Source of the DNA: a bacterium UBP8_UBA817
Lineage (GTDB): Bacteria > Margulisbacteria > Marinamargulisbacteria > SXXA01 > SICP01
Length of the DNA stretch: 64,000 nucleotides
Assembly: GCA_945898045.1 (NCBI GenBank)
Contig: CAMDGG010000001.1
Location: 1-64,000, forward strand
Direction of reading: 5' to 3'
The notes beneath the pieces are model-generated. The model worked only from the letters and a program-made list of their open reading frames with translations. It had not been told where the DNA came from and ran no database searches. Positions 1-64,000 of this stretch are shown piece by piece; position 1 is the first letter of the stretch; every line of letters begins with the position of its first letter. A program made the translations under genes and the position numbers.

Positions 1-281
1 TTTAGACGGTCTTGCATTTGCTCGAATCCTTTGGGTTCAATGAAACGTGTATAGGGATCGTTGAGTGAAGCCAGTAGACCTTTGATTGCGCCATACTCTA
101 ATTGCTTATCTGTGACATCTTTTTTAACGAAGTCTGCTTTGACATAGCCTCTTACTGTTTCCAGAAGATCAGAACTTTTAGCCTCGGTTTTAAGTGGAAT
201 AAAAGGAATACTTGCAATCGCTAAAAATCCGATGATACCCATGATCATGAGGAGGTGTTTATTAGAAAAAAATCTTTTCAT
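1..281 (-). CDS. S41 family C-terminal processing peptidase, N-terminal part (truncated by window edge)
   Basis: Reverse-strand translation MKRFFSNKHLLMIMGIIGFLAIASIPFIPLK...LLASLNDPYTRFIEPKGFEQMQDRLK; N-terminal TM/signal and the 'LNDPYTRFIEP' motif typical of CtpA-type proteases. Confidence 0.75.
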   Translation of the reverse strand, partial: MKRFFSNKHLLMIMGIIGFLAIASIPFIPLKTEAKSSDLLETVRGYVKADFVKKDVTDKQLEYGAIKGLLASLNDPYTRFIEPKGFEQMQDRL

Positions 282-345
282 TAGTGGTTACCTTTCTTAC
301 TACGAAGGTCTACAGTTTAGCAAATAAGGTTAAGAGTCGTGAAGC

Positions 346-1512
346 TTATCTTCGTATGTATCTCATTGGATCAACCGGAACCCCATTTTCCCGAACTTCA
401 AAGTGTAAGTGAGGTCCTGTGCTATACCCTGTGGAACCTACCCAACCGATCTCTGAACCCTGTTTCACCAATTGTCCTTCATGGACCAAAATCCGAGATT
501 GGTGTGCATAAACGGTCGCAAGACGTCGTCCATCTTTTCTGAGACCGTGATCAATTACAGTTACTTTTCCATAGCCTCTATATTGCGGTTTTTCACCCGC
601 TACAATAACGACACCCGTATCAGCAGCGCGAATTCTACAACCACTTGGGGCTGCAAAATCGATTCCGTTATGTTTAATCCTTCGTTTAAATATGGGGTGC
701 ATACGCGTTCCAAATGGCGACGATACCCACCCATCAACAGGCCTTACAAAGGAGCCTGATCCATAAAACTGCGTATTGCCCTTGGACCCTTTTAAAATAA
801 ACGAGGTCAATTCTTGTGACGATTCTTCTAGCTCGCGATTTTGTTGTTCGATGTGTCTAATTTGCGCTTCTAACGAGATGAGTTCGTTGCGCTTTTCTAC
901 TTCTTGCTGCGAAATTTGTGTTTCTTTTTTGGTAATTTGTTCTTTGAGTACAGAAATTTGTTTTGTCTGGCCTTCTAAAACGGTTTTTTGCTTACTGAGT
1001 TGATTTTGCTCTGTGCGCATGTCAGTAATTAATCCGACATCGGCACGCAATAATTTGTTAAAAAAATATTCGGATTCCATGGCAGATAATAAATCTGGAG
1101 AAGAGAAGAGAAAGTCCATAAACCCTAGATTTTTATTTTTATGAATTTGCCGCATTCTTTCCTCAAAACGAGATTGCTTATCCACAAAATTATGCGCAAC
1201 GACGGTTAGTTTTTCTTGCGTTTTTTCTTTTTTAACTTGGGTCACCTGCAAGTCATTTTTGGCTTTTTTAAGCTGGTACGTTGTGTATTTTAATTGACGC
1301 GACAGCGCTCCCAATTTCACCCGAGTTTCTTTTCTTTCTTTGAGTTTTTCGCCAATCACTTTTTTATTTTTTTCAATTTTTGAATTGATAACATCTAATT
1401 TTTCTTTGGCATCCGCATCTTCCTTTTCTGCGAATACAGGGGCCATCCAAATGCTTGCAAGAAGAAGAGCTAAGATACCGAAACTTAATTTATTTATTTT
1501 CATGGGACTCAT
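346..1512 (-). CDS. Murein hydrolase activator EnvC-like / M23 metallopeptidase with N-terminal coiled coil
   Basis: Signal peptide, long coiled coil, then M23 motifs 'HNGIDFAAPSG', 'GYGKVTVIDHG', 'TGPHLHFEVRENGVPVDPMRYI'; adjacent to the ctpA-like gene. Confidence 0.88.
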   Translation of the reverse strand: MSPMKINKLSFGILALLLASIWMAPVFAEKEDADAKEKLDVINSKIEKNKKVIGEKLKERKETRVKLGALSRQLKYTTYQLKKAKNDLQVTQVKKEKTQEKLTVVAHNFVDKQSRFEERMRQIHKNKNLGFMDFLFSSPDLLSAMESEYFFNKLLRADVGLITDMRTEQNQLSKQKTVLEGQTKQISVLKEQITKKETQISQQEVEKRNELISLEAQIRHIEQQNRELEESSQELTSFILKGSKGNTQFYGSGSFVRPVDGWVSSPFGTRMHPIFKRRIKHNGIDFAAPSGCRIRAADTGVVIVAGEKPQYRGYGKVTVIDHGLRKDGRRLATVYAHQSRILVHEGQLVKQGSEIGWVGSTGYSTGPHLHFEVRENGVPVDPMRYIRR

Positions 1513-1516
1513 TAAC

Positions 1517-3202
1517 TCATTTTGATAGATTTTTTATTTCTTTATTGCGTTTGTTTCTCTGGAAACTGACGGCAAACCGGTGGGATTCGTCTCTGACTTG
1601 CTGAAGCAGGTGCAAAATGGGATCACGCTTTTCTAATTTTATCGTATTCGGAGAGTTCGGGGAATAAACTTCTTCATCTCTCTTTGCCAATGAGAGTAAA
1701 TCGACAGTTTCTTCTAGGTCTAATTCCTGCCTCGCTTTTTGGGCAAAATTAAGCTGCGCCTTTCCACCATCGACAAGCATGAGTTTGGGCATCGGCGCTT
1801 TATTTTCTAGAGCTCCTTTTAAACGACGATAGACAACTTCATAAATTGATTTAGGGTCGTTACTTTTTCCTGATACGGTTGCGATGTCATAACGTCTATA
1901 TCCTGATTTATCTGGTTTTCCATTTTTAAAATAAACTGCGGAGGCGACTATATTTGTGCTTTGAAGATGTGAGATATCGACACCGACGATTTCTGTTGGC
2001 AGATTCTTTAAATCGAAACACGCTTGCATTTTTTTGAGGAGATCCGGGGTTGATAATTTGTCAGGCTTTTTTTCTAGCTTAAGTCGCTCAATCGCAATTT
2101 TCGCATTTTTTTGAGCAAGTTCTAATAATTGTTTTTTATCGCCTCTTTGGGGCAGATGCGCTTTTTGTTTTAAGATATTTCCTGTTTGGGCTTGCACATC
2201 TTGTATGGTCTGCAACATACTTTCATCACACAAAATTTCGTCTGGCAAATCACCTAAAATATCTACTCCTTCTAGAAAAGCATCTTGTAAAAATTTGGGG
2301 CGATCTTCTTCTTTCAGGTCTATTTCATACAGGCCTCTTTGAAAAAGGAGGGTTCCCGCAACAATAGTTTGTACCAATACATAGGTATAAGGAGGCGCAT
2401 TGCAGGAAACCCAGAGTTGTATATTGGCGGTTTCTTCTGGCATGACCATGCGATTGGCTACTAGGGCCTCTATTTTTTGAATGCGATCTCGAATCTTCGC
2501 CGCTTTTTCATAGTCTTGGGCTTTTGAATGTTGATGCATTTCTTTTTTGAGTTGAATTAATAGGGTTTTATTTTGCCCGGTTAAAAAGAGGCTCAGCTCT
2601 TGGACGAGGCGGTCGTACTCTGGCTTAATATCTTTGTAAATACAGGGGCCAAGGCATCTTCCGATGTCGAGATTAATACATTTTTTTTCGAGTTTGGTGA
2701 GGCTGATAGATTGCTTGCAATCACGTATGGGGAAAAGATCATTAAGAAACCGCTGAAGGGTTTTGGTGGAACCGATAGAAGCATAGGGTCCAAAATAGGT
2801 GGCCTGATCTTTGTATTTTTGACGTGTAACACTCACTTTTGGAAAAGGTTCTTGTGTGGATATTTTGATATAAGGGAAACTTTTGTCGTCTTTAAGTGAA
2901 ATATTGTAGCGTGGCTTAAAGGCTTTGATGAGTTTATTTTCTAGAATAAGGGCTTGGTTTTCGGAGTTGGTAACGAGGATTTCGATGGATTTGATATGTG
3001 TGACGAGGAGTGTGGTTTTGAGATCTTTTTGTGTGTTAAGAAAGTAAGAACTTACACGTTTTTTGAGATTTTTTGCCTTGCCAATATAAAGGATTTTGCT
3101 GGCTGCATCTAACATCTTGTAGACTCCCGGATTGTTCGGAAGTCTATTCAGATGTTCTTTTGTAGGGAGGAGTATGTCCGCTGAATTAAGCGTCCTTTGC
3201 AA
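1517..3202 (-). CDS. uvrC: Excinuclease ABC subunit C
   Basis: GIY-YIG start 'NNPGVYKMLDAASKILYIGKAKNLKKRVSSYF', UVR region and RNase H-like C-terminal domain ('VGVDISHLQ', 'LMLVDGGKAQLN'). Confidence 0.95.
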   Translation of the reverse strand: MQRTLNSADILLPTKEHLNRLPNNPGVYKMLDAASKILYIGKAKNLKKRVSSYFLNTQKDLKTTLLVTHIKSIEILVTNSENQALILENKLIKAFKPRYNISLKDDKSFPYIKISTQEPFPKVSVTRQKYKDQATYFGPYASIGSTKTLQRFLNDLFPIRDCKQSISLTKLEKKCINLDIGRCLGPCIYKDIKPEYDRLVQELSLFLTGQNKTLLIQLKKEMHQHSKAQDYEKAAKIRDRIQKIEALVANRMVMPEETANIQLWVSCNAPPYTYVLVQTIVAGTLLFQRGLYEIDLKEEDRPKFLQDAFLEGVDILGDLPDEILCDESMLQTIQDVQAQTGNILKQKAHLPQRGDKKQLLELAQKNAKIAIERLKLEKKPDKLSTPDLLKKMQACFDLKNLPTEIVGVDISHLQSTNIVASAVYFKNGKPDKSGYRRYDIATVSGKSNDPKSIYEVVYRRLKGALENKAPMPKLMLVDGGKAQLNFAQKARQELDLEETVDLLSLAKRDEEVYSPNSPNTIKLEKRDPILHLLQQVRDESHRFAVSFQRNKRNKEIKNLSK

Positions 3203-3665
3203 CTTCCTTTTCTTCTTTAACCACTTGTACAGTGATTGCGATGGGCACTTCAGGATGCAAAATAATTTTTACTGCAAACTCGCCAAGTTCTTTAATTGGT
3301 GCTGAAAGTTCTAGCAATCTTGCTGCCACTTCTACTTTAAGATCATGCAGAATATGGTGAGCGATACTTGTTGGTGTCACTGCGCCATAAAGTTTGCCGG
3401 TTTCTTTACTTGCTGCTGCGATGACAATGGTTTTGCCATTGATTGTCGCTTGAACTTTTTCTGCGGCGGTTTTCAAAAGAGCCAAGCGCTTTTGCTCTTT
3501 CTTTTCCAAAAGTTTAAAGCGGTCTTGGTTTCCTTTTGTTGCGAGTAACGCCATGCCATTAGGAAGCAAATAGTTGCTAAAATAACCTAATTTAACCCGT
3601 TTTTTCTGACCTAGTTTCCCAAGCCCTTTTTCTTCTCGTATTAAAATAATTTCTACGTTCGCCAT
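3186..3665 (-). CDS. rplI: 50S ribosomal protein bL9
   Basis: 'EIILIREEKGLGKLGQKKRVKLGYFSNYLLPNGMAL'; next to rpsR/ssb/rpsF. Confidence 0.95.
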   Translation of the reverse strand: MANVEIILIREEKGLGKLGQKKRVKLGYFSNYLLPNGMALLATKGNQDRFKLLEKKEQKRLALLKTAAEKVQATINGKTIVIAAASKETGKLYGAVTPTSIAHHILHDLKVEVAARLLELSAPIKELGEFAVKIILHPEVPIAITVQVVKEEKEVAKDA

Positions 3666-3685
3666 GTCATTAACTCCTGATTTAA

Positions 3686-3937
3686 TTAGTCCATCGTGTA
3701 TGGCAATACACCAATATAGCGAGCGCGCTTAATAGCGGTAGCCACCATACGTTGATGTTTTGCACAAACGCCAGAATTCCGCTTAGGAACAATTTTCCCG
3801 CGATCTGTTAAGAATCTTCTGAATTTTTGTGTATCTTTGTAATCTAGAACCTCAATTTTTTCTGCACAAAAAAAACACACTTTTCTGCGTTTCATGCGAC
3901 GTTTTACAAATACCTTTTGCTCTTGATCTGCTGCCAT
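3686..3937 (-). CDS. rpsR: 30S ribosomal protein bS18
   Basis: 'DYKDTQKFRRFLTDRGKIVPKRNSGVCAKHQRMVATAIKRARYIGVLPYT'. Confidence 0.95.
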   Translation of the reverse strand: MAADQEQKVFVKRRMKRRKVCFFCAEKIEVLDYKDTQKFRRFLTDRGKIVPKRNSGVCAKHQRMVATAIKRARYIGVLPYTMD

Positions 3938-3952
3938 TTTATAGTCTCCTTC

Positions 3953-4315
3953 TTAAAATTCCTGACTTGCGAATTCAGGGTGTTCGTCCATTTGTTGAAT
4001 GCCTCTATCCAGCATTTGCATGCTATCCGCGATCACGTCCGCGCTGGTTTTGGTTTCACCATCTTTCTCGTAGCTGTCTACCTGTAACCGTCCTTCAATT
4101 GCAACTAGCTTACCCTTTTTAAGGTATTCTCCGCAAATTTCTGCGAGTCTGCGCCAGGCAACTACACGGATAAAATCTGTTACGCTCTCTTGTCCGTCTT
4201 TTCCACGTATCCGATCTATTGCAAGTGTAAATCGGGTTACGGTAACGCCGGAAAGTGTGACGCGCATTTCAGGATCACGTACCAAACGTCCTATCAAAAA
4301 ACATTTATTGTACAT
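3953..4315 (-). CDS. ssb: Single-stranded DNA-binding protein, short paralog without acidic C-terminal tip
   Basis: OB-fold pattern 'NKCFLIGRLVRDPEMRVTLSGVTVTRFTLAIDR...TDFIRVVAWRRLAEICGEYLKKGKLVAIEGRLQ'; ends EFASQEF. Confidence 0.9.
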   Translation of the reverse strand: MYNKCFLIGRLVRDPEMRVTLSGVTVTRFTLAIDRIRGKDGQESVTDFIRVVAWRRLAEICGEYLKKGKLVAIEGRLQVDSYEKDGETKTSADVIADSMQMLDRGIQQMDEHPEFASQEF

Positions 4316-4821
4316 TAGAATGGCACCTCTTCATCAAGATCTGTCTCATTATCTGGCGCTTGTGCAAATGGTGATGGTGCAGGGGTTTTTGCCGGACCAA
4401 AATCAAAGTCGGATTCTTGAATTTCTTCCACTTGTTTTTTCTGAATACTTGGCTTGATAGAAGATTGAGCGGTTGTAGGAGAAGAGGTTGAGGTTGTTTG
4501 TGATATAGAAAGAGGTCGGAGTTCTCGCGCTTCTACTTCCGTGAAATATTTTTTTCTTCCCGCTTCGTCTTCGGTTGTACGTGTCACAATCCGCCCTTCA
4601 ATAAGAACAGAGTCTCCTTGCTGGAGAGTAGCTGCTTGCTCCGCAACTTGTCGCCAGGCCACAATATCAACAATATCGAATTGGACAGGTACGCCGTCAG
4701 AACGCTCGGGACGATTTGCCTTAATCGTGAATTTAGCAAATTGATCGCCTGCGTTTGTAACGCGCACTTCAGGAGTGGTTTCAAGAGGTCCGATAAGAAT
4801 AATTTTGTTTAAGCTAGACAC
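4315..4821 (-). CDS. ssb: Single-stranded DNA-binding protein, paralog with acidic C-terminal tip
   Basis: 'NKIILIGPLETTPEVRVTNAGDQFAKFTIKANRP...VDIVAWRQVAEQAATLQQGDSVLIEGRI'; C-terminus 'DNETDLDEEVPF'. Confidence 0.88.
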   Translation of the reverse strand: MSSLNKIILIGPLETTPEVRVTNAGDQFAKFTIKANRPERSDGVPVQFDIVDIVAWRQVAEQAATLQQGDSVLIEGRIVTRTTEDEAGRKKYFTEVEARELRPLSISQTTSTSSPTTAQSSIKPSIQKKQVEEIQESDFDFGPAKTPAPSPFAQAPDNETDLDEEVPF

Positions 4822-4823
4822 GA

Positions 4824-5162
4824 TTAATCTTGTGCTACCTTTTCTTCTACTACAGCTGGGCGTGAGTCACGAATAGAATTCATGTCCACAATCAGGTGTC
4901 TTAAAAAACTTTCGTCTACGCGCATTCTCTCTTTAAGTTCATCCAAAGTTTTGTTGGTTCCTTCAAATTCGCAGTGAAGGTAATGACCTTGTAGTGCGGG
5001 TTGGAATGTAATTGGCATATCAGTTACGCCTTGGTCTTCGAACAATTGGATTTCACCTTCGTTATCTGTGATCCATTTTTTAAAATTTATTGTTAGCTTT
5101 TCTAGTTTCTCATCTCCCAAATGGGCTTTGATGATCACCAGGATATCGTATGCTTTGCTCAT
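4824..5162 (-). CDS. rpsF: 30S ribosomal protein bS6
   Basis: 'YDILVIIKAHLGDEKLEKLTINFKKWITDNEGEI...ELKERMRVDESFLRHLIV' and synteny with ssb/rpsR. Confidence 0.9.
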   Translation of the reverse strand: MSKAYDILVIIKAHLGDEKLEKLTINFKKWITDNEGEIQLFEDQGVTDMPITFQPALQGHYLHCEFEGTNKTLDELKERMRVDESFLRHLIVDMNSIRDSRPAVVEEKVAQD

Positions 5163-5263
5163 GGTACCGTAACTCCTTAAACGCGATTATATGTAAAGTA
5201 AAGGCAAGCATTGTAACATAGCCTCTTTCTTTTTCGCAATCCAGCTTCTTTGTATTGAATCTG

Positions 5264-6115
5264 TTATTTTGATTTGAGCCATTTGGATTTAGAATCTATG
5301 CCTAATTTCTTATCGCTAGAGCTTACTCGTCGCTCTAACTTTTTGATATCTTCTTCCGGGGGAAGCTCTTCAGGCTTAATTCCACTTTTATTAAGCAACT
5401 GCCTAACGTCTTTATTGTTTTTGACATGCTCACCTGAAATAGTGTGCTCTCCTATTAAGTTTTGTTTTTGAACATTAAAGTTGGTGATTTCGGTGGCTAG
5501 ATCTTTGGCTTTTATGGTGATCGTAGGTAAAAAATCGGCCATCGGTCGGTTTTCTGGAATACCAAGCTTCTGTTTCATTTGAACGGTATTAATTCCTCCA
5601 AACAAAGCCTGATCACCCTTGCTTCGAATTCTACCAAAGCCTTGATTGTCGACTCCTCGCTCATAAATAATTTTAGAAAGTTCAGTTTCTGTTTCCACCA
5701 ACTTTTTACGAGCCTGTAATCGTTCTATTAGATTGATTCGATCTTCTACAAGTTCTTGCTTTCGTGTTTGAACAGCGAAATAGCTTTGCGCAAATGCGAT
5801 GGGATCTTTTTTAGGGTCTCCATTTTGCGCAATCAAGTAACAGGCGTAGCGAGTGAGCATGATGTCTTCAACTTTACGTTGTCCACCCTTGCCTAACCCG
5901 ATCATTTTGTTGACACCAACAAAATGATCGGACGCCTCCTGCCCCGAATTCTGACAAGCCTCTTTTGCTTTTTGAATTGTGTTAATAAAATTGCGCCATT
6001 CGGTATAACCGAGTAATTCTTGCAAATCGCGTGCTAGCCAATATTCAACCCCACCCTGATCACAAGCCGAATTCTCGAAATTTTTATGAAGCTCTGAAAT
6101 CAATTCCTGTTTCAT
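5264..6115 (-). CDS. dinD: DNA damage-inducible protein D-like
   Basis: '[34 protein letters not shown]', '[37 protein letters not shown]'. Confidence 0.85.
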
Positions 6116-6282
6116 TTCCGATCCCTTTAGTTAGTAGCGACTAATTTTTTATCATCATACTATCTTATATTTTATAAAAATTTATATATAAAATTTATTT
6201 TACGAGAGATTTACTGTTTTTGACAAGACGAATGAGCACAAGCCTCACTTGAACCTAAATAATACTGTATACTCTCAGACTA

Positions 6283-7356
6283 ATGACTTCACCAGATGCT
6301 TCACAAGATTTTAATAACCCCCAAGAAAACCCAGAACGACTGGTTTCGTCTGACCGTGTCATGGACGATATTAAAGAAGGAAGCCTTCGCCCTAAAACGC
6401 TGTCGGAATTTATCGGCCAAGAAAAATTAAAACACCACTTGGGTATTTTCATTCAAGCGGCTTCGCAACGACAAGAGAGCATCGAGCACGTATTGCTCTA
6501 TGGACCTCCGGGACTTGGGAAGACGACATTAGCCAGTATTATTGCGGCGGAAATGGGCGTTCAGATTAAGATCACGTCTGGGCCGGCGATTGAAAGGCCT
6601 GGGGATTTGGCGGCGATTTTGACGAATTTGCAGCCTGGAGATGTGTTGTTTATTGATGAGATTCATCGACTGAATCGGGCCGTTGAAGAAGTGCTTTATC
6701 CGGCGATGGAAGATTTTGAATTGGATATTATTATAGGAAAGGGCCCTTCGGCGCGGTCGATTCGATTGGACTTGCCGAAGTTTACTTTGATCGGTGCAAC
6801 GACTCGAGTTGGCAGTTTGTCGGCGCCGCTTCGGGATCGGTTTGGCATTATTGAGCGCTTTGAGTTTTATACACCTGCCGATTTGACGCAGATTATTCAT
6901 CGGTCTTCTTTTCTATTGGAGACTCGAATACATGCAGAGGCAGCCGAAAAAATTGGCGAGCGGTCTCGCGGCACGCCTCGTATTGCAAATCGATTATTGA
7001 AGCGGGTTCGGGATTGGGCGCAAATTAAAGGTGACGGGACCATTACATTTGAAATTATTCAGGACTCTCTCGAAGGGTTTGGGATTGATGTGTTGGGATT
7101 GGATGATGTGGATAGGCGTTATCTACTGACGATTATTGAAAAATTTAGGGGCGGACCTGTGGGTCTCGACACCATTGCTGCTAGCATTTCTGAAGATTCT
7201 GATACTATAGAGGATGTTTATGAACCTTATTTATTACAATTAGGGTTTATTGAACGCACACCGCGTGGACGTCTTGCTACGGCGCTTGCCTATAAACATC
7301 TGGGTATTGCTCAAGCGCGAACACCGGATCAAACCCAACAAAATCCATTATTTTAG
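6283..7356 (+). CDS. ruvB: Holliday junction branch migration DNA helicase RuvB
   Basis: '[26 protein letters not shown]', Walker A '[14 protein letters not shown]', 'DEIHRLN'. Confidence 0.97.
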
Positions 7357-7364
7357 GAGGCTTT

Positions 7365-7961
7365 ATGTCAACATCGCCACGCACTTTTACGATTAATCGT
7401 CATACAAAAGAAACACAAATCTCCATGACCTTTTCTTTGGATGGCAGCGGGAAAAATGAGATTCAAACAGGGATTCCTTTTTTTGATCACATGTTAGATT
7501 TATTTTCTCACCACGGGCTTTTTGATTTGTCATTGCAAGTTAAGGGTGACTTGGATGTGGATTTTCACCATACAGTAGAAGACGTTGGCATTTGCATGGG
7601 GCAAGCGTTTCGTGAAGCAATTGGTGATGCGAAAGGGATTGCGCGGTATGCTTCTGGCTTTTTGCCAATGGATGAGGCTCTTTGCCAAGTGGCTATTGAT
7701 ATTTCTAATCGCCCTCATTTGGATTTCAACTGTGTATTACCCAAAACAAAAGTAGGTTCGTTTGATGTTGAATTAACCGAAGAATTTTTTAGAGCGTTTG
7801 TGAATAACGCTCGTATTACGCTTCATATAGATGTGGTGCGCGGCAATAATTTGCATCATATAATTGAGTCTTGTTTTAAGGGTGTTGGTTTTTTTCTGGA
7901 TAAAGCGTCGTTATTAGATGCCAGAAAACCGGCAATTCCTTCTACAAAGGGCCTGTTGTAA
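7365..7961 (+). CDS. hisB: Imidazoleglycerol-phosphate dehydratase
   Basis: 'TGIPFFDHMLDLFSHHGLFDL', 'DVDFHHTVEDVGICMGQAF'. Confidence 0.95.
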   Translation: MSTSPRTFTINRHTKETQISMTFSLDGSGKNEIQTGIPFFDHMLDLFSHHGLFDLSLQVKGDLDVDFHHTVEDVGICMGQAFREAIGDAKGIARYASGFLPMDEALCQVAIDISNRPHLDFNCVLPKTKVGSFDVELTEEFFRAFVNNARITLHIDVVRGNNLHHIIESCFKGVGFFLDKASLLDARKPAIPSTKGLL

Positions 7962-7963
7962 CG

Positions 7964-8482
7964 ATGAATTCTCAATACGCTATTCCTGATTTAATTCAGC
8001 AGATAGGTCGGCAGATTTTGTCCGCACATCCGATCTTAGATCAAATTGTTTTGGTTGGCATTTTGTCCGTGGGATACCCATTGGCACAGCGTCTCGCATT
8101 TTTTCTTGAGAAAGAAACGGGAAATCCTGTACAAGTTGGCAAATTGGATGTGGCCCTATATCGGGACGACTTGTTTTCTCGCCAAGATTTTGTGACGCTG
8201 CGAGAGTCGGATATTCCGTTTAGTATTGAAGGCAAAATTTTAATTTTAGTGGATGATGTTTTATTTCATGGTCGTACTATTAGAGCCGCTTTAAACGCGC
8301 TCTTGGATTTTGGGCGGCCTCTCACGATTGAGTTAGCCGTGTTAATTGATCGGGGTCATCGCCAACTTCCTATTTTCGCACACTATTGTGGGGCACAACT
8401 TCAAACTTCTACGGACGATCATGTTGAAGTCCAACTCTATGAAATAGATGGCGACGATAAAATTATACTGGAAAGGAAATAG
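7964..8482 (+). CDS. pyrR: Bifunctional pyr operon regulator / uracil phosphoribosyltransferase
   Basis: PRPP motif 'ILILVDDVLFHGRTIRAALNALLDFGRP', 'AVLIDRGHRQLPI'. Confidence 0.92.
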   Translation: MNSQYAIPDLIQQIGRQILSAHPILDQIVLVGILSVGYPLAQRLAFFLEKETGNPVQVGKLDVALYRDDLFSRQDFVTLRESDIPFSIEGKILILVDDVLFHGRTIRAALNALLDFGRPLTIELAVLIDRGHRQLPIFAHYCGAQLQTSTDDHVEVQLYEIDGDDKIILERK

Positions 8483-8506
8483 CCATTCAGGTTAGAATGA
8501 CACCCT

Positions 8507-10483
8507 ATGTCAAAACCTAAAAAGCCTGCTCCAGCACCTAACCAAAGTATTTGGCGTAACTTAATTTGGGTTTTGGTTCTTGCTCTTATTGGCGCATCTT
8601 TCTTTTTAAACTATTCCAGCAGCCCTAAAAAGCCTGCCGAAGTCGGTTTCTCCACGTTCATGACTCAACTTGAAAAAGGAGAGATTAGCGACGTGACGGT
8701 GAGTCCTACTGATCATGTGATTACCGGCAAAACAAAAGCAGGCGTTTCATTTAAAACCTATTTTTTAGACTACCCCGATTTGGTTCCTGATTTAAAAGCC
8801 CATGGCATTCCCGTCACTGTTAATACGAATAGTGGGAATTGGTTGTGGAGCGCGGTTATTCAGGGTCTTCTTCCTTTTATATTGATCGGTCTTTTATGGT
8901 TTTTTATCTTCAGACAAGCTCAGGGCGCTAATAATCAGGCCATGTCTTTTGGAAAGTCTCGGGCAACCCCTTGGCAAAAAGACAAAGATAATATTACAAC
9001 GTTTAAAGATGTTGCGGGTGTTGAAGAAGCCGTTGAAGAACTTCAAGAAATTGTTGATTACTTAAAAGCCCCTAAAAAATATTTGGACATTGGTGCCAAG
9101 ATTCCAAAAGGTGTTTTGTTAATGGGGCCTCCTGGAACTGGAAAGACGTTATTGGCTCGTGCGATTGCAGGTGAGGCGGGCGTGCCTTTCTTTGGATTGT
9201 CGGGTTCTGACTTTGTTGAAATGTTTGTGGGCGTTGGCGCCTCTCGGGTAAGAGATTTATTTGGCCAAGCAAAAAAGAATCAGCCTTGCATTATTTTTGT
9301 GGATGAAATTGATGCAGTAGGTAGACAACGTGGTGCCGGTTTAGGTGGTGGTCATGATGAACGTGAGCAGACATTAAACCAATTATTGGTAGAGATGGAT
9401 GGCTTTGAAAGCAAGCAGACCGTTATTGTAATTGCAGCCACTAACCGTCCTGATATTTTGGATCCTGCATTGCTTCGACCAGGCCGATTTGACCGCCAAA
9501 TTACGGTGGATAAGCCTGATGTCAAAGGTCGACTGGCTATTCTTCAGATTCATGCAAAAAATAAAAAATTATCTAAAAAAATTAATCTGGAAATTATTGC
9601 CAAACGTACGCCAGGATTTACTGGAGCGGACTTAGCTAATTTAGTTAATGAAGCGGCGCTTCTTTCTGCACGTAAGGGTTTGAAAGTGATTACGATGATA
9701 GAAATGGAAGAATCGATTGACCGCGTCATGGCTGGACCACAACGCAAGTCACGCGCTATGTCTCCCAAAGAAAAGGAAATCGTTGCGTATCATGAGGTAG
9801 GACATGCCATTGTTGCGCAAAGACTTCCGGGGGCAGATCCTGTTCATAAAGTCAGTATCTTGCCTCGTGGACGTGCGTTGGGTTATACACTGCAGCTTCC
9901 TGTTGAAGATAAAAATTTAATTTCTCGCACTGAAATCAAACACCAAATTCAAATACTGATGGGTGGACGCATTGCAGAAGATTTGACGTTTCATGAAATT
10001 ACATCTGGTGCATCCAATGACATTGAGCGGGCTACAGACTTGGCCAGAGGCTATATTTGTCATTATGGCATGAGTGCTAAATTGGGAGTTCGTAAATTTG
10101 GAAAGTCGCAGTCCCAGGTCTTTTTAGGACGTGATTATTCGGATCATTCTAAAGATTATTCGGAAGCCACGGCCAATGCCATTGATGATGAAATCAAAGC
10201 ATTAATTGACGAGTGTTATGCGGGTGCCCTGAAGATTTTGACCGACAACCAAGCAAAGCTCATTGACATTTCTAAGATCCTGATGGACAAAGAGGTGCTT
10301 GAGGCAGATCAATTTGAGGCGTTGATGGCCTCAGAAAATCCTAACGATGTTGATTTAGATGCGCTTGCTTTACCTACTTCGGAATCACATGAAGACGAAG
10401 CGGAAAAGCCTAAACCCAAGAAGCGTACCAAGTCTAAATCTTCGGATACAAAGGAAGATCCATCTCTCATAATCGGGGCGTAG
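8507..10483 (+). CDS. ftsH: ATP-dependent zinc metalloprotease FtsH
   Basis: AAA+ '[21 protein letters not shown]', SRH region, zinc motif 'HEVGHA'. Confidence 0.97.
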
Positions 10484-10550
10484 CGCAGCCTGGTAGCGCA
10501 CTAGCATGGGGTGCTAGTGGTCGCTGGTTCAAATCCAGTCGCCCCGACCA
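10474..10550 (+). tRNA. tRNA-Pro (anticodon GGG), CCA encoded
   Basis: CGGGGCG...CTAGC ATGGGGT GCTAG...CTGG TTCAAAT CCAG...CGCCCCG A CCA folds as a cloverleaf. Confidence 0.95.
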
Positions 10551-10559
10551 ATTACTTTC

Positions 10560-11396
10560 ATGACCTCATCATCCACCGGAATTTTATATGTATGTGCAAC
10601 CCCCATTGGGAATTTATCGGATTGCTCTACACGACTTATTTCCACATTAAAATCTGTAGCCTGTATTGCGGCAGAAGATACGCGTGTGACACAACAGTTG
10701 TTACGACATTTCGAGTTCAAAACGCCTCTTATGAGCTTACAAAAATTCAATGAAGCTTCGCGAGTAGACCAGATTGCAGGGCTTCTTTCAGAAGGTAAGG
10801 ATGTCGCGCTTGTTAGTGATGCCGGTACTCCGGCTCTTTCGGATCCCGGGGCTTTACTTGTTGGGGGCTTGATTGCACGTGGGTTTCGTATCTCTCCTGT
10901 TCCTGGCCCCTCTTCCATCACAACACTTTTGTCTGTTGCGGGGTTGCCTGCGGATCAGTTTTATTTTGGCGGCTTTTTTCCAAGAAAAGAAGCAGAAGCG
11001 ACTACGCTTTTAGCCTCTTTGCAAACACTTCAAGTCCCACTTTGTTTTTTAGAATCTCCTAAGCGTATTGTCAAAACGTTAGGCTGGCTTATCGAACTAT
11101 ATCCGACGGCCAAGATTGTTTTAGGCAAAGAATTAACCAAGACCTACGAATGGTTTCATCATGGCACCCCTGCATCCGCATTAGAGGCACTTGATACGAT
11201 ACTTGTAAAAGGTGAATGGTGCTTTGTGGCCTCACTCCCCAAACAACTGTCTAAAGACGTTCATACTATCGTATCGGATCTCAAATCTCATGGACTCTCT
11301 CTTTCTCAAGTAGTATATGTAACGCAGTCATTATTAGGATTGCCCAAGAATGCGGTTTATAACGCGTTTCATGAGCCAGGAGATATCACGTCATGA
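10560..11396 (+). CDS. rsmI: 16S rRNA (cytidine1402-2'-O)-methyltransferase
   Basis: '[19 protein letters not shown]', '[12 protein letters not shown]', '[14 protein letters not shown]'. Confidence 0.95.
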
Positions 11397-12142
11397 TCGA
11401 TACACATGCCCACGTTTTTTTATGCAAAACGCCGCTTGAAGAAATTCTAGAAAATGCACGTCAGGCGGGTGTCACCCATATGGCCAATGTTGCTTTAGAC
11501 CTTGCGAGTGCAAAGTCCGTTTTGGCACTATCCAAAACCTATCCGCAATTAATACCTACGATTGGGCTTTATCCCTCCGAAGCAGAAAAGCCTTATTCGC
11601 TTCAAGACTTGCGAATACTCTTGGAAGCGGGTGGATTTAAGGCGATTGGTGAAATCGGCCTCGATTTTCTTAAAAATTATGCAACTAAAGAAAAACAAAG
11701 CGCTTTATTTGAAGGCCAGCTTCAACTTGCACTTGATTTTGATTTACCCGTGTTAATTCATAATAGGCAGGCTGACATCGAAATGATTGAAACCTTCAGA
11801 AAATTCCCGACTGTTAAAAAAGTATTTCATTGTTTTTGTTCTCCTCTATCTTTTGCAAATACGATGTTATCTATCAATTCTGAAACTTATTTTTCATTTG
11901 GAGGCCTTATCACTTATGATCCTGACGAGGCCTACCTAGAAACCATTCGCACGATTCCATTGGAACGGATGATGATTGAAACAGACTGCCCCTACCTAAC
12001 ACCTACTACACTTAAAGGTCGCGAAAATCAGCCCGCCTACGTGGTAGAAATTGCGAAGAAAATTGCAGAAATCAAGCAGGTTTCTTTGCGTGAAGTAGAC
12101 GACATTACAAGCGAAAATGCGAGACAATTTTTTGGCATATGA
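11393..12142 (+). CDS. tatD: TatD family deoxyribonuclease
   Basis: 'MIDTHAHVF', 'AIGEIGLDFLKNYATKEKQ', 'IETDCPYLTP'. Confidence 0.93.
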   Translation: MIDTHAHVFLCKTPLEEILENARQAGVTHMANVALDLASAKSVLALSKTYPQLIPTIGLYPSEAEKPYSLQDLRILLEAGGFKAIGEIGLDFLKNYATKEKQSALFEGQLQLALDFDLPVLIHNRQADIEMIETFRKFPTVKKVFHCFCSPLSFANTMLSINSETYFSFGGLITYDPDEAYLETIRTIPLERMMIETDCPYLTPTTLKGRENQPAYVVEIAKKIAEIKQVSLREVDDITSENARQFFGI

Positions 12143-13131
12143 TTGGACTGATTAAAGATCTGATACTTTTACAACGATTGGCTATTTTTTGCCGAAAACT
12201 GTCACATTCTTTAGAAGCGGGTCTCTCCCTGGAACGTGCACTTTACTTGTTCTCACAGGAAGAAACGCACCCCGAATTTAAGCGTCGCTTACAGTCTCTT
12301 CTGACAGATCTCGAGTCTGGCCGAAGTTTTGCCATCTCTTTTTCTCAGATAGCACCTTATGTGCTTCCGATGCGATTTACCGAAGAATCCCCCATTGTAG
12401 ACATTCGATTGTTTCTAATGCATTGTGCAACGTATTTAGAGAAACGACATGTCTATTTAATATCTTTATTTAAACAGCTTTTTTATCCTGCGGTTTTGCT
12501 ACTTAGTGCGATCTCGGTATCTATTTTATTTTTCACAACGCTCTTACCACATTACCTCTATTTTTTTTCAGGATTAAATCTCAAGCCCCCTGCTTTCCTT
12601 ATGTTTCTAATGTCGCTTCGACGTTATATGGGTCTATTTTTTGGTGTGAGCTTGCTTCTTTTAGCTGGACTTTGGCTACAGTCTAAACAGATTACTTCTT
12701 TTATAAAAAGTCGTTTTTTACAAACGCGAAAAGCCAATGCCTTGTGGTTATTATCGCTGCTTTTATCCAGCGGACTTTCTTTTAAATTGGCGATTCAAAG
12801 TATTTATTTTGGCAAAGAAGATCACTTGGGCGTTTTATTTTTAAACTTCAAAGAAACACTTTTTGAGTCTGGGGATTTTAGTCATGCCATAGGAACACAT
12901 TTATCTCTTTCGCCCTATCAAAACGAGCTTATTTTGGCGTCCCAAAGAACAGGACGTTTACCCGAAGCCCTTCAAGATGTTGCCTCTGATATTTATACAC
13001 TTCAAGAAATGAGGACACGTAGATTTCTTGGTTTTTTGCAGCCGGCATTGCTACTTATCATGGGCATTTTTGTTTTTGGTTTTGTTTATCTTACTTTCAT
13101 TCCTATCTTAGAAGGACTAACCGCGATTTAA
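12139..13131 (+). CDS. Type II secretion / type IV pilus inner membrane platform protein (GspF/PilC-like)
   Basis: 'FCRKLSHSLEAGLSLERAL', TM segments and C-terminal 'LQPALLLIMGIFVFGFVYLTFIPIL'. Confidence 0.75.
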   Translation: MIGLIKDLILLQRLAIFCRKLSHSLEAGLSLERALYLFSQEETHPEFKRRLQSLLTDLESGRSFAISFSQIAPYVLPMRFTEESPIVDIRLFLMHCATYLEKRHVYLISLFKQLFYPAVLLLSAISVSILFFTTLLPHYLYFFSGLNLKPPAFLMFLMSLRRYMGLFFGVSLLLLAGLWLQSKQITSFIKSRFLQTRKANALWLLSLLLSSGLSFKLAIQSIYFGKEDHLGVLFLNFKETLFESGDFSHAIGTHLSLSPYQNELILASQRTGRLPEALQDVASDIYTLQEMRTRRFLGFLQPALLLIMGIFVFGFVYLTFIPILEGLTAI

Positions 13132-14325
13132 TAACGGAGTCATCTCAATATTTTTGAGAATTTCCTCAATTTCTTGTGCTTCTTCGTCCAAATAATAAGT
13201 CGTCACAATAATAAAGACATGCTTGCGAATAATGGCGACATAGAAAAATTGCTGCGCGCTTGTGGGATAAATATCACACGTAGCCGTCAAGACATCAAAG
13301 GCAATGGTTCCGATTGTTCTTTTAGCAATTTCTTTACTAAAAGTATAAGGTTCTTTGCTCTTCTCGAGAGTCTTTTTTATTTCTTGAATATAATCGACAC
13401 TCGTCGCTACACCTGGATGATCCATCGGTTCTGCCATCACCAAACAAGAAGGATTGGTTGCAGGCGTCCCTTGTTCACGTTTATAGATTGAAATTAAATT
13501 TGCACGATTTTTAGGCATCCTTGCCTCATCTAAGATCACCCATTTTTTGGGTACCTGAAAGGTGAAGTTGAAAAATTTATTTTGATAAGTTTTTCCATCC
13601 AGCGCACCTTTGTCTAGCGGCTTATACGCATCAACGATAGCAATAAAACGGGCATCCATTTTTAATGGCAAGAAAACAGGATCGTCACTATATTTCCAGG
13701 CGGGAAATTGATTTTTCATTGCCAATTCTATATTGGTATAAAAAGCTTCTTTATTCCCTTTTGTCCATTCGATTTCTGCTAATGTAGAGTAGGCATATCC
13801 GCTTTTTGGATCGGCGATAAGCGCCGTTTTAATATCCTCTTGCGCCAGATCTAATTTACCCATTTTAAAATACGTGTAGGCTCTATTATTGTAGGCTTGG
13901 GCATGACTTGGAGACAAGGCAATTGCAGTAGTAAGATCTACGATGGCTTCCGTATAACGCCCTTTTTCGCTCAACAATGTTCCGCGTCTGTAATACGCTG
14001 GCTCAAAATTACCTATAATCTTTATAGCAGATGTATAATCCGCTTCTGCTTCTTTCTCTTTTTTTAGAGATTCATTGTAAATACCTCGTTTGAAATAGGC
14101 ATATACATTTTTTGGATTTTCCTCGATGGCCTTATCATAAAAATGGACCAAAAGCGCTTCATTGGGCTCTTTCCCTATTTCTAGGATATACGCTTTTTTC
14201 ACCCATTCACTTTTAAAAAAAGCGGGATCTAACTGATCACTATTAAATACTTCTTGGGTTTTATCTCGACATGCCCCAAGCAGTAACACACTTATAAAGA
14301 GTAGAAATAACATCGAGCGTTTCAT
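13117..14325 (-). CDS. TPR-repeat lipoprotein
   Basis: Lipobox 'LLLGAC'; TPRs 'YAYFKRGIYNESLKKEKEAEADYTSAI', 'PAYYRRGTLLSEKGRYTEAIVDLTTAI'. Confidence 0.8.
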   Translation of the reverse strand: MKRSMLFLLFISVLLLGACRDKTQEVFNSDQLDPAFFKSEWVKKAYILEIGKEPNEALLVHFYDKAIEENPKNVYAYFKRGIYNESLKKEKEAEADYTSAIKIIGNFEPAYYRRGTLLSEKGRYTEAIVDLTTAIALSPSHAQAYNNRAYTYFKMGKLDLAQEDIKTALIADPKSGYAYSTLAEIEWTKGNKEAFYTNIELAMKNQFPAWKYSDDPVFLPLKMDARFIAIVDAYKPLDKGALDGKTYQNKFFNFTFQVPKKWVILDEARMPKNRANLISIYKREQGTPATNPSCLVMAEPMDHPGVATSVDYIQEIKKTLEKSKEPYTFSKEIAKRTIGTIAFDVLTATCDIYPTSAQQFFYVAIIRKHVFIIVTTYYLDEEAQEIEEILKNIEMTPLLNRG

Positions 14326-14443
14326 AGTTTACCAATGATAGTCCAGGCCTGGCTTTCATTCAACACGATACATTATATCGTCATATTTTTTGCAAAATAT
14401 ATATTTATTGACTTTTATATTTCTGTGAGACATACTACTTATC

Positions 14444-14857
14444 ATGAACAAAAAAGAAAACGGATTTACATTGATCGAACTTCTTGTGACGATGGTTATT
14501 ATTGGAATTATTACCTCATTTGCAATTCCTAGCTTCTCAAAGATTCAAAATCGTGCGAAAGAAAGCAATATCAAATCCACACTTCACTCCCTCCAAGTTT
14601 CCATTGAAGCCTATGCAGCAGCAAATGGCACTTATCCTACTGGTTCCGACATCGATTTACCCACACTTGTTACGACACTTAAAACCAGTGGTGAATTTTC
14701 AAAACTACCTATCAACCCATTTACAGGAGCCCCCTACACTGCACAAGATAAATCGGGAAAAATACTATACTCACTAGACAGTGCCGCTAATGTCTACACA
14801 CTTACTGCTTACGGCGCAGGCAATACAGCCGAAATCAGTAAACTACAAAATATTTAA
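14444..14857 (+). CDS. Prepilin / type II secretion pseudopilin (GspG-like)
   Basis: Class III prepilin signal 'KKENG|FTLIELLVTMVIIGIITSFAIPSF'. Confidence 0.88.
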   Translation: MNKKENGFTLIELLVTMVIIGIITSFAIPSFSKIQNRAKESNIKSTLHSLQVSIEAYAAANGTYPTGSDIDLPTLVTTLKTSGEFSKLPINPFTGAPYTAQDKSGKILYSLDSAANVYTLTAYGAGNTAEISKLQNI

Positions 14858-15459
14858 TGCGGGCTTAATGCTTTCTTCAACTTCTCTATCGACTTTTTAT
14901 AAATACGAGAAATTTGTGATTCCGAAACGCCAACGCGTTCGCCAATATCTTTAAAAGTCAGGTCTTCTCTTGTGTGAAATAGCACAATTTGCCGCTCACG
15001 ATACGTTAGCACTTTCATCGCTTCATTCAACTGAATACCGTTATCAACACCACACTCAAAATCAGCCCTGTCATTTACCATCAAATACATATGCCCTGCG
15101 TCTGCTATCCAGTCATAAAACCGTGTAGGATCTGATTTTGTGATATATCTAATGTGGTCTTTCATCGCACCAATAATACGGGCCTGTGCAAGCGGCCAAA
15201 TATCTTGAGACCGATCAGGGCTCCACACTTTTAATGTCTCTAAAAATTCTAGTTTTGCGAGCGTGGTTAAGTCATCCGTTTCACTTTGCGCAACGTGGGC
15301 AGGCAAGTATCGTGCGTACCGTCTCACCACCTGTACAATTTTAGGATTATAGAACGCAAAAATATCGGGCACGTAGTATTTAAGTAGATGTATTTTGATA
15401 TTATTGAGCACTTTTTTTCCAATGAGGGCCCAAACTTCTTCGACTTTTTCTGTATTCAT
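14854..15459 (-). CDS. fliA: FliA-type RNA polymerase sigma factor
   Basis: 'WPLAQARIIGAMKDHIRYI', 'LTYRERQIVLFHTREDLTFKDIGERVGVSESQISRIYKKSIEKLKKAL'; downstream of flhA. Confidence 0.87.
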   Translation of the reverse strand: MNTEKVEEVWALIGKKVLNNIKIHLLKYYVPDIFAFYNPKIVQVVRRYARYLPAHVAQSETDDLTTLAKLEFLETLKVWSPDRSQDIWPLAQARIIGAMKDHIRYITKSDPTRFYDWIADAGHMYLMVNDRADFECGVDNGIQLNEAMKVLTYRERQIVLFHTREDLTFKDIGERVGVSESQISRIYKKSIEKLKKALSPH

Positions 15460-15731
15460 AGTAGACCTAGTCGGACGTAGATTTCTTTTAGATGTTCATG
15501 CGTCAGGGCGTCTGTTTGTTTTTCTTCTGGCAGGAGCGCCCGCACCATTTGCTGACCCTCTTCGTATATTCTAGCCATTACAGCGTCTTTTAATTCTGGG
15601 TCGGTTAGGTTTAGATTTTCCAAAGAGAGATCAATGGCATTGCTACCGTCATCTTTACGCTCGCTTTCTGCTGCCGTACGACGATATTCGCTCTGGGGAA
15701 TTCGCTTAAGATAATAGGCGTCATCAGTCAT
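15456..15731 (-). CDS. Conserved-position small protein between flhA and fliA, unknown function
   Basis: 91-aa ORF overlapping fliA start by 4 nt and tightly packed in the operon; no family recognised. Confidence 0.6.
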   Translation of the reverse strand: MTDDAYYLKRIPQSEYRRTAAESERKDDGSNAIDLSLENLNLTDPELKDAVMARIYEEGQQMVRALLPEEKQTDALTHEHLKEIYVRLGLL

Positions 15732-15741
15732 AAGTTACGTG

Positions 15742-17826
15742 TTAGCTCCCTTCTTCTGAAATGATACCAATAGATTGCACTTTTACTTTGGGAACAATTT
15801 CATTATAGGACAGAACAACAAGCTGCGGATAATTTCTTTCGGTAAATTTCTTAAAATGGGGCCGAAGACGAGGTGAGCAAAGTGATACCGGGTACTTATC
15901 CATTTTTCGGAAACTACTCATATGATATCCAATTTGGGACAATACTTTTTCACCAAGATGTGGATCTAATGCAAGGAAAGATCCATATTCGGACTGATGC
16001 ACGGCACCAATCATCGTCTCTTCAAGCCTAGGGTCAATAGTAAAAACGGTAATGGTGTCTTCTTTATCCATGTATTGACTACAGATTTGTCTAGCGAGAG
16101 ATTGCCTTACATACTCTGCAAGCAAATTGGTATCACGTGATACATGCGCATAATCTGCGAGCCGCTCTAGAATTGTGGAAAGATCTCGAATAGATACGCG
16201 CTCTTTCACCAACGTCTGTAATACTTTATGCACTTGCCCCAAAGACAACATGTCTGGAACTAGCTCTCGGACAATAGCGGCATTGGTATTTTTGACCAAA
16301 TCTAAAAGCGCTTGTACATTTTGGCGCGTCATAATTTCATCAGAATGTTGCTTGATGGCTTCTGCAAAGTGATTGGCAATGAAGTCTGTAATATTTTGCG
16401 CGGGGATTACATTTTCTTGCAGTAGTTCAATTTGATCTTCTGATACCCAGGCCCCAGGCTCGTTAGAGATGGGGTCTATAGCCTCTACCCCACTGATGCC
16501 TTGTCGCTTTAATTCTGCGACAGCACGCTGTACAAAAAAGTGACCTGGCAATGCCTCTCCAATAGCGACACGCGTACCTCGTATATCTACTTCGTACTGG
16601 TTAGGCGGCAAACTCAAATCATCTTGTACACGCACCCCAGGAATTACAAATCCCAATTCTTGGCCAATATGATAACGTACTAATGTAATACGCTCGAGAA
16701 GGGGTCCGTTTTGTGAAGGGTCAATGAGTGGTACGAGATTACGACCCGTTTTGAGACTGATGGGATCTAAGTTGAGTGTTCCCAATAGATTTTCGGGCTT
16801 TTTCATCGCGTCTTTCGCCGAATCTTGGTTACCCTCCATGGCCATGTCATCTGCATTTTGCTTGGATTTTACAATTGCCAAGGCCAGAACACCTGAACCC
16901 AGAGACAATAGCCCAAAAGGTATAGCAGGAAATCCTGGAATAAAACAACACATAAATAAGACAACAGCTGTTACCGCAAATGCTTTCGGCTGCCGAAAGA
17001 TTTGTGCTGTTACGTCGGCACCCAAACTTTCTTTGGAAGCCGATTTTGTTACAACCAAACCGGTTCCAATTGAGATTAAAAGTGCGGGGACTTGGGCAAC
17101 TAATCCATCTCCAATCGTTAGTGTTGTAAAGACTTTCAGGGCCTCACCCAAACTCAATCCCTGTTGAAATCGTCCGATTAATAATCCGCCGACCACGTTA
17201 ATAAATACGATAATAATACCGGCAATGGCATCCCCTTTTACGAACTTATTAGCACCATCCATGGATCCAAAAAAAGTAGATTCTTGTTCTAATTTTTTTC
17301 GACGTTCTCTGGCGCCATCTGCATCAAGTAACCCTGCATTTAAATCAGCATCGATACTCATTTGCTTTCCAGGCAATGCATCCAATGTGAACCGGGCGGC
17401 CACTTCTGCTACGCGCTCAGATCCTTTTGTAACAACCATAAATTGCACCAACGTAATGATGACAAACGCCACGACGCCGACCACAAAATTTCCTCTGGTT
17501 ACAAAATCCGCGAAAGCCAATACAACGTGTCCATTAAACTCGATACCCTCACTTAAAATAAGCTTGGTAGAAGCAACATTGAGAGAGAGTCTAAAGAGTG
17601 TCAAAATGAGGAGTATTGAGGGGAAAGCAGCAAAATCAAGAGGCTCCGCCAAGTACATAGCCATGAGCAAAACCACGACGCCGATGCCAATACTTAAGAC
17701 CATAAGGATGTCGAGTAACCACGTCGGAATAGGGACGATCATGAGACCGACAATCATGATGACTGTGACCGCAAGAATAACGTCGGAGAGGGAGAAAAGG
17801 TGGCCTAAGGATTTGAGTTTTGACAT
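15742..17826 (-). CDS. flhA: Flagellar export apparatus protein FlhA
   Basis: 'PSILLILTLFRLSLNVASTKLIL', 'RVAEVAARFTLDALPGKQMSIDADLNAGLLD', 'FVKGDAIAGIIIVFINVVGGLLIG'. Confidence 0.95.
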   Translation of the reverse strand: MSKLKSLGHLFSLSDVILAVTVIMIVGLMIVPIPTWLLDILMVLSIGIGVVVLLMAMYLAEPLDFAAFPSILLILTLFRLSLNVASTKLILSEGIEFNGHVVLAFADFVTRGNFVVGVVAFVIITLVQFMVVTKGSERVAEVAARFTLDALPGKQMSIDADLNAGLLDADGARERRKKLEQESTFFGSMDGANKFVKGDAIAGIIIVFINVVGGLLIGRFQQGLSLGEALKVFTTLTIGDGLVAQVPALLISIGTGLVVTKSASKESLGADVTAQIFRQPKAFAVTAVVLFMCCFIPGFPAIPFGLLSLGSGVLALAIVKSKQNADDMAMEGNQDSAKDAMKKPENLLGTLNLDPISLKTGRNLVPLIDPSQNGPLLERITLVRYHIGQELGFVIPGVRVQDDLSLPPNQYEVDIRGTRVAIGEALPGHFFVQRAVAELKRQGISGVEAIDPISNEPGAWVSEDQIELLQENVIPAQNITDFIANHFAEAIKQHSDEIMTRQNVQALLDLVKNTNAAIVRELVPDMLSLGQVHKVLQTLVKERVSIRDLSTILERLADYAHVSRDTNLLAEYVRQSLARQICSQYMDKEDTITVFTIDPRLEETMIGAVHQSEYGSFLALDPHLGEKVLSQIGYHMSSFRKMDKYPVSLCSPRLRPHFKKFTERNYPQLVVLSYNEIVPKVKVQSIGIISEEGS

Positions 17827-17830
17827 AGTT

Positions 17831-18901
17831 TTAGTAACGGTACTTCTTTTTCTTCTTTAGATTATACACAAAGGCCAAAATCTCTGCCACGGCTTTATAG
17901 TATTGCGGCGGTACTTCCTTGCCGGCTTCGGTTAATTTGAAAAGGGCTTGTGCCAAAGGCTTGTTTTCTATAATAGGAATATTATTTTCTCTTGCGATGC
18001 GTTTAATTTCCTCTGCCATTAAACGTTCGCCTTTAGCCAAAACTTTGGGAGCTTTCATTTGATTGGCCTTATACACAATCGCAATCGCCAAGTGTATAGG
18101 ATTTGTAACTACCACATCAGCACCTGGCACAGCCCCCATTTGACGCCCTTGCGCCATTTGACGCTGTGCCTCACGCTGCCTCTGCTTCACCGTAGGATCG
18201 CCTTCTAGACGCTTATACTCGTCTTTAATTTCCTTCTTAGACATCTTAAGTCCTTTAATATATTCATAGCGTTGATAAAAATAATCCGCCATCCCAATGA
18301 GCAGATAAAAAATACCTAACCGTGTAACAACCTTCATAATCAACTCTCCTACAAAGGTCATCATTTGCCATAGCGTTAACTGCTGAGCCATAATCACCAT
18401 AGGAAATTCATCTTTAATAATGCCCGTAACAAGCCAAACAACGACAATCATTTTAATGATAGATTTTATAAGTTCTACATATTGCTTAAGCGAAAAAAAC
18501 TTTTTACAGCCTTCAATTGGATTGAGTTTACTTAGCTGGGGCATTAAAGGTTCAAATGACAGCACAAACCCAGTTTGGAGTACCTCGACAACAATGGCGG
18601 TTGTTAAATTAGCAGCGAATAAGGGGGCCATTGCCCGCAAAAATGTAAATAACGTATCACTCAATAAAACGCCCACTGTTTTTTCTGTAAATTTTTCAGG
18701 GATCATATTAAAGGCCTGAAGCATGATGTTTGTCATTTGATCCCAAATGTAAACACCTGAAAATTTCAACGTATAAAAAGCGACGATTAATAAAAACGCC
18801 GCTGTTAAATCTTTGCTTTTTGCGATTTGCCCCTTTTTACGCGCTTCTTGTAGTTTATGGGGGGTAGGTTCTTCTGTTTTTTCGCCGGAATCTTCGCTCA
18901 T
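17831..18901 (-). CDS. flhB: Flagellar export apparatus protein FlhB (NPIH cleavage-site variant)
   Basis: 'EDSGEKTEEPTPHKLQEARKKGQIAKSKDL', 'MSKKEIKDEYKRLEGDP', 'GADVVVTNPIHLAIAI'. Confidence 0.95.
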   Translation of the reverse strand: MSEDSGEKTEEPTPHKLQEARKKGQIAKSKDLTAAFLLIVAFYTLKFSGVYIWDQMTNIMLQAFNMIPEKFTEKTVGVLLSDTLFTFLRAMAPLFAANLTTAIVVEVLQTGFVLSFEPLMPQLSKLNPIEGCKKFFSLKQYVELIKSIIKMIVVVWLVTGIIKDEFPMVIMAQQLTLWQMMTFVGELIMKVVTRLGIFYLLIGMADYFYQRYEYIKGLKMSKKEIKDEYKRLEGDPTVKQRQREAQRQMAQGRQMGAVPGADVVVTNPIHLAIAIVYKANQMKAPKVLAKGERLMAEEIKRIARENNIPIIENKPLAQALFKLTEAGKEVPPQYYKAVAEILAFVYNLKKKKKYRY

Positions 18902-18902
18902 T

Positions 18903-19673
18903 TTATACTTGTAGTGCGATTAATACTTCAAATGTTTTTTCGGTTAACATTTCCATTAATTTATAGATCGTATCGGTAAGCCCTGGCGTAATCGCCAAAA
19001 AAACCAGGAGTCCCACCGATGGCTTTACCTGAAAACCAAGCTGAAAAATATTGATTTGTTCTGCAATTTTATTAAGAAGTCCAAATGCAAAATCGACGAT
19101 AAACATGACTAATAAAATAGGCGCCGAAATAATTAAACCTACTTTAAATAACTCTGTTCCTAAAGAAAACACCATTTGGCTTCCTTTTGTAAAATTTAAT
19201 GGCATTGCGATGGGCAAAATATCAAAACTTTTCACAAGCGTTGTGATTACCATATGATGGCCGTTTAACTGAAGAAAAATGAGAATGGCTACCCAATTCA
19301 ATGTCTGAGACAACAAGGGTATACTTCGTCCTGTAGAAGGATCGAGTAAAGCCGCAACACTTAAACCTGCCTGGGTATCCATTAAACTCCCGGCAAACTC
19401 TACGGCTACGACGAGAAGATCTGCAATCAGGCCAATAATAACGCCTACCAAAAATTGACTTATAAATAACAAGACGAAAGGCTCGACATTGTTTGGCAAC
19501 TCCCTGGGAATAGGAATAGCAAAAACCAAGCTTGCCGTAAGCCAAAATACAAACGCCACTTTAGCCATCGAGAAAACATCTTTTCTACTAAAAACGGGTG
19601 CCGTTGATATCATTCCGGCGACACGTGCCAGAATGAGAAGAATGGCACTGACTAAGTGCAACGATAAATTCAT
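18903..19673 (-). CDS. fliR: Flagellar export apparatus protein FliR
   Basis: Multi-TM, 'LARVAGMISTAPVFSRKDV', 'DTQAGLSVAALLDPSTGRSIPLLSQTLNWVAILIFLQLNGHH'. Confidence 0.93.
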   Translation of the reverse strand: MNLSLHLVSAILLILARVAGMISTAPVFSRKDVFSMAKVAFVFWLTASLVFAIPIPRELPNNVEPFVLLFISQFLVGVIIGLIADLLVVAVEFAGSLMDTQAGLSVAALLDPSTGRSIPLLSQTLNWVAILIFLQLNGHHMVITTLVKSFDILPIAMPLNFTKGSQMVFSLGTELFKVGLIISAPILLVMFIVDFAFGLLNKIAEQINIFQLGFQVKPSVGLLVFLAITPGLTDTIYKLMEMLTEKTFEVLIALQV

Positions 19674-19939
19674 TTAGCGTAAAGCGGAATATTTTGCCAT
19701 AAGTTAATCGTCATTTCCATAATGATATTGGCTGTCCAGGGGAAGGTCGCGCCCAACACCAATAATACGACAATCATTTTGGGAACAAAGGTTAAAGTTT
19801 GTTCTTGGATCTGTGTAACTGCTTGCACGACAGCCACGATTAATCCCGCCAACAGCCCCAACGCTACACTTGGAAGAGACGCCAGCAATACGACTTGTAT
19901 TGCGGAATTTAGAATGGCATTTGCGGCTTCGATGGACAT
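19670..19939 (-). CDS. fliQ: Flagellar export apparatus protein FliQ
   Basis: 89 aa, two TMs, 'LLAGLIVAVVQAVTQIQEQTLTFVPKM'. Confidence 0.95.
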   Translation of the reverse strand: MSIEAANAILNSAIQVVLLASLPSVALGLLAGLIVAVVQAVTQIQEQTLTFVPKMIVVLLVLGATFPWTANIIMEMTINLWQNIPLYAK

Positions 19940-19948
19940 GAAATTTCC

Positions 19949-20743
19949 TTATTGAAAACTGATCAATAGACCTCGAATAATCAAATTCCACCCATCCGTC
20001 AAAACAAATAACAAGATCTTAAATGGCAACGAAATAATGGCAGGCGATAACATAAACATCCCTAGCGAAAGTAAAATATTCGAAATAATTAAATCGATAA
20101 CTACAAAGGGAATAAAGAGCAAAAATCCAATTTGAAAAGCTGTTTTTAATTCCGAAATAATAAAAGCTGGAATAATAACAAAGATAGGAATATTTTCGTA
20201 ATTTTGTGGATTTTGTATTTGTGAAAACTCAATAAATAGTGCCAAGTCTTTATCTCTTGTAAGTTTAAGCATGAAAAGACGAATAGGTTTTATGCCTTGT
20301 TCCAACATTTCCATTTGATTCAATTTGCCTTCACGATAAGGCGTTACTGCTACCCGATTAATTTCATTCCAGGTGGGCGTCATAACAAAAATAGTAATGA
20401 ACATGGATAACGCGACAATGATCATATTGGGAGGCGCTTGCTGTGTCGCGAGGGCTGTTCTCACCATGGAAAGCACGATGACTGTACGCAGAAATGAAGT
20501 AGTAGACATTACAAAAAAGGGGATAAATGCGATGCTTGCCATCGTAAATAGCAAGCGCATCGTCGTGCTGAACCCTTGAGGATCTACAAAAGTTTGTAAG
20601 TCTGAGGGTATGCCAGATTTTGCTGCTGTTTGCGCAGAAATAGGACTCACCATACAGAGAAATAGAAGACCAAGGCAGATGCCCCCCGTTAAGAGGACGC
20701 GTTTAAGTTTAAAGCGTTTCCAGGAATTGGACATTTTGACCAC
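19949..20743 (-). CDS. fliP: Flagellar export apparatus protein FliP
   Basis: 'PFFVMSTTSFLRTVIVLSMVRTALATQQAPPNMIIVALSMFITIFVMTPTWNEIN'. Confidence 0.95.
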   Translation of the reverse strand: MVKMSNSWKRFKLKRVLLTGGICLGLLFLCMVSPISAQTAAKSGIPSDLQTFVDPQGFSTTMRLLFTMASIAFIPFFVMSTTSFLRTVIVLSMVRTALATQQAPPNMIIVALSMFITIFVMTPTWNEINRVAVTPYREGKLNQMEMLEQGIKPIRLFMLKLTRDKDLALFIEFSQIQNPQNYENIPIFVIIPAFIISELKTAFQIGFLLFIPFVVIDLIISNILLSLGMFMLSPAIISLPFKILLFVLTDGWNLIIRGLLISFQ

Positions 20744-20945
20744 CTACACTGAGTAAATATTCTTTTTCGCGCAATTTTACTACGAGGAGTGCCGTAGCAT
20801 TACTCAACGGAATACGATCTACCACTTTCATCTCGCCCGAAAACTTCTGCTTCTGTAGATTTTTTGTCATCCTCAGAACGACCCACATAATTCCGGATAT
20901 AATTAAAAGACTTAGAATAACTTGAAGATAGTATCCGGTCGACAT
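20709..20945 (-). CDS. fliO: FliO-like flagellar biosynthesis protein
   Basis: One N-terminal TM then 'MKVVDRIPLSNATALLVVKLREKEYLLSVGGQNVQFLETL'; position between fliN and fliP. Confidence 0.8.
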   Translation of the reverse strand: MSTGYYLQVILSLLIISGIMWVVLRMTKNLQKQKFSGEMKVVDRIPLSNATALLVVKLREKEYLLSVGGQNVQFLETL

Positions 20946-21409
20946 TAGTAAGTTGTTTCAGTCTGAGAGATAATCTGTGTCACACGGAGGCCATAGTTAT
21001 TATCGATAGCCACGACTTCTCCCTGCGCAATAATTTGTCCGTTTACAACAAGATCCAGAGGCTCTCCGACCAATCTTTCTAGCTCGATGATGGCACCTTC
21101 TGTTAATTCATAAACTTCTTTTAAAGAAATCTGTGAACGTCCTAATTCCACCGAAAGGTTGACCGGTATATTTTTAAATACGTCTAGTTCAAACTTGCGC
21201 CCGGATATGTCTGTGTCTAGCGTAGGAAATTGTACGTCTGCCACAGGAGTTTCATCTGCATGACTTCGTTGTGTTTTTTTTGCAGGTGCTTTTGCTTTTT
21301 TTTCTGTCACACTTTCTTCTTTTTCTTCAGGAGCAGAAAAAGCACCCTCCATAATGGGGTCTATTTTTTCTAAAGGATCTTCAAATCGTTGTTTTTTTGC
21401 CATTTTCAA
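20945..21409 (-). CDS. fliN: Flagellar switch protein FliN
   Basis: SpoA domain 'FKNIPVNLSVELGRSQISLKEVYELTEGAIIELERLVGEPLDLVVNGQIIAQGEVVAIDNNYGLRVTQII'. Confidence 0.93.
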   Translation of the reverse strand: MKMAKKQRFEDPLEKIDPIMEGAFSAPEEKEESVTEKKAKAPAKKTQRSHADETPVADVQFPTLDTDISGRKFELDVFKNIPVNLSVELGRSQISLKEVYELTEGAIIELERLVGEPLDLVVNGQIIAQGEVVAIDNNYGLRVTQIISQTETTY

Positions 21410-22136
21410 GTACCTCGTTTACTAATTTTAGGTAGTCTTGCGCACCCTTGGAATTTATATCGTACTCAAAGATACTTTGTCTTGACCCTGGTGCCTCTGA
21501 CAAACTGACACAGCTACGAATGGCTAATGAAAGTAATCCAGGAAATACCCTTTCTAAACTTTGGCACACATCCTGAGATTTTTTATTTCGCTTATCAAAA
21601 AATGTTGGAACAACTTTGGAAATACTGATATCACTACCGAATATTCTATTAATGATTTTTATATTGTTCAATAGCTGTTTTACCCCGACGAGTGACAAGT
21701 ATTCCATCGACACAGGCAAAATAATTTCTTCCGCGTACAAAAGTGCATTTTGATTTAACAAATTCATAGACGGACCGCAGTCTATAATAACGATATCATA
21801 CTCCGTTACATCTGCCATATACCTTGCGAGCAATCTCTCCCGTTCAGGCATTCCTGACATGGCAATTTCTGCAGGAAAAAGATATTCATTTCCACAGATC
21901 ATATCTAGATTAGGGCGTACTGGTTGGATACAATTTCGCGCAGTTTCTTTTCCCATCAAAACATCATAGAGAGATTTTTTTGCGGTGATTCCCAAGTGGT
22001 ATCCGACAGATCCCTGTGGATCCATATCAATGATCAGAACTTTTTTCCCTTTTAGCGCAAGTCCATGTGCAAGGCTTACGGAAGTAACCGTTTTCCCGGT
22101 ACCCCCTTTATAATTAATAATCGCAATTTTTCTCAT
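21381..22136 (-). CDS. ParA/Soj-family ATPase
   Basis: 'YKGGTGKTVTSVSLAHGLALKGKKVLIIDMDPQGSVGYHLG', 'SEAPGSRQSIFEYDINSKGAQDYLKLVNEVL'. Confidence 0.92.
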   Translation of the reverse strand: MRKIAIINYKGGTGKTVTSVSLAHGLALKGKKVLIIDMDPQGSVGYHLGITAKKSLYDVLMGKETARNCIQPVRPNLDMICGNEYLFPAEIAMSGMPERERLLARYMADVTEYDIVIIDCGPSMNLLNQNALLYAEEIILPVSMEYLSLVGVKQLLNNIKIINRIFGSDISISKVVPTFFDKRNKKSQDVCQSLERVFPGLLSLAIRSCVSLSEAPGSRQSIFEYDINSKGAQDYLKLVNEVLENGKKTTI

Positions 22137-22148
22137 CGTTGGATCACG

Positions 22149-23561
22149 CTATTCCGCATCCAAATCATCCCACGAAAAATCATCGTCCCATTCTTCTTCG
22201 GTTTCTTCTCCTGGGGATTCAACAGGTGCTGAAGGTGGCACATTGGAAACCGAGGGAGGCGTATCGAGTTCTTCACCGGTCTCGTCATCATCATCTAAAT
22301 CGCCCCACTCATCGTCAGCATCTTCTTCATCAACAAGTTCTTCTTCTGGAATTTCGTCTTCTTCCGGCGCATCATCTGCTTCATTTTCCCAGTCATCACT
22401 TTCGTCTTCGGCCATTGCTGATGCGGGAACAGGAATAGGAACAGGGGTAGGGATAGGGATAGGAACAGGAGGTGCTTCTTCAATAATAGGTGGCGGATTA
22501 TATACAGGTGCGGGCGGTTCTGGAAGATCTTCTGTAGGTGGCGTTTCGTGTATAAAAGGGAGCACAGCACTTCGGGTTATTCTTTTAGGTGCGCCCTCTT
22601 GGTCTTCCATCATTAATAACTGTATACATACTTTATGACCGACCACACCTGGCTGCCCTGAGAGGCGTGTTTTCTGCCCTCCAATATAAATTTTCAGAGG
22701 CTCATCCAAGCAAGTGTCGAGCGTAATGACATCTCCAACTTGTAGGTTTTTAATATCCTGCATTCTTAGCGTGGTTTCTCCCAAAACTGCCCTAACAGGT
22801 ATTTTTGTCTTGGTTAGTGTATTAGGATAAATTGCGATTCTTTTTTTGATGGGATCAGAAAATGTTTGTCTGATCGTGAGTAGTTTTCTTAAAATATGAT
22901 TAGGATATGCCCACGTTACTTTTTTCAGATCGCCTTTTCCAAAATAAAAATAGAATGTAAAAATAATGTAGGCTTCTCTAAGTGTTACTTTTTTGTCTTG
23001 GATATACTTTCCGCACTGAAAATCGAGTCGCAATTGATCTTGTGTAAAAATAGATTTCCAAGCATCTATAAAGTAAGGAACCAATTCCTCTGTTTGCGTC
23101 TTAAGAATTTCCCCTTCTAAATCAGAAAAAGTCTCGACGTCACTTTCTTCACCCTTTCCACCGACTAGGCGATTTACAATCATGTCTGCCAAAGCCCATT
23201 CAAATAGGACATTCACGCGTCCATGTTCCCCCAAAACAAAATCAGTTTGCACGACCGAATTTTGCTGTGCATTGAGAAAATCATCGTAGGCCATTTGGCT
23301 TGCTACGATTGAATGCAACTCTACTTTGATATCCATATCTTGGGATAGTTTTTTGGTTATTTTTTCTGCCAATCTGTAATGTAAATAATGTACATATTTA
23401 AGCTGATCACGCGGCATACTATCAAAGTTAATATTACGAATTGGTGAGATATTAATCTCTTCCATGTCACTATCTCGATATTGAATTGTTGTCCAATCCC
23501 CTATCGCTGGGGCTAGTTTAATTTTCCTTGAAAAAGCAAAGCCGTTTTTTTGATTTACCAC
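22149..23561 (-). CDS. fliM: Flagellar switch protein FliM-like with long Pro/acidic C-terminal tail
   Basis: 'RNINFDSMPRDQLKYVHYLHYRLAEKITKKLSQDMDIKVELHSIVASQMAYDDFL', SpoA-like region 'IPVRAVLGETTLRMQDIKNLQVGDVITLD...KIYIGGQ'; then about 130 aa rich in P, D and E. Confidence 0.82.
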   Translation of the reverse strand: MVNQKNGFAFSRKIKLAPAIGDWTTIQYRDSDMEEINISPIRNINFDSMPRDQLKYVHYLHYRLAEKITKKLSQDMDIKVELHSIVASQMAYDDFLNAQQNSVVQTDFVLGEHGRVNVLFEWALADMIVNRLVGGKGEESDVETFSDLEGEILKTQTEELVPYFIDAWKSIFTQDQLRLDFQCGKYIQDKKVTLREAYIIFTFYFYFGKGDLKKVTWAYPNHILRKLLTIRQTFSDPIKKRIAIYPNTLTKTKIPVRAVLGETTLRMQDIKNLQVGDVITLDTCLDEPLKIYIGGQKTRLSGQPGVVGHKVCIQLLMMEDQEGAPKRITRSAVLPFIHETPPTEDLPEPPAPVYNPPPIIEEAPPVPIPIPTPVPIPVPASAMAEDESDDWENEADDAPEEDEIPEEELVDEEDADDEWGDLDDDDETGEELDTPPSVSNVPPSAPVESPGEETEEEWDDDFSWDDLDAE

Positions 23562-23564
23562 GTT

Positions 23565-24170
23565 TTATGGCTCCTCAAATTTAACTGTGATTCTTCGCCC
23601 ATTTTCTAAGTATATCGCATCGTGGCGGATAATAAAGTAGGCTTTTTTTATTGTGTTCGCTTCGACATCTTTGTAAGGCAATTCTTGCCCTATGCGTTGT
23701 GTCGGTCGTTGAAAAGAAACGGCTGGCAATTGAATTCCCTGTGCCTCAACGAGGCCCGATGTACTTATTTTATTTTCAACAAAAAATCTCTGGCGTTTTT
23801 GAGCTTCATTTAATTGTTCAGCTCGGTCTGTAATGTCTTGTGGAAGTCCTGGTAAATCCTCAAAACTCATTTTAGCCTGAACAGTATTTCGCCGCATATC
23901 CCAAATATTAGCAATCCACGACTCCCCTACCTGATTTATTTTTGTAATCATGCCACTAAATGTTACGGCTCCATTCTGTACAATATTTACTTTTTTTCCC
24001 ACATAATTAGCATACAGAAAGTCTCTTATATCTAATTTAGATTGTTCTTTGGCAAGCGCTACATCAAATGTTTGGGCGGAAGAGCCGCGGCCCTCCTGAT
24101 CCCCTAAAGAGGACGTGTTGACTACAGGGGATGGGGTTAGCGAATTGGAGATAGGACTTGGTGATGACAT
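23565..24170 (-). CDS. Uncharacterised protein in flagellar operon (occupies a flgD-like position)
   Basis: 201-aa ORF tightly between fliM and the FliK-like gene; polar Ser-rich N-terminus, no Cys; no family recognised. Confidence 0.6.
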   Translation of the reverse strand: MSSPSPISNSLTPSPVVNTSSLGDQEGRGSSAQTFDVALAKEQSKLDIRDFLYANYVGKKVNIVQNGAVTFSGMITKINQVGESWIANIWDMRRNTVQAKMSFEDLPGLPQDITDRAEQLNEAQKRQRFFVENKISTSGLVEAQGIQLPAVSFQRPTQRIGQELPYKDVEANTIKKAYFIIRHDAIYLENGRRITVKFEEP

Positions 24171-24191
24171 TTAGTTATAATATACCGTCAG

Positions 24192-24917
24192 TTACTCATC
24201 GGAAAAGAGGGAGTCCGATTCGCTCTCTTTTTTCTGCTGTTGTTGCTGCTGAGAATTCTGTCTATCTTGTTGATTAGTATGTGAGGGTTCTTCTTGTAGA
24301 AAGAGACTGATGTCTTGATCTGGAAATATTTTTTGCAAGGTTTGTTTGAGTTCGGCCTGATGTTTTTGCAAGTCTTTGAACCCTATCCCTAATTGCTCAT
24401 CTCCAAATACTTGGATCTTAATACTTTTGCCTTCAGTCTGGAACTGCACTTTCAAAGGAGGCTCCGTAAAGGTGAATTGATATTGCTGCTTTCCGTTGAT
24501 TGGATCTAGCTTTTTGATGATTGTGACGGTTTCTCTAATAAACACGTGTAGAATAGGGCGCACATCCGCAATATTACGTGCCTGAAGTGCCTGTAATAAA
24601 TATTGAGCAGGAGAAAGCTCGGTTAAAGACTTTGTGTCGGTTGTAGTTTCTTCGCGTTTTTTGTTTTCCGGATCTTGAAATACTTTTTCTTTTGGCTTAA
24701 TCGGAAGAAATTCTGCGTCTTCCTTTCCATCCCCTTCTTGTTGCATTTTGTAATGGGCTTGGCCTATTTCGACTATATTTTCTTTTTCTGGCGCTTCAGA
24801 GGCTTGGCTCATTAGCTCGATAAAAGAGGTCGTAGTCTTCAAGCTCCCTAGCGGTTGCGTAGGAATTGAGGGAGTTGTCGCTATAGGGTCTTGAGAAAAT
24901 TGCAACTCATGCATCAT
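24192..24917 (-). CDS. Possible hook-length control (FliK-like) protein
   Basis: Disordered N-terminal half, compact domain 'PPLKVQFQTEGKSIKIQVFGDEQLGIGFKDLQKHQAELKQTLQKIFPDQDISL', Q-rich tail; operon position. Assignment mainly by architecture. Confidence 0.5.
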   Translation of the reverse strand: MMHELQFSQDPIATTPSIPTQPLGSLKTTTSFIELMSQASEAPEKENIVEIGQAHYKMQQEGDGKEDAEFLPIKPKEKVFQDPENKKREETTTDTKSLTELSPAQYLLQALQARNIADVRPILHVFIRETVTIIKKLDPINGKQQYQFTFTEPPLKVQFQTEGKSIKIQVFGDEQLGIGFKDLQKHQAELKQTLQKIFPDQDISLFLQEEPSHTNQQDRQNSQQQQQQKKESESDSLFSDE

Positions 24918-26001
24918 AGCCGATGGCTTTGGACTCTTTTAATTTTTCTTGAGCTTCTTTTTTGATTTTGTAGCGATAGCTTTCAAATACTTGACCTAAT
25001 TTTTTGGAATATTTACCTTCAGAAATAAAGGCTTTTCTAAGAGGGAAGCGTTGTTGCAACTTAAAGCCCAACTTATCTAGTCTTTCCGCGACATCTAATT
25101 CATCTAAAGGCGTTTGGCCCGTAATAAGTCCCTTCTCGCCCTCTGTAATACGTCCAAGATCTCTTACCCCAGCTTTTATAAAATCTTCGAAATCAGGATA
25201 AAGTTCCATATTTACTGTAATAGGAATATCATCGGGCAATATTTCACGTGCAAGATCTATGGCTTTTAATACATCAGCCTTGTCTGCAGGTTTTTTCTTT
25301 TCGAAAGGGGTCTTAGGTTCAGGAACAAAGTTTTGCACTAAATATTCATGGATATGGCCATATTCTCTATGTAACGCAGCAATTTTATTGAGAACTGATT
25401 TCTGATTTTCTTTACTTTGGCCAATACCAACAATATTACCTGTGATGACAGGGTAATTGAGTTTTCCAGCCCATTCTAAACTTTTAAGCCTTAGCTCCAA
25501 TCGTTTTCCTGGTGAATTTTTATAGAGATTTTGAGACGTTTTTTCGTCTACAGAGTCCATCATGATTTTAACAAGCGCACTTACTTCTGCCATACGTTTC
25601 ATTTCAATTGGACTTAAAAAACCAAGCTCTATAACAGGTATTAATCCTTCTAAAAAACCTAATTCACAGACAGTATAGACATATTCTAGGTAGGAACTAA
25701 ACCCCCAAAGGTCTAAAATGGCACGAATATGAGGGAATTTATCAGGTCTTTCTCCTGAAACAAAAAAGATTTCTCTAGCACCTTTCGATCTGGCTTGCTT
25801 GGCTGCACGAATGGTGGAATAAGGAACAATAATATTATCTTTTTTATGAAATCCACAATAAGGACAATCATTTCGACACATGCGAGACAAAATAAGCGGC
25901 AAAGATTTAGAATAAGTAATGATATTTGGGCCGTCTTCTCCGATGACTTGGATGTCATCTTCTACATCATTTCGATTTCCAAGAGAATATCCTACAACCA
26001 T
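24907..26001 (-). CDS. CofG-like radical SAM protein (FO synthase subunit 1 family)
   Basis: 'CRNDCPYC' cluster motif, 'IFFVSGERPDKFPHIRAIL', 'ELRLKSLEWAGKLNYPVITGNIVGIGQSKENQKSVLNKIAALHREYGHIHEYLVQNFVPEP'. Confidence 0.85.
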   Translation of the reverse strand: MVVGYSLGNRNDVEDDIQVIGEDGPNIITYSKSLPLILSRMCRNDCPYCGFHKKDNIIVPYSTIRAAKQARSKGAREIFFVSGERPDKFPHIRAILDLWGFSSYLEYVYTVCELGFLEGLIPVIELGFLSPIEMKRMAEVSALVKIMMDSVDEKTSQNLYKNSPGKRLELRLKSLEWAGKLNYPVITGNIVGIGQSKENQKSVLNKIAALHREYGHIHEYLVQNFVPEPKTPFEKKKPADKADVLKAIDLAREILPDDIPITVNMELYPDFEDFIKAGVRDLGRITEGEKGLITGQTPLDELDVAERLDKLGFKLQQRFPLRKAFISEGKYSKKLGQVFESYRYKIKKEAQEKLKESKAIGYDA

Positions 26002-26093
26002 TATGTGGCTCCTTATATGGGTGAACTATGGTACAAAGTGTGGTTTAATTGAGTTTTGTATTATACCAACAAACACTAAGAGTTGTAAGATGA

Positions 26094-27140
26094 ATGAACC
26101 GCATAACGATTAAAATTAATTTGGATCAGTATAAAGCCAATTTAAAACGATTAGCCTCTTCTCTTCCAACTGAGTGCGGCATTATGGCCATTGTAAAAGC
26201 GGATGCTTATGGTCATGGTGCCATTGACGTTGCAAAAGCGGCGATTGAAGAACAGGTCAGGTATCTCGGCGTTGCTACTCTTTCTGAATACAACTCACTT
26301 TATCAAGCCGGAATAGATTATCCAACACTACTATTATCAGAACCCGTCTTTATAGAGACTGACACAGACCTTGCGAAGAATTTAACCTATACGGTCTATA
26401 CGATTGATTTTATTAAACGGCTACAAGCATTTGCAAGCCGGTCTTCTAATATTATTAAAATTCATCTAAAAGTTGATACCGGTATGAATCGACTTGGCAT
26501 ACATAGTCGGCATACATCCGAAATGTTATCTTTTATTCAGAAATGTCCTCACTTATATCTTGAAGGACTTTATACACATCTTTCACAGTCAGAGATTTCT
26601 TCTTCTGGATTTACCCAGAAGCAACTTAAGGATTTTTTAAAGATAAGGAACTTGGTTGAAGTGCCACTTATACATTCTGCAAACTCTGGGGGTATTCGCT
26701 ATTTTCCTGACAGCTATTTTTCTATGGTTCGTGTAGGCCTTGATAGCTATAAAAACGTTATGGAAGTAATGAGCCGCGTCTTATTAATCAAGGATATACC
26801 TGCGGGTGAATCCGTCGGATATGATGCCCAGTTTACAGCTTCAGTAGAGATAAAAATCGCTATTATTTCTGCCGGTTATGCAGATGGTATTTCAACTTTA
26901 TTTAGAACTGGCCATGTTTTCATAAAGGGAAATAGATATCCCATTATAGGGAAAATATGCATGGATATGTTTATGGTCAATTTGGGGAATAATGATATGA
27001 AAGTGAGTTGTGGAGATGAAGTTACTATTTTAGGACGCACGTCTACAACATTGGAAGAATGGGCTGACATTAGTGGATTAAATCCACGAGAAATCACCTG
27101 TTTATTAGGAAACGGAAAAAGATCTCAGAAGAGAGATTAG
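26094..27140 (+). CDS. alr: Alanine racemase
   Basis: PLP-Lys motif 'IMAIVKADAYGHGAIDVAKAA', 'VDTGMNRLGI', 'SAGYADGI', 'GKICMDMFMVNLG'. Confidence 0.95.
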   Translation: MNRITIKINLDQYKANLKRLASSLPTECGIMAIVKADAYGHGAIDVAKAAIEEQVRYLGVATLSEYNSLYQAGIDYPTLLLSEPVFIETDTDLAKNLTYTVYTIDFIKRLQAFASRSSNIIKIHLKVDTGMNRLGIHSRHTSEMLSFIQKCPHLYLEGLYTHLSQSEISSSGFTQKQLKDFLKIRNLVEVPLIHSANSGGIRYFPDSYFSMVRVGLDSYKNVMEVMSRVLLIKDIPAGESVGYDAQFTASVEIKIAIISAGYADGISTLFRTGHVFIKGNRYPIIGKICMDMFMVNLGNNDMKVSCGDEVTILGRTSTTLEEWADISGLNPREITCLLGNGKRSQKRD

Positions 27141-27216
27141 TATTAATTACGTTATTTTATTATTTAATGGGGTTTTATAGATAGAATTGTTACTTTGATA
27201 TTGCGTGCGTATCAGT

Positions 27217-27333
27217 CTTGGCCACGACCTACTCTCCCACTAGGGTAACCCAGCAGTACCATGGGCGCTGAAGGACTTAACTTCTGTGTTCGAGATGGGA
27301 ACAGGTGTACCCCCTTCGCTATCATGACCAAGA
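27217..27333 (-). rRNA. rrf: 5S ribosomal RNA
   Basis: Reverse complement of the typical 5S pattern (cctactctcccactagggtaacccagcagtaccatgggcgctgaaggacttaacttctgtgttcgagatgggaacaggtgt); ends approximate. Confidence 0.93.
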
Positions 27334-27399
27334 TTCATACGCACGCTTAAATTGTGATTTTTTTGTTTTAAGAGTTATTGCATCATAAACTGCTTTTTT

Positions 27400-30380
<2,981 letters not shown>

Positions 30381-30548
30381 AAAAAAGCAGTCTATGAGCA
30401 ATAACTCTTCACTCTGAAAAGTTACTCTCAATAAACTAGACGCTTTGATGTCTAACTCATTTTTAAACAAAAAATCACAATCATATCAAAGAACAAGCAC
30501 TTGTGTTTTGTGCGGGTCTTGAAGAATACCTAATATGATCTTTGTTTG

Positions 30549-30962
30549 TCAAACACTTTTTTTAATGGTCTTTTCTGTTTTATCGCTTTTGAACTCAAAA
30601 TAGGCTTTTTTGAGCGCGGGGCACAAACAAGTTTCTTTGATTAGGCTGGTTTCGTCTTCCCAGATTTCAGGCCAATTGGGATAGCTACGACAATGGCCAG
30701 GTCTTTCAGCATAGACCTGGCATTCATTCTTTTTGTTCAGAAAACACTCTGTCCTATGTCTTTCTGAGGCAATCACATTCCATCCATTTTCTCGCCTTAC
30801 ATATAGTTCTTTGAATTTTTCATTGGTGATTTCTAAAAGTGTTGCCATACCATCAATCTCTTTTTCGGTTGCGTAGACATAGCCGGATGTTCTGCAACAA
30901 TTACCAGTTTTTTGGCAAACGAACTTATCTAGTATTTTTTCTTTGTCTTCCTGTCTTATCAT
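30549..30962 (-). CDS. YkgJ family Fe-S/zinc-cluster (CxxxCxxxxC) protein
   Basis: 'FVCQKTGNCCRTSGYVYATEKEIDGMA', 'CFLNKKNECQVYAERPGHCRSYPNWPEIWED'. Confidence 0.85.
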   Translation of the reverse strand: MIRQEDKEKILDKFVCQKTGNCCRTSGYVYATEKEIDGMATLLEITNEKFKELYVRRENGWNVIASERHRTECFLNKKNECQVYAERPGHCRSYPNWPEIWEDETSLIKETCLCPALKKAYFEFKSDKTEKTIKKSV

Positions 30963-30983
30963 AAGAGTGATTATAATGGCTGC

Positions 30984-31451
30984 ATGGCAAAATCAGATGA
31001 TAAAAAATTAGTCGCTAGTAATAAGAAGGCTTTTCATAACTATGAAATCGTTGAAAAGCTAGAAGCAGGGATTGTTCTTGAAGGTTATGAAGTGAAGTCT
31101 ATTCGTAATGGGCATGTTACGTTTCAGGATAGTTACGCGCGTGTTTCTAATAAAGGGGATGGGGTCGTTTTGATGGGCTGCAATATCCGTCCTTATAATA
31201 TGGCACAAAATATTGTGATTGATGCAGATCGCGATAGGAAGCTACTACTGAACAAAGCTGAGATTCGCAAACTAACAAATAAGACGAAGACAAAGGAATT
31301 GGTTATCGTTCCTATCTCTATGTATTTTAGTGGAAATCGGGTCAAGGTGGAGCTAGGACTTGGGAAACCAAAGAAGAAATATGATAAGCGCGCCTCTTTA
31401 AAAGAGAAAGATGTTAAACGAGAGATTGATCGCGGGATGAAGAGTCGTTAA
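30984..31451 (+). CDS. smpB: SsrA-binding protein
   Basis: 'NKKAFHNYEIVEKLEAGIVLEGYEVKSIRNG...SYARV'; C-terminal KYDKRASLKEKDVKREIDR. Confidence 0.95.
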   Translation: MAKSDDKKLVASNKKAFHNYEIVEKLEAGIVLEGYEVKSIRNGHVTFQDSYARVSNKGDGVVLMGCNIRPYNMAQNIVIDADRDRKLLLNKAEIRKLTNKTKTKELVIVPISMYFSGNRVKVELGLGKPKKKYDKRASLKEKDVKREIDRGMKSR

Positions 31452-31468
31452 AAAAAAGGAGGGCGGTC

Positions 31469-32650
31469 ATGAGTGCACTATTACCTTTAGCTAGACTTAG
31501 TCGTGCTGGAATTCTACCTATACAGGGAAGCCTTCGCGCGCTTAGCCAAGTCGCCAAGAAAAGAGAATTCAATCCAGAAACTGCGGATAAAAGCGTGTCC
31601 CATCTCCCAACAGGTTCTCTTATGAAAGAATGGGCTCTTTTACGTACGATGCGCATTACAGCCCTTCATCCTTTGGCTAAATTTGCTATGGACAATAGTT
31701 TAAAAAATGATTTGCTTGGAACATGCTCTAGTCATTTGATTCGTCCCTGGTTTCAACAGTTTTGTGTACAAGGCAATCCCGATATTGTTGTGGCTGAAGC
31801 TGTTCAAAAACAATTAAATCCTGATCATGTTATTTTTGATTATGCTACCGAAAATATTCCTGATGCCTCTCATAGAGAGGAGACCGAGAAACAATATCTT
31901 GCTTATCTTAGACATCCTTCTGTCAAGATGATCGCCGTTAAATTAACTGGATTGTGTCCTGTTAAAATTCTTGAGAGTGGGGATTACGAACATCCTCATT
32001 ATTGTGCTGCATTGGCTTCTCTTGAAACAGTCGTGAGAACAGCCCATGAATTGGGAAAAATTGTGGTGTTTGATGCTGAACAATTTTCTGCGGAATCTAT
32101 GATTTCACATGCAGCACTTCAGTTTGCAAGAAAATTTCCTAAAAATGTTATGATCACTGCTCAGGCGACACGCTGTGATTCTTTAAATCGATTAAAGTCT
32201 TGGAGTGAGGAGATGCCAGAGGGCGAACGGTTAATGGTCAAATTGGTCAAAGGAGCCTACAAGTCTGATCGCGACCTTCACAAGGATGCCCTTTATCAAG
32301 ATTTTTCTGGCACCCATCAAAACTATATTGATTTGCTAACCCTTGGGGCTACTCATCCTAAAATTGCAATGCTGCCCTGTACGCATAATCTTGATCTTAT
32401 TGATAGGAGTGTTCAGAGTGGATTTAAGCAAGTCGGTAATTTATCAGGAATGGAAGTTGCTAAGGGATTATCTGAAGATCTGGCTGAAATCCGCTATTTT
32501 ATAGGGCACCATGACCCCTCAGAATTAGTAGAATATATGAAACGTCGCTTCCACGAACATGGAGAGGCATTGGAACCACGTCGTGAATTATTGCTTTCTG
32601 CCGCATTACGCTTTCGACTAGAAAAATCTATACGCTATTGGACTTCATAA
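31469..32650 (+). CDS. Proline dehydrogenase family protein
   Basis: 'RLMVKLVKGAYKSDRDLHKDALYQDFSGTHQNY', 'LPCTHNLDLID', 'YMKRRFHEHGEALEPRRELLLSAALRFRL'. Confidence 0.85.
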   Translation: MSALLPLARLSRAGILPIQGSLRALSQVAKKREFNPETADKSVSHLPTGSLMKEWALLRTMRITALHPLAKFAMDNSLKNDLLGTCSSHLIRPWFQQFCVQGNPDIVVAEAVQKQLNPDHVIFDYATENIPDASHREETEKQYLAYLRHPSVKMIAVKLTGLCPVKILESGDYEHPHYCAALASLETVVRTAHELGKIVVFDAEQFSAESMISHAALQFARKFPKNVMITAQATRCDSLNRLKSWSEEMPEGERLMVKLVKGAYKSDRDLHKDALYQDFSGTHQNYIDLLTLGATHPKIAMLPCTHNLDLIDRSVQSGFKQVGNLSGMEVAKGLSEDLAEIRYFIGHHDPSELVEYMKRRFHEHGEALEPRRELLLSAALRFRLEKSIRYWTS

Positions 32651-33300
32651 TCCAACGGATCTATTATTTCGGTCTCTTTAAATCCTTTTAGACGCAAGAT
32701 GCAAGCGGGACAGGTGCCGCAGGCGGGCCTTTTTCCGTTATAACAAGTATGTGTGTGCTGGTACCAGTCGAGCTTTCCTAGATTTTGCATTAGCAAAATA
32801 GTTTCGGCTTTCGTAAGAAACATGAGTGGGGTGTGAATTTCCACCTGGGTTTCCATTGCTAAATTGAGGGTTTGTTCTGCAGATTTAATAAAATTGTCTC
32901 GGCAGTCTGGGTACCCTGAATAATCTGTTTGGCAGACGCCAGTATAGATGTGCCGAATATTTTTTTCGTATGCGATTATGGCGGCCATGTTTAAAAAAAG
33001 TAGATTGCGACCCGGCACGAAAGTGGAAGGAAGTTGGCCTTCTTTGTGTTCGATGGGAATATGATGGGTGAGGGAGTTTTTTGTAACTTGCGAGAGGAGC
33101 GGGAAATCGATAATTTGGAACGGGACTTTGGCTAATTTCGCAATAATTTGGGCTTGTTTGAGCTCAATTTGATGGCGTTGTCCGTAGTTGATGGCAACGG
33201 CCTCGACTTCTCCTGGAAAATCGTGGAGGGCTTGGGCGAGACAAGTGGTGCTATCTTGGCCCCCAGAAAATAGAACGAGTGCTTTTGATTTTTTAGACAT
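32635..33300 (-). CDS. queC: 7-cyano-7-deazaguanine synthase
   Basis: 'KALVLFSGGQDSTTCLAQAL', 'FVPGRNLLFLNMAA', zinc ligands 'CYNGKRPACGTCPAC'. Confidence 0.96.
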   Translation of the reverse strand: MSKKSKALVLFSGGQDSTTCLAQALHDFPGEVEAVAINYGQRHQIELKQAQIIAKLAKVPFQIIDFPLLSQVTKNSLTHHIPIEHKEGQLPSTFVPGRNLLFLNMAAIIAYEKNIRHIYTGVCQTDYSGYPDCRDNFIKSAEQTLNLAMETQVEIHTPLMFLTKAETILLMQNLGKLDWYQHTHTCYNGKRPACGTCPACILRLKGFKETEIIDPLDYEVQ

Positions 33301-33303
33301 ACC

Positions 33304-33864
33304 CTAAGCGAATTTTGCCAAAGTAATACCTAGATTAAGGACTCCCTGTTGTTGCTTAGAATCTAGCAACGCGCCAGTTTCATCAAAGGCTTTTGATGCG
33401 AATGGAATGCATAGTTGCTCTGGCAATACGATCATGCCAAAGTTGGCCAGTAGCATCCTAAGAAAAACAAGTCCACGTATACCCCCTAACTGGCCTGGTG
33501 ATGTTGACATAATCACTACCGGTTTTCCCTTGAACACACGTAAGGCAGAATCATTTTCGCCTTCTGATCTTGAAGCCCAATCGAGAGCATTTTTCAATAA
33601 GGGACTAAAGGCACCATTGTACTCTGGCGAAGCGATGAGAAAGGCATCATGTTGATCTAGTAACGCTTTGAATTCTCGCACTTTTTCTGGCATGCCTTGT
33701 TCCTTTTCAAGATCTTCATTAAAGAGCGGTATGTCGTAGTCGACAAGATCTATCAGTGTCACTTTAGCACCGGCAGCCTCTGCGCCTTGAGCTGCAATTT
33801 TGATTAATTTTTTATTGAAAGACTCTTTTCTTGAGCTTCCTGCGAAGGCGAGTATTTTGATCAT
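33304..33864 (-). CDS. NAD(P)H-dependent FMN reductase family protein (start moved to internal Met)
   Basis: 'MIKILAFAGSSRKESFNKKLIKIAAQGAEAAGA', 'DAFLIASPEYNGAFSPLLKNALDWAS'; start at 33864 preferred because the track start at 33897 lies in a terminator hairpin. Confidence 0.88.
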   Translation of the reverse strand: MIKILAFAGSSRKESFNKKLIKIAAQGAEAAGAKVTLIDLVDYDIPLFNEDLEKEQGMPEKVREFKALLDQHDAFLIASPEYNGAFSPLLKNALDWASRSEGENDSALRVFKGKPVVIMSTSPGQLGGIRGLVFLRMLLANFGMIVLPEQLCIPFASKAFDETGALLDSKQQQGVLNLGITLAKFA

Positions 33865-33881
33865 TTTATTTTCCTTTTGCA

Positions 33882-33914
33882 ACAAAAAAGCCCGCATTTC
33901 TGCAGGCTTTTGGA
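33882..33914 (-). terminator. Rho-independent terminator following tRNA-fMet
   Basis: Minus strand AAAAGCCTGCA GAAA TGCGGGCTTTTTTG: GC-rich stem followed by T run. Confidence 0.8.
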
Positions 33915-33922
33915 ATTATATT

Positions 33923-33997
33923 TGGTAGCGGGGACAGGACTCGAACCTGCGACCTTCGGGTTATGAGCCCGACAAGCTACCACTGCTCCACCCCGCG
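33923..33997 (-). tRNA. Initiator tRNA-fMet (CAT), CCA encoded
   Basis: CGCGGGG TG GAGC...TCGGG CTCATAA CCCGA...GCAGG TTCGAGT CCTGT CCCCGCT A CCA; three G-C pairs in anticodon stem and unpaired position 1 (C1/T72). Confidence 0.93.
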
Positions 33998-34044
33998 TCG
34001 TTATAGATAGAGAGGCGTTATGTTAACAGAGAATTAGATTGAGT

Positions 34045-34608
34045 TCAACTTAAGAAATTTTTGAGTATGTCCTTTCCGTTAATTGTGAGAATGGATTCTG
34101 GATGGAATTGTATGCCTTCTAGAGGATATTTTTTGTGGCGGACGCCCATGATGATGTTGTCGTTTGTCCAAGCTGTGATTTCTAATTCGGGGGAGAGGGT
34201 TTCTTTTTCTAGTACTAGGGAATGGTAGCGGGTGGCAGCGAAAGGGTTTGGGAGTCCTTTAAAAAGGTCCTTGCCGTCGTGGTACATTTCGGAGGTTTTT
34301 CCGTGCATTAAATAGGGAGCGTGAATGACGCGGGTTCCGAAGACATTTCCGATCGCTTGATGACCTAGGCAAACGCCTAGAATGGGGATGGTTTTGTGGA
34401 ATTGTTTAATGACTTCTTGGGAAATACCGGCATCTTCTGGACGGCCTGGGCCTGGAGAAATAACGAGATGGGTGGGGCGTTTTTCTTGAATTTCTTCGAT
34501 TGTTATTTTGTCGTTTCTATAGACGACAGGACCTGCGCCTAGCTCGCCTAGATATTGGACCAGGTTATAGGTGAAGGAATCATAGTTATCGATGACGATT
34601 ACAGACAT
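34045..34608 (-). CDS. trpG: Anthranilate/aminodeoxychorismate synthase component II
   Basis: Class I GATase 'VISPGPGRPEDAGIS', 'ILGVCLGHQAIG', 'GIQFHPES'. Confidence 0.92.
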   Translation of the reverse strand: MSVIVIDNYDSFTYNLVQYLGELGAGPVVYRNDKITIEEIQEKRPTHLVISPGPGRPEDAGISQEVIKQFHKTIPILGVCLGHQAIGNVFGTRVIHAPYLMHGKTSEMYHDGKDLFKGLPNPFAATRYHSLVLEKETLSPELEITAWTNDNIIMGVRHKKYPLEGIQFHPESILTINGKDILKNFLS

Positions 34609-36002
34609 GCCTGTAGGACTCCTTTGGCTTTGTTACGTGATTCTTCATATTCTAAGTCTGGATCTGAGTCTGCGACGAGGCCTGCCCCCGCCTGAATATA
34701 AAGTGTATTGTTTTTGGCTAGAATCGTTCGAATGATAATGCAGAGATCCATATTGCCTCGAAAGTCGATGTACCCTAATGCACCACCATAAAGCCCCCGT
34801 TGTTCGGGCTCTAAGTTTTCGATGATTTGCATGGCTCTTATTTTTGGTGCGCCGCTTAATGTTCCAGCCGGAAACGTGGCTTTAAAGAGATCGAAACCAT
34901 TTTTATCAGGACGCAAAGTACCTTGAATGGTTGAGACCATGTGTAGCACATGAGAATAGGCCTCTATAGACATTAAGTCTGTTGTTTGGATTGAGTTGAA
35001 TTCACACACTCTTCCCAAGTCATTTCGGCCCAGATCAACTAGCATGAGGTGTTCGGCACATTCTTTGGGATCTTGTTTTAGATCTGCGATTAGTGCGTCT
35101 TCTTGGCCATGCATTCTGGGTCGAGTGCCTGCAATAGGTCGTACAGTTGCGATGCCTTCTTCTAGCCTTACTAAGATTTCGGGCGAAGATCCAATAATGT
35201 GGTAGTCACCAAAATCGAAGAAATACATGTAGGGTGAGGGGTTAATGCTTCTAAGTTTTCGATAGATGTCCATGGGATTTTTTTTGCTTTTTATTTTGAA
35301 TTTTTGAGAGAGCACTAACTGAAAAATGTCACCTTCGTAGATATGTTTTTTAACTTGGGCAATTTGCGCTTTAAATGTGGCTTCGTCATAGTTTGACTCT
35401 ACATATGAAAAAGGATCTTCTATTGTTTCTGTTGGGGTGAGGATAGCAGATGTTGGCAGTGATTTCTTAAGTGATTCTTCTAGCGCATCTAATCGTTTTT
35501 CTGCCTCTACTAGAAGATTGTCTTGGACAAGAGTGACTAGAATTAATTCGCGCTTGGCGTGGTCGAAAACAACGATTGATTGTGGAAATAAAAATTGAGC
35601 AATTGGAAAAGAGCTCCCTGGCTTTTCAGATCTCTGAATTGACTCGATGTCATGAATCACTTCCCAAGAGAAAAACCCAACTGCACCTCCGATGAACGGG
35701 GGAAGATCAGGATGCTTTTCCATATGATAACGAGAAATAATGGACTCCAATCCGTCTATGGCACCTAAAGGCAAGCTAGTTCTTTTCTTATTCTCGAAAA
35801 TGGCTGTGCCTTCTGTAGTTGTGAGCATGGTGAGAAAAGGGTCCAGCCCAATGAATGAATAACGGGCTACCTGTTCTCCTCCGATGACACTTTCTAGGAG
35901 AAAGCTATTGGGACGCTGAAGTTTTAGATAGACAGAAACAGGTGTATCTAAATCTGCGATGAGCTTTCTATAAATAGGTGTCAGAACAATGGGATTAGAC
36001 AT
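34599..36002 (-). CDS. trpE: Anthranilate synthase component I
   Basis: 'YEGDIFQLVLSQKF', 'SPEILVRLEEGIATVRPIAGTRPR', 'LVDLGRNDLGRVCE', 'FPAGTLSGAPKIRAMQII'. Confidence 0.92.
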   Translation of the reverse strand: MSNPIVLTPIYRKLIADLDTPVSVYLKLQRPNSFLLESVIGGEQVARYSFIGLDPFLTMLTTTEGTAIFENKKRTSLPLGAIDGLESIISRYHMEKHPDLPPFIGGAVGFFSWEVIHDIESIQRSEKPGSSFPIAQFLFPQSIVVFDHAKRELILVTLVQDNLLVEAEKRLDALEESLKKSLPTSAILTPTETIEDPFSYVESNYDEATFKAQIAQVKKHIYEGDIFQLVLSQKFKIKSKKNPMDIYRKLRSINPSPYMYFFDFGDYHIIGSSPEILVRLEEGIATVRPIAGTRPRMHGQEDALIADLKQDPKECAEHLMLVDLGRNDLGRVCEFNSIQTTDLMSIEAYSHVLHMVSTIQGTLRPDKNGFDLFKATFPAGTLSGAPKIRAMQIIENLEPEQRGLYGGALGYIDFRGNMDLCIIIRTILAKNNTLYIQAGAGLVADSDPDLEYEESRNKAKGVLQACL

Positions 36003-37026
36003 GGTGATTAATTAATTTAGAAAAGGGCTCTACTACACTCCCTACGGATAGAAAGCTGTCTTTAATATAAGTATAGGGACCTATTTTCCCCCCTGTTTCT
36101 ATCGTTGTTTTTCCTGTTAAGGTTGTGAAGGGATGGATAATGGTGTCCTGCCCGACAGACACCGTGGAATCAATAAATGTGCTTGCCGGATCAATAATAG
36201 TGACGCCCTCTTGCATGAGCCTGGAATTATTTTTTTGGTAAATAATCTGATTAATTTTTGCAAGGTCCATACGGGTATTAATTCCAATAGCTTGATCTGA
36301 ATCTTCTGCACAATAGGCCTCTACAACGGAGCCTTTCTCTTTGAGAATGTGAATGGCATCAGTTAGATAATATTCGTGTTGATTATTGTTGGTTGTAATT
36401 AGCTTTAGGGCATCGCATAATGCGCGTTTTTGGAAGGCATAGATTCCGGTATTAATTTCTGTAATTCTCAACTCTTCTTCTGTACAGTCCTTGGCTTCTT
36501 TTATTCCGATGACGGTTCCCATTTTTCCTCTGAGAATACGGCCGTAACTTCCGGGATCTTGCATTTCTGTGCTGAGAATACTCGCTTCGGCATTGGATTC
36601 CAGGTGAATATTAAGTAGATTTTGCAGGGTTTCTAGCTCTATCAACGGGCAATCTCCGGCCAGTATGACCAGCGTTTCATCTTTATTCGTATCAAGATAA
36701 GGAGCGACCTGCATTACGGCGTGTCCAGTGCCTAGCTGCTCTTCTTGATGAACAAATTGGATTTTTGGATTTTGGATCCGTTTTTTTACCAATTCGGCCT
36801 GATGTCCTACGACGACAAAGATTTCATTAACATGGCTACTCAGAACTGTGTCAACGACGTGTTCTAGAACGGCTTTTCCAGCAACATCGTGCAAAACTTT
36901 TAGTGTGTCGGATTTCATCCGACTTCCTTTTCCTGCTGCGAGAATAATAGCTTTTAGTGTCATAAAGAGAACTCTCCCCATTTTGGTGTTAGTTATGATA
37001 GTATCATTTGATAGGTTTAAAGACAA
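35995..37026 (-). CDS. glmU: GlmU-like UDP-GlcNAc pyrophosphorylase, short (acetyltransferase domain largely missing)
   Basis: 'AIILAAGKGSRMKSDTLKVLHDVAGKAVLEHVV', 'LAGDCPLIELETL', 'EYYLTDAIHIL'; ORF ends early in the left-handed beta-helix. Confidence 0.88.
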   Translation of the reverse strand: MSLNLSNDTIITNTKMGRVLFMTLKAIILAAGKGSRMKSDTLKVLHDVAGKAVLEHVVDTVLSSHVNEIFVVVGHQAELVKKRIQNPKIQFVHQEEQLGTGHAVMQVAPYLDTNKDETLVILAGDCPLIELETLQNLLNIHLESNAEASILSTEMQDPGSYGRILRGKMGTVIGIKEAKDCTEEELRITEINTGIYAFQKRALCDALKLITTNNNQHEYYLTDAIHILKEKGSVVEAYCAEDSDQAIGINTRMDLAKINQIIYQKNNSRLMQEGVTIIDPASTFIDSTVSVGQDTIIHPFTTLTGKTTIETGGKIGPYTYIKDSFLSVGSVVEPFSKLINHHV

Positions 37027-37043
37027 AACGAGGTGTTAATCAA

Positions 37044-37595
37044 ATGAAAATTATCGTCAAGACACACAATGTTAAGCTCACAAAATCTCTAAAAGAATAT
37101 GCTACAAAGAAGATGGAAAAATTAACAAAGTTTTTTGATAACATACAAGATGTTGTTGTAGAACTTCATATGGAAGATACTGCAGCCATTAACCAACGTC
37201 AGCTTGCGCTAGTGACAGTTCATGCGTCTGGCACCGTAATTCGTGCAGAAGAAACGTCTCAGGATTTATATGCGAGTATCGATTTGGTTTTTGACAATTT
37301 AGGCAGACAGCTGCGCAAACATAAAGAACGTCTTCGGGATCACAAAAAAGATTTACCTGGAAAACGTCTTATAGCGGATTCTTCTGACGAAGTTTCAGTC
37401 AAAAAAAGCAAGATGCCTTCTGCTTTTTCCCCTGATGACTTATTTGAGCCCAAACCTCTCGAAATTGAAGAAGCTTCTCGCCAAATGAGAGAAAATCGTC
37501 TTCCGTTTTTGGTATTTCGAAATTTCAAAACAGAGAAGATTAATGTTGTCTATCCAACAGGCACTTCTTCTTTTGGAATTATTGATCCCGCTTAA
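37044..37595 (+). CDS. hpf: Ribosome hibernation-promoting factor, long form
   Basis: 'VKTHNVKLTKSLKEYATKKMEKLTKFFDN', C-terminal 'LPFLVFRNFKTEKINVVY'; start at 37044 behind 'acgaggtg' preferred over 37008. Confidence 0.92.
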   Translation: MKIIVKTHNVKLTKSLKEYATKKMEKLTKFFDNIQDVVVELHMEDTAAINQRQLALVTVHASGTVIRAEETSQDLYASIDLVFDNLGRQLRKHKERLRDHKKDLPGKRLIADSSDEVSVKKSKMPSAFSPDDLFEPKPLEIEEASRQMRENRLPFLVFRNFKTEKINVVYPTGTSSFGIIDPA

Positions 37596-38462
37596 TTAAG
37601 CCACCAATTTACTCAGCAAGTCGTTAACAATTTTGTTGACGTCTTGCAGGGCCCCCTGTAGCGCAGAAAAACCTCTATTCAGCAGATTCATGTCCAATGC
37701 AACTTGCGCCACTCTGATATTAGAAGATTCTAACGATGCCCCCAAAATCTGGCCCAATCCATCTTCTCCTGCAGTGACAGGTGTTTGGGCTAGTCCTGAC
37801 GCCACAGTACTTTTTAGCGCCCCCCCATCGACCAATACCAGGCCTTGTCTATTTTGAAAGGTGGTTATAGCAAGTTTATAGAGCGGGGCTTGCTCTGGCG
37901 GCGTAGTTCCGCCGGCGATCGCATCTTTTTCTGCCTGGAAATTACTCACTAAAACACCACCATCTTTGAAGCCAATGTCTTTATTCCCATCTGTTTCAAT
38001 GGGGACAAGCGTACGATTTACAGGGGTTCCGTTTTTGTCTACTTTGAATCCAAATACTTTTCGTCCAAATGAATCCACCACAAATTGATTGTTAAAATCT
38101 ACTTGGAAGCGTCCGGCACGGGTATACGATTTTTGTGACTGCGCATCAAATTGTGACGCAGAATCCGATAGGATAAAAAATCCGTCCCCCGAAATAGCAA
38201 CATCCATACCTGTACCAAATCCGATATTACCTTGTGCATAGTCCGTACTCGTTGTGCCCAACGTCATGCTTGAGCCAGATTGAATAGGATTAGTGGTGTC
38301 CGTTCCCATTGACTCTACCTTACTAAAAACCGTAGTGAAGGAAGCAAACGAATATTTGTAACCAGGGGTGTTGAAATTATTAGAGTTTGAGATGGCAATT
38401 TTTAGGCCACTTTCGAGTGCTGATAGCGCGTTTCCTATTTGTTTATATAAATCTAGTATCAT
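37596..38462 (-). CDS. Flagellar hook/rod-type basal body protein (FlgE/FlgF/FlgG family)
   Basis: 'IGNALSALESGLKIAISNSNNFNTPGYKYSFASF', 'GTGMDVAISGDGFFILSD...YTRAGRFQVDFNNQFVVDSFGRKVFGF', 'LESSNIRVAQVALDMNLLNRGFSALQ'. Confidence 0.9.
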   Translation of the reverse strand: MILDLYKQIGNALSALESGLKIAISNSNNFNTPGYKYSFASFTTVFSKVESMGTDTTNPIQSGSSMTLGTTSTDYAQGNIGFGTGMDVAISGDGFFILSDSASQFDAQSQKSYTRAGRFQVDFNNQFVVDSFGRKVFGFKVDKNGTPVNRTLVPIETDGNKDIGFKDGGVLVSNFQAEKDAIAGGTTPPEQAPLYKLAITTFQNRQGLVLVDGGALKSTVASGLAQTPVTAGEDGLGQILGASLESSNIRVAQVALDMNLLNRGFSALQGALQDVNKIVNDLLSKLVA

Positions 38463-38480
38463 GATTGTTTCTCCTTTGTT

Positions 38481-40334
38481 TTATGCCGCTTCGATAATGG
38501 TGGTTTCTGAATTAAATGAAATTGTCTGAGATGTTTCTATATGTTCACCCAAGCCAGACTCTTGCTTGAGTCGATTGAGAATCGCTAAATACTCTTTCTT
38601 CTTCCTACTTAAATAAACGTCTCCCGGATTTGCTTCTAAGTGTACACTGAGTTTAAGATATTCTTCTTTAATGATAGAAAACATACTGCTGTTTACTTGA
38701 TCTCGTATGGCAAGCATATCTTTTTTGGGCATCGAAGCGCCTAGGTTTTTCAATCCTTTTAGTGCTAGTTTTAATTTTTTTTGAACCAATGCAAAAGCGG
38801 GTCCTTGGAGAGAGGGTAATGTTGCTTTTTCTTCCATGGCTTCTTTAAAAAGATCCATGAGTCTTAGGCGAGCCAGACCTTCTCCCTCTTGTTGTAACTT
38901 TTTATAGGCTGGTTCTGAGTTTAATTTTTTCTTAAGCTTGTTAAGCTTAAACCTAATTTCTATGTTTGAGCGAAGATCCAACTGAACAGACTTTTGTAAA
39001 AACAAGGTGCGGATATCATCTTCTAAACCGTCTATCGATGTTTCTGGAGCTTGCTGTTGTTGTCTTTTTGAATTTCCACCCGATTGACGTCGTGGATCCG
39101 TATCAATCATCCCAGGAATTTCGGGCGCTCTGAAGCCGGCCGCTCCCCAATCTTCAAGTTTTTTACCGATTGTTTTCATATATGCAGCGCTGTCAAATTT
39201 TGCAATACTGGCAATTTCATTAAAGCGATTAAAGGCTTTAACAAGTTCTTCTGGAGAACCCCCTTTCGCCTTAGATTCAATAATTGTATTGTCTAGTTCG
39301 TTTGCAATAAAGTTCCTCATATCCGCTTTGGCATCTTCCTTGACCTCTTGCATATTGGATCGCCCTGGACCAAATACACCCTTTAAACCGGCTAGATCTG
39401 CCAAACTTTCCATTTCATTACTTTTGTGAATCGCTTCTAACGTAATTTTATTGTCGTAGCTTAATGCCAGTTTAATAAAACTATCTTTTAGTTTTTGCTT
39501 AAAATCTTGATGAAGCGTGCGGCGAATAGTACCCTCTAAATTGCTCAACTTACTAGGAGAAAGGCCCTCGGTGAGCAATTTCTCCTTAAGGTGTCTCGCT
39601 TGATCTTGCTTCTGTTGTGTTGGGGAAAGAATGGTTTCGGCCAAAGTAGTAAGGTACTTTGTAACCACTTCTGTAGTTTCTATATCTGCCGTGCCCGTTT
39701 CTTGTTTTTCAGTCTTCTTTAATTCGGTTGCGGCAGCTTGCGCCAAGACAGCTTGTAGAGGAGGTTTTTTTGCCATTTCTTGGGCCGTATGCAGATTACC
39801 TTGAGAGTCTTTTTGTGCTTCAGTTGGCTTGCCTTGTGGATTAGTTTGTTTTTCTAGGAGTAGCTTTTTGAGGTCATTAGGTAAGTGAGCCTCTTCTTTT
39901 TTACGATCTTTACTAAGAACGACGCTATCTTCGGTTTTTTCTTTGTATTCATCCTGAAAATGTTTTTCCACTGTTCTGGCAATTTCTTTTTCTAATCCTT
40001 TCGGCATAAATTGATTGTGCTGCGTACCAGACTTTGCCAATTTTCGACTCATTTCTTGTAAAAGTTCATTAGGCGAAACATCTTCTTCAAGCGCAGCAAC
40101 AGATGTTGATGTTTCTGAAAATCTTTTTTCTTGTTTTCGCTTCCGTTTGATATCTTTTTCACTTTCTTGTCCAGAGACGACCTTTTCTTCACCATGTATA
40201 GTTTGGTTTACGTCTTCTTCGTTAAACAAATGGGACTTCATACTGTCATCATTTGCTTCGGTTTTATTGAGGGGCATTATGGAGCCGGCGTTATGCTCGA
40301 TGATGTTTCGGAGATTAGTTGGCTGGACGTTCAT
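38481..40334 (-). CDS. Uncharacterised, highly charged helical protein
   Basis: 617-aa ORF, E/K/Q-rich, no Cys; same strand and spacing as hook-like gene; no family recognised. Confidence 0.7.
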   Translation of the reverse strand: MNVQPTNLRNIIEHNAGSIMPLNKTEANDDSMKSHLFNEEDVNQTIHGEEKVVSGQESEKDIKRKRKQEKRFSETSTSVAALEEDVSPNELLQEMSRKLAKSGTQHNQFMPKGLEKEIARTVEKHFQDEYKEKTEDSVVLSKDRKKEEAHLPNDLKKLLLEKQTNPQGKPTEAQKDSQGNLHTAQEMAKKPPLQAVLAQAAATELKKTEKQETGTADIETTEVVTKYLTTLAETILSPTQQKQDQARHLKEKLLTEGLSPSKLSNLEGTIRRTLHQDFKQKLKDSFIKLALSYDNKITLEAIHKSNEMESLADLAGLKGVFGPGRSNMQEVKEDAKADMRNFIANELDNTIIESKAKGGSPEELVKAFNRFNEIASIAKFDSAAYMKTIGKKLEDWGAAGFRAPEIPGMIDTDPRRQSGGNSKRQQQQAPETSIDGLEDDIRTLFLQKSVQLDLRSNIEIRFKLNKLKKKLNSEPAYKKLQQEGEGLARLRLMDLFKEAMEEKATLPSLQGPAFALVQKKLKLALKGLKNLGASMPKKDMLAIRDQVNSSMFSIIKEEYLKLSVHLEANPGDVYLSRKKKEYLAILNRLKQESGLGEHIETSQTISFNSETTIIEAA

Positions 40335-40355
40335 GATGGAATTTCCTCTATTACC

Positions 40356-40622
40356 CTAGGCCTGAAACGACCGATTTTGCTTTACTTTCAATCTTTTCAA
40401 CCCAATTTGCATCAGAATCTTATCTTTTTTGCTTAAGTCCAAAACATCCTCGAGTTTGGCTTGATACAATTTGAGGCGATGTTCTGTTTTATTAATGTAC
40501 ATATCCAGTCTTTTTATTTTCTTCTGAATTTCTTTCGCACTAACGGTCGGGTCTTGTCCATCCGTAAATTCGACCAAGACACTTGCTGATTTCACAGTCT
40601 CTTTTTTAGGTGCTGATGTCAT
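40356..40622 (-). CDS. Uncharacterised small coiled-coil protein
   Basis: 88 aa, 'VSAKEIQKKIKRLDMYINKTEHRLKLYQAKLEDVLDL'; overlaps next gene by 4 nt. Confidence 0.6.
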   Translation of the reverse strand: MTSAPKKETVKSASVLVEFTDGQDPTVSAKEIQKKIKRLDMYINKTEHRLKLYQAKLEDVLDLSKKDKILMQIGLKRLKVKQNRSFQA

Positions 40623-41461
40623 GTTCCCACTTCTTGTATTAAGAACTCATATTGATAGGCCAATGCGTCTCGTTCTTGCTTAAATTCTTCTTTTATTTTT
40701 TTCATTTGCTTGATTCTTTCTTCTAAGAACCTGGATTTAGACCAGTAATTTGGTTTGCCAAGCAACGTCATTTGTTGCATGAGTTGCTGTTGTGCCTCTG
40801 CGTACATAGCCAAGCTTTTTTTTGATTTCCTGCTTTTCCCATGCAATAGTTCTGTTAGCTCCATATTATATATATTTTCGCCCATATTATTTAGATTTTC
40901 TTCACTTGCGCCCTCTAGTGCTTTTTTTTGCATGATTTGAAGCTCTTCCGGAGTGACGCCCATAGCGGTGAGCATTTGTCCAATGAGCCCTACTTTAAAT
41001 TGCGCGTATTTGGACAAAAAGAAATTGGAGGATTTGGCCTGCACTGTGTTTTGCATGTAGGTTTGTTGGAGCTGAGATAGCTTTGGAGAGAAATCGATTT
41101 TTTGTCCAAACAATTTTAGTATTGTATTGCCGTCGTTTTTAAGATCCACCGAGGTTAATAATGGATCTTTCAAGGCCGCTTTCAATTCGTATTTACCCTC
41201 TTCGTTTTTAGACCATTTGGTATTACCAATAGAGACATTGTCCTCTCGTGGATCCGATTTTTTATCAAGGGCGGTGGCCACCTGTTCTTTGGTTTCTTTT
41301 TCTACCTTTGCGAGCTGATCGCTTTGGGACGCTAGTTGTTTGGTGGCTTCTTCTTTTTGGACTTTGAGTGTTTCCTGTAATTTTTCGTAGTACGGATTTG
41401 CACTCATTTTTTGGGCTGAGGGTCGAGATAACGAGGTACTCCCTATTCGGGTGTCGCTCAT
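40619..41461 (-). CDS. Uncharacterised helical protein
   Basis: 280 aa, no Cys, 4-nt overlaps on both sides indicate an operon; no family recognised. Confidence 0.65.
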   Translation of the reverse strand: MSDTRIGSTSLSRPSAQKMSANPYYEKLQETLKVQKEEATKQLASQSDQLAKVEKETKEQVATALDKKSDPREDNVSIGNTKWSKNEEGKYELKAALKDPLLTSVDLKNDGNTILKLFGQKIDFSPKLSQLQQTYMQNTVQAKSSNFFLSKYAQFKVGLIGQMLTAMGVTPEELQIMQKKALEGASEENLNNMGENIYNMELTELLHGKSRKSKKSLAMYAEAQQQLMQQMTLLGKPNYWSKSRFLEERIKQMKKIKEEFKQERDALAYQYEFLIQEVGT

Positions 41462-43866
41462 GATTCCTCTTCCTCAGATTTTGGCTTTTGCGAGTTTTTG
41501 TTGTTTTCGCCCTGTATTTTTTCGCCTTGTTTTCGGCTTTCTTCTGCGGCCTCTTTTACTTGCCTTTCTATTCTTGCGGTGACCGCTTGGTCGTCGGCCT
41601 TTTCATCTGCTTCGACTTGATTACTTACTTTAATACGATCAATCTCATCATCCTCGAACTCTTCTTTTTGAGCCTCATAGGTCTTGATCTGTTTCGCATG
41701 TCGGATAGAGATCATTTTATTTATTTGTGATTTCTCAAAGATGTTATGGCCGATAGCATTCGTAGATTTGTCTTTAATTAGTTTCTGCGCGTCTGCAAAA
41801 ATGGGATCATTATAATCGTTTAATTGGCTGATACTGTAACGAAATTTCGCATCTTTTTTACCCAACACATTGATACTATCTTCTGATAGACCGTTATTGG
41901 TAATCATCGGCAACTTGTCGCCACCAAACATGCCTAGAACAGGCGCTAAAAGTTGTGAAAGGCCCAAGATGTCATCCGTAAATTTTTGAGCCGTGTCTTT
42001 ATTTTCAAAATTAAGCTTTAAAGGTTCGCCTTCTACAGTTTTCCAGGCACCCACCCATTCATCTTTCCCTTTAACTTGTACTTTATGGTCTTCTGGATTC
42101 CACTCTTGCCAAGATGCTTTATTGCTCACTGAAACAGCACCAGAGCTTTCTCCTTTGGCGGTAAATACAGCCTTGCCGTTACTATCTTTTTCGGTACTCA
42201 TGCCTACCATTGTTGAATAAATATGTAAGAGTGATTCATAGGCACTACGCGTGTTTTGAACTTTTTCTTGCCAGGTATTTCCTGTATTTATTTTTGCGGT
42301 GATGTCTCCAAGAGATTCGTAAGCCTTGCTACTTTCGTTATAGATTTTTATATTGCGTCGACCTACATCTTTAATTTGATCGAAATCTTGAACTTCAAAA
42401 CTAAATTTTCCAAGATACTTTTCCCGCACCGTTTTTTGAATAAAAGCCTCTTTATCAGCCCCCAAGCCTAGACCTAGATCAAAAGCAGGATCTTCCATTT
42501 TAAAGTGGGCTGTAATTTCGCCTTCTTCTGTAATAAACCCTTTCTCGATTAACTTTGTCCAAACCTTATTGGTCTCAGCTGTACTATCCAAATTAAAATC
42601 TTCTTTTGAAAGCTGCTTTTTACTTGCGAATTGACTTAAGTACTTTTGACTTAAATAGTCATGATATCCACTTACCAAAATTGCTCTAGGATCACCTTCG
42701 TTTTTAAGTAACCCTTTACTTGCGCTATCTCCTGCCGCCCCAACTTTACTCCAATCCGTATTGGTCGTAAGAGAATTGGCTATCTCGGGAATCAGCGCTT
42801 GTGTTAATAAGATGGGTACGTCCTTAACTTTACTACCAATTTTATCCCACCAGCTTTGTGCCTGTGTAGTTGCATCTAGTTTCTGTTGTTCCATTGTTTT
42901 TTCGGGACTGTTTTGAGCAGAAAATCCTGTTGGTTTTGGCCCTGTTCCATACATATTGGCATAGATGGCATTGAATCTTGACATGTCTTCAAATGCACTC
43001 ATGACGGTGAAAAAACTTTCTTTATTATTTAGTTTTTTATAGACCTCTGGGCTTGTAATGATGCCGTTGTAGTCGAGATACATATCGTGTTTATCAACAC
43101 TATCTGCATAGTAGGGGTCTGTCATTTTTTCTTTATTGAAATTTTTATTTTTTTTCGTAATGTCCGCTATCGTTGTGTTCATGGTATCCCATAGCTTGGG
43201 ATCGAATTTTTCTAGCGATTGGAGGGATGAAAGAAATTGCGAATTAATAGGCTTGAGCGCCTTATTTTTTTCAAACGCGTCATAGTTTTCGGTGTCTCCC
43301 GTTTTGATAGGATTCCGGTTATCAAGCCTTTGGTAAAGAGATAGGTTATGGAGATAAGTATTCCCTTCACCTTCTATACTTTCGTCTTTTTTTGCATCAA
43401 TGGCATCATTTTCAATTTTTTTATCTTTTTGTTTTTTGGCTAAAGCGGCTGATTCGAAAGCTAACTTTTGCTTGGGCAACTCGTCTATCAGCTTCTTTTT
43501 TGAAAGATAGGCCGGATCATCCGTCCTCTCAAAATTGGATCGCTCTCCTACTAGCTCTATATTTAACTTCTGTTGCCTAGAAATAAATTTGAGTCCGCTT
43601 GACATCCCCGAAAGCTCTTTGGCAATACTAAGCGCATTAAGCTGCTGGGAAAGAGTATAGTCGGAAACAGAGATTGACTCGTGTGCACCAGCACCTGAGC
43701 TAGTGGCTCGCGAGGCAGCCGCGTCTGGATCTACGTCATTTAAAATTTCATTTAATTGGCTCCCGAAGCTATTTTTTGCATTAAATTGCTTATCGGGACG
43801 CACATCTATTCGGAATGCGAATGGGGCAGGCTTGGGTTGGTTAAATTTTTCGATCTCATCTAGCAT
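41458..43866 (-). CDS. Uncharacterised 802-aa protein sharing a G(F/Y)I...G.(I/V)T module with the giant protein
   Basis: Long ORF, polar N-terminus, no Cys; internal 'VWTKLIEKGFITEEGEITAHFKMEDPAF'. Confidence 0.7.
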   Translation of the reverse strand: MLDEIEKFNQPKPAPFAFRIDVRPDKQFNAKNSFGSQLNEILNDVDPDAAASRATSSGAGAHESISVSDYTLSQQLNALSIAKELSGMSSGLKFISRQQKLNIELVGERSNFERTDDPAYLSKKKLIDELPKQKLAFESAALAKKQKDKKIENDAIDAKKDESIEGEGNTYLHNLSLYQRLDNRNPIKTGDTENYDAFEKNKALKPINSQFLSSLQSLEKFDPKLWDTMNTTIADITKKNKNFNKEKMTDPYYADSVDKHDMYLDYNGIITSPEVYKKLNNKESFFTVMSAFEDMSRFNAIYANMYGTGPKPTGFSAQNSPEKTMEQQKLDATTQAQSWWDKIGSKVKDVPILLTQALIPEIANSLTTNTDWSKVGAAGDSASKGLLKNEGDPRAILVSGYHDYLSQKYLSQFASKKQLSKEDFNLDSTAETNKVWTKLIEKGFITEEGEITAHFKMEDPAFDLGLGLGADKEAFIQKTVREKYLGKFSFEVQDFDQIKDVGRRNIKIYNESSKAYESLGDITAKINTGNTWQEKVQNTRSAYESLLHIYSTMVGMSTEKDSNGKAVFTAKGESSGAVSVSNKASWQEWNPEDHKVQVKGKDEWVGAWKTVEGEPLKLNFENKDTAQKFTDDILGLSQLLAPVLGMFGGDKLPMITNNGLSEDSINVLGKKDAKFRYSISQLNDYNDPIFADAQKLIKDKSTNAIGHNIFEKSQINKMISIRHAKQIKTYEAQKEEFEDDEIDRIKVSNQVEADEKADDQAVTARIERQVKEAAEESRKQGEKIQGENNKNSQKPKSEEEES

Positions 43867-43896
43867 GGCCGTCGCTCCGTTATCTGGTATTCCGCA

Positions 43897-44247
43897 CTAT
43901 CTAAGTGTCCATAATTTATTTTCGTTTTTCAATCCTAGATTCGCAAGTCCATCAGCCGCTTCTCTGGAACTGTCTAGCGCTTGCATATAAATTTGCAGAC
44001 CCAATGCACCACCGACACTGTTAATATCTACTGATTGCCCTGTGTTTAAATCAACGACACCATTGCTATTAACAATATCATTCTGTACACGACTTAACTC
44101 TTTAAAAAAGCTATCCCAGGCTAAATATCGACCGTATGCATAGTCAAATGTTCCCTTAATCTTGTTGGCATTGACTACAGATGTAGCGGATCTATCAAAG
44201 AAAAAACTACCTGTAAAACCACTATTACCATTATTACTACCAGCCAT
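43897..44247 (-). CDS. Uncharacterised small protein, candidate export substrate
   Basis: 116 aa, Gly/Asn/Ser-rich N-terminus without Sec signal, no Cys. Confidence 0.6.
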   Translation of the reverse strand: MAGSNNGNSGFTGSFFFDRSATSVVNANKIKGTFDYAYGRYLAWDSFFKELSRVQNDIVNSNGVVDLNTGQSVDINSVGGALGLQIYMQALDSSREAADGLANLGLKNENKLWTLR

Positions 44248-44283
44248 GAGACACCTCCTTTTTTAATGAATATTGTCGCGATG

Positions 44284-44311
44284 CCGCCCCTGATATAAAT
44301 GCCAGGGGCGG
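44284..44311. other. Perfect 9-bp GC-rich hairpin between the 116-aa and 90-aa genes
   Basis: CCGCCCCTG-atataaatgc-CAGGGGCGG. Confidence 0.8.
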
Positions 44312-44332
44312 TTGTTTATCAATCAGCCGTTA

Positions 44333-44605
44333 TTATCCTTGGCCCAATTTCTTCGCGGCTTCTTTGTTGGCCTTAGCGTCTTTATCAGGGGTGGATTTTC
44401 TAACTTCATAGCTAGATTCTGCCTCTGTTAATTTAAGCTGAGATCCAACCATAGTTCCCAATGTTGTTCCGGATGAATCTGATTTATCCAAAGTATCTCT
44501 AATTCTTTCAAGATCAGATGTATATTCATTACCCGCAGCTGTTCCGGCTGCAACTCTATCTCCGGCTGTATCTAAATTTACTGCTGCATCATAAGTTCCT
44601 GGCAT
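44333..44605 (-). CDS. Uncharacterised small protein, candidate export substrate
   Basis: 90 aa, 'MPGTYDAAVNLDTAGDRVAAGTAAGNEYTSDLERIRDTLDKSDSSG...'; RBS-like aggagaaac upstream; no Cys. Confidence 0.6.
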   Translation of the reverse strand: MPGTYDAAVNLDTAGDRVAAGTAAGNEYTSDLERIRDTLDKSDSSGTTLGTMVGSQLKLTEAESSYEVRKSTPDKDAKANKEAAKKLGQG

Positions 44606-44772
44606 AGTGTTTCTCCTTTAGGTTGTTTTTTCTTAATTTCTCTTGTGGCCCAATTGCCCAAGAGTATTTCTTCATTATTTTTTCCCGCCTCCTTATTTTA
44701 TTGACCAGATGTTTGGCTGTCTCTTGATTGGGTATATCGGTGCATCAGAGGCTTTTTATGTATTGAAATTTC

Positions 44773-44800
44773 TTGATGTATGGGTTTTTCTGTTTATAAT
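44773..44800 (+). promoter_or_regulatory. Candidate sigma70-type promoter for the 183-aa gene / giant gene unit
   Basis: TTGATG-N16-TATAAT; -10 ends 6 nt before the ATG at 44806. Confidence 0.45.
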
Positions 44801-44805
44801 GGGTT

Positions 44806-45357
44806 ATGGACGATACCGAAATACTTGAATTACTTGATACTCTGGAAGAAATTTCTGGAGAAGGTGAGGCGTTGGAAGAGTCTGAAATTTCACTCGCATT
44901 TAGCTTATTAGATTATCCTACGCCAGAAATCGCAACCAGAGCCGCCATTTTTTTAACAGGTCTTACTGACCCAGCTATTTTCTTGCGTCTTCTTGCCATT
45001 TTTCCAGAATGCTCGGCTGAGATTCAAAGACAATTGGCCATTTTGATGGCGTGTCTGGATCATGTGGAAATTTATGTATTTTTGTTGGATTTTATCGAAA
45101 CCGCTTCAGATGCCATCCTGTGTCTCACTATTGAAATGGCACTAGCCAACACCCGCTATCCTATTTTGGGACTCATCTTTGAAAGGCTGGATACAGCGCC
45201 CCCCCACTATCTTAGAAAACTAGAACGTATTATTCGCTCTATGGATCGTCACCGACTTAAAACCATTTTGAGGCTTTATCCGGTGGTTCCTCATGAGCGT
45301 TTTTTGCGGGATATTTTGGGGGATACGTTTATGCACGATGTATACAAGAAAAAATAG
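44806..45357 (+). CDS. Small acidic all-helical (HEAT-like) protein upstream of the giant gene
   Basis: 183 aa, 'ISLAFSLLDYPTPEIATRAAIFLTGLTDPAIFLRLLAIFPECSAEIQRQLAILMACLDHVEIYVFLLDFI'; same strand, 61 nt before the giant ORF. Confidence 0.7.
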   Translation: MDDTEILELLDTLEEISGEGEALEESEISLAFSLLDYPTPEIATRAAIFLTGLTDPAIFLRLLAIFPECSAEIQRQLAILMACLDHVEIYVFLLDFIETASDAILCLTIEMALANTRYPILGLIFERLDTAPPHYLRKLERIIRSMDRHRLKTILRLYPVVPHERFLRDILGDTFMHDVYKKK

Positions 45358-45418
45358 ATGCATTATTTTTACGGCTTTTATCGATTCTCTTTTAAGAGAG
45401 TCATAGAGGGAGCCTATT

Positions 45419-48400
45419 ATGAGCGCATTTCCTAATAACATTAATCAAAATTCAGATGCTTTTCGGGTTATCAAAAACCCCTTGTACCCCATGGGTTTAC
45501 CGGAAGGGTTTTCTGCGCCTACAAATCAGATATCTGATCTATCGTATATAGACGAGTTAGCCCTGTCGCTCCCAAAGGGGGCTATTGACGACCTGTTTTT
45601 ACGGAATAAGCTTTTGAGTATTTTGGATGCGGAGGCTGTTCAGGGGGCCGCCCAATCACTCTGTCGAGATTATTTACTTCATGGAACCTCCGCTCTACAT
45701 TCGCCAGAAGACAGTCAACAGGTGCTAAGATTTTTAACAGAACTACAACATCCTGCACGTGCTTTAAAATGTGGATTAAGCTTTGAACATCTAGAACTCC
45801 TACATACCGCAGCAAAAGGGATAGAGCAGCTAGAGTCACTCCCCCAGCTTTCTCAGATACCCAATGTGGGCGAGTCTATCCGAGATAGCTTGATAGACGA
45901 AGCGGGCTTTTCGGATGCGGAACTTACGTTTAGGCGGCGTGCTCAGTTGGTGGATGCAAACGCGAGTGAGCTGGTTTCTTTGACCAATGGCCTGTTTCAA
46001 ATGGGCATCTTGTATGTGGGCATGTCTACCTCGGAAACAGCAGCTACGGTATTGGCCTATGTGCAAGACCATTTTTCTTATATACAGGATGGTGCAGATG
46101 ATCATTGGAATACGATTGCTGAAACGCTAAAACAGAAGGGCGGAGATTGCGAAGATTTGGCGATGCTCACAAGCTCGCTTTTGATGCAAGTGTTGAAGCA
46201 TCAGGGGTTTTCAGACGACGCCGTGCATCACATGGTTACAGTCAGTTCTGGATATATCGCAACTGATGAGGGGCCGACTAAAATTGGGCATACCATTGTG
46301 CGTTTTAAGGATCCTAGCGGTGAGACGTTAGCACTCGATGCGACTTCAAAAAATAAGCCTCTTTTGTTTTCGGATATTCCGTTTGATGAAGTGCTTCGGT
46401 TTAACGATAAAAAATTTGTTCAGCTTCAAACAATTGATCCTTTTTTTGAAACGGCGGCTCAGGTTAATTTTCGTATAAACCTTGCCGAGGGAACAACATT
46501 TGCTGCTTCTGATAGCCAAATTAATGAGGCTCAGAAGTCTATTCTATATAGCATTAATAAGTCAGCGGAGCGTCTCCAAGAGCATGCTTCTCTAAAGATT
46601 AAGATTCCTAGATTACGTCATGGCAATCTATACCAAGCGATGAGTGTCGAGGGATATAAACCGATAATCCCTCAGACTATTCTGCCCAATGGGGATTTTA
46701 CGGCTCAGAGAGCGAATATGCCGGGCGCCACTTTTGGTTTTTTGGAGCTTTTACAAAGTGATTTTATACCCAGAACTGTAGACGCTACCAAAATATATTA
46801 CGATACGCTTGTGGATGCTCTGTACCTGAAAGATAGCAAGCAGGCGATGGTGAACGCGGGGTACAGTAATACATCTGGGGTTTATAAAACGTTTAATGTC
46901 ATTACGGGGAAATATAACTCTTTAACCGGCAGTGAATTTACTGCGCTTCCGCCAGATGCTGTGGTTTATCGAAGTCTGCTCGCGTATCAGGAAATAGGGT
47001 CCGGCCTAGGTCACATTAGTCCCTCTACATTTCGTCGTGATTTAGCCAATGTCGATTCGGACGGACATGCTATCGATCCTACCTCAAACTTCATTGGAGG
47101 ACCGGATGAATTTTTTAATATCAGAAAAGTTAGGGTGGAGATTAATAGTGCTGTCGACTCCTTTGACATGTATACCATACAAATTAAGGAGGAACGGTTT
47201 TTTCATTATATTGAAGATATTCGACAATTCGTAAATAAACTGACCGGACTTTTTCTGATATCAGCCTCTTACTTGGAGTTGCTGCAAATTGCAGCTCGGG
47301 AAATTGGGGATCAGTCTCTTAATGATGAAGAAAAACAAGCCGCCAATGCGAGACGTCAAGATGAAGATAAGCAGCATAACAAATTTGCTGAAATTATTGG
47401 AAAATGGCAAGACAAGATGGGGCAAGGCGTTCGGGATATTGAGCATGAATTAAATAATTTTATTCGGGCAACGAATGAGTCTGAGGCCGCTCGTGTTGGG
47501 TTTCTTGTAGATATGTACCCAAGAAAGATAGATGAGGCAGGCAAAGAAGATGCAGGAACGATCGTTGCAAACGTTTTCACAGGTATTGGCACTGATTTAA
47601 CCGATGAATTTACGGGCGCATTTACGCAGGCAAAATCTACGGCAAAATTTAATTTGTCTATTGTTCAGACCTCGCTCTCTGCCTTTAATGCGCAAGCAGG
47701 GTTGAGCATTACTGAACGTATTTCCAAACACATTGATCTATGGGACGCAGAACATGGTCATGCCGAAACTGAAGAGGCCATTACCGGCAACATTAACAAC
47801 CCTCTGTATTTCGGCCGATCGACTTATGACGTTCAATATGGCAGTTCCAGCTTCCAAGCACTATCCAAGCGCACTAGTCGAAACGCCATTATAGAAAATA
47901 TACAATTTGTTAAAAATACGGATCTTGCTGAGATACTAGGTATTATTGAGGATAAGAATAACTTTAGCCCTGCCGCCGCTGGCGCCGCTGGGGCCATCGA
48001 ACTTAATTTGGGTGCCAATCGCACTGAGATTCAGCAGAATGCCGGTGCTGGACCCAGCCGTTTATTTAACGAGGCTCCTAATGTCAAAAACGATGCTGGG
48101 GCTGGAGCAGATCCTGTCATCCCTAATCTTGTCACAGATGCCCCAACCAATAACGAGCCCAATGTCTCTATGCTCGCCAAAGTTAATAACTTAAAAATAA
48201 AAATGGAAACAATTCAAAGTCAAATAACCAATGCAGCGACTTTAAATCCACCTTTGACGCAAACCCAGATTGCGGTACTTCAGTCTGATCTTCTAGCAGC
48301 GGATGCAAAGCTAGACGATACCATGGGCATTACCAAACAGCGCCAAGCGATAGTCGATACCACCAAGCGCTTAAATGCTATTACTGCAGACCCAACACTT

Positions 48401-51400
48401 CCTCCTGGGCCCAATTTTTATGCGCCGGCAATTAAATATGCCTCTATAGCGGAAGAAACTGCGGATCTCACAAAGATCTTGAATGGTACACCTGGTGTTC
48501 AGCCCAGTCTTCAAAAGAAATTAGATGACATGCTCGTTAGCAAAGCAAAGCATTCGGTACCTCCAAGTGAGATTCAGGCTGCGGATTTATTGACAAAAGA
48601 AAACTTAGATAAGGTAAACGCACAGGTTAGTGGCCAGAGCCCTGATATTCCAGCAGCAGCGGGAGGATCTGAGAGATATTTCTTTGATTACAATATGCCG
48701 AGACAAGCCACGATGCGCCGAGATCTTATTCAATATCAAAACTTTATGCGTGCTGCATTAATTGCTAAACAAAATTTAACAGGAAAAATAAAAGAGGAAG
48801 CCGCAAAATTGGGGGATTCCCAGGGCTCTGGCTCAGAAACAATCTTACGTCGATATGCGTCCCAAGCATTGGAAGCCGACTTATCTATACAGTACGGGGC
48901 ATTTGACAATGCGATGCAAGAAACGTTCCAGTTAGGCAGTCTATTAAATGAATTGGCGACACATCAGCTGGAATATTACAGAGCCACCCAAATGGCAGCC
49001 ATGAAAGCCACCAAATTTGCGCTTCAACTTGTAGTAGAGGCCACCTCTATGGCAGCAGGAAATGCTTTGTCTCCGCTATCTACCCTTGCTTTTGCGGATC
49101 CGTTTTACTTTTCATATTTGTTTAATACCGTGGCGACACAGGCTGTAGATACATTGGGTGCTGGTTGGGAAATGGGGATTGATAAAGCCACAGCAGAATA
49201 CTATCGCCCTACTATCATGCAACTATCGGATACAGAATTTAATACGGCGTATACCAATCAAAAATTAAATTCACAGAGTATTAAAACTTTTGATCAAGCC
49301 ACTTTAGACAGCAAGAAAACACTGGATTTATTTAGCCAAGATTCTTTTCAGTTTTTTGAGCATGCCACCGATTCACTTTTGCTTCATACCCAAAATTTAT
49401 TTAATCCTGTCGTCACTCGTTCGTTCACCAAAGATGGCGGAACAGCTTCAGGAAACACTTACAAAGATACCGTACCTATTTTTATTCAGGACCGCCATGA
49501 TGGGTTTTATGTAACTGATGGATATGAAATGTATTTGCGTGAAGGTCCATCCAGAACTTCTAAAGATTTGTCGATACCAAGATCAGAGGCCGCGACTAAT
49601 TTTGAGCAACCGCTATGGAGTTATTTTGCAAAAATTAAGATGTATATGTTTGTTTTGTATGCACTTTATGATGCTGTTGAAACGATATTAGGAGATATGT
49701 TTGGCACGCAAAAAAGCTCTAATATCCAGAAATTTGATGGCATGATTGATTCTTTTGTGGGATATCAACGGTCATTGATTGGCAATTTCAAACAAGAAAC
49801 AAGTGCATTTTTACAATCAACCAAACAAAATGCCGAAAAAGAAAAGAAGATCGAATTTGATATTTACGATGTCGCTTCGGCAGGTACCAAAATAGCTGTA
49901 GCTGCGTTGTCTGCTTTTCCAAATGCAGGACGTGTATTGGTAATGTCAGGAAATATTCTGGCAGACGCAGCAGAAATGATTCGGAAACGTGCTGCGGGGA
50001 CATTCGCGGGGACATTCGCTGAGTATAGAGATAGATCAGGGAGCACAAAACCTGCTGCGCCTATCGTTTTAAATGCTTCGCTTTTCCCGGAATATACTAC
50101 GCTCGATCCTATTAAAGAAAAAGCAGTTATTGACCTGGAGGTCCTCCAAACAATTGTCACTGGGTTCAATGAAGCAACACTTTCGGACCCCCTAGGAGAT
50201 TATACGAGATATAATCCTACCAAACTCAAGCTTCCAGATCCCTCTAAAGCACCCGCAAGCGAACGCGAGGCTATTGCACAAGATGCACGGCGATATTTAT
50301 CGTGGTTTGAGCTTGATCAGATGGAAAGCAAAGTGATTAATGAGATGTATCTCAAAAATCAAAATGACCCTTATCATCCTACCGCCCTGCAATATACAAC
50401 CGCCAACTTTACTGACATTATTGCAGCCCAAACTTCTCTTAATAATATTTTTACGATACGCACTATTTACATGATGATTGAGCAAGGGCTACTTAATGCC
50501 AAGCAGCAGACGATTAAAGATATGTTTGGGCATTCTATTTCATCCAATATTTTGTCGAAAACAATGGCTATTGTAGATCAATACAATCAATCTCAGTTGG
50601 ACTCTATTAATTCTTTAACGCAAGAATTTAGTAGTCGCGCCGAAGCACACAATAAGTATGAAGAAGAAGTCATGGGCTTGGAGGTGGATTCGGCAGCTAT
50701 TCCTATAGGTGCTGTGGCGTTTTGGATAGTTACACCTACTCCTAATCCAACGGGAGGAGGGGGAAGTAAATATGCCAACTGGGAGAAAAAAATTGTAGCT
50801 GGAAAATCGGGTAAACAGGCGGCCCAATCTCTAGGGAATTTAACCATTGGACTTGTTGGTATTATTTCTGGCCTAGAAAAAAAAATAAACCCTATTAAAT
50901 CTGAGTTTTTAAATTATGAGGTTGCTACACAGCAAGATAAGGACCGAGACGCAAATATTAAAGAAAAGACCGATGAAAAAGATAAGCTTGAGAAAAAACA
51001 GAAATCTGGAACCCCCCTAACGGATGATGAAAAAAAGACACTTAGTAAGCTTAAAAATGATACTGGCCCCGGCTCATTAGCCAGTATGCAAACAGCAAAA
51101 ATACGGTCCACACAAAAGCGTCAAGAGAGTGATTCTACCAACATTAATATGGGGCAAGATCAATTGAAGTTTGTTGGATCTGGCCAAATGGTTGTACAAC
51201 GGGGCGCAAAAAATGAAGCCACTTCGAAACTCACCCGAAAAGCGCGGCAGGCTGAGATGATACAGCAAGTCCGTTTATCCTTGGCGGATGCGTTTATGGA
51301 TAGCTCGGATGAAATGTCGGGATCAAAATCTAGCCGGTCCTATCGAGGGGTTATAGGAATCATTAATCGTACGAAAGGTGTCGAGTCTAGCCAGATTGAT

Positions 51401-54400
51401 CTCATGGAACAAGCACTCGAAGCTAAGGCCAATGAAAGTAATAGGGCCATGAATAAGATTGTTAGCGCGGCTGTTTCGATGATAGCGCAAGGGATTGAAG
51501 CGCTCGCTGCCAAAAAGGTCGCAAAGGCCAAATCCGGGGATGCTCGTGAAAAACGCAGCTTAAAAGTTGAGAAGAATAAAAAAAATATAAAACATCTTGA
51601 AAAGAAACAGGCTGACAAAAAAGCGCAAGGTAAAAAACTTAGTAAGAGCGACGCAAAAGATCTCAAACTACTACAAACCCGCACCAAAAAACTTGAAGCC
51701 AAACAGGAAAAATCTAACGCTAAGGCAGAGGCTAAAGAAAAAAAGAGTGGTCCAAAGCCCGTTACGAAAGCAGACAAGCTTCGCAATCATTGGCTTGGTG
51801 CACGCAACGAATTTAAAGGCGGTAGCAAATGGGCTAAGGTACTTCATACTATTGGCAGAGTTGCCGGTGGCGTCGGGCATATGCTCTACCGCCTTCTTAC
51901 TCTTCCTATTTACCTTATTAACAAAGCATTTACTGTGATTGCAAAAGTTCTGGCCTGGAAAGAGGCCCGCAACAACAAGGCAGCAGCTAAAACTATGAAG
52001 AAAAAAGAGGATAAGCAAGATAAAAAAATTAAAGCGAAAGAAGACAAAGTTAAAGAACTCTCTAACAAACTCAATGATGCTCAAGAGAAAAAAGAAAGTG
52101 GCGGCTTGGTTGTTCACCTAAGCGATAAAGAAAAAGCCTCTATTAACGCAGAAATTTCTACACTTCAAACTGATATCTCTAGCATGTCTGCATCTATGCA
52201 AAGTATGAAGATGACTAGAATCTCTCTAGAAACACCTAAGGTCTCCAAAGAACAAAGTGATGAGGGATCTAATCCCAACGTCACAGAAATACAACGCAAC
52301 GCAAAAGCCCGTGACCAAATGCGCAGCAAACGGCAATGGCGCGTCACGGGACACATGAGTCAGATACTGGCCAACATTATTGCAGACGGCATCATCTCTG
52401 CCTCAACCGGAAGCAACATGGGACTGGCAGGTCAAGCCAACCTGGCTAAAATCACAGATGGTATTGATGGTGACAATGTCTTGGCTGGTAATGACGGTGA
52501 TATGGGTATTAAAGATACGGCTGATCTGGAAAATGCAACTTTGGGAATGCAGCTTGAAAAAGCCAATTCACAGGCCTCGACAGAAGTCATGCGCATACAA
52601 AATCGATTTGATCAGGCCGCAGCAAGAGCACTGCGTCAACATGCCTTAGATCCCCTTATCAAGGCATCTCTTGGCATGAGCAGAAAACAACAAGAAGCCA
52701 CTATAGAACAAAAAAAACATGAATTGACCGATATGATCATCAGGATCCAACGCAGAAAACAAAAGGGGAGTGACTCTAATCCAACGCCAGTTACAAGAGA
52801 TGACATCATAAAAGAGATGGGATGGAAAGGTGCGGTCGCGGCCGGCATTATGACGGGCGGGATAAAATACGCCAATGCCGTGAGTAGATTCATGTTTGGA
52901 AACGGGAAAACATACGCCACAATTGATACAGACCTCAAAGACAAGGCCTCAGCAAAAGGGGATAAATCAGTCGAATCTAAACTCGACGAAAAAATTAATG
53001 AGTTAGAAAAGATGACCTCGCGTACCAAAGAGCAAGATACTACTCTGGTAGAATACAAGAATCATAAAAAGTTAATTGAAGATGTCAGAACTTTCGAAGG
53101 GAAAATACGGCAATCTGCAGAAGAAAAAGTCAAGCTGGCAGGACAACTCAGGGAATCAGGGGAAGATTCCTCCGCTGTTTCAAATCTTGTCCTTTCAGCT
53201 GACGAGGAAAAGGCTCTACCTGAAATGAAAATTAAGTTAGATGCTATGAATAAAGACCGAAAAAAAGAGTTCGGCATTGAAGACGCTAGTGTTAGCGGAT
53301 GGTCTAAATTAGGAGCTTATGCAAAACGTACAGGCTTTATGAACTTGCTTGGATTTAATGTTCAAATCCAGTCTGGAAAATCTGTACTCGCAAACTCGAA
53401 GAACGACAAACAGTTTCAGTTTGCTGTGCAGCAGTTGTTTTTAGAGAGACGTATTTTGGAAAGTAAAATTGCCTATGATGAGGCCCGTTCGACAGATGCA
53501 ACTTATGCGGATCAACTTTTGGGTCAACGCAGAATGCGTTTACAAGATGCGGAAAACGTATTAACGGTGGGCGCAAACTTAGAGCGAATGACCGAAGATT
53601 TAAAAGGCAATGCGATTTTAGAACCGGTTCAGAAATCGTTTCAAGAGTTACAAGACGTCACGGATAGGGTTTTAAAACTTGGGACATTTACGGAATCTGA
53701 TTTAGCCAGTGCCATGGGTACTCAGGACACTGAAGCTGTATCTAAACTCTTTAAATCCCTTGTCGATTCTGGTTATGCAGAAAAAGCTATGGCGACCATT
53801 CTTGTACCTGATGGCGTAGATGCTAATGGAAACCCAAAATTTTCAGAAAAACAAGTGCCTGCCATTATGATGACTGCCAAGTATTACAGTCGGATGTCGC
53901 GACATTCCGACAAAAATTCTGATGGCACGTTAGTAGATCCCGTGGATAGATTGATTAAAAACGCGGGTTTTACCGATACTAAAACAGCCAAAACACTTTT
54001 GACACAATTTTCGGGCTCTACTGAAGCGTTGGATAGCATTTATCGTGCAAGAAACGACATGGAAACGGCAGCGGCTACACTAATGAGTGGCATGACGCTA
54101 TCGACAACTCAAGTCTCTACATTTCAGAAGGCACTAAAGACATTATCTCCGGTAGATTTAGAAAAAAAGCTTCCTTCATTCATTATGACTCAGGGAACTG
54201 ATGGTGTATTAACGCCTGTAGAACTGGGTAAAACCACAGATCTTTCAAACCATGTCCCCATTATGGTTGTTAATGGAGATCCCGGCAACGAAGAGCTCTC
54301 TGTTCTCTGGGTAACCTCCTCTACAAGCGCAACTGAAGCTGCGTTGTTGGAAAAACTGCCCAAAGGAACACGATTATTTAAAGCGGAAACAGATAAAGCT

Positions 54401-57400
54401 TTATTACCAGACCCTAATTTTGAAGGATCAAAAGCGGCAGAGTATGACACGGCGGTCAGCAACGTGGTAGATGCGATGTCTTCCTCAAACCAGGTCTCCG
54501 TCGATAATGTTGCCGCCTTAACTAAACTCACTACCTTTTTAAATAATTTTACTAATACTACGGCCACTGCTGGGCATGCGCCGGCGGGATCTGCCGCGCA
54601 GGCTATTGGCAGAAGCCAAGGGTTTAACAAAGCATTGCGCGCTGTTAATTTGGCCACGCGGACGAGTATGGATGCACGAGATGATATCAGCAGGCGATTA
54701 TTGAACTCGGGGGTCGAGGAAGATGATATCAAGGCAATTCTCGAAGACTTATATAAAGACGAGCTCATAAATAAAACCACTGGCCAAGCTACCAACCTGA
54801 CGCCAGATAACATTAAGGCTGCAGTCTCTAAACGCAAAGGAGATACGGTGAAGGCCATTCTTCAACAATCACTCACCGATCAATACCAACAACGTACCAT
54901 CAAAGATGATATAGAGCGTCGTGGAGGTAAAACTCAAGCAGAATATCAGAGTTTTTTAAATCTTCTAGATACTTCGATCTCCCTCGCTGACACCACTTAT
55001 AACGCAGGAGGAGCCACCCCGAACACTAACGAACAGAACGCCCTCACGGCTTTAAAAACAGTTATTTCTGCCTATGGGCAAAAGGCTTCTGATACAGCTA
55101 ACGATCAAAAGCGGTTTGTTATGGGTGTTCGCACATCCAATGCCCAAGTGTTTAGTTACGATGATGTCAAATTTGATGTTTTTGGTAGTTTTGGCAAAGG
55201 CTTAACAGGAGCCGCACTTGAACGTCTTGACGTCGTAGCCCCACAGAACCGGCGCAACTTGGCCATTGGACGGGCGCAGGAAGAATTGGGTATTAATCCG
55301 GCACGGGCTGTGCGTAGTTTGCGGGAATTGTATAAAGAAGATTACATTCGGAATGAAGCGGGTGAAATTTTATATAATACTGATATGGCAGCCATGGCCA
55401 ATAAACCAAGCGCTGCCAACCCTCCTGTGTTACGCTTTAATGTCCAAAAGGCGTTTTTTGAAGATGTAGAAAAGGCAGCCTCCCGTATACACGGACACAT
55501 GAATACTGAGGGTGGCGCCCAAATTGCAGCACAGATTGTGATGGCAACAATCGACAACTTTAGCCAAGCTGGCAAAGAATATATGGAGGAAGAAACACGC
55601 AATTTTCTACCCCATTTGCTTCGCATATTTCAGAATGAAGCGCCAGAAGATGCCGAGAAACTTATCGCAGCGCTCATCGCGCAAAACCAGAACAACCCAA
55701 GAGGCCTAGCAACAGTGATGGACGGGATAAGTAGAGCTGGGCAGACAGACGTGCAATTTTTCAAAGGGCTTGTTGACCAAAATAAAGCCCAGCGATTTGC
55801 ATTGTCTGTATTGCAGCTTAACCTTGGTGGTCAAACAGCCTCTATGGGTCTAAATCCTACAGAAGAAGCTGCAATGATGATGGAACAAAGGGGTATTGAT
55901 GTCAACAAAAATGCGGCTGACTTTCGTCAGGCTATTATTAAATCGGAGAATATCGTCGATATTTTTGCCCATACGACTGCTGCCGATTTACAACAAGGGG
56001 GCTTCGCGGCAATTATAAAAAACGACCAAGATTTCGTGACAGTGGAGGAGAAATTAAAAGCAGTAGCAAGCGATAAAATGGCCCCCGATGGAAAACGTTT
56101 TCTTGCAAATCAGGCTCTCAGAAATATTTATGCAGCACGTGACAAATCTCCCAATACTAACGATATCGATCTTTTTTCTGGAGATACGACACTATCGCCT
56201 AAGGAGTTTGGCGCCATTGGACAATCAGGGCTTTTCTCTAAACCTCTGTATGGCAATAAGGGGGTTAATGAAAATTTAGAGGAGTTGGCTAACAAATTGC
56301 GAGATCCTAAGACACGCACGCAAACAGTTGCCGCACTCAATGCATCTGGTGGAGCCGGGATTCGTGATTTATCGATTCTACTGAGCCAAGCCAATAATTC
56401 AGATGTTGGTGCAGTACGACATGAATCCGCGGGGCAAAAAGGATTTGTTGCAGCGACCGCTATTTTGGATAATCTGATCGATATAAACTCGGCTGATTCT
56501 GAGGCCGTTTTATTTAAACTAGCACCTGTACTAGCAGGTCCGTTACGCTCTAGCCTACCAACACAAACGGTCAGCAAGTATCTAGACCAACCTAACTCAC
56601 AACGCACGACTGATCCAGATGCGTTGATAGCATTGGATTTAACAACACGCTTCAAAAATGACCAGGCGTCTTCACAACAGTTTTTAAACGGTGTTACGAC
56701 CTCTAACAAGGAGGGTGTTCGTAGTGCTACACCTGCTTTTATAAACGAACTTGATAATGCTGATGATGAAAAATTAAGAAAATTTGCGGCGTTAGTTGCA
56801 AAATCCTTGGCAACACAGTCCACTACGACGGGCGCAAACGGCCAAGATACACTTGTTGGAGACGAATTGTTGGCTACTGTCGCTATTCCTGTGTTGACTG
56901 AAGAACAGAATAAGAAATTTGCCGGTTATTTAGGTGAAGAGGTTGAGAAATTTAATAAGCATTTAACGGATGGAAATAAGATAGATATTGATGAGCGAAT
57001 TAATAAGTTGGCGGCTAGAACAGCACATGAGCACAAAGATAAGGCTGATCAGTTTAGAGATTCTTTAAACCATGGCATGCTCAGTCGTCGGCCTCAATTT
57101 TTACTTGGAAAAGATCTTAAAACAGGTCTTGCAGATGAAGCTAAGAAATTGGCAAACAAACCGGATTCATCTGCCGATGTCGCGGCGCTTAATACGTTCA
57201 ACCGAGATATGGTGTTGCATGGAGATAGACAGGCAGCCGCTGCGTTAATCACTGAGCTCCTTACAGTCACTACGCCAGAAGCTAAACAACACGCAAACGC
57301 CGCCAAGAGATTAACACGCTCCGTTGGCCAGTTGACCCTCAACCCCACCGAACGTCAACGCGCCTCTCTTGAGGCGTATTACACTGATGTGATGAAGACA

Positions 57401-60400
57401 ACAAAAGGTTTGATTGACAACCCAGATACTGCGGATACTATCAAAGAAATCCATCAACATGCACAAGATCAACTGCGCCTTCTCTCAGCACAGGCTCCCA
57501 CAGCCCCTGGCAAAGATACTGTTGCAACGCGCTTAGCAGGCGATATTCGTACAAACTTGTTCAAACTAGATTCTGCGGGCAACGCAGATCCGTCCAAAGC
57601 TGCAAAATCAATGGTATCAAATTCATTCCAAGCACGAGATCGTGGTCGCGATACCTTCTCAAAGATTACCACTTCCAGCACAGCCGCTCCAAATTCTCCG
57701 CAACAAAACGCCTTGGAAGCAGTTAAAAATTTCCGGGATAATATACTGGATGACAGCACCATAAGACCTGAAACTATGTTACAACATCTAAACACAAGTG
57801 TTGTAGGTAGTATAAATACGCTTACCGAAGGCGTAGATGCGCTGGGCAACCCAGCAGACCGACAATGGATGCGTACAGTGGGAGATTTAGCCCTTCTTTC
57901 ACATGAAAAAGACATAGATGAGTTTGCAAAAAAAACTGGTTCTGAGGGTGCCCATGCAAGAGCGCTCCAGGGTCCCCTCAAAGAAGCCAAAGCTCGTGTG
58001 ATGAAAACTTATTTATTGAATGCTACAGCAGATCAAATTAATACTTTTTCGAAAGATCCGAAGCGCGTCCAAATGCTTGCGGATATGTTGCCCGACATTG
58101 TCTTATCGAGAGAAGAAAAAACCATGCTGAATCCTACAGGCTCCAGAGAAACCTTGACCGACAAAACCCAAACTAGCCTCGATAAAGATGGGGTAGCTAT
58201 TCTCACAAAATTACTTAGCTCTGGTACGGACTATGAAGCCACTCGCCCGCTGATGCCAAAAATTTTAGATCTTTTAGATACACCTATGGGAAATGCTGAT
58301 CGCACCTCTTTAGAACCCCTTGTTGAAAAGCGTCTCACTCAGCAACTGTCCACACTTTCGAATACAGATACGGCTGCATTAAATGAAACGGCTCAACAAC
58401 TTTTGCAATTCCAGAACCATCAAGGAGGTGACGCCCTAGAACCTACTCAAGAACTCAAAGAAACGTTGGTGAAATTACTGCCGCCCGGAAATTCTGCGAT
58501 TCAGTACATAAAAGATGCCACTTCCTACAAAGAACTTAATCGTATCCTAAAAACTGTTACAGACCCTTCATTAGATAAAATAAAAGGGCATTTAGCTACC
58601 CTTGAGACAAAAGAAACTGCTTTTAAACAAGATCAGACGTTGGGAGAAAAACTTAAAGCTGGTGAAGCTATAGCCGACCATTCTGACGCGATAAATGAAA
58701 TGATGAAAGATCCAAAACGCATGGAGGCCTTTAAAAAATCGCATGGCCCTCAGTATCTTGAAATTCTTACTTCAATGCCCCGGAAACAATTACAAAAATT
58801 AAGCGATTCTCAAATAGATAGCTCCACTACCGTCTTAGCACACCCTGATCTTTCTCTGCTTTTAAATGGGACTAACAAAGACATTTTGGCTGGATATATG
58901 AATGGCGATCTCTCTTTATTTTTAGCCGCCACGCCAAAAGAACAAGCTGTTATGTTGCCTTTGTTGAATCTTGACCCAGGTAAATTCTCAACCTTGATGG
59001 AAAATGTAGAGAGTAAGACTCTCCCCCCAGCTGATCTTAAGGCTCTTCAAGATGGAAAAATATTGAATAAACAAGGGTTTATTCATCCCGAATTCTTATT
59101 GCCCGATGGCAATGGACTTAATCCAGTAGGGGCGGCAGCCGTGAGTGATCTTTTGCCAACAAATTCCGCCTCAATTATTCAGGAATTGAATGCTGCAGCC
59201 TCAGGGGTTGAGTCTCGAGAAAAACTTGTAGATACCCTCCAGAAGGAGGTGCGTAATTCTTCTAATATCTCCTCACAAGAAATGCAATCCAGCCTTCAAA
59301 CGCTACAAAAAATTAAATCAAAACTCCAAAATCGTACACAGGATGCCTTTGGCCAGCTAGCCGATATGGCAAATACAGCTCAAAAACAAGCGATGGACAA
59401 GGACGTCCAACCCTATCATGAAACTGTTGCAAAAATGGCTGGCACGTTGCAAAACATGCAACCTGAACTTCTTAAATTGGGCGTATCCCAAGACGCTATC
59501 GACAAACTCAAATCAAATGATCCCGATACATTACAGTTTGAAATACTAGATATCTTAAAAACTGCAAGAGCGAATGCAGGTGGTGGAGAGCAAATACAAC
59601 TCGACAAGATCACGCAACAATTATCTACAGCTGTTTTTGCGTATGCACTTGATCCTAAAGTTCAAGAACGTACAGCTGTCAAAGAAAATCTACAAAAGTT
59701 TTTAGGAACTTTATCTAAAGACGCAAAGAATCCTATTGCGATATTATTAAAAAACTCTGACAGCCCTGAGCTTTTGGATGGCATACTCACTCTATGTAAG
59801 GGCAAAGATAATGAAGCCATGCTTGCTGCTGTACTGCCTTTATGTTTTACAGACGCAACTATAAAAATAGATCCTGACAAAACAAAACCTGTAGACGCAA
59901 AGACACTTCAACTGATGTCCTTACTTCAAAGTAATCAAGAAGCCGGAAAAGATGCTGGAATTGCAATTTTGAATACATTATCACCAGATAAACAAGTCGA
60001 TATACTGAATCTACTTTATAGCGGCACCAATCCTAATGGGAGCGCACGCGATATCGCTGCACTGCTTCCTAAGACAACAGGCCCAGACAACAGCCCCATC
60101 GCCCTATCTAAATTACCTTTTTCTGATCTGCACGAAGAAGGATTGGCTCGGTTACTTCCTGTTTTAAACAAAATGGCATTAGCCACAGCGAAAAATATTA
60201 TTCCTCAGCTAAAAATCATGACCGATCCAAATCTAGAACCCTACGCCAACCAAATGAGTTTGCTGTTAAGTTCAGAATTACAGACCCCCGCGGGATTAAG
60301 AAGGATTACAGAATTAGAAGTCACTTCAAAGTTAATGAAAAAGGCGACTACTAACCCCGCTCAGTTTCAGACAGACCTAGCTGATAAAATTTTAAAGACA

Positions 60401-63400
60401 CCTATTGAATCGGATTTCTCATCTACATTTTCTATGCTCATGAGTGATCAAGCGTCTCAGCAACAAATCATCTCTCTGATGAATGCAAATCCTGCTGTAC
60501 GTGATCGATTGGTTTCTTTTGTAACATCTGACCAGTCAGGAACAATGATTAGCTCAAGGACACTAAATAGCATGATGCAAAGCACTCAATTTAAAGCGGC
60601 TGTTACAAAGAACATAGGCTCCAACAAAGATGTCTCAGGCGAACGTGCGGATTTGCTGTACCACGCCTTGAGATTGTCTAGCGCTAAAGGTATTAGACAA
60701 AAAGAGTCCATGACTTTTGAGTCTAGTCCCGATAAGGGAAAGGCCACTATAGGTAAGATGATGCAGCTGTCATTACAAGATGGCAAAACGTCTGACCTAC
60801 GTAATTTCTTCCTCCGTGACACAGCAACTAAAAATATGGTTCTTGATCATATTGCAGATGGTCTCGCAGGCACTCCTGGAGCGATTCTTTCTAAACAACA
60901 AGCCATGAAAGCGCTCAATGTACTGTATACCCCTGAGATGGCGGTTGGCGCTCTGGAAAAAGGATTTAAAGCACAATATGCACTCGCAACAAATCCACAA
61001 GAAAAAAATGCGGCTATAGACTCCTTTTTGAAAGAGACTCTCCAAAATCCAGATTTCTTATCGTCTCTCCCCCCTGCTCAGCGGAATAACATGATGGGGC
61101 AAGTGATGCGATCCGTTACAGCCTGGGTTGGCAAAAACGATGCGGGTATCAAAGCAACACTAGATGGACTCGCAAACGTAGCCAATGATCCAAACCATAC
61201 TGCTCCTGAACATGTCAGGGAACAAGCGAAAGAGATTACACTGCAGTTCAAAGACGAAACTGAGAAAGCGCAGTTTAGTAATGCAGAACAAACTCTGGAA
61301 ATAGAATATGCTAATGCAACAGATGCCACCGAAAAAAATGCAGCTATAGATAAATTTTTGAAAGCTAGCCAAGCTTTTCTAGCCTCTGCCTCCCCTGACA
61401 ATGTCAATGATAGGATCGACCACGTCTTCGACAATATTTCTGATTTGACAAAAGAACCCTCTCTGAAAATAGCTGTGATCAATTCTTTTATACAACAGAC
61501 TATTTTAGATAAAGATTTCTTAAAAAATATGCCCGATGACAACAGAAATAAACTCATCGAAAAAGTCTTAAATAATATCACCACCTTGCTGGAAGATCCT
61601 CACGCAGCAAAAACTATGCTCACCTATCTATCCACCCAAACAAACGCGGCCCCCCATGTGGCCACCCATGCAAAATCACTCTTGCAATCAGGCGCAGCAG
61701 CGCCCACTGCCTCTACATTATTGGCCGATTTACAAAACACACCAGAGTTTAAGACGAAGTGGGCGTCTGACCCAGCCTATAGAGAAACGATGTTGAAAGA
61801 GATGACGGAAGGCCTCAAAGCCTCTCCTCCAGACCCCATGATACTAGCCCTTGCAAGCCCGGGGATAGATGGCACGCGTCCACTAGATTCCCTACTAAAC
61901 GATACGTACCCTTCGCCCAAGGAACGTGCTGCTCGACAACGTTTCTTGGATAAACTTTATGAAGCCAAAACCAAAGATCCCTCTTTCAAGATTAAAGAAA
62001 AGGCAGAATTTGCTATGTGGATTGGAAAACACCAACCCGCCGGCAGTATCTCTGCTACACAATTTGTGGATTCAAAAAAGGGATTAACCCTAGAACAATC
62101 CCAAGATATCCACACAACGCTGAAAGACAATGGCTTTTTGGATGCGTCGGGTCGCGTGACACGTATGTTGGATTCTACAACCGTATCGGAGATCAAAGCC
62201 CTGTTTTCTACGTCTCTATCACCCGACCAAATCCAAGGTGTTTTGAGCACTCTAACTACGGCATCTTCTGGATCTCCTGCTAGCCAAACGTCCTTTTTGG
62301 TGAATGATTTATTGCCCAAGTTTGACCCTTCTTATAAAGCACATAAAAAGGGCTATACGAAGCAATTAACGGCTGCTTGTCAATCCGTTATGGATAGCAA
62401 AGATTTGTCGGATCAGCAGAAATTGGAATGGTTAAAAGTCTTGTCTAAACAAGGAAACGAAAAACATGAAACAGCTGCTTTAAAGGCGCTACACACCTAT
62501 ACGAACAAGATGGCTTCAACAGCAGTTACGAAAGAAGAAAAAGCTGCTGCAGCCGCGCAAAAAGCTATTTTTACGGAGCTATTGGCTTTTTCTATCACCT
62601 CTCAACCGAGCGTCTATCTTACTCAAGCCAATAACCAAATATCCCCCATGGGTCAATTGTTAAAGACAATTGTTGAGAACGATCTTAATGATCCCGCGAA
62701 TCCAGGGTCCGTTGTCTTTGGATTAACTTCTGCACTACAGAAAACACCGTATCCAATGTTTGTGATTGATACAGCGCTGGAGTATGTGTATCTCTCGAAA
62801 AGCACATTTACGGATAAGCGTGAACATTACAGAAGCGTTTTTAAAACGATGCTCAGAAAAGCTGCTGTGGAAAACAATGTCGGTGTAATGAACGCGCTAC
62901 ACGTCATGGGTAGCCATCTTGCTTATCAAGGACAAAGTGTCACATTTCTCCACGAGGTCTTATCTGAAACCAATACATTTACGCAAGGGGAATTATTGGG
63001 GATATCAGATTTGTCGCCGGTAAAAAAAGGGGAGTCCACGGCATCATTGCAAGCGCGAGCTAAAGACGATGCAGCGCGTGCAACCAAAGCATCTGATTTC
63101 TTATTAAAGCGCCTCTCTGCCCATGATAACGGATTTTTAACTTACGACAAGGCCTCTAAAACCTATATCCGTACAGCCAAAGAATTAACATCTCCTGATG
63201 AGCTCAAATTAGACGACTTTTTTCGAAATAAAGACTTCTTCCCTACACCACCCACCCAGGCAGATCGCACTCGAATTTTAAATTCAATGGTCAATGAATT
63301 AAGTGCGGGACCTCGACTTATTAGCTCAATGGTTAGCGCCGCTAAATCTGAGCCTGATTATCAACTGATTCGGTCACACAAAGAAAGTATGCCCGACGCG

Positions 63401-64000
63401 GCAAATGCTTTAGATCCCAAAAAGGCACTCCCTAGCGCCAAAGACCCACAAAGTTATCGTCAGGAACTACACTCCATTAATAATTATTTATTAAGCCAAG
63501 GCCCTGCGGGTGCAGCTCTTAAAACTGTGATGGACGCTAGAGTTATGGCAGAATCTCCTAAGATCGGTCACGACATAGGCAAGAGTCTGACTACCGACTT
63601 ACTTTCTACCCCTGTATCACAAATCTCATCGGAATTAATGGCGGGCACGGCTGTATTGCGCGATAGTGATTTTACAAGTACTGGCACACTAGAGAAACTT
63701 ATTTCTACCGGATATATTGATTCAAAGACTGGCAGAGTAACTGAGAAATTTATGACGCTAGAGCCACCACACGACAAAGGTCCGTTACCTGGTCTTGAAG
63801 GCGAGTTTTTGGGGCAACATCAAGCTATTCGGGATAAATTAACACAGGCGGCGGGTAGGCAAGCAGAAGGTTCTCAACGGTCTCAAGAAATCTTAAAAGC
63901 CTTAATTCCTGCGAATGCCGAAAAATTGTATAAATCTATCCATACCCTCGCCCCGGATTCTCAATTATATCGTCAATTGGCAGTAACGGGACATGCGCTG
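45419..64000 (+). CDS. Giant protein (at least 6194 aa, C-terminus beyond window) with N-terminal transglutaminase-like domain and extensive helical/coiled-coil repeats
   Basis: ATG at 45419 preceded by 'gaggga' RBS; frame read codon by codon to 64000 with no stop (18582 nt = 6194 codons). Absent from the ORF track, presumably because no stop codon lies in the window. N-terminus MSAFPNNINQNSDAFRVIKNPLYPMGLPEGFSAPTNQISDL. Confidence 0.95.
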   Translation, partial: MSAFPNNINQNSDAFRVIKNPLYPMGLPEGFSAPTNQISDLSYIDELALSLPKGAIDDLFLRNKLLSILDAEAVQGAAQSLCRDYLLHGTSALHSPEDSQQVLRFLTELQHPARALKCGLSFEHLELLHTAAKGIEQLESLPQLSQIPNVGESIRDSLIDEAGFSDAELTFRRRAQLVDANASELVSLTNGLFQMGILYVGMSTSETAATVLAYVQDHFSYIQDGADDHWNTIAETLKQKGGDCEDLAMLTSSLLMQVLKHQGFSDDAVHHMVTVSSGYIATDEGPTKIGHTIVRFKDPSGETLALDATSKNKPLLFSDIPFDEVLRFNDKKFVQLQTIDPFFETAAQVNFRINLAEGTTFAASDSQINEAQKSILYSINKSAERLQEHASLKIKIPRLRHGNLYQAMSVEGYKPIIPQTILPNGDFTAQRANMPGATFGFLELLQSDFIPRTVDATKIYYDTLVDALYLKDSKQAMVNAGYSNTSGVYKTFNVITGKYNSLTGSEFTALPPDAVVYRSLLAYQEIGSGLGHISPSTFRRDLANVDSDGHAIDPTSNFIGGPDEFFNIRKVRVEINSAVDSFDMYTIQIKEERFFHYIEDIRQFVNKLTGLFLISASYLELLQIAAREIGDQSLNDEEKQAANARRQDEDKQHNKFAEIIGKWQDKMGQGVRDIEHELNNFIRATNESEAARVGFLVDMYPRKIDEAGKEDAGTIVANVFTGIGTDLTDEFTGAFTQAKSTAKFNLSIVQTSLSAFNAQAGLSITERISKHIDLWDAEHGHAETEEAITGNINNPLYFGRSTYDVQYGSSSFQALSKRTSRNAIIENIQFVKNTDLAEILGIIEDKNNFSPAAAGAAGAIELNLGANRTEIQQNAGAGPSRLFNEAPNVKNDAGAGADPVIPNLVTDAPTNNEPNVSMLAKVNNLKIKMETIQSQITNAATLNPPLTQTQIAVLQSDLLAADAKLDDTMGITKQRQAIVDTTKRLNAITADPTLPPGPNFYAPAIKYASIAEETADLTKILNGTPGVQPSLQKKLDDMLVSKAKHSVPPSEIQAADLLTKENLDKVNAQVSGQSPDIPAAAGGSERYFFDYNMPRQATMRRDLIQYQNFMRAALIAKQNLTGKIKEEAAKLGDSQGSGSETILRRYASQALEADLSIQYGAFDNAMQETFQLGSLLNELATHQLEYYRATQMAAMKATKFALQLVVEATSMAAGNALSPLSTLAFADPFYFSYLFNTVATQAVDTLGAGWEMGIDKATAEYYRPTIMQLSDTEFNTAYTNQKLNSQSIKTFDQATLDSKKTLDLFSQDSFQFFEHATDSLLLHTQNLFNPVVTRSFTKDGGTASGNTYKDTVPIFIQDRHDGFYVTDGYEMYLREGPSRTSKDLSIPRSEAATNFEQPLWSYFAKIKMYMFVLYALYDAVETILGDMFGTQKSSNIQKFDGMIDSFVGYQRSLIGNFKQETSAFLQSTKQNAEKEKKIEFDIYDVASAGTKIAVAALSAFPNAGRVLVMSGNILADAAEMIRKRAAGTFAGTFAEYRDRSGSTKPAAPIVLNASLFPEYTTLDPIKEKAVIDLEVLQTIVTGFNEATLSDPLGDYTRYNPTKLKLPDPSKAPASEREAIAQDARRYLSWFELDQMESKVINEMYLKNQNDPYHPTALQYTTANFTDIIAAQTSLNNIFTIRTIYMMIEQGLLNAKQQTIKDMFGHSISSNILSKTMAIVDQYNQSQLDSINSLTQEFSSRAEAHNKYEEEVMGLEVDSAAIPIGAVAFWIVTPTPNPTGGGGSKYANWEKKIVAGKSGKQAAQSLGNLTIGLVGIISGLEKKINPIKSEFLNYEVATQQDKDRDANIKEKTDEKDKLEKKQKSGTPLTDDEKKTLSKLKNDTGPGSLASMQTAKIRSTQKRQESDSTNINMGQDQLKFVGSGQMVVQRGAKNEATSKLTRKARQAEMIQQVRLSLADAFMDSSDEMSGSKSSRSYRGVIGIINRTKGVESSQIDLMEQALEAKANESNRAMNKIVSAAVSMIAQGIEALAAKKVAKAKSGDAREKRSLKVEKNKKNIKHLEKKQADKKAQGKKLSKSDAKDLKLLQTRTKKLEAKQEKSNAKAEAKEKKSGPKPVTKADKLRNHWLGARNEFKGGSKWAKVLHTIGRVAGGVGHMLYRLLTLPIYLINKAFTVIAKVLAWKEARNNKAAAKTMKKKEDKQDKKIKAKEDKVKELSNKLNDAQEKKESGGLVVHLSDKEKASINAEISTLQTDISSMSASMQSMKMTRISLETPKVSKEQSDEGSNPNVTEIQRNAKARDQMRSKRQWRVTGHMSQILANIIADGIISASTGSNMGLAGQANLAKITDGIDGDNVLAGNDGDMGIKDTADLENATLGMQLEKANSQASTEVMRIQNRFDQAAARALRQHALDPLIKASLGMSRKQQEATIEQKKHELTDMIIRIQRRKQKGSDSNPTPVTRDDIIKEMGWKGAVAAGIMTGGIKYANAVSRFMFGNGKTYATIDTDLKDKASAKGDKSVESKLDEKINELEKMTSRTKEQDTTLVEYKNHKKLIEDVRTFEGKIRQSAEEKVKLAGQLRESGEDSSAVSNLVLSADEEKALPEMKIKLDAMNKDRKKEFGIEDASVSGWSKLGAYAKRTGFMNLLGFNVQIQSGKSVLANSKNDKQFQFAVQQLFLERRILESKIAYDEARSTDATYADQLLGQRRMRLQDAENVLTVGANLERMTEDLKGNAILEPVQKSFQELQDVTDRVLKLGTFTESDLASAMGTQDTEAVSKLFKSLVDSGYAEKAMATILVPDGVDANGNPKFSEKQVPAIMMTAKYYSRMSRHSDKNSDGTLVDPVDRLIKNAGFTDTKTAKTLLTQFSGSTEALDSIYRARNDMETAAATLMSGMTLSTTQVSTFQKALKTLSPVDLEKKLPSFIMTQGTDGVLTPVELGKTTDLSNHVPIMVVNGDPGNEELSVLWVTSSTSATEAALLEKLPKGTRLFKAETDKALLPDPNFEGSKAAEYDTAVSNVVDAMSSSNQVSVDNVAALTKLTTFLNNFTNTTATAGHAPAGSAAQAIGRSQGFNKALRAVNLATRTSMDARDDISRRLLNSGVEEDDIKAILEDLYKDELINKTTGQATNLTPDNIKAAVSKRKGDTVKAILQQSLTDQYQQRTIKDDIERRGGKTQAEYQSFLNLLDTSISLADTTYNAGGATPNTNEQNALTALKTVISAYGQKASDTANDQKRFVMGVRTSNAQVFSYDDVKFDVFGSFGKGLTGAALERLDVVAPQNRRNLAIGRAQEELGINPARAVRSLRELYKEDYIRNEAGEILYNTDMAAMANKPSAANPPVLRFNVQKAFFEDVEKAASRIHGHMNTEGGAQIAAQIVMATIDNFSQAGKEYMEEETRNFLPHLLRIFQNEAPEDAEKLIAALIAQNQNNPRGLATVMDGISRAGQTDVQFFKGLVDQNKAQRFALSVLQLNLGGQTASMGLNPTEEAAMMMEQRGIDVNKNAADFRQAIIKSENIVDIFAHTTAADLQQGGFAAIIKNDQDFVTVEEKLKAVASDKMAPDGKRFLANQALRNIYAARDKSPNTNDIDLFSGDTTLSPKEFGAIGQSGLFSKPLYGNKGVNENLEELANKLRDPKTRTQTVAALNASGGAGIRDLSILLSQANNSDVGAVRHESAGQKGFVAATAILDNLIDINSADSEAVLFKLAPVLAGPLRSSLPTQTVSKYLDQPNSQRTTDPDALIALDLTTRFKNDQASSQQFLNGVTTSNKEGVRSATPAFINELDNADDEKLRKFAALVAKSLATQSTTTGANGQDTLVGDELLATVAIPVLTEEQNKKFAGYLGEEVEKFNKHLTDGNKIDIDERINKLAARTAHEHKDKADQFRDSLNHGMLSRRPQFLLGKDLKTGLADEAKKLANKPDSSADVAALNTFNRDMVLHGDRQAAAALITELLTVTTPEAKQHANAAKRLTRSVGQLTLNPTERQRASLEAYYTDVMKTTKGLIDNPDTADTIKEIHQHAQDQLRLLSAQAPTAPGKDTVATRLAGDIRTNLFKLDSAGNADPSKAAKSMVSNSFQARDRGRDTFSKITTSSTAAPNSPQQNALEAVKNFRDNILDDSTIRPETMLQHLNTSVVGSINTLTEGVDALGNPADRQWMRTVGDLALLSHEKDIDEFAKKTGSEGAHARALQGPLKEAKARVMKTYLLNATADQINTFSKDPKRVQMLADMLPDIVLSREEKTMLNPTGSRETLTDKTQTSLDKDGVAILTKLLSSGTDYEATRPLMPKILDLLDTPMGNADRTSLEPLVEKRLTQQLSTLSNTDTAALNETAQQLLQFQNHQGGDALEPTQELKETLVKLLPPGNSAIQYIKDATSYKELNRILKTVTDPSLDKIKGHLATLETKETAFKQDQTLGEKLKAGEAIADHSDAINEMMKDPKRMEAFKKSHGPQYLEILTSMPRKQLQKLSDSQIDSSTTVLAHPDLSLLLNGTNKDILAGYMNGDLSLFLAATPKEQAVMLPLLNLDPGKFSTLMENVESKTLPPADLKALQDGKILNKQGFIHPEFLLPDGNGLNPVGAAAVSDLLPTNSASIIQELNAAASGVESREKLVDTLQKEVRNSSNISSQEMQSSLQTLQKIKSKLQNRTQDAFGQLADMANTAQKQAMDKDVQPYHETVAKMAGTLQNMQPELLKLGVSQDAIDKLKSNDPDTLQFEILDILKTARANAGGGEQIQLDKITQQLSTAVFAYALDPKVQERTAVKENLQKFLGTLSKDAKNPIAILLKNSDSPELLDGILTLCKGKDNEAMLAAVLPLCFTDATIKIDPDKTKPVDAKTLQLMSLLQSNQEAGKDAGIAILNTLSPDKQVDILNLLYSGTNPNGSARDIAALLPKTTGPDNSPIALSKLPFSDLHEEGLARLLPVLNKMALATAKNIIPQLKIMTDPNLEPYANQMSLLLSSELQTPAGLRRITELEVTSKLMKKATTNPAQFQTDLADKILKTPIESDFSSTFSMLMSDQASQQQIISLMNANPAVRDRLVSFVTSDQSGTMISSRTLNSMMQSTQFKAAVTKNIGSNKDVSGERADLLYHALRLSSAKGIRQKESMTFESSPDKGKATIGKMMQLSLQDGKTSDLRNFFLRDTATKNMVLDHIADGLAGTPGAILSKQQAMKALNVLYTPEMAVGALEKGFKAQYALATNPQEKNAAIDSFLKETLQNPDFLSSLPPAQRNNMMGQVMRSVTAWVGKNDAGIKATLDGLANVANDPNHTAPEHVREQAKEITLQFKDETEKAQFSNAEQTLEIEYANATDATEKNAAIDKFLKASQAFLASASPDNVNDRIDHVFDNISDLTKEPSLKIAVINSFIQQTILDKDFLKNMPDDNRNKLIEKVLNNITTLLEDPHAAKTMLTYLSTQTNAAPHVATHAKSLLQSGAAAPTASTLLADLQNTPEFKTKWASDPAYRETMLKEMTEGLKASPPDPMILALASPGIDGTRPLDSLLNDTYPSPKERAARQRFLDKLYEAKTKDPSFKIKEKAEFAMWIGKHQPAGSISATQFVDSKKGLTLEQSQDIHTTLKDNGFLDASGRVTRMLDSTTVSEIKALFSTSLSPDQIQGVLSTLTTASSGSPASQTSFLVNDLLPKFDPSYKAHKKGYTKQLTAACQSVMDSKDLSDQQKLEWLKVLSKQGNEKHETAALKALHTYTNKMASTAVTKEEKAAAAAQKAIFTELLAFSITSQPSVYLTQANNQISPMGQLLKTIVENDLNDPANPGSVVFGLTSALQKTPYPMFVIDTALEYVYLSKSTFTDKREHYRSVFKTMLRKAAVENNVGVMNALHVMGSHLAYQGQSVTFLHEVLSETNTFTQGELLGISDLSPVKKGESTASLQARAKDDAARATKASDFLLKRLSAHDNGFLTYDKASKTYIRTAKELTSPDELKLDDFFRNKDFFPTPPTQADRTRILNSMVNELSAGPRLISSMVSAAKSEPDYQLIRSHKESMPDAANALDPKKALPSAKDPQSYRQELHSINNYLLSQGPAGAALKTVMDARVMAESPKIGHDIGKSLTTDLLSTPVSQISSELMAGTAVLRDSDFTSTGTLEKLISTGYIDSKTGRVTEKFMTLEPPHDKGPLPGLEGEFLGQHQAIRDKLTQAAGRQAEGSQRSQEILKALIPANAEKLYKSIHTLAPDSQLYRQLAVTGHAL

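What the first reader, a model, noticed from the sequence alone, without database searches (positions are those of the whole stretch)
37596..44605. Seven-gene minus-strand cluster (hook-like gene plus six unknowns) with no cysteine in about 2280 residues
In the listed translations of the 288-, 617-, 88-, 280-, 802-, 116- and 90-aa proteins I find no Cys. Axial flagellar proteins exported by the flagellar type III apparatus are typically Cys-free, and one of the seven is clearly hook/rod family. The genes are closely spaced (several 4-nt overlaps). Inference: the six unknown genes encode exported substrates or structural parts of a modified flagellar-type secretion machine.
Basis: partly seen in the sequence, partly recalled or inferred. 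Interest (0 to 1): 0.8.

Follow-up and report, generated by a model that had tools for sequence, protein, structure and literature searches.

The report
Flagellin-less flagellum-type secretion machine gene cluster
This seven-gene cluster, with the very large gene beside it, looks like the exported outer part of a flagellum-like protein-secretion machine that has no flagellin, occurs across one phylum of uncultured bacteria (probably Margulisbacteria), and coexists with a true flagellum in some members, so it appears to be a separate secretion machine and not a worn-out flagellum.

Summary
In detail: seven minus-strand ORFs at 37596-44605, 2281 residues, no Cys (about 22 expected). The cluster is conserved in order across the class (p90-p116-p802-p280-p88-p617-FlgE-like), with a divergent 183-aa gene and a giant gene (6669 aa here) beside it. 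Cys avoidance is conserved and graded: p90, p116 and the FlgE-like protein essentially Cys-free; p802, p617 and the giant poor; p280 and p88 less so; the 183-aa neighbour normal. So export fits some members well and p280/p88 poorly. The genome also carries FliF, FliE, FlgC/F/G, FlgA/H/I, FliM/N, FlhA/B and FliP/Q/R, but no flagellin is found in any of 27 class genomes. Phylum-wide, FlhA is in 66 of 74 genomes and flagellin in 8; in the five flagellin genomes examined there are two distinct FlhAs. The flagellin-less FlhAs form their own supported clade. The p280 family is in 59 of 74 phylum genomes and 0 of 309 others. Best reading: a separate flagellum-derived type III secretion machine; this cluster encodes its outer parts, probable gatekeeper/chaperones and possibly a giant cargo. 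Parts beyond the FlgE-like protein match no known family or fold. Delivery into other cells is inferred, not shown.

The parts
44333..44605 (-). p90: first gene; small Cys-free protein; proposed axial (needle- or rod-like) subunit
   Evidence: 0 Cys in 696 residues of 8 relatives; weak profile similarity to p116; no PDB relative
43897..44247 (-). p116: second small Cys-free protein; proposed axial subunit, possible paralogue of p90
   Evidence: 0 Cys in 1751 residues of 16 relatives; alignment A3; hhalign prob 65%, E 6e-5 to p90; no convincing PDB match
41458..43866 (-). p802: variable-size Cys-poor protein (399-1438 aa ORFs among matches; shorter ORFs without a match in the same slot in some genomes); candidate secreted tip, ruler or substrate
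   Evidence: no family or PDB match
40619..41461 (-). p280: phylum-specific helical protein, proposed cytoplasmic chaperone or gatekeeper (fused to p88 in some genomes, split in two in others)
   Evidence: 59 of 74 phylum genomes, 0 of 309 others; AF2 pLDDT 77, residues 131-280 about 94; no PDB fold match at E<=0.001
40356..40622 (-). p88: short protein, partner of p280
   Evidence: p88-like sequence at the C-terminus of p280 in L030 and L031, and a similar C-terminal extension in L032
38481..40334 (-). p617: long disordered N-terminus, helical C-terminal domain, conserved C-terminal IVEAA; candidate gatekeeper or exported component
   Evidence: alignment A6; matches across the phylum; AF2 with residues 434-600 confident; Foldseek PDB none at E<=0.001
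37596..38462 (-). FlgE/F/G-family hook- or rod-like protein
   Evidence: TIGR03506 98.1 bits, cut-off 70.25; PDB profile hits FlgE and FlgG
44806..45357 (+). p183: divergent 183-aa protein with normal Cys content; possible cytosolic partner of the giant
   Evidence: conserved upstream of the giant gene in L031, L033, L037-L040; Cys 1.56%
45419..64000 (+). Giant ORF, 6669 aa (ends at contig position 65428); transglutaminase-like domain near residue 244; proposed secreted cargo
   Evidence: 6 Cys in 6669 aa; Cys-His-Asp positions conserved in 9 of 9 homologues; Pfam transglutaminase-like matches below cut-off
15742..24917 (-). Export gate and C-ring genes: FlhA, FlhB, FliR, FliQ, FliP, FliN, ParA/FlhG-like, FliM, two unknowns
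   Evidence: FliP/Q/R and FlhG names from reading the ORFs
14854..15459 (-). 201-aa sigma-factor-like protein next to flhA; a relative lies beside the flagellin-less flhA in many of the other genomes read

Best explanation
The cluster encodes the outer and accessory part of a flagellum-derived type III secretion machine that has lost, or never had, flagellin. Shown: flagellar export gate, MS ring, C-ring proteins, rod, P ring and L ring are encoded in the genome; flagellin was not found across the class; the machine's FlhA forms its own clade and sits beside a separate flagellar FlhA in the five flagellated genomes examined. Inferred: substrates pass through the FlhA/FlhB/FliPQR gate and the rod; the FlgE-like protein continues the channel beyond the L ring; p90 and p116 polymerise as a short needle- or filament-like extension in place of flagellin; p802 and p617 are exported accessory or tip/ruler proteins; p280 with p88 act in the cytoplasm as chaperone or gatekeeper; the giant protein, with p183 as helper, is a main cargo.
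For: Seven zero-Cys ORFs with 22.5 Cys expected. Conserved gene order in class genomes of several families, plus divergent p183 and giant. Graded Cys avoidance: p90 0/696, p116 0/1751, FlgE-like 1/4799, p802 0.10%, p617 0.19%, giant 0.27%, p280 and p88 0.36%, p183 1.56%, background 0.82%. FliF in 24 of 27, FlhA in 22 of 27, flagellin in 0 of 27 class genomes. FliF, FliE, FlgC, FlgA/H/I, FlgF/G at a second locus. Flagellin in 8 of 74 phylum genomes, FlhA in 66 of 74; the 8 have 2-3 FlhA matches each, and in the five whose loci were read these are two distinct FlhAs. Tree: flagellin-less FlhA clade 98/97 with other-phylum sequences included, flagellin-linked clade 100/99. p280 in 59 of 74 phylum and 0 of 309 other genomes.
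Against: No experiment shows secretion. p90, p116, p280, p617 and p802 have no detectable homology to known needle, tip, translocator or gatekeeper proteins, and the p617 model is low confidence. Low Cys also occurs in some unrelated long ORFs (31 of 216). MotA/B and a secretin were not searched for. A membrane-anchored FliG-like protein elsewhere in the genome leaves a rotary function not excluded in this class. In most flagellated genomes read, the p280 locus had no p617 nearby.
Confidence: 0.62

Rival explanations
1. A host- or prey-directed injectisome that arose from the flagellum separately from the known non-flagellar T3SS: p90/p116 form a needle, p802 a tip or translocator, and the giant transglutaminase-like protein is delivered into a eukaryotic or bacterial partner.
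For: Two small Cys-free proteins with weak mutual similarity; a giant with a conserved Cys-His-Asp set; a Marinamargulisbacterium lives inside Trichoplax cells (PMC6784892).
Against: No homology to needle, tip or translocon families; FlgH/FlgI ring genes present; partner organisms of these genomes unknown; secretion of the giant untested.
Confidence: 0.3
2. A surface appendage for adhesion: the hook-like protein with p90/p116 makes a short filament, p802 and p617 are adhesive or structural, and nothing is injected.
For: Hook-family protein, ring and rod genes; p802 size varies strongly between genomes.
Against: Does not explain a conserved protease-like residue set in the neighbouring giant or the phylum-specific helical p280/p88 pair.
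Confidence: 0.25
3. A decaying flagellum that lost its filament, with these genes as passengers.
For: FliG at the FliF locus (read in G002) is short and matches only FliG_N and part of FliG_M; no flagellin in the class.
Against: FlhA retained across most of the phylum; a separate FlhA clade beside true flagellar FlhA; conserved order and Cys avoidance over divergent sequences.
Confidence: 0.07
4. Cys absence is only a by-product of Lys/Glu/Gln-rich, disordered composition and says nothing on export.
For: p617 N-terminus modelled as disordered; 31 of 216 long background ORFs lack Cys; composition was not controlled for.
Against: p116 and the FlgE-like protein are essentially Cys-free over many relatives, while p183 in the same locus has 1.56% Cys.
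Confidence: 0.1

Closest known systems
Bacterial flagellum (hook-basal body and export gate)
   Same: FlhA/B, FliP/Q/R, FliF, FliE, FliM/N, FlgC/F/G, FlgA/H/I, FlgE-family protein, FliK-like and FlhB-C-like genes
   Different: No flagellin found in the class; FliG at the FliF locus lacks a detected torque domain; several rod-protein genes start with signal-peptide-like N-termini; novel cluster and giant
Non-flagellar type III secretion system (injectisome)
   Same: Proposed function: a flagellum-derived channel with small axial proteins and large cargo
   Different: FlhA scores higher as FlhA (768 bits) than as SctV (650) and is below both cut-offs; no SctF/SctI-like match for p90/p116 in PDB profile searches
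Myxococcales NF-T3SS (PMC3459982)
   Same: Flagellum-related, lacks motility parts, argued to come from a protein translocation system
   Different: Myxo systems lack FlgBCDEK, FliEG, FlgH (PMC3459982); here FliE, FlgC/F/G and FlgH/I are present
Buchnera flagellar basal bodies (PMC8109811)
   Same: Basal body and export machinery kept in a bacterium where motility is not the evident use (abstract)
   Different: Here a dedicated extra cluster and a phylum-wide separate machine are present

Membership tests
Motile flagellum | Flagellin filament | tested here: not met
   PF00669 in 0 of 27 class genomes; 4 named control genomes positive
Motile flagellum | FlhA/FlhB export gate | tested here: met
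   PF00771 over cut-off; TIGR00328 FlhB 381.5 bits over 349.25; TIGR01398 FlhA 768.1, just under its cut-off 772.1
Motile flagellum | MS ring, rod, P and L rings | tested here: met
   PF01514, FliE, FlgI, FlgH, FlgA and FlgE/F/G domains over cut-off; FlgC TIGR01395 96.2, under 102.1
Motile flagellum | FliG torque domain in the C-ring | tested here: inconclusive
   FliG at the FliF locus of G002, 227 aa, matches FliG_N and part of FliG_M; the only FliG_C match in the own genome lies in a membrane-anchored 495-aa protein elsewhere
Motile flagellum | MotA/MotB stator | not tested
Injectisome (NF-T3SS) | SctV rather than FlhA | tested here: not met
   TIGR01399 650.1, cut-off 692.25; TIGR01398 768.1
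Injectisome (NF-T3SS) | Needle/rod proteins SctF/SctI | tested here: not met
   p90 and p116 profiles find no needle or rod chain in PDB; low sensitivity at this length
Injectisome (NF-T3SS) | Secretin outer ring | not tested
   FlgH/FlgI found instead
FlgE/F/G subfamily (288-aa protein) | TIGR03506 over cut-off | tested here: met
   98.1 bits, cut-off 70.25
Transglutaminase-like protease (giant) | Pfam domain over cut-off and Cys-His-Asp set | tested here: inconclusive
   Pfam below cut-off; the three residues conserved in 9 of 9

The most novel reading that the evidence does not exclude
A third evolutionary line of type III machine, specific to this phylum and derived from the flagellum independently of the injectisome, with its own needle-like pair and a giant protease-like cargo delivered to partner cells.
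Probability: 0.3. Interest if true: 0.88.

Novelty: new variant of a known kind. Interest (0 to 1): 0.7.

Why it matters
It would be a separate case of a flagellum turned into a dedicated protein exporter, kept across a phylum of uncultured bacteria and running beside true flagella in some of them. That makes the question of how flagella become secretion machines testable by comparing two machines within one genome. No paper describing it was found in the ten searches of the held open-access library, most of them aimed at narrow terms.

Tried and rejected
Foldseek of p617 and p280 models against PDB: nothing at E<=0.001. PDB profile searches for p90, p116, p280, p617, p802: no credible relative. 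Pfam scans of the p617, p802 and p280 families: scattered weak hits only. A p617-giant fusion in L104 was rejected: that ORF is 88% X. TGA recoding, suggested by in-frame stops in p280 matches, was not pursued; in L074 and L075 the p280 ORF is intact. A sigma-28 promoter score upstream of p90 was not above shuffles; CGATA is over-represented in 11 upstream regions (9 against 2.3 expected), which is weak. The UBP8 literature search was swamped by yeast Ubp8 papers.

Full report
Observation. The seven ORFs lie as stated on the minus strand and contain no Cys in 2281 residues. In the same 120 kb other ORFs have 0.99% Cys, so 22.5 were expected; the product of length-matched zero-Cys fractions is about 1e-5. 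Single zero-Cys genes are not rare (31 of 216 background ORFs of 250 aa or more). There are two 4-nt overlaps. The neighbours on the plus strand are a 183-aa gene with 3 Cys and a 6669-aa ORF with 6 Cys that runs past the window.

Families and conservation. Only the 288-aa protein matches known families: FlgE/F/G (TIGR03506 98.1 bits over 70.25; PDB FlgE/FlgG). The 802-aa protein has matches in 15 of the 95 genomes searched, the own genome included; apart from one weak hit in a more distant genome of the phylum (G060, E 3e-5) all lie in the same class. Reading those loci showed the same order p90-p116-p802-p280-p88-p617-FlgE-like, as far as each contig reaches, with p183 and a giant gene divergent where the contig reaches that far. 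p280 carries a p88-like C-terminus in L030 and L031 and a similar extension in L032. With a profile of p280, 59 of 74 genomes of the phylum match and 0 of 309 genomes of other phyla. Elsewhere in the phylum the p280 locus often has small Cys-free ORFs, a larger ORF, p88 and p617, with large ORFs near; in most of the flagellated genomes read, p617 was not found next to p280.

Graded Cys avoidance. Over the fetched loci: p90 0 of 696 residues, p116 0 of 1751, FlgE-like 1 of 4799, p802 0.10%, p617 0.19%, giant 0.27%, p280 0.36%, p88 0.36%, p183 1.56%, background 0.82%. This separates likely exported axial parts from p183 within one locus, and suggests p280 and p88 may be cytoplasmic. It is evidence about constraint, not a test of export, and composition was not controlled for.

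The machine. The window carries FlhA, FlhB, FliP/Q/R, FliN, FliM and a sigma-factor-like gene; a second locus (contig C4) carries FliF, FliE, FlgC, FlgG, FlgF, a FlgF-like paralogue, FlgA/H/I, a FlhB C-terminal homologue and a FliK-like protein. Flagellin was found in 0 of 27 class genomes, FliF in 24 and FlhA in 22. Across the phylum flagellin is in 8 of 74, FlhA in 66 of 74, and each of those 8 has 2-3 FlhA matches, some of them fragments. In the five of them whose loci were read, the two FlhAs are distinct: one set forms its own clade and the second copies group with the window's FlhA. I call the first set flagellin-linked because only flagellin genomes have it and its loci lie with other flagellar genes; flagellin itself was not seen beside each one. 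With FlhAs of other phyla added, the flagellin-less clade has 98/97 support and the flagellin-linked 100/99; several outgroup branches are long, so the deeper order is unsure. FliG_C is strong (131-150 bits) only in the 8 flagellin genomes, weaker in most of the class, and found in one further genome of the phylum at low score.

Taxonomy. The closest named MAG is labelled UBP8_UBA817; PMC6349859 places UBA6595, whose NCBI name is also UBP8, in Marinamargulisbacteria. That the window belongs there is an inference.

Structure. p280: mean pLDDT 77, residues 131-280 about 94, helical; p617: mean 64, C-terminal 434-600 confident. Neither has a PDB fold match at E<=0.001. The giant's N-terminal region has a GDCED Cys, a His and an Asp aligned in all nine sequences; Pfam transglutaminase-like matches are below cut-off.

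Mechanism. Shown by sequence: the parts list, conservation, separate FlhA clade, no flagellin found in the class. Inferred: the channel from gate through rod and rings to the FlgE-like protein; p90/p116 as a needle- or filament-like extension (weak mutual similarity); p802/p617 as exported accessory parts; p280/p88 as chaperone or gatekeeper; the giant as cargo helped by p183. Injection into other cells is the most speculative step.

Limits. Genomes are draft assemblies of 55-100% estimated completeness, so single absences are weak and class-wide absence carries the argument. Literature searches covered the held open-access library only.

Noticed in passing
L068:2391-2843, 2867-3250, 4012-4407, 8470-9276 (contig C4 of the window's genome): FlgC, a 128-aa and a 132-aa protein, and a FlgF-like paralogue begin with signal-peptide-like N-termini (judged by eye), whereas canonical rod proteins are exported by the type III route without one; similar N-termini in L069, L070, L077, L078.
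   Followed up: partly
L096:9124-10608 (contig C3): A 495-aa protein with an N-terminal hydrophobic stretch, a transmembrane-like stretch and a C-terminal part that gives the own genome's only FliG_C match.
   Followed up: partly
L069:12917-13597: FliG next to FliF is only 227 aa and matches FliG_N and part of FliG_M.
   Followed up: partly
contig C1 positions 71358-79097 (beyond the window): A 2579-aa ORF with 42 Cys lies 6 kb past the giant gene, Cys-rich in contrast to it.
   Followed up: no
window 27395-30382 and 27216-27332: 23S and 5S rRNA genes with no 16S found in the window.
   Followed up: no
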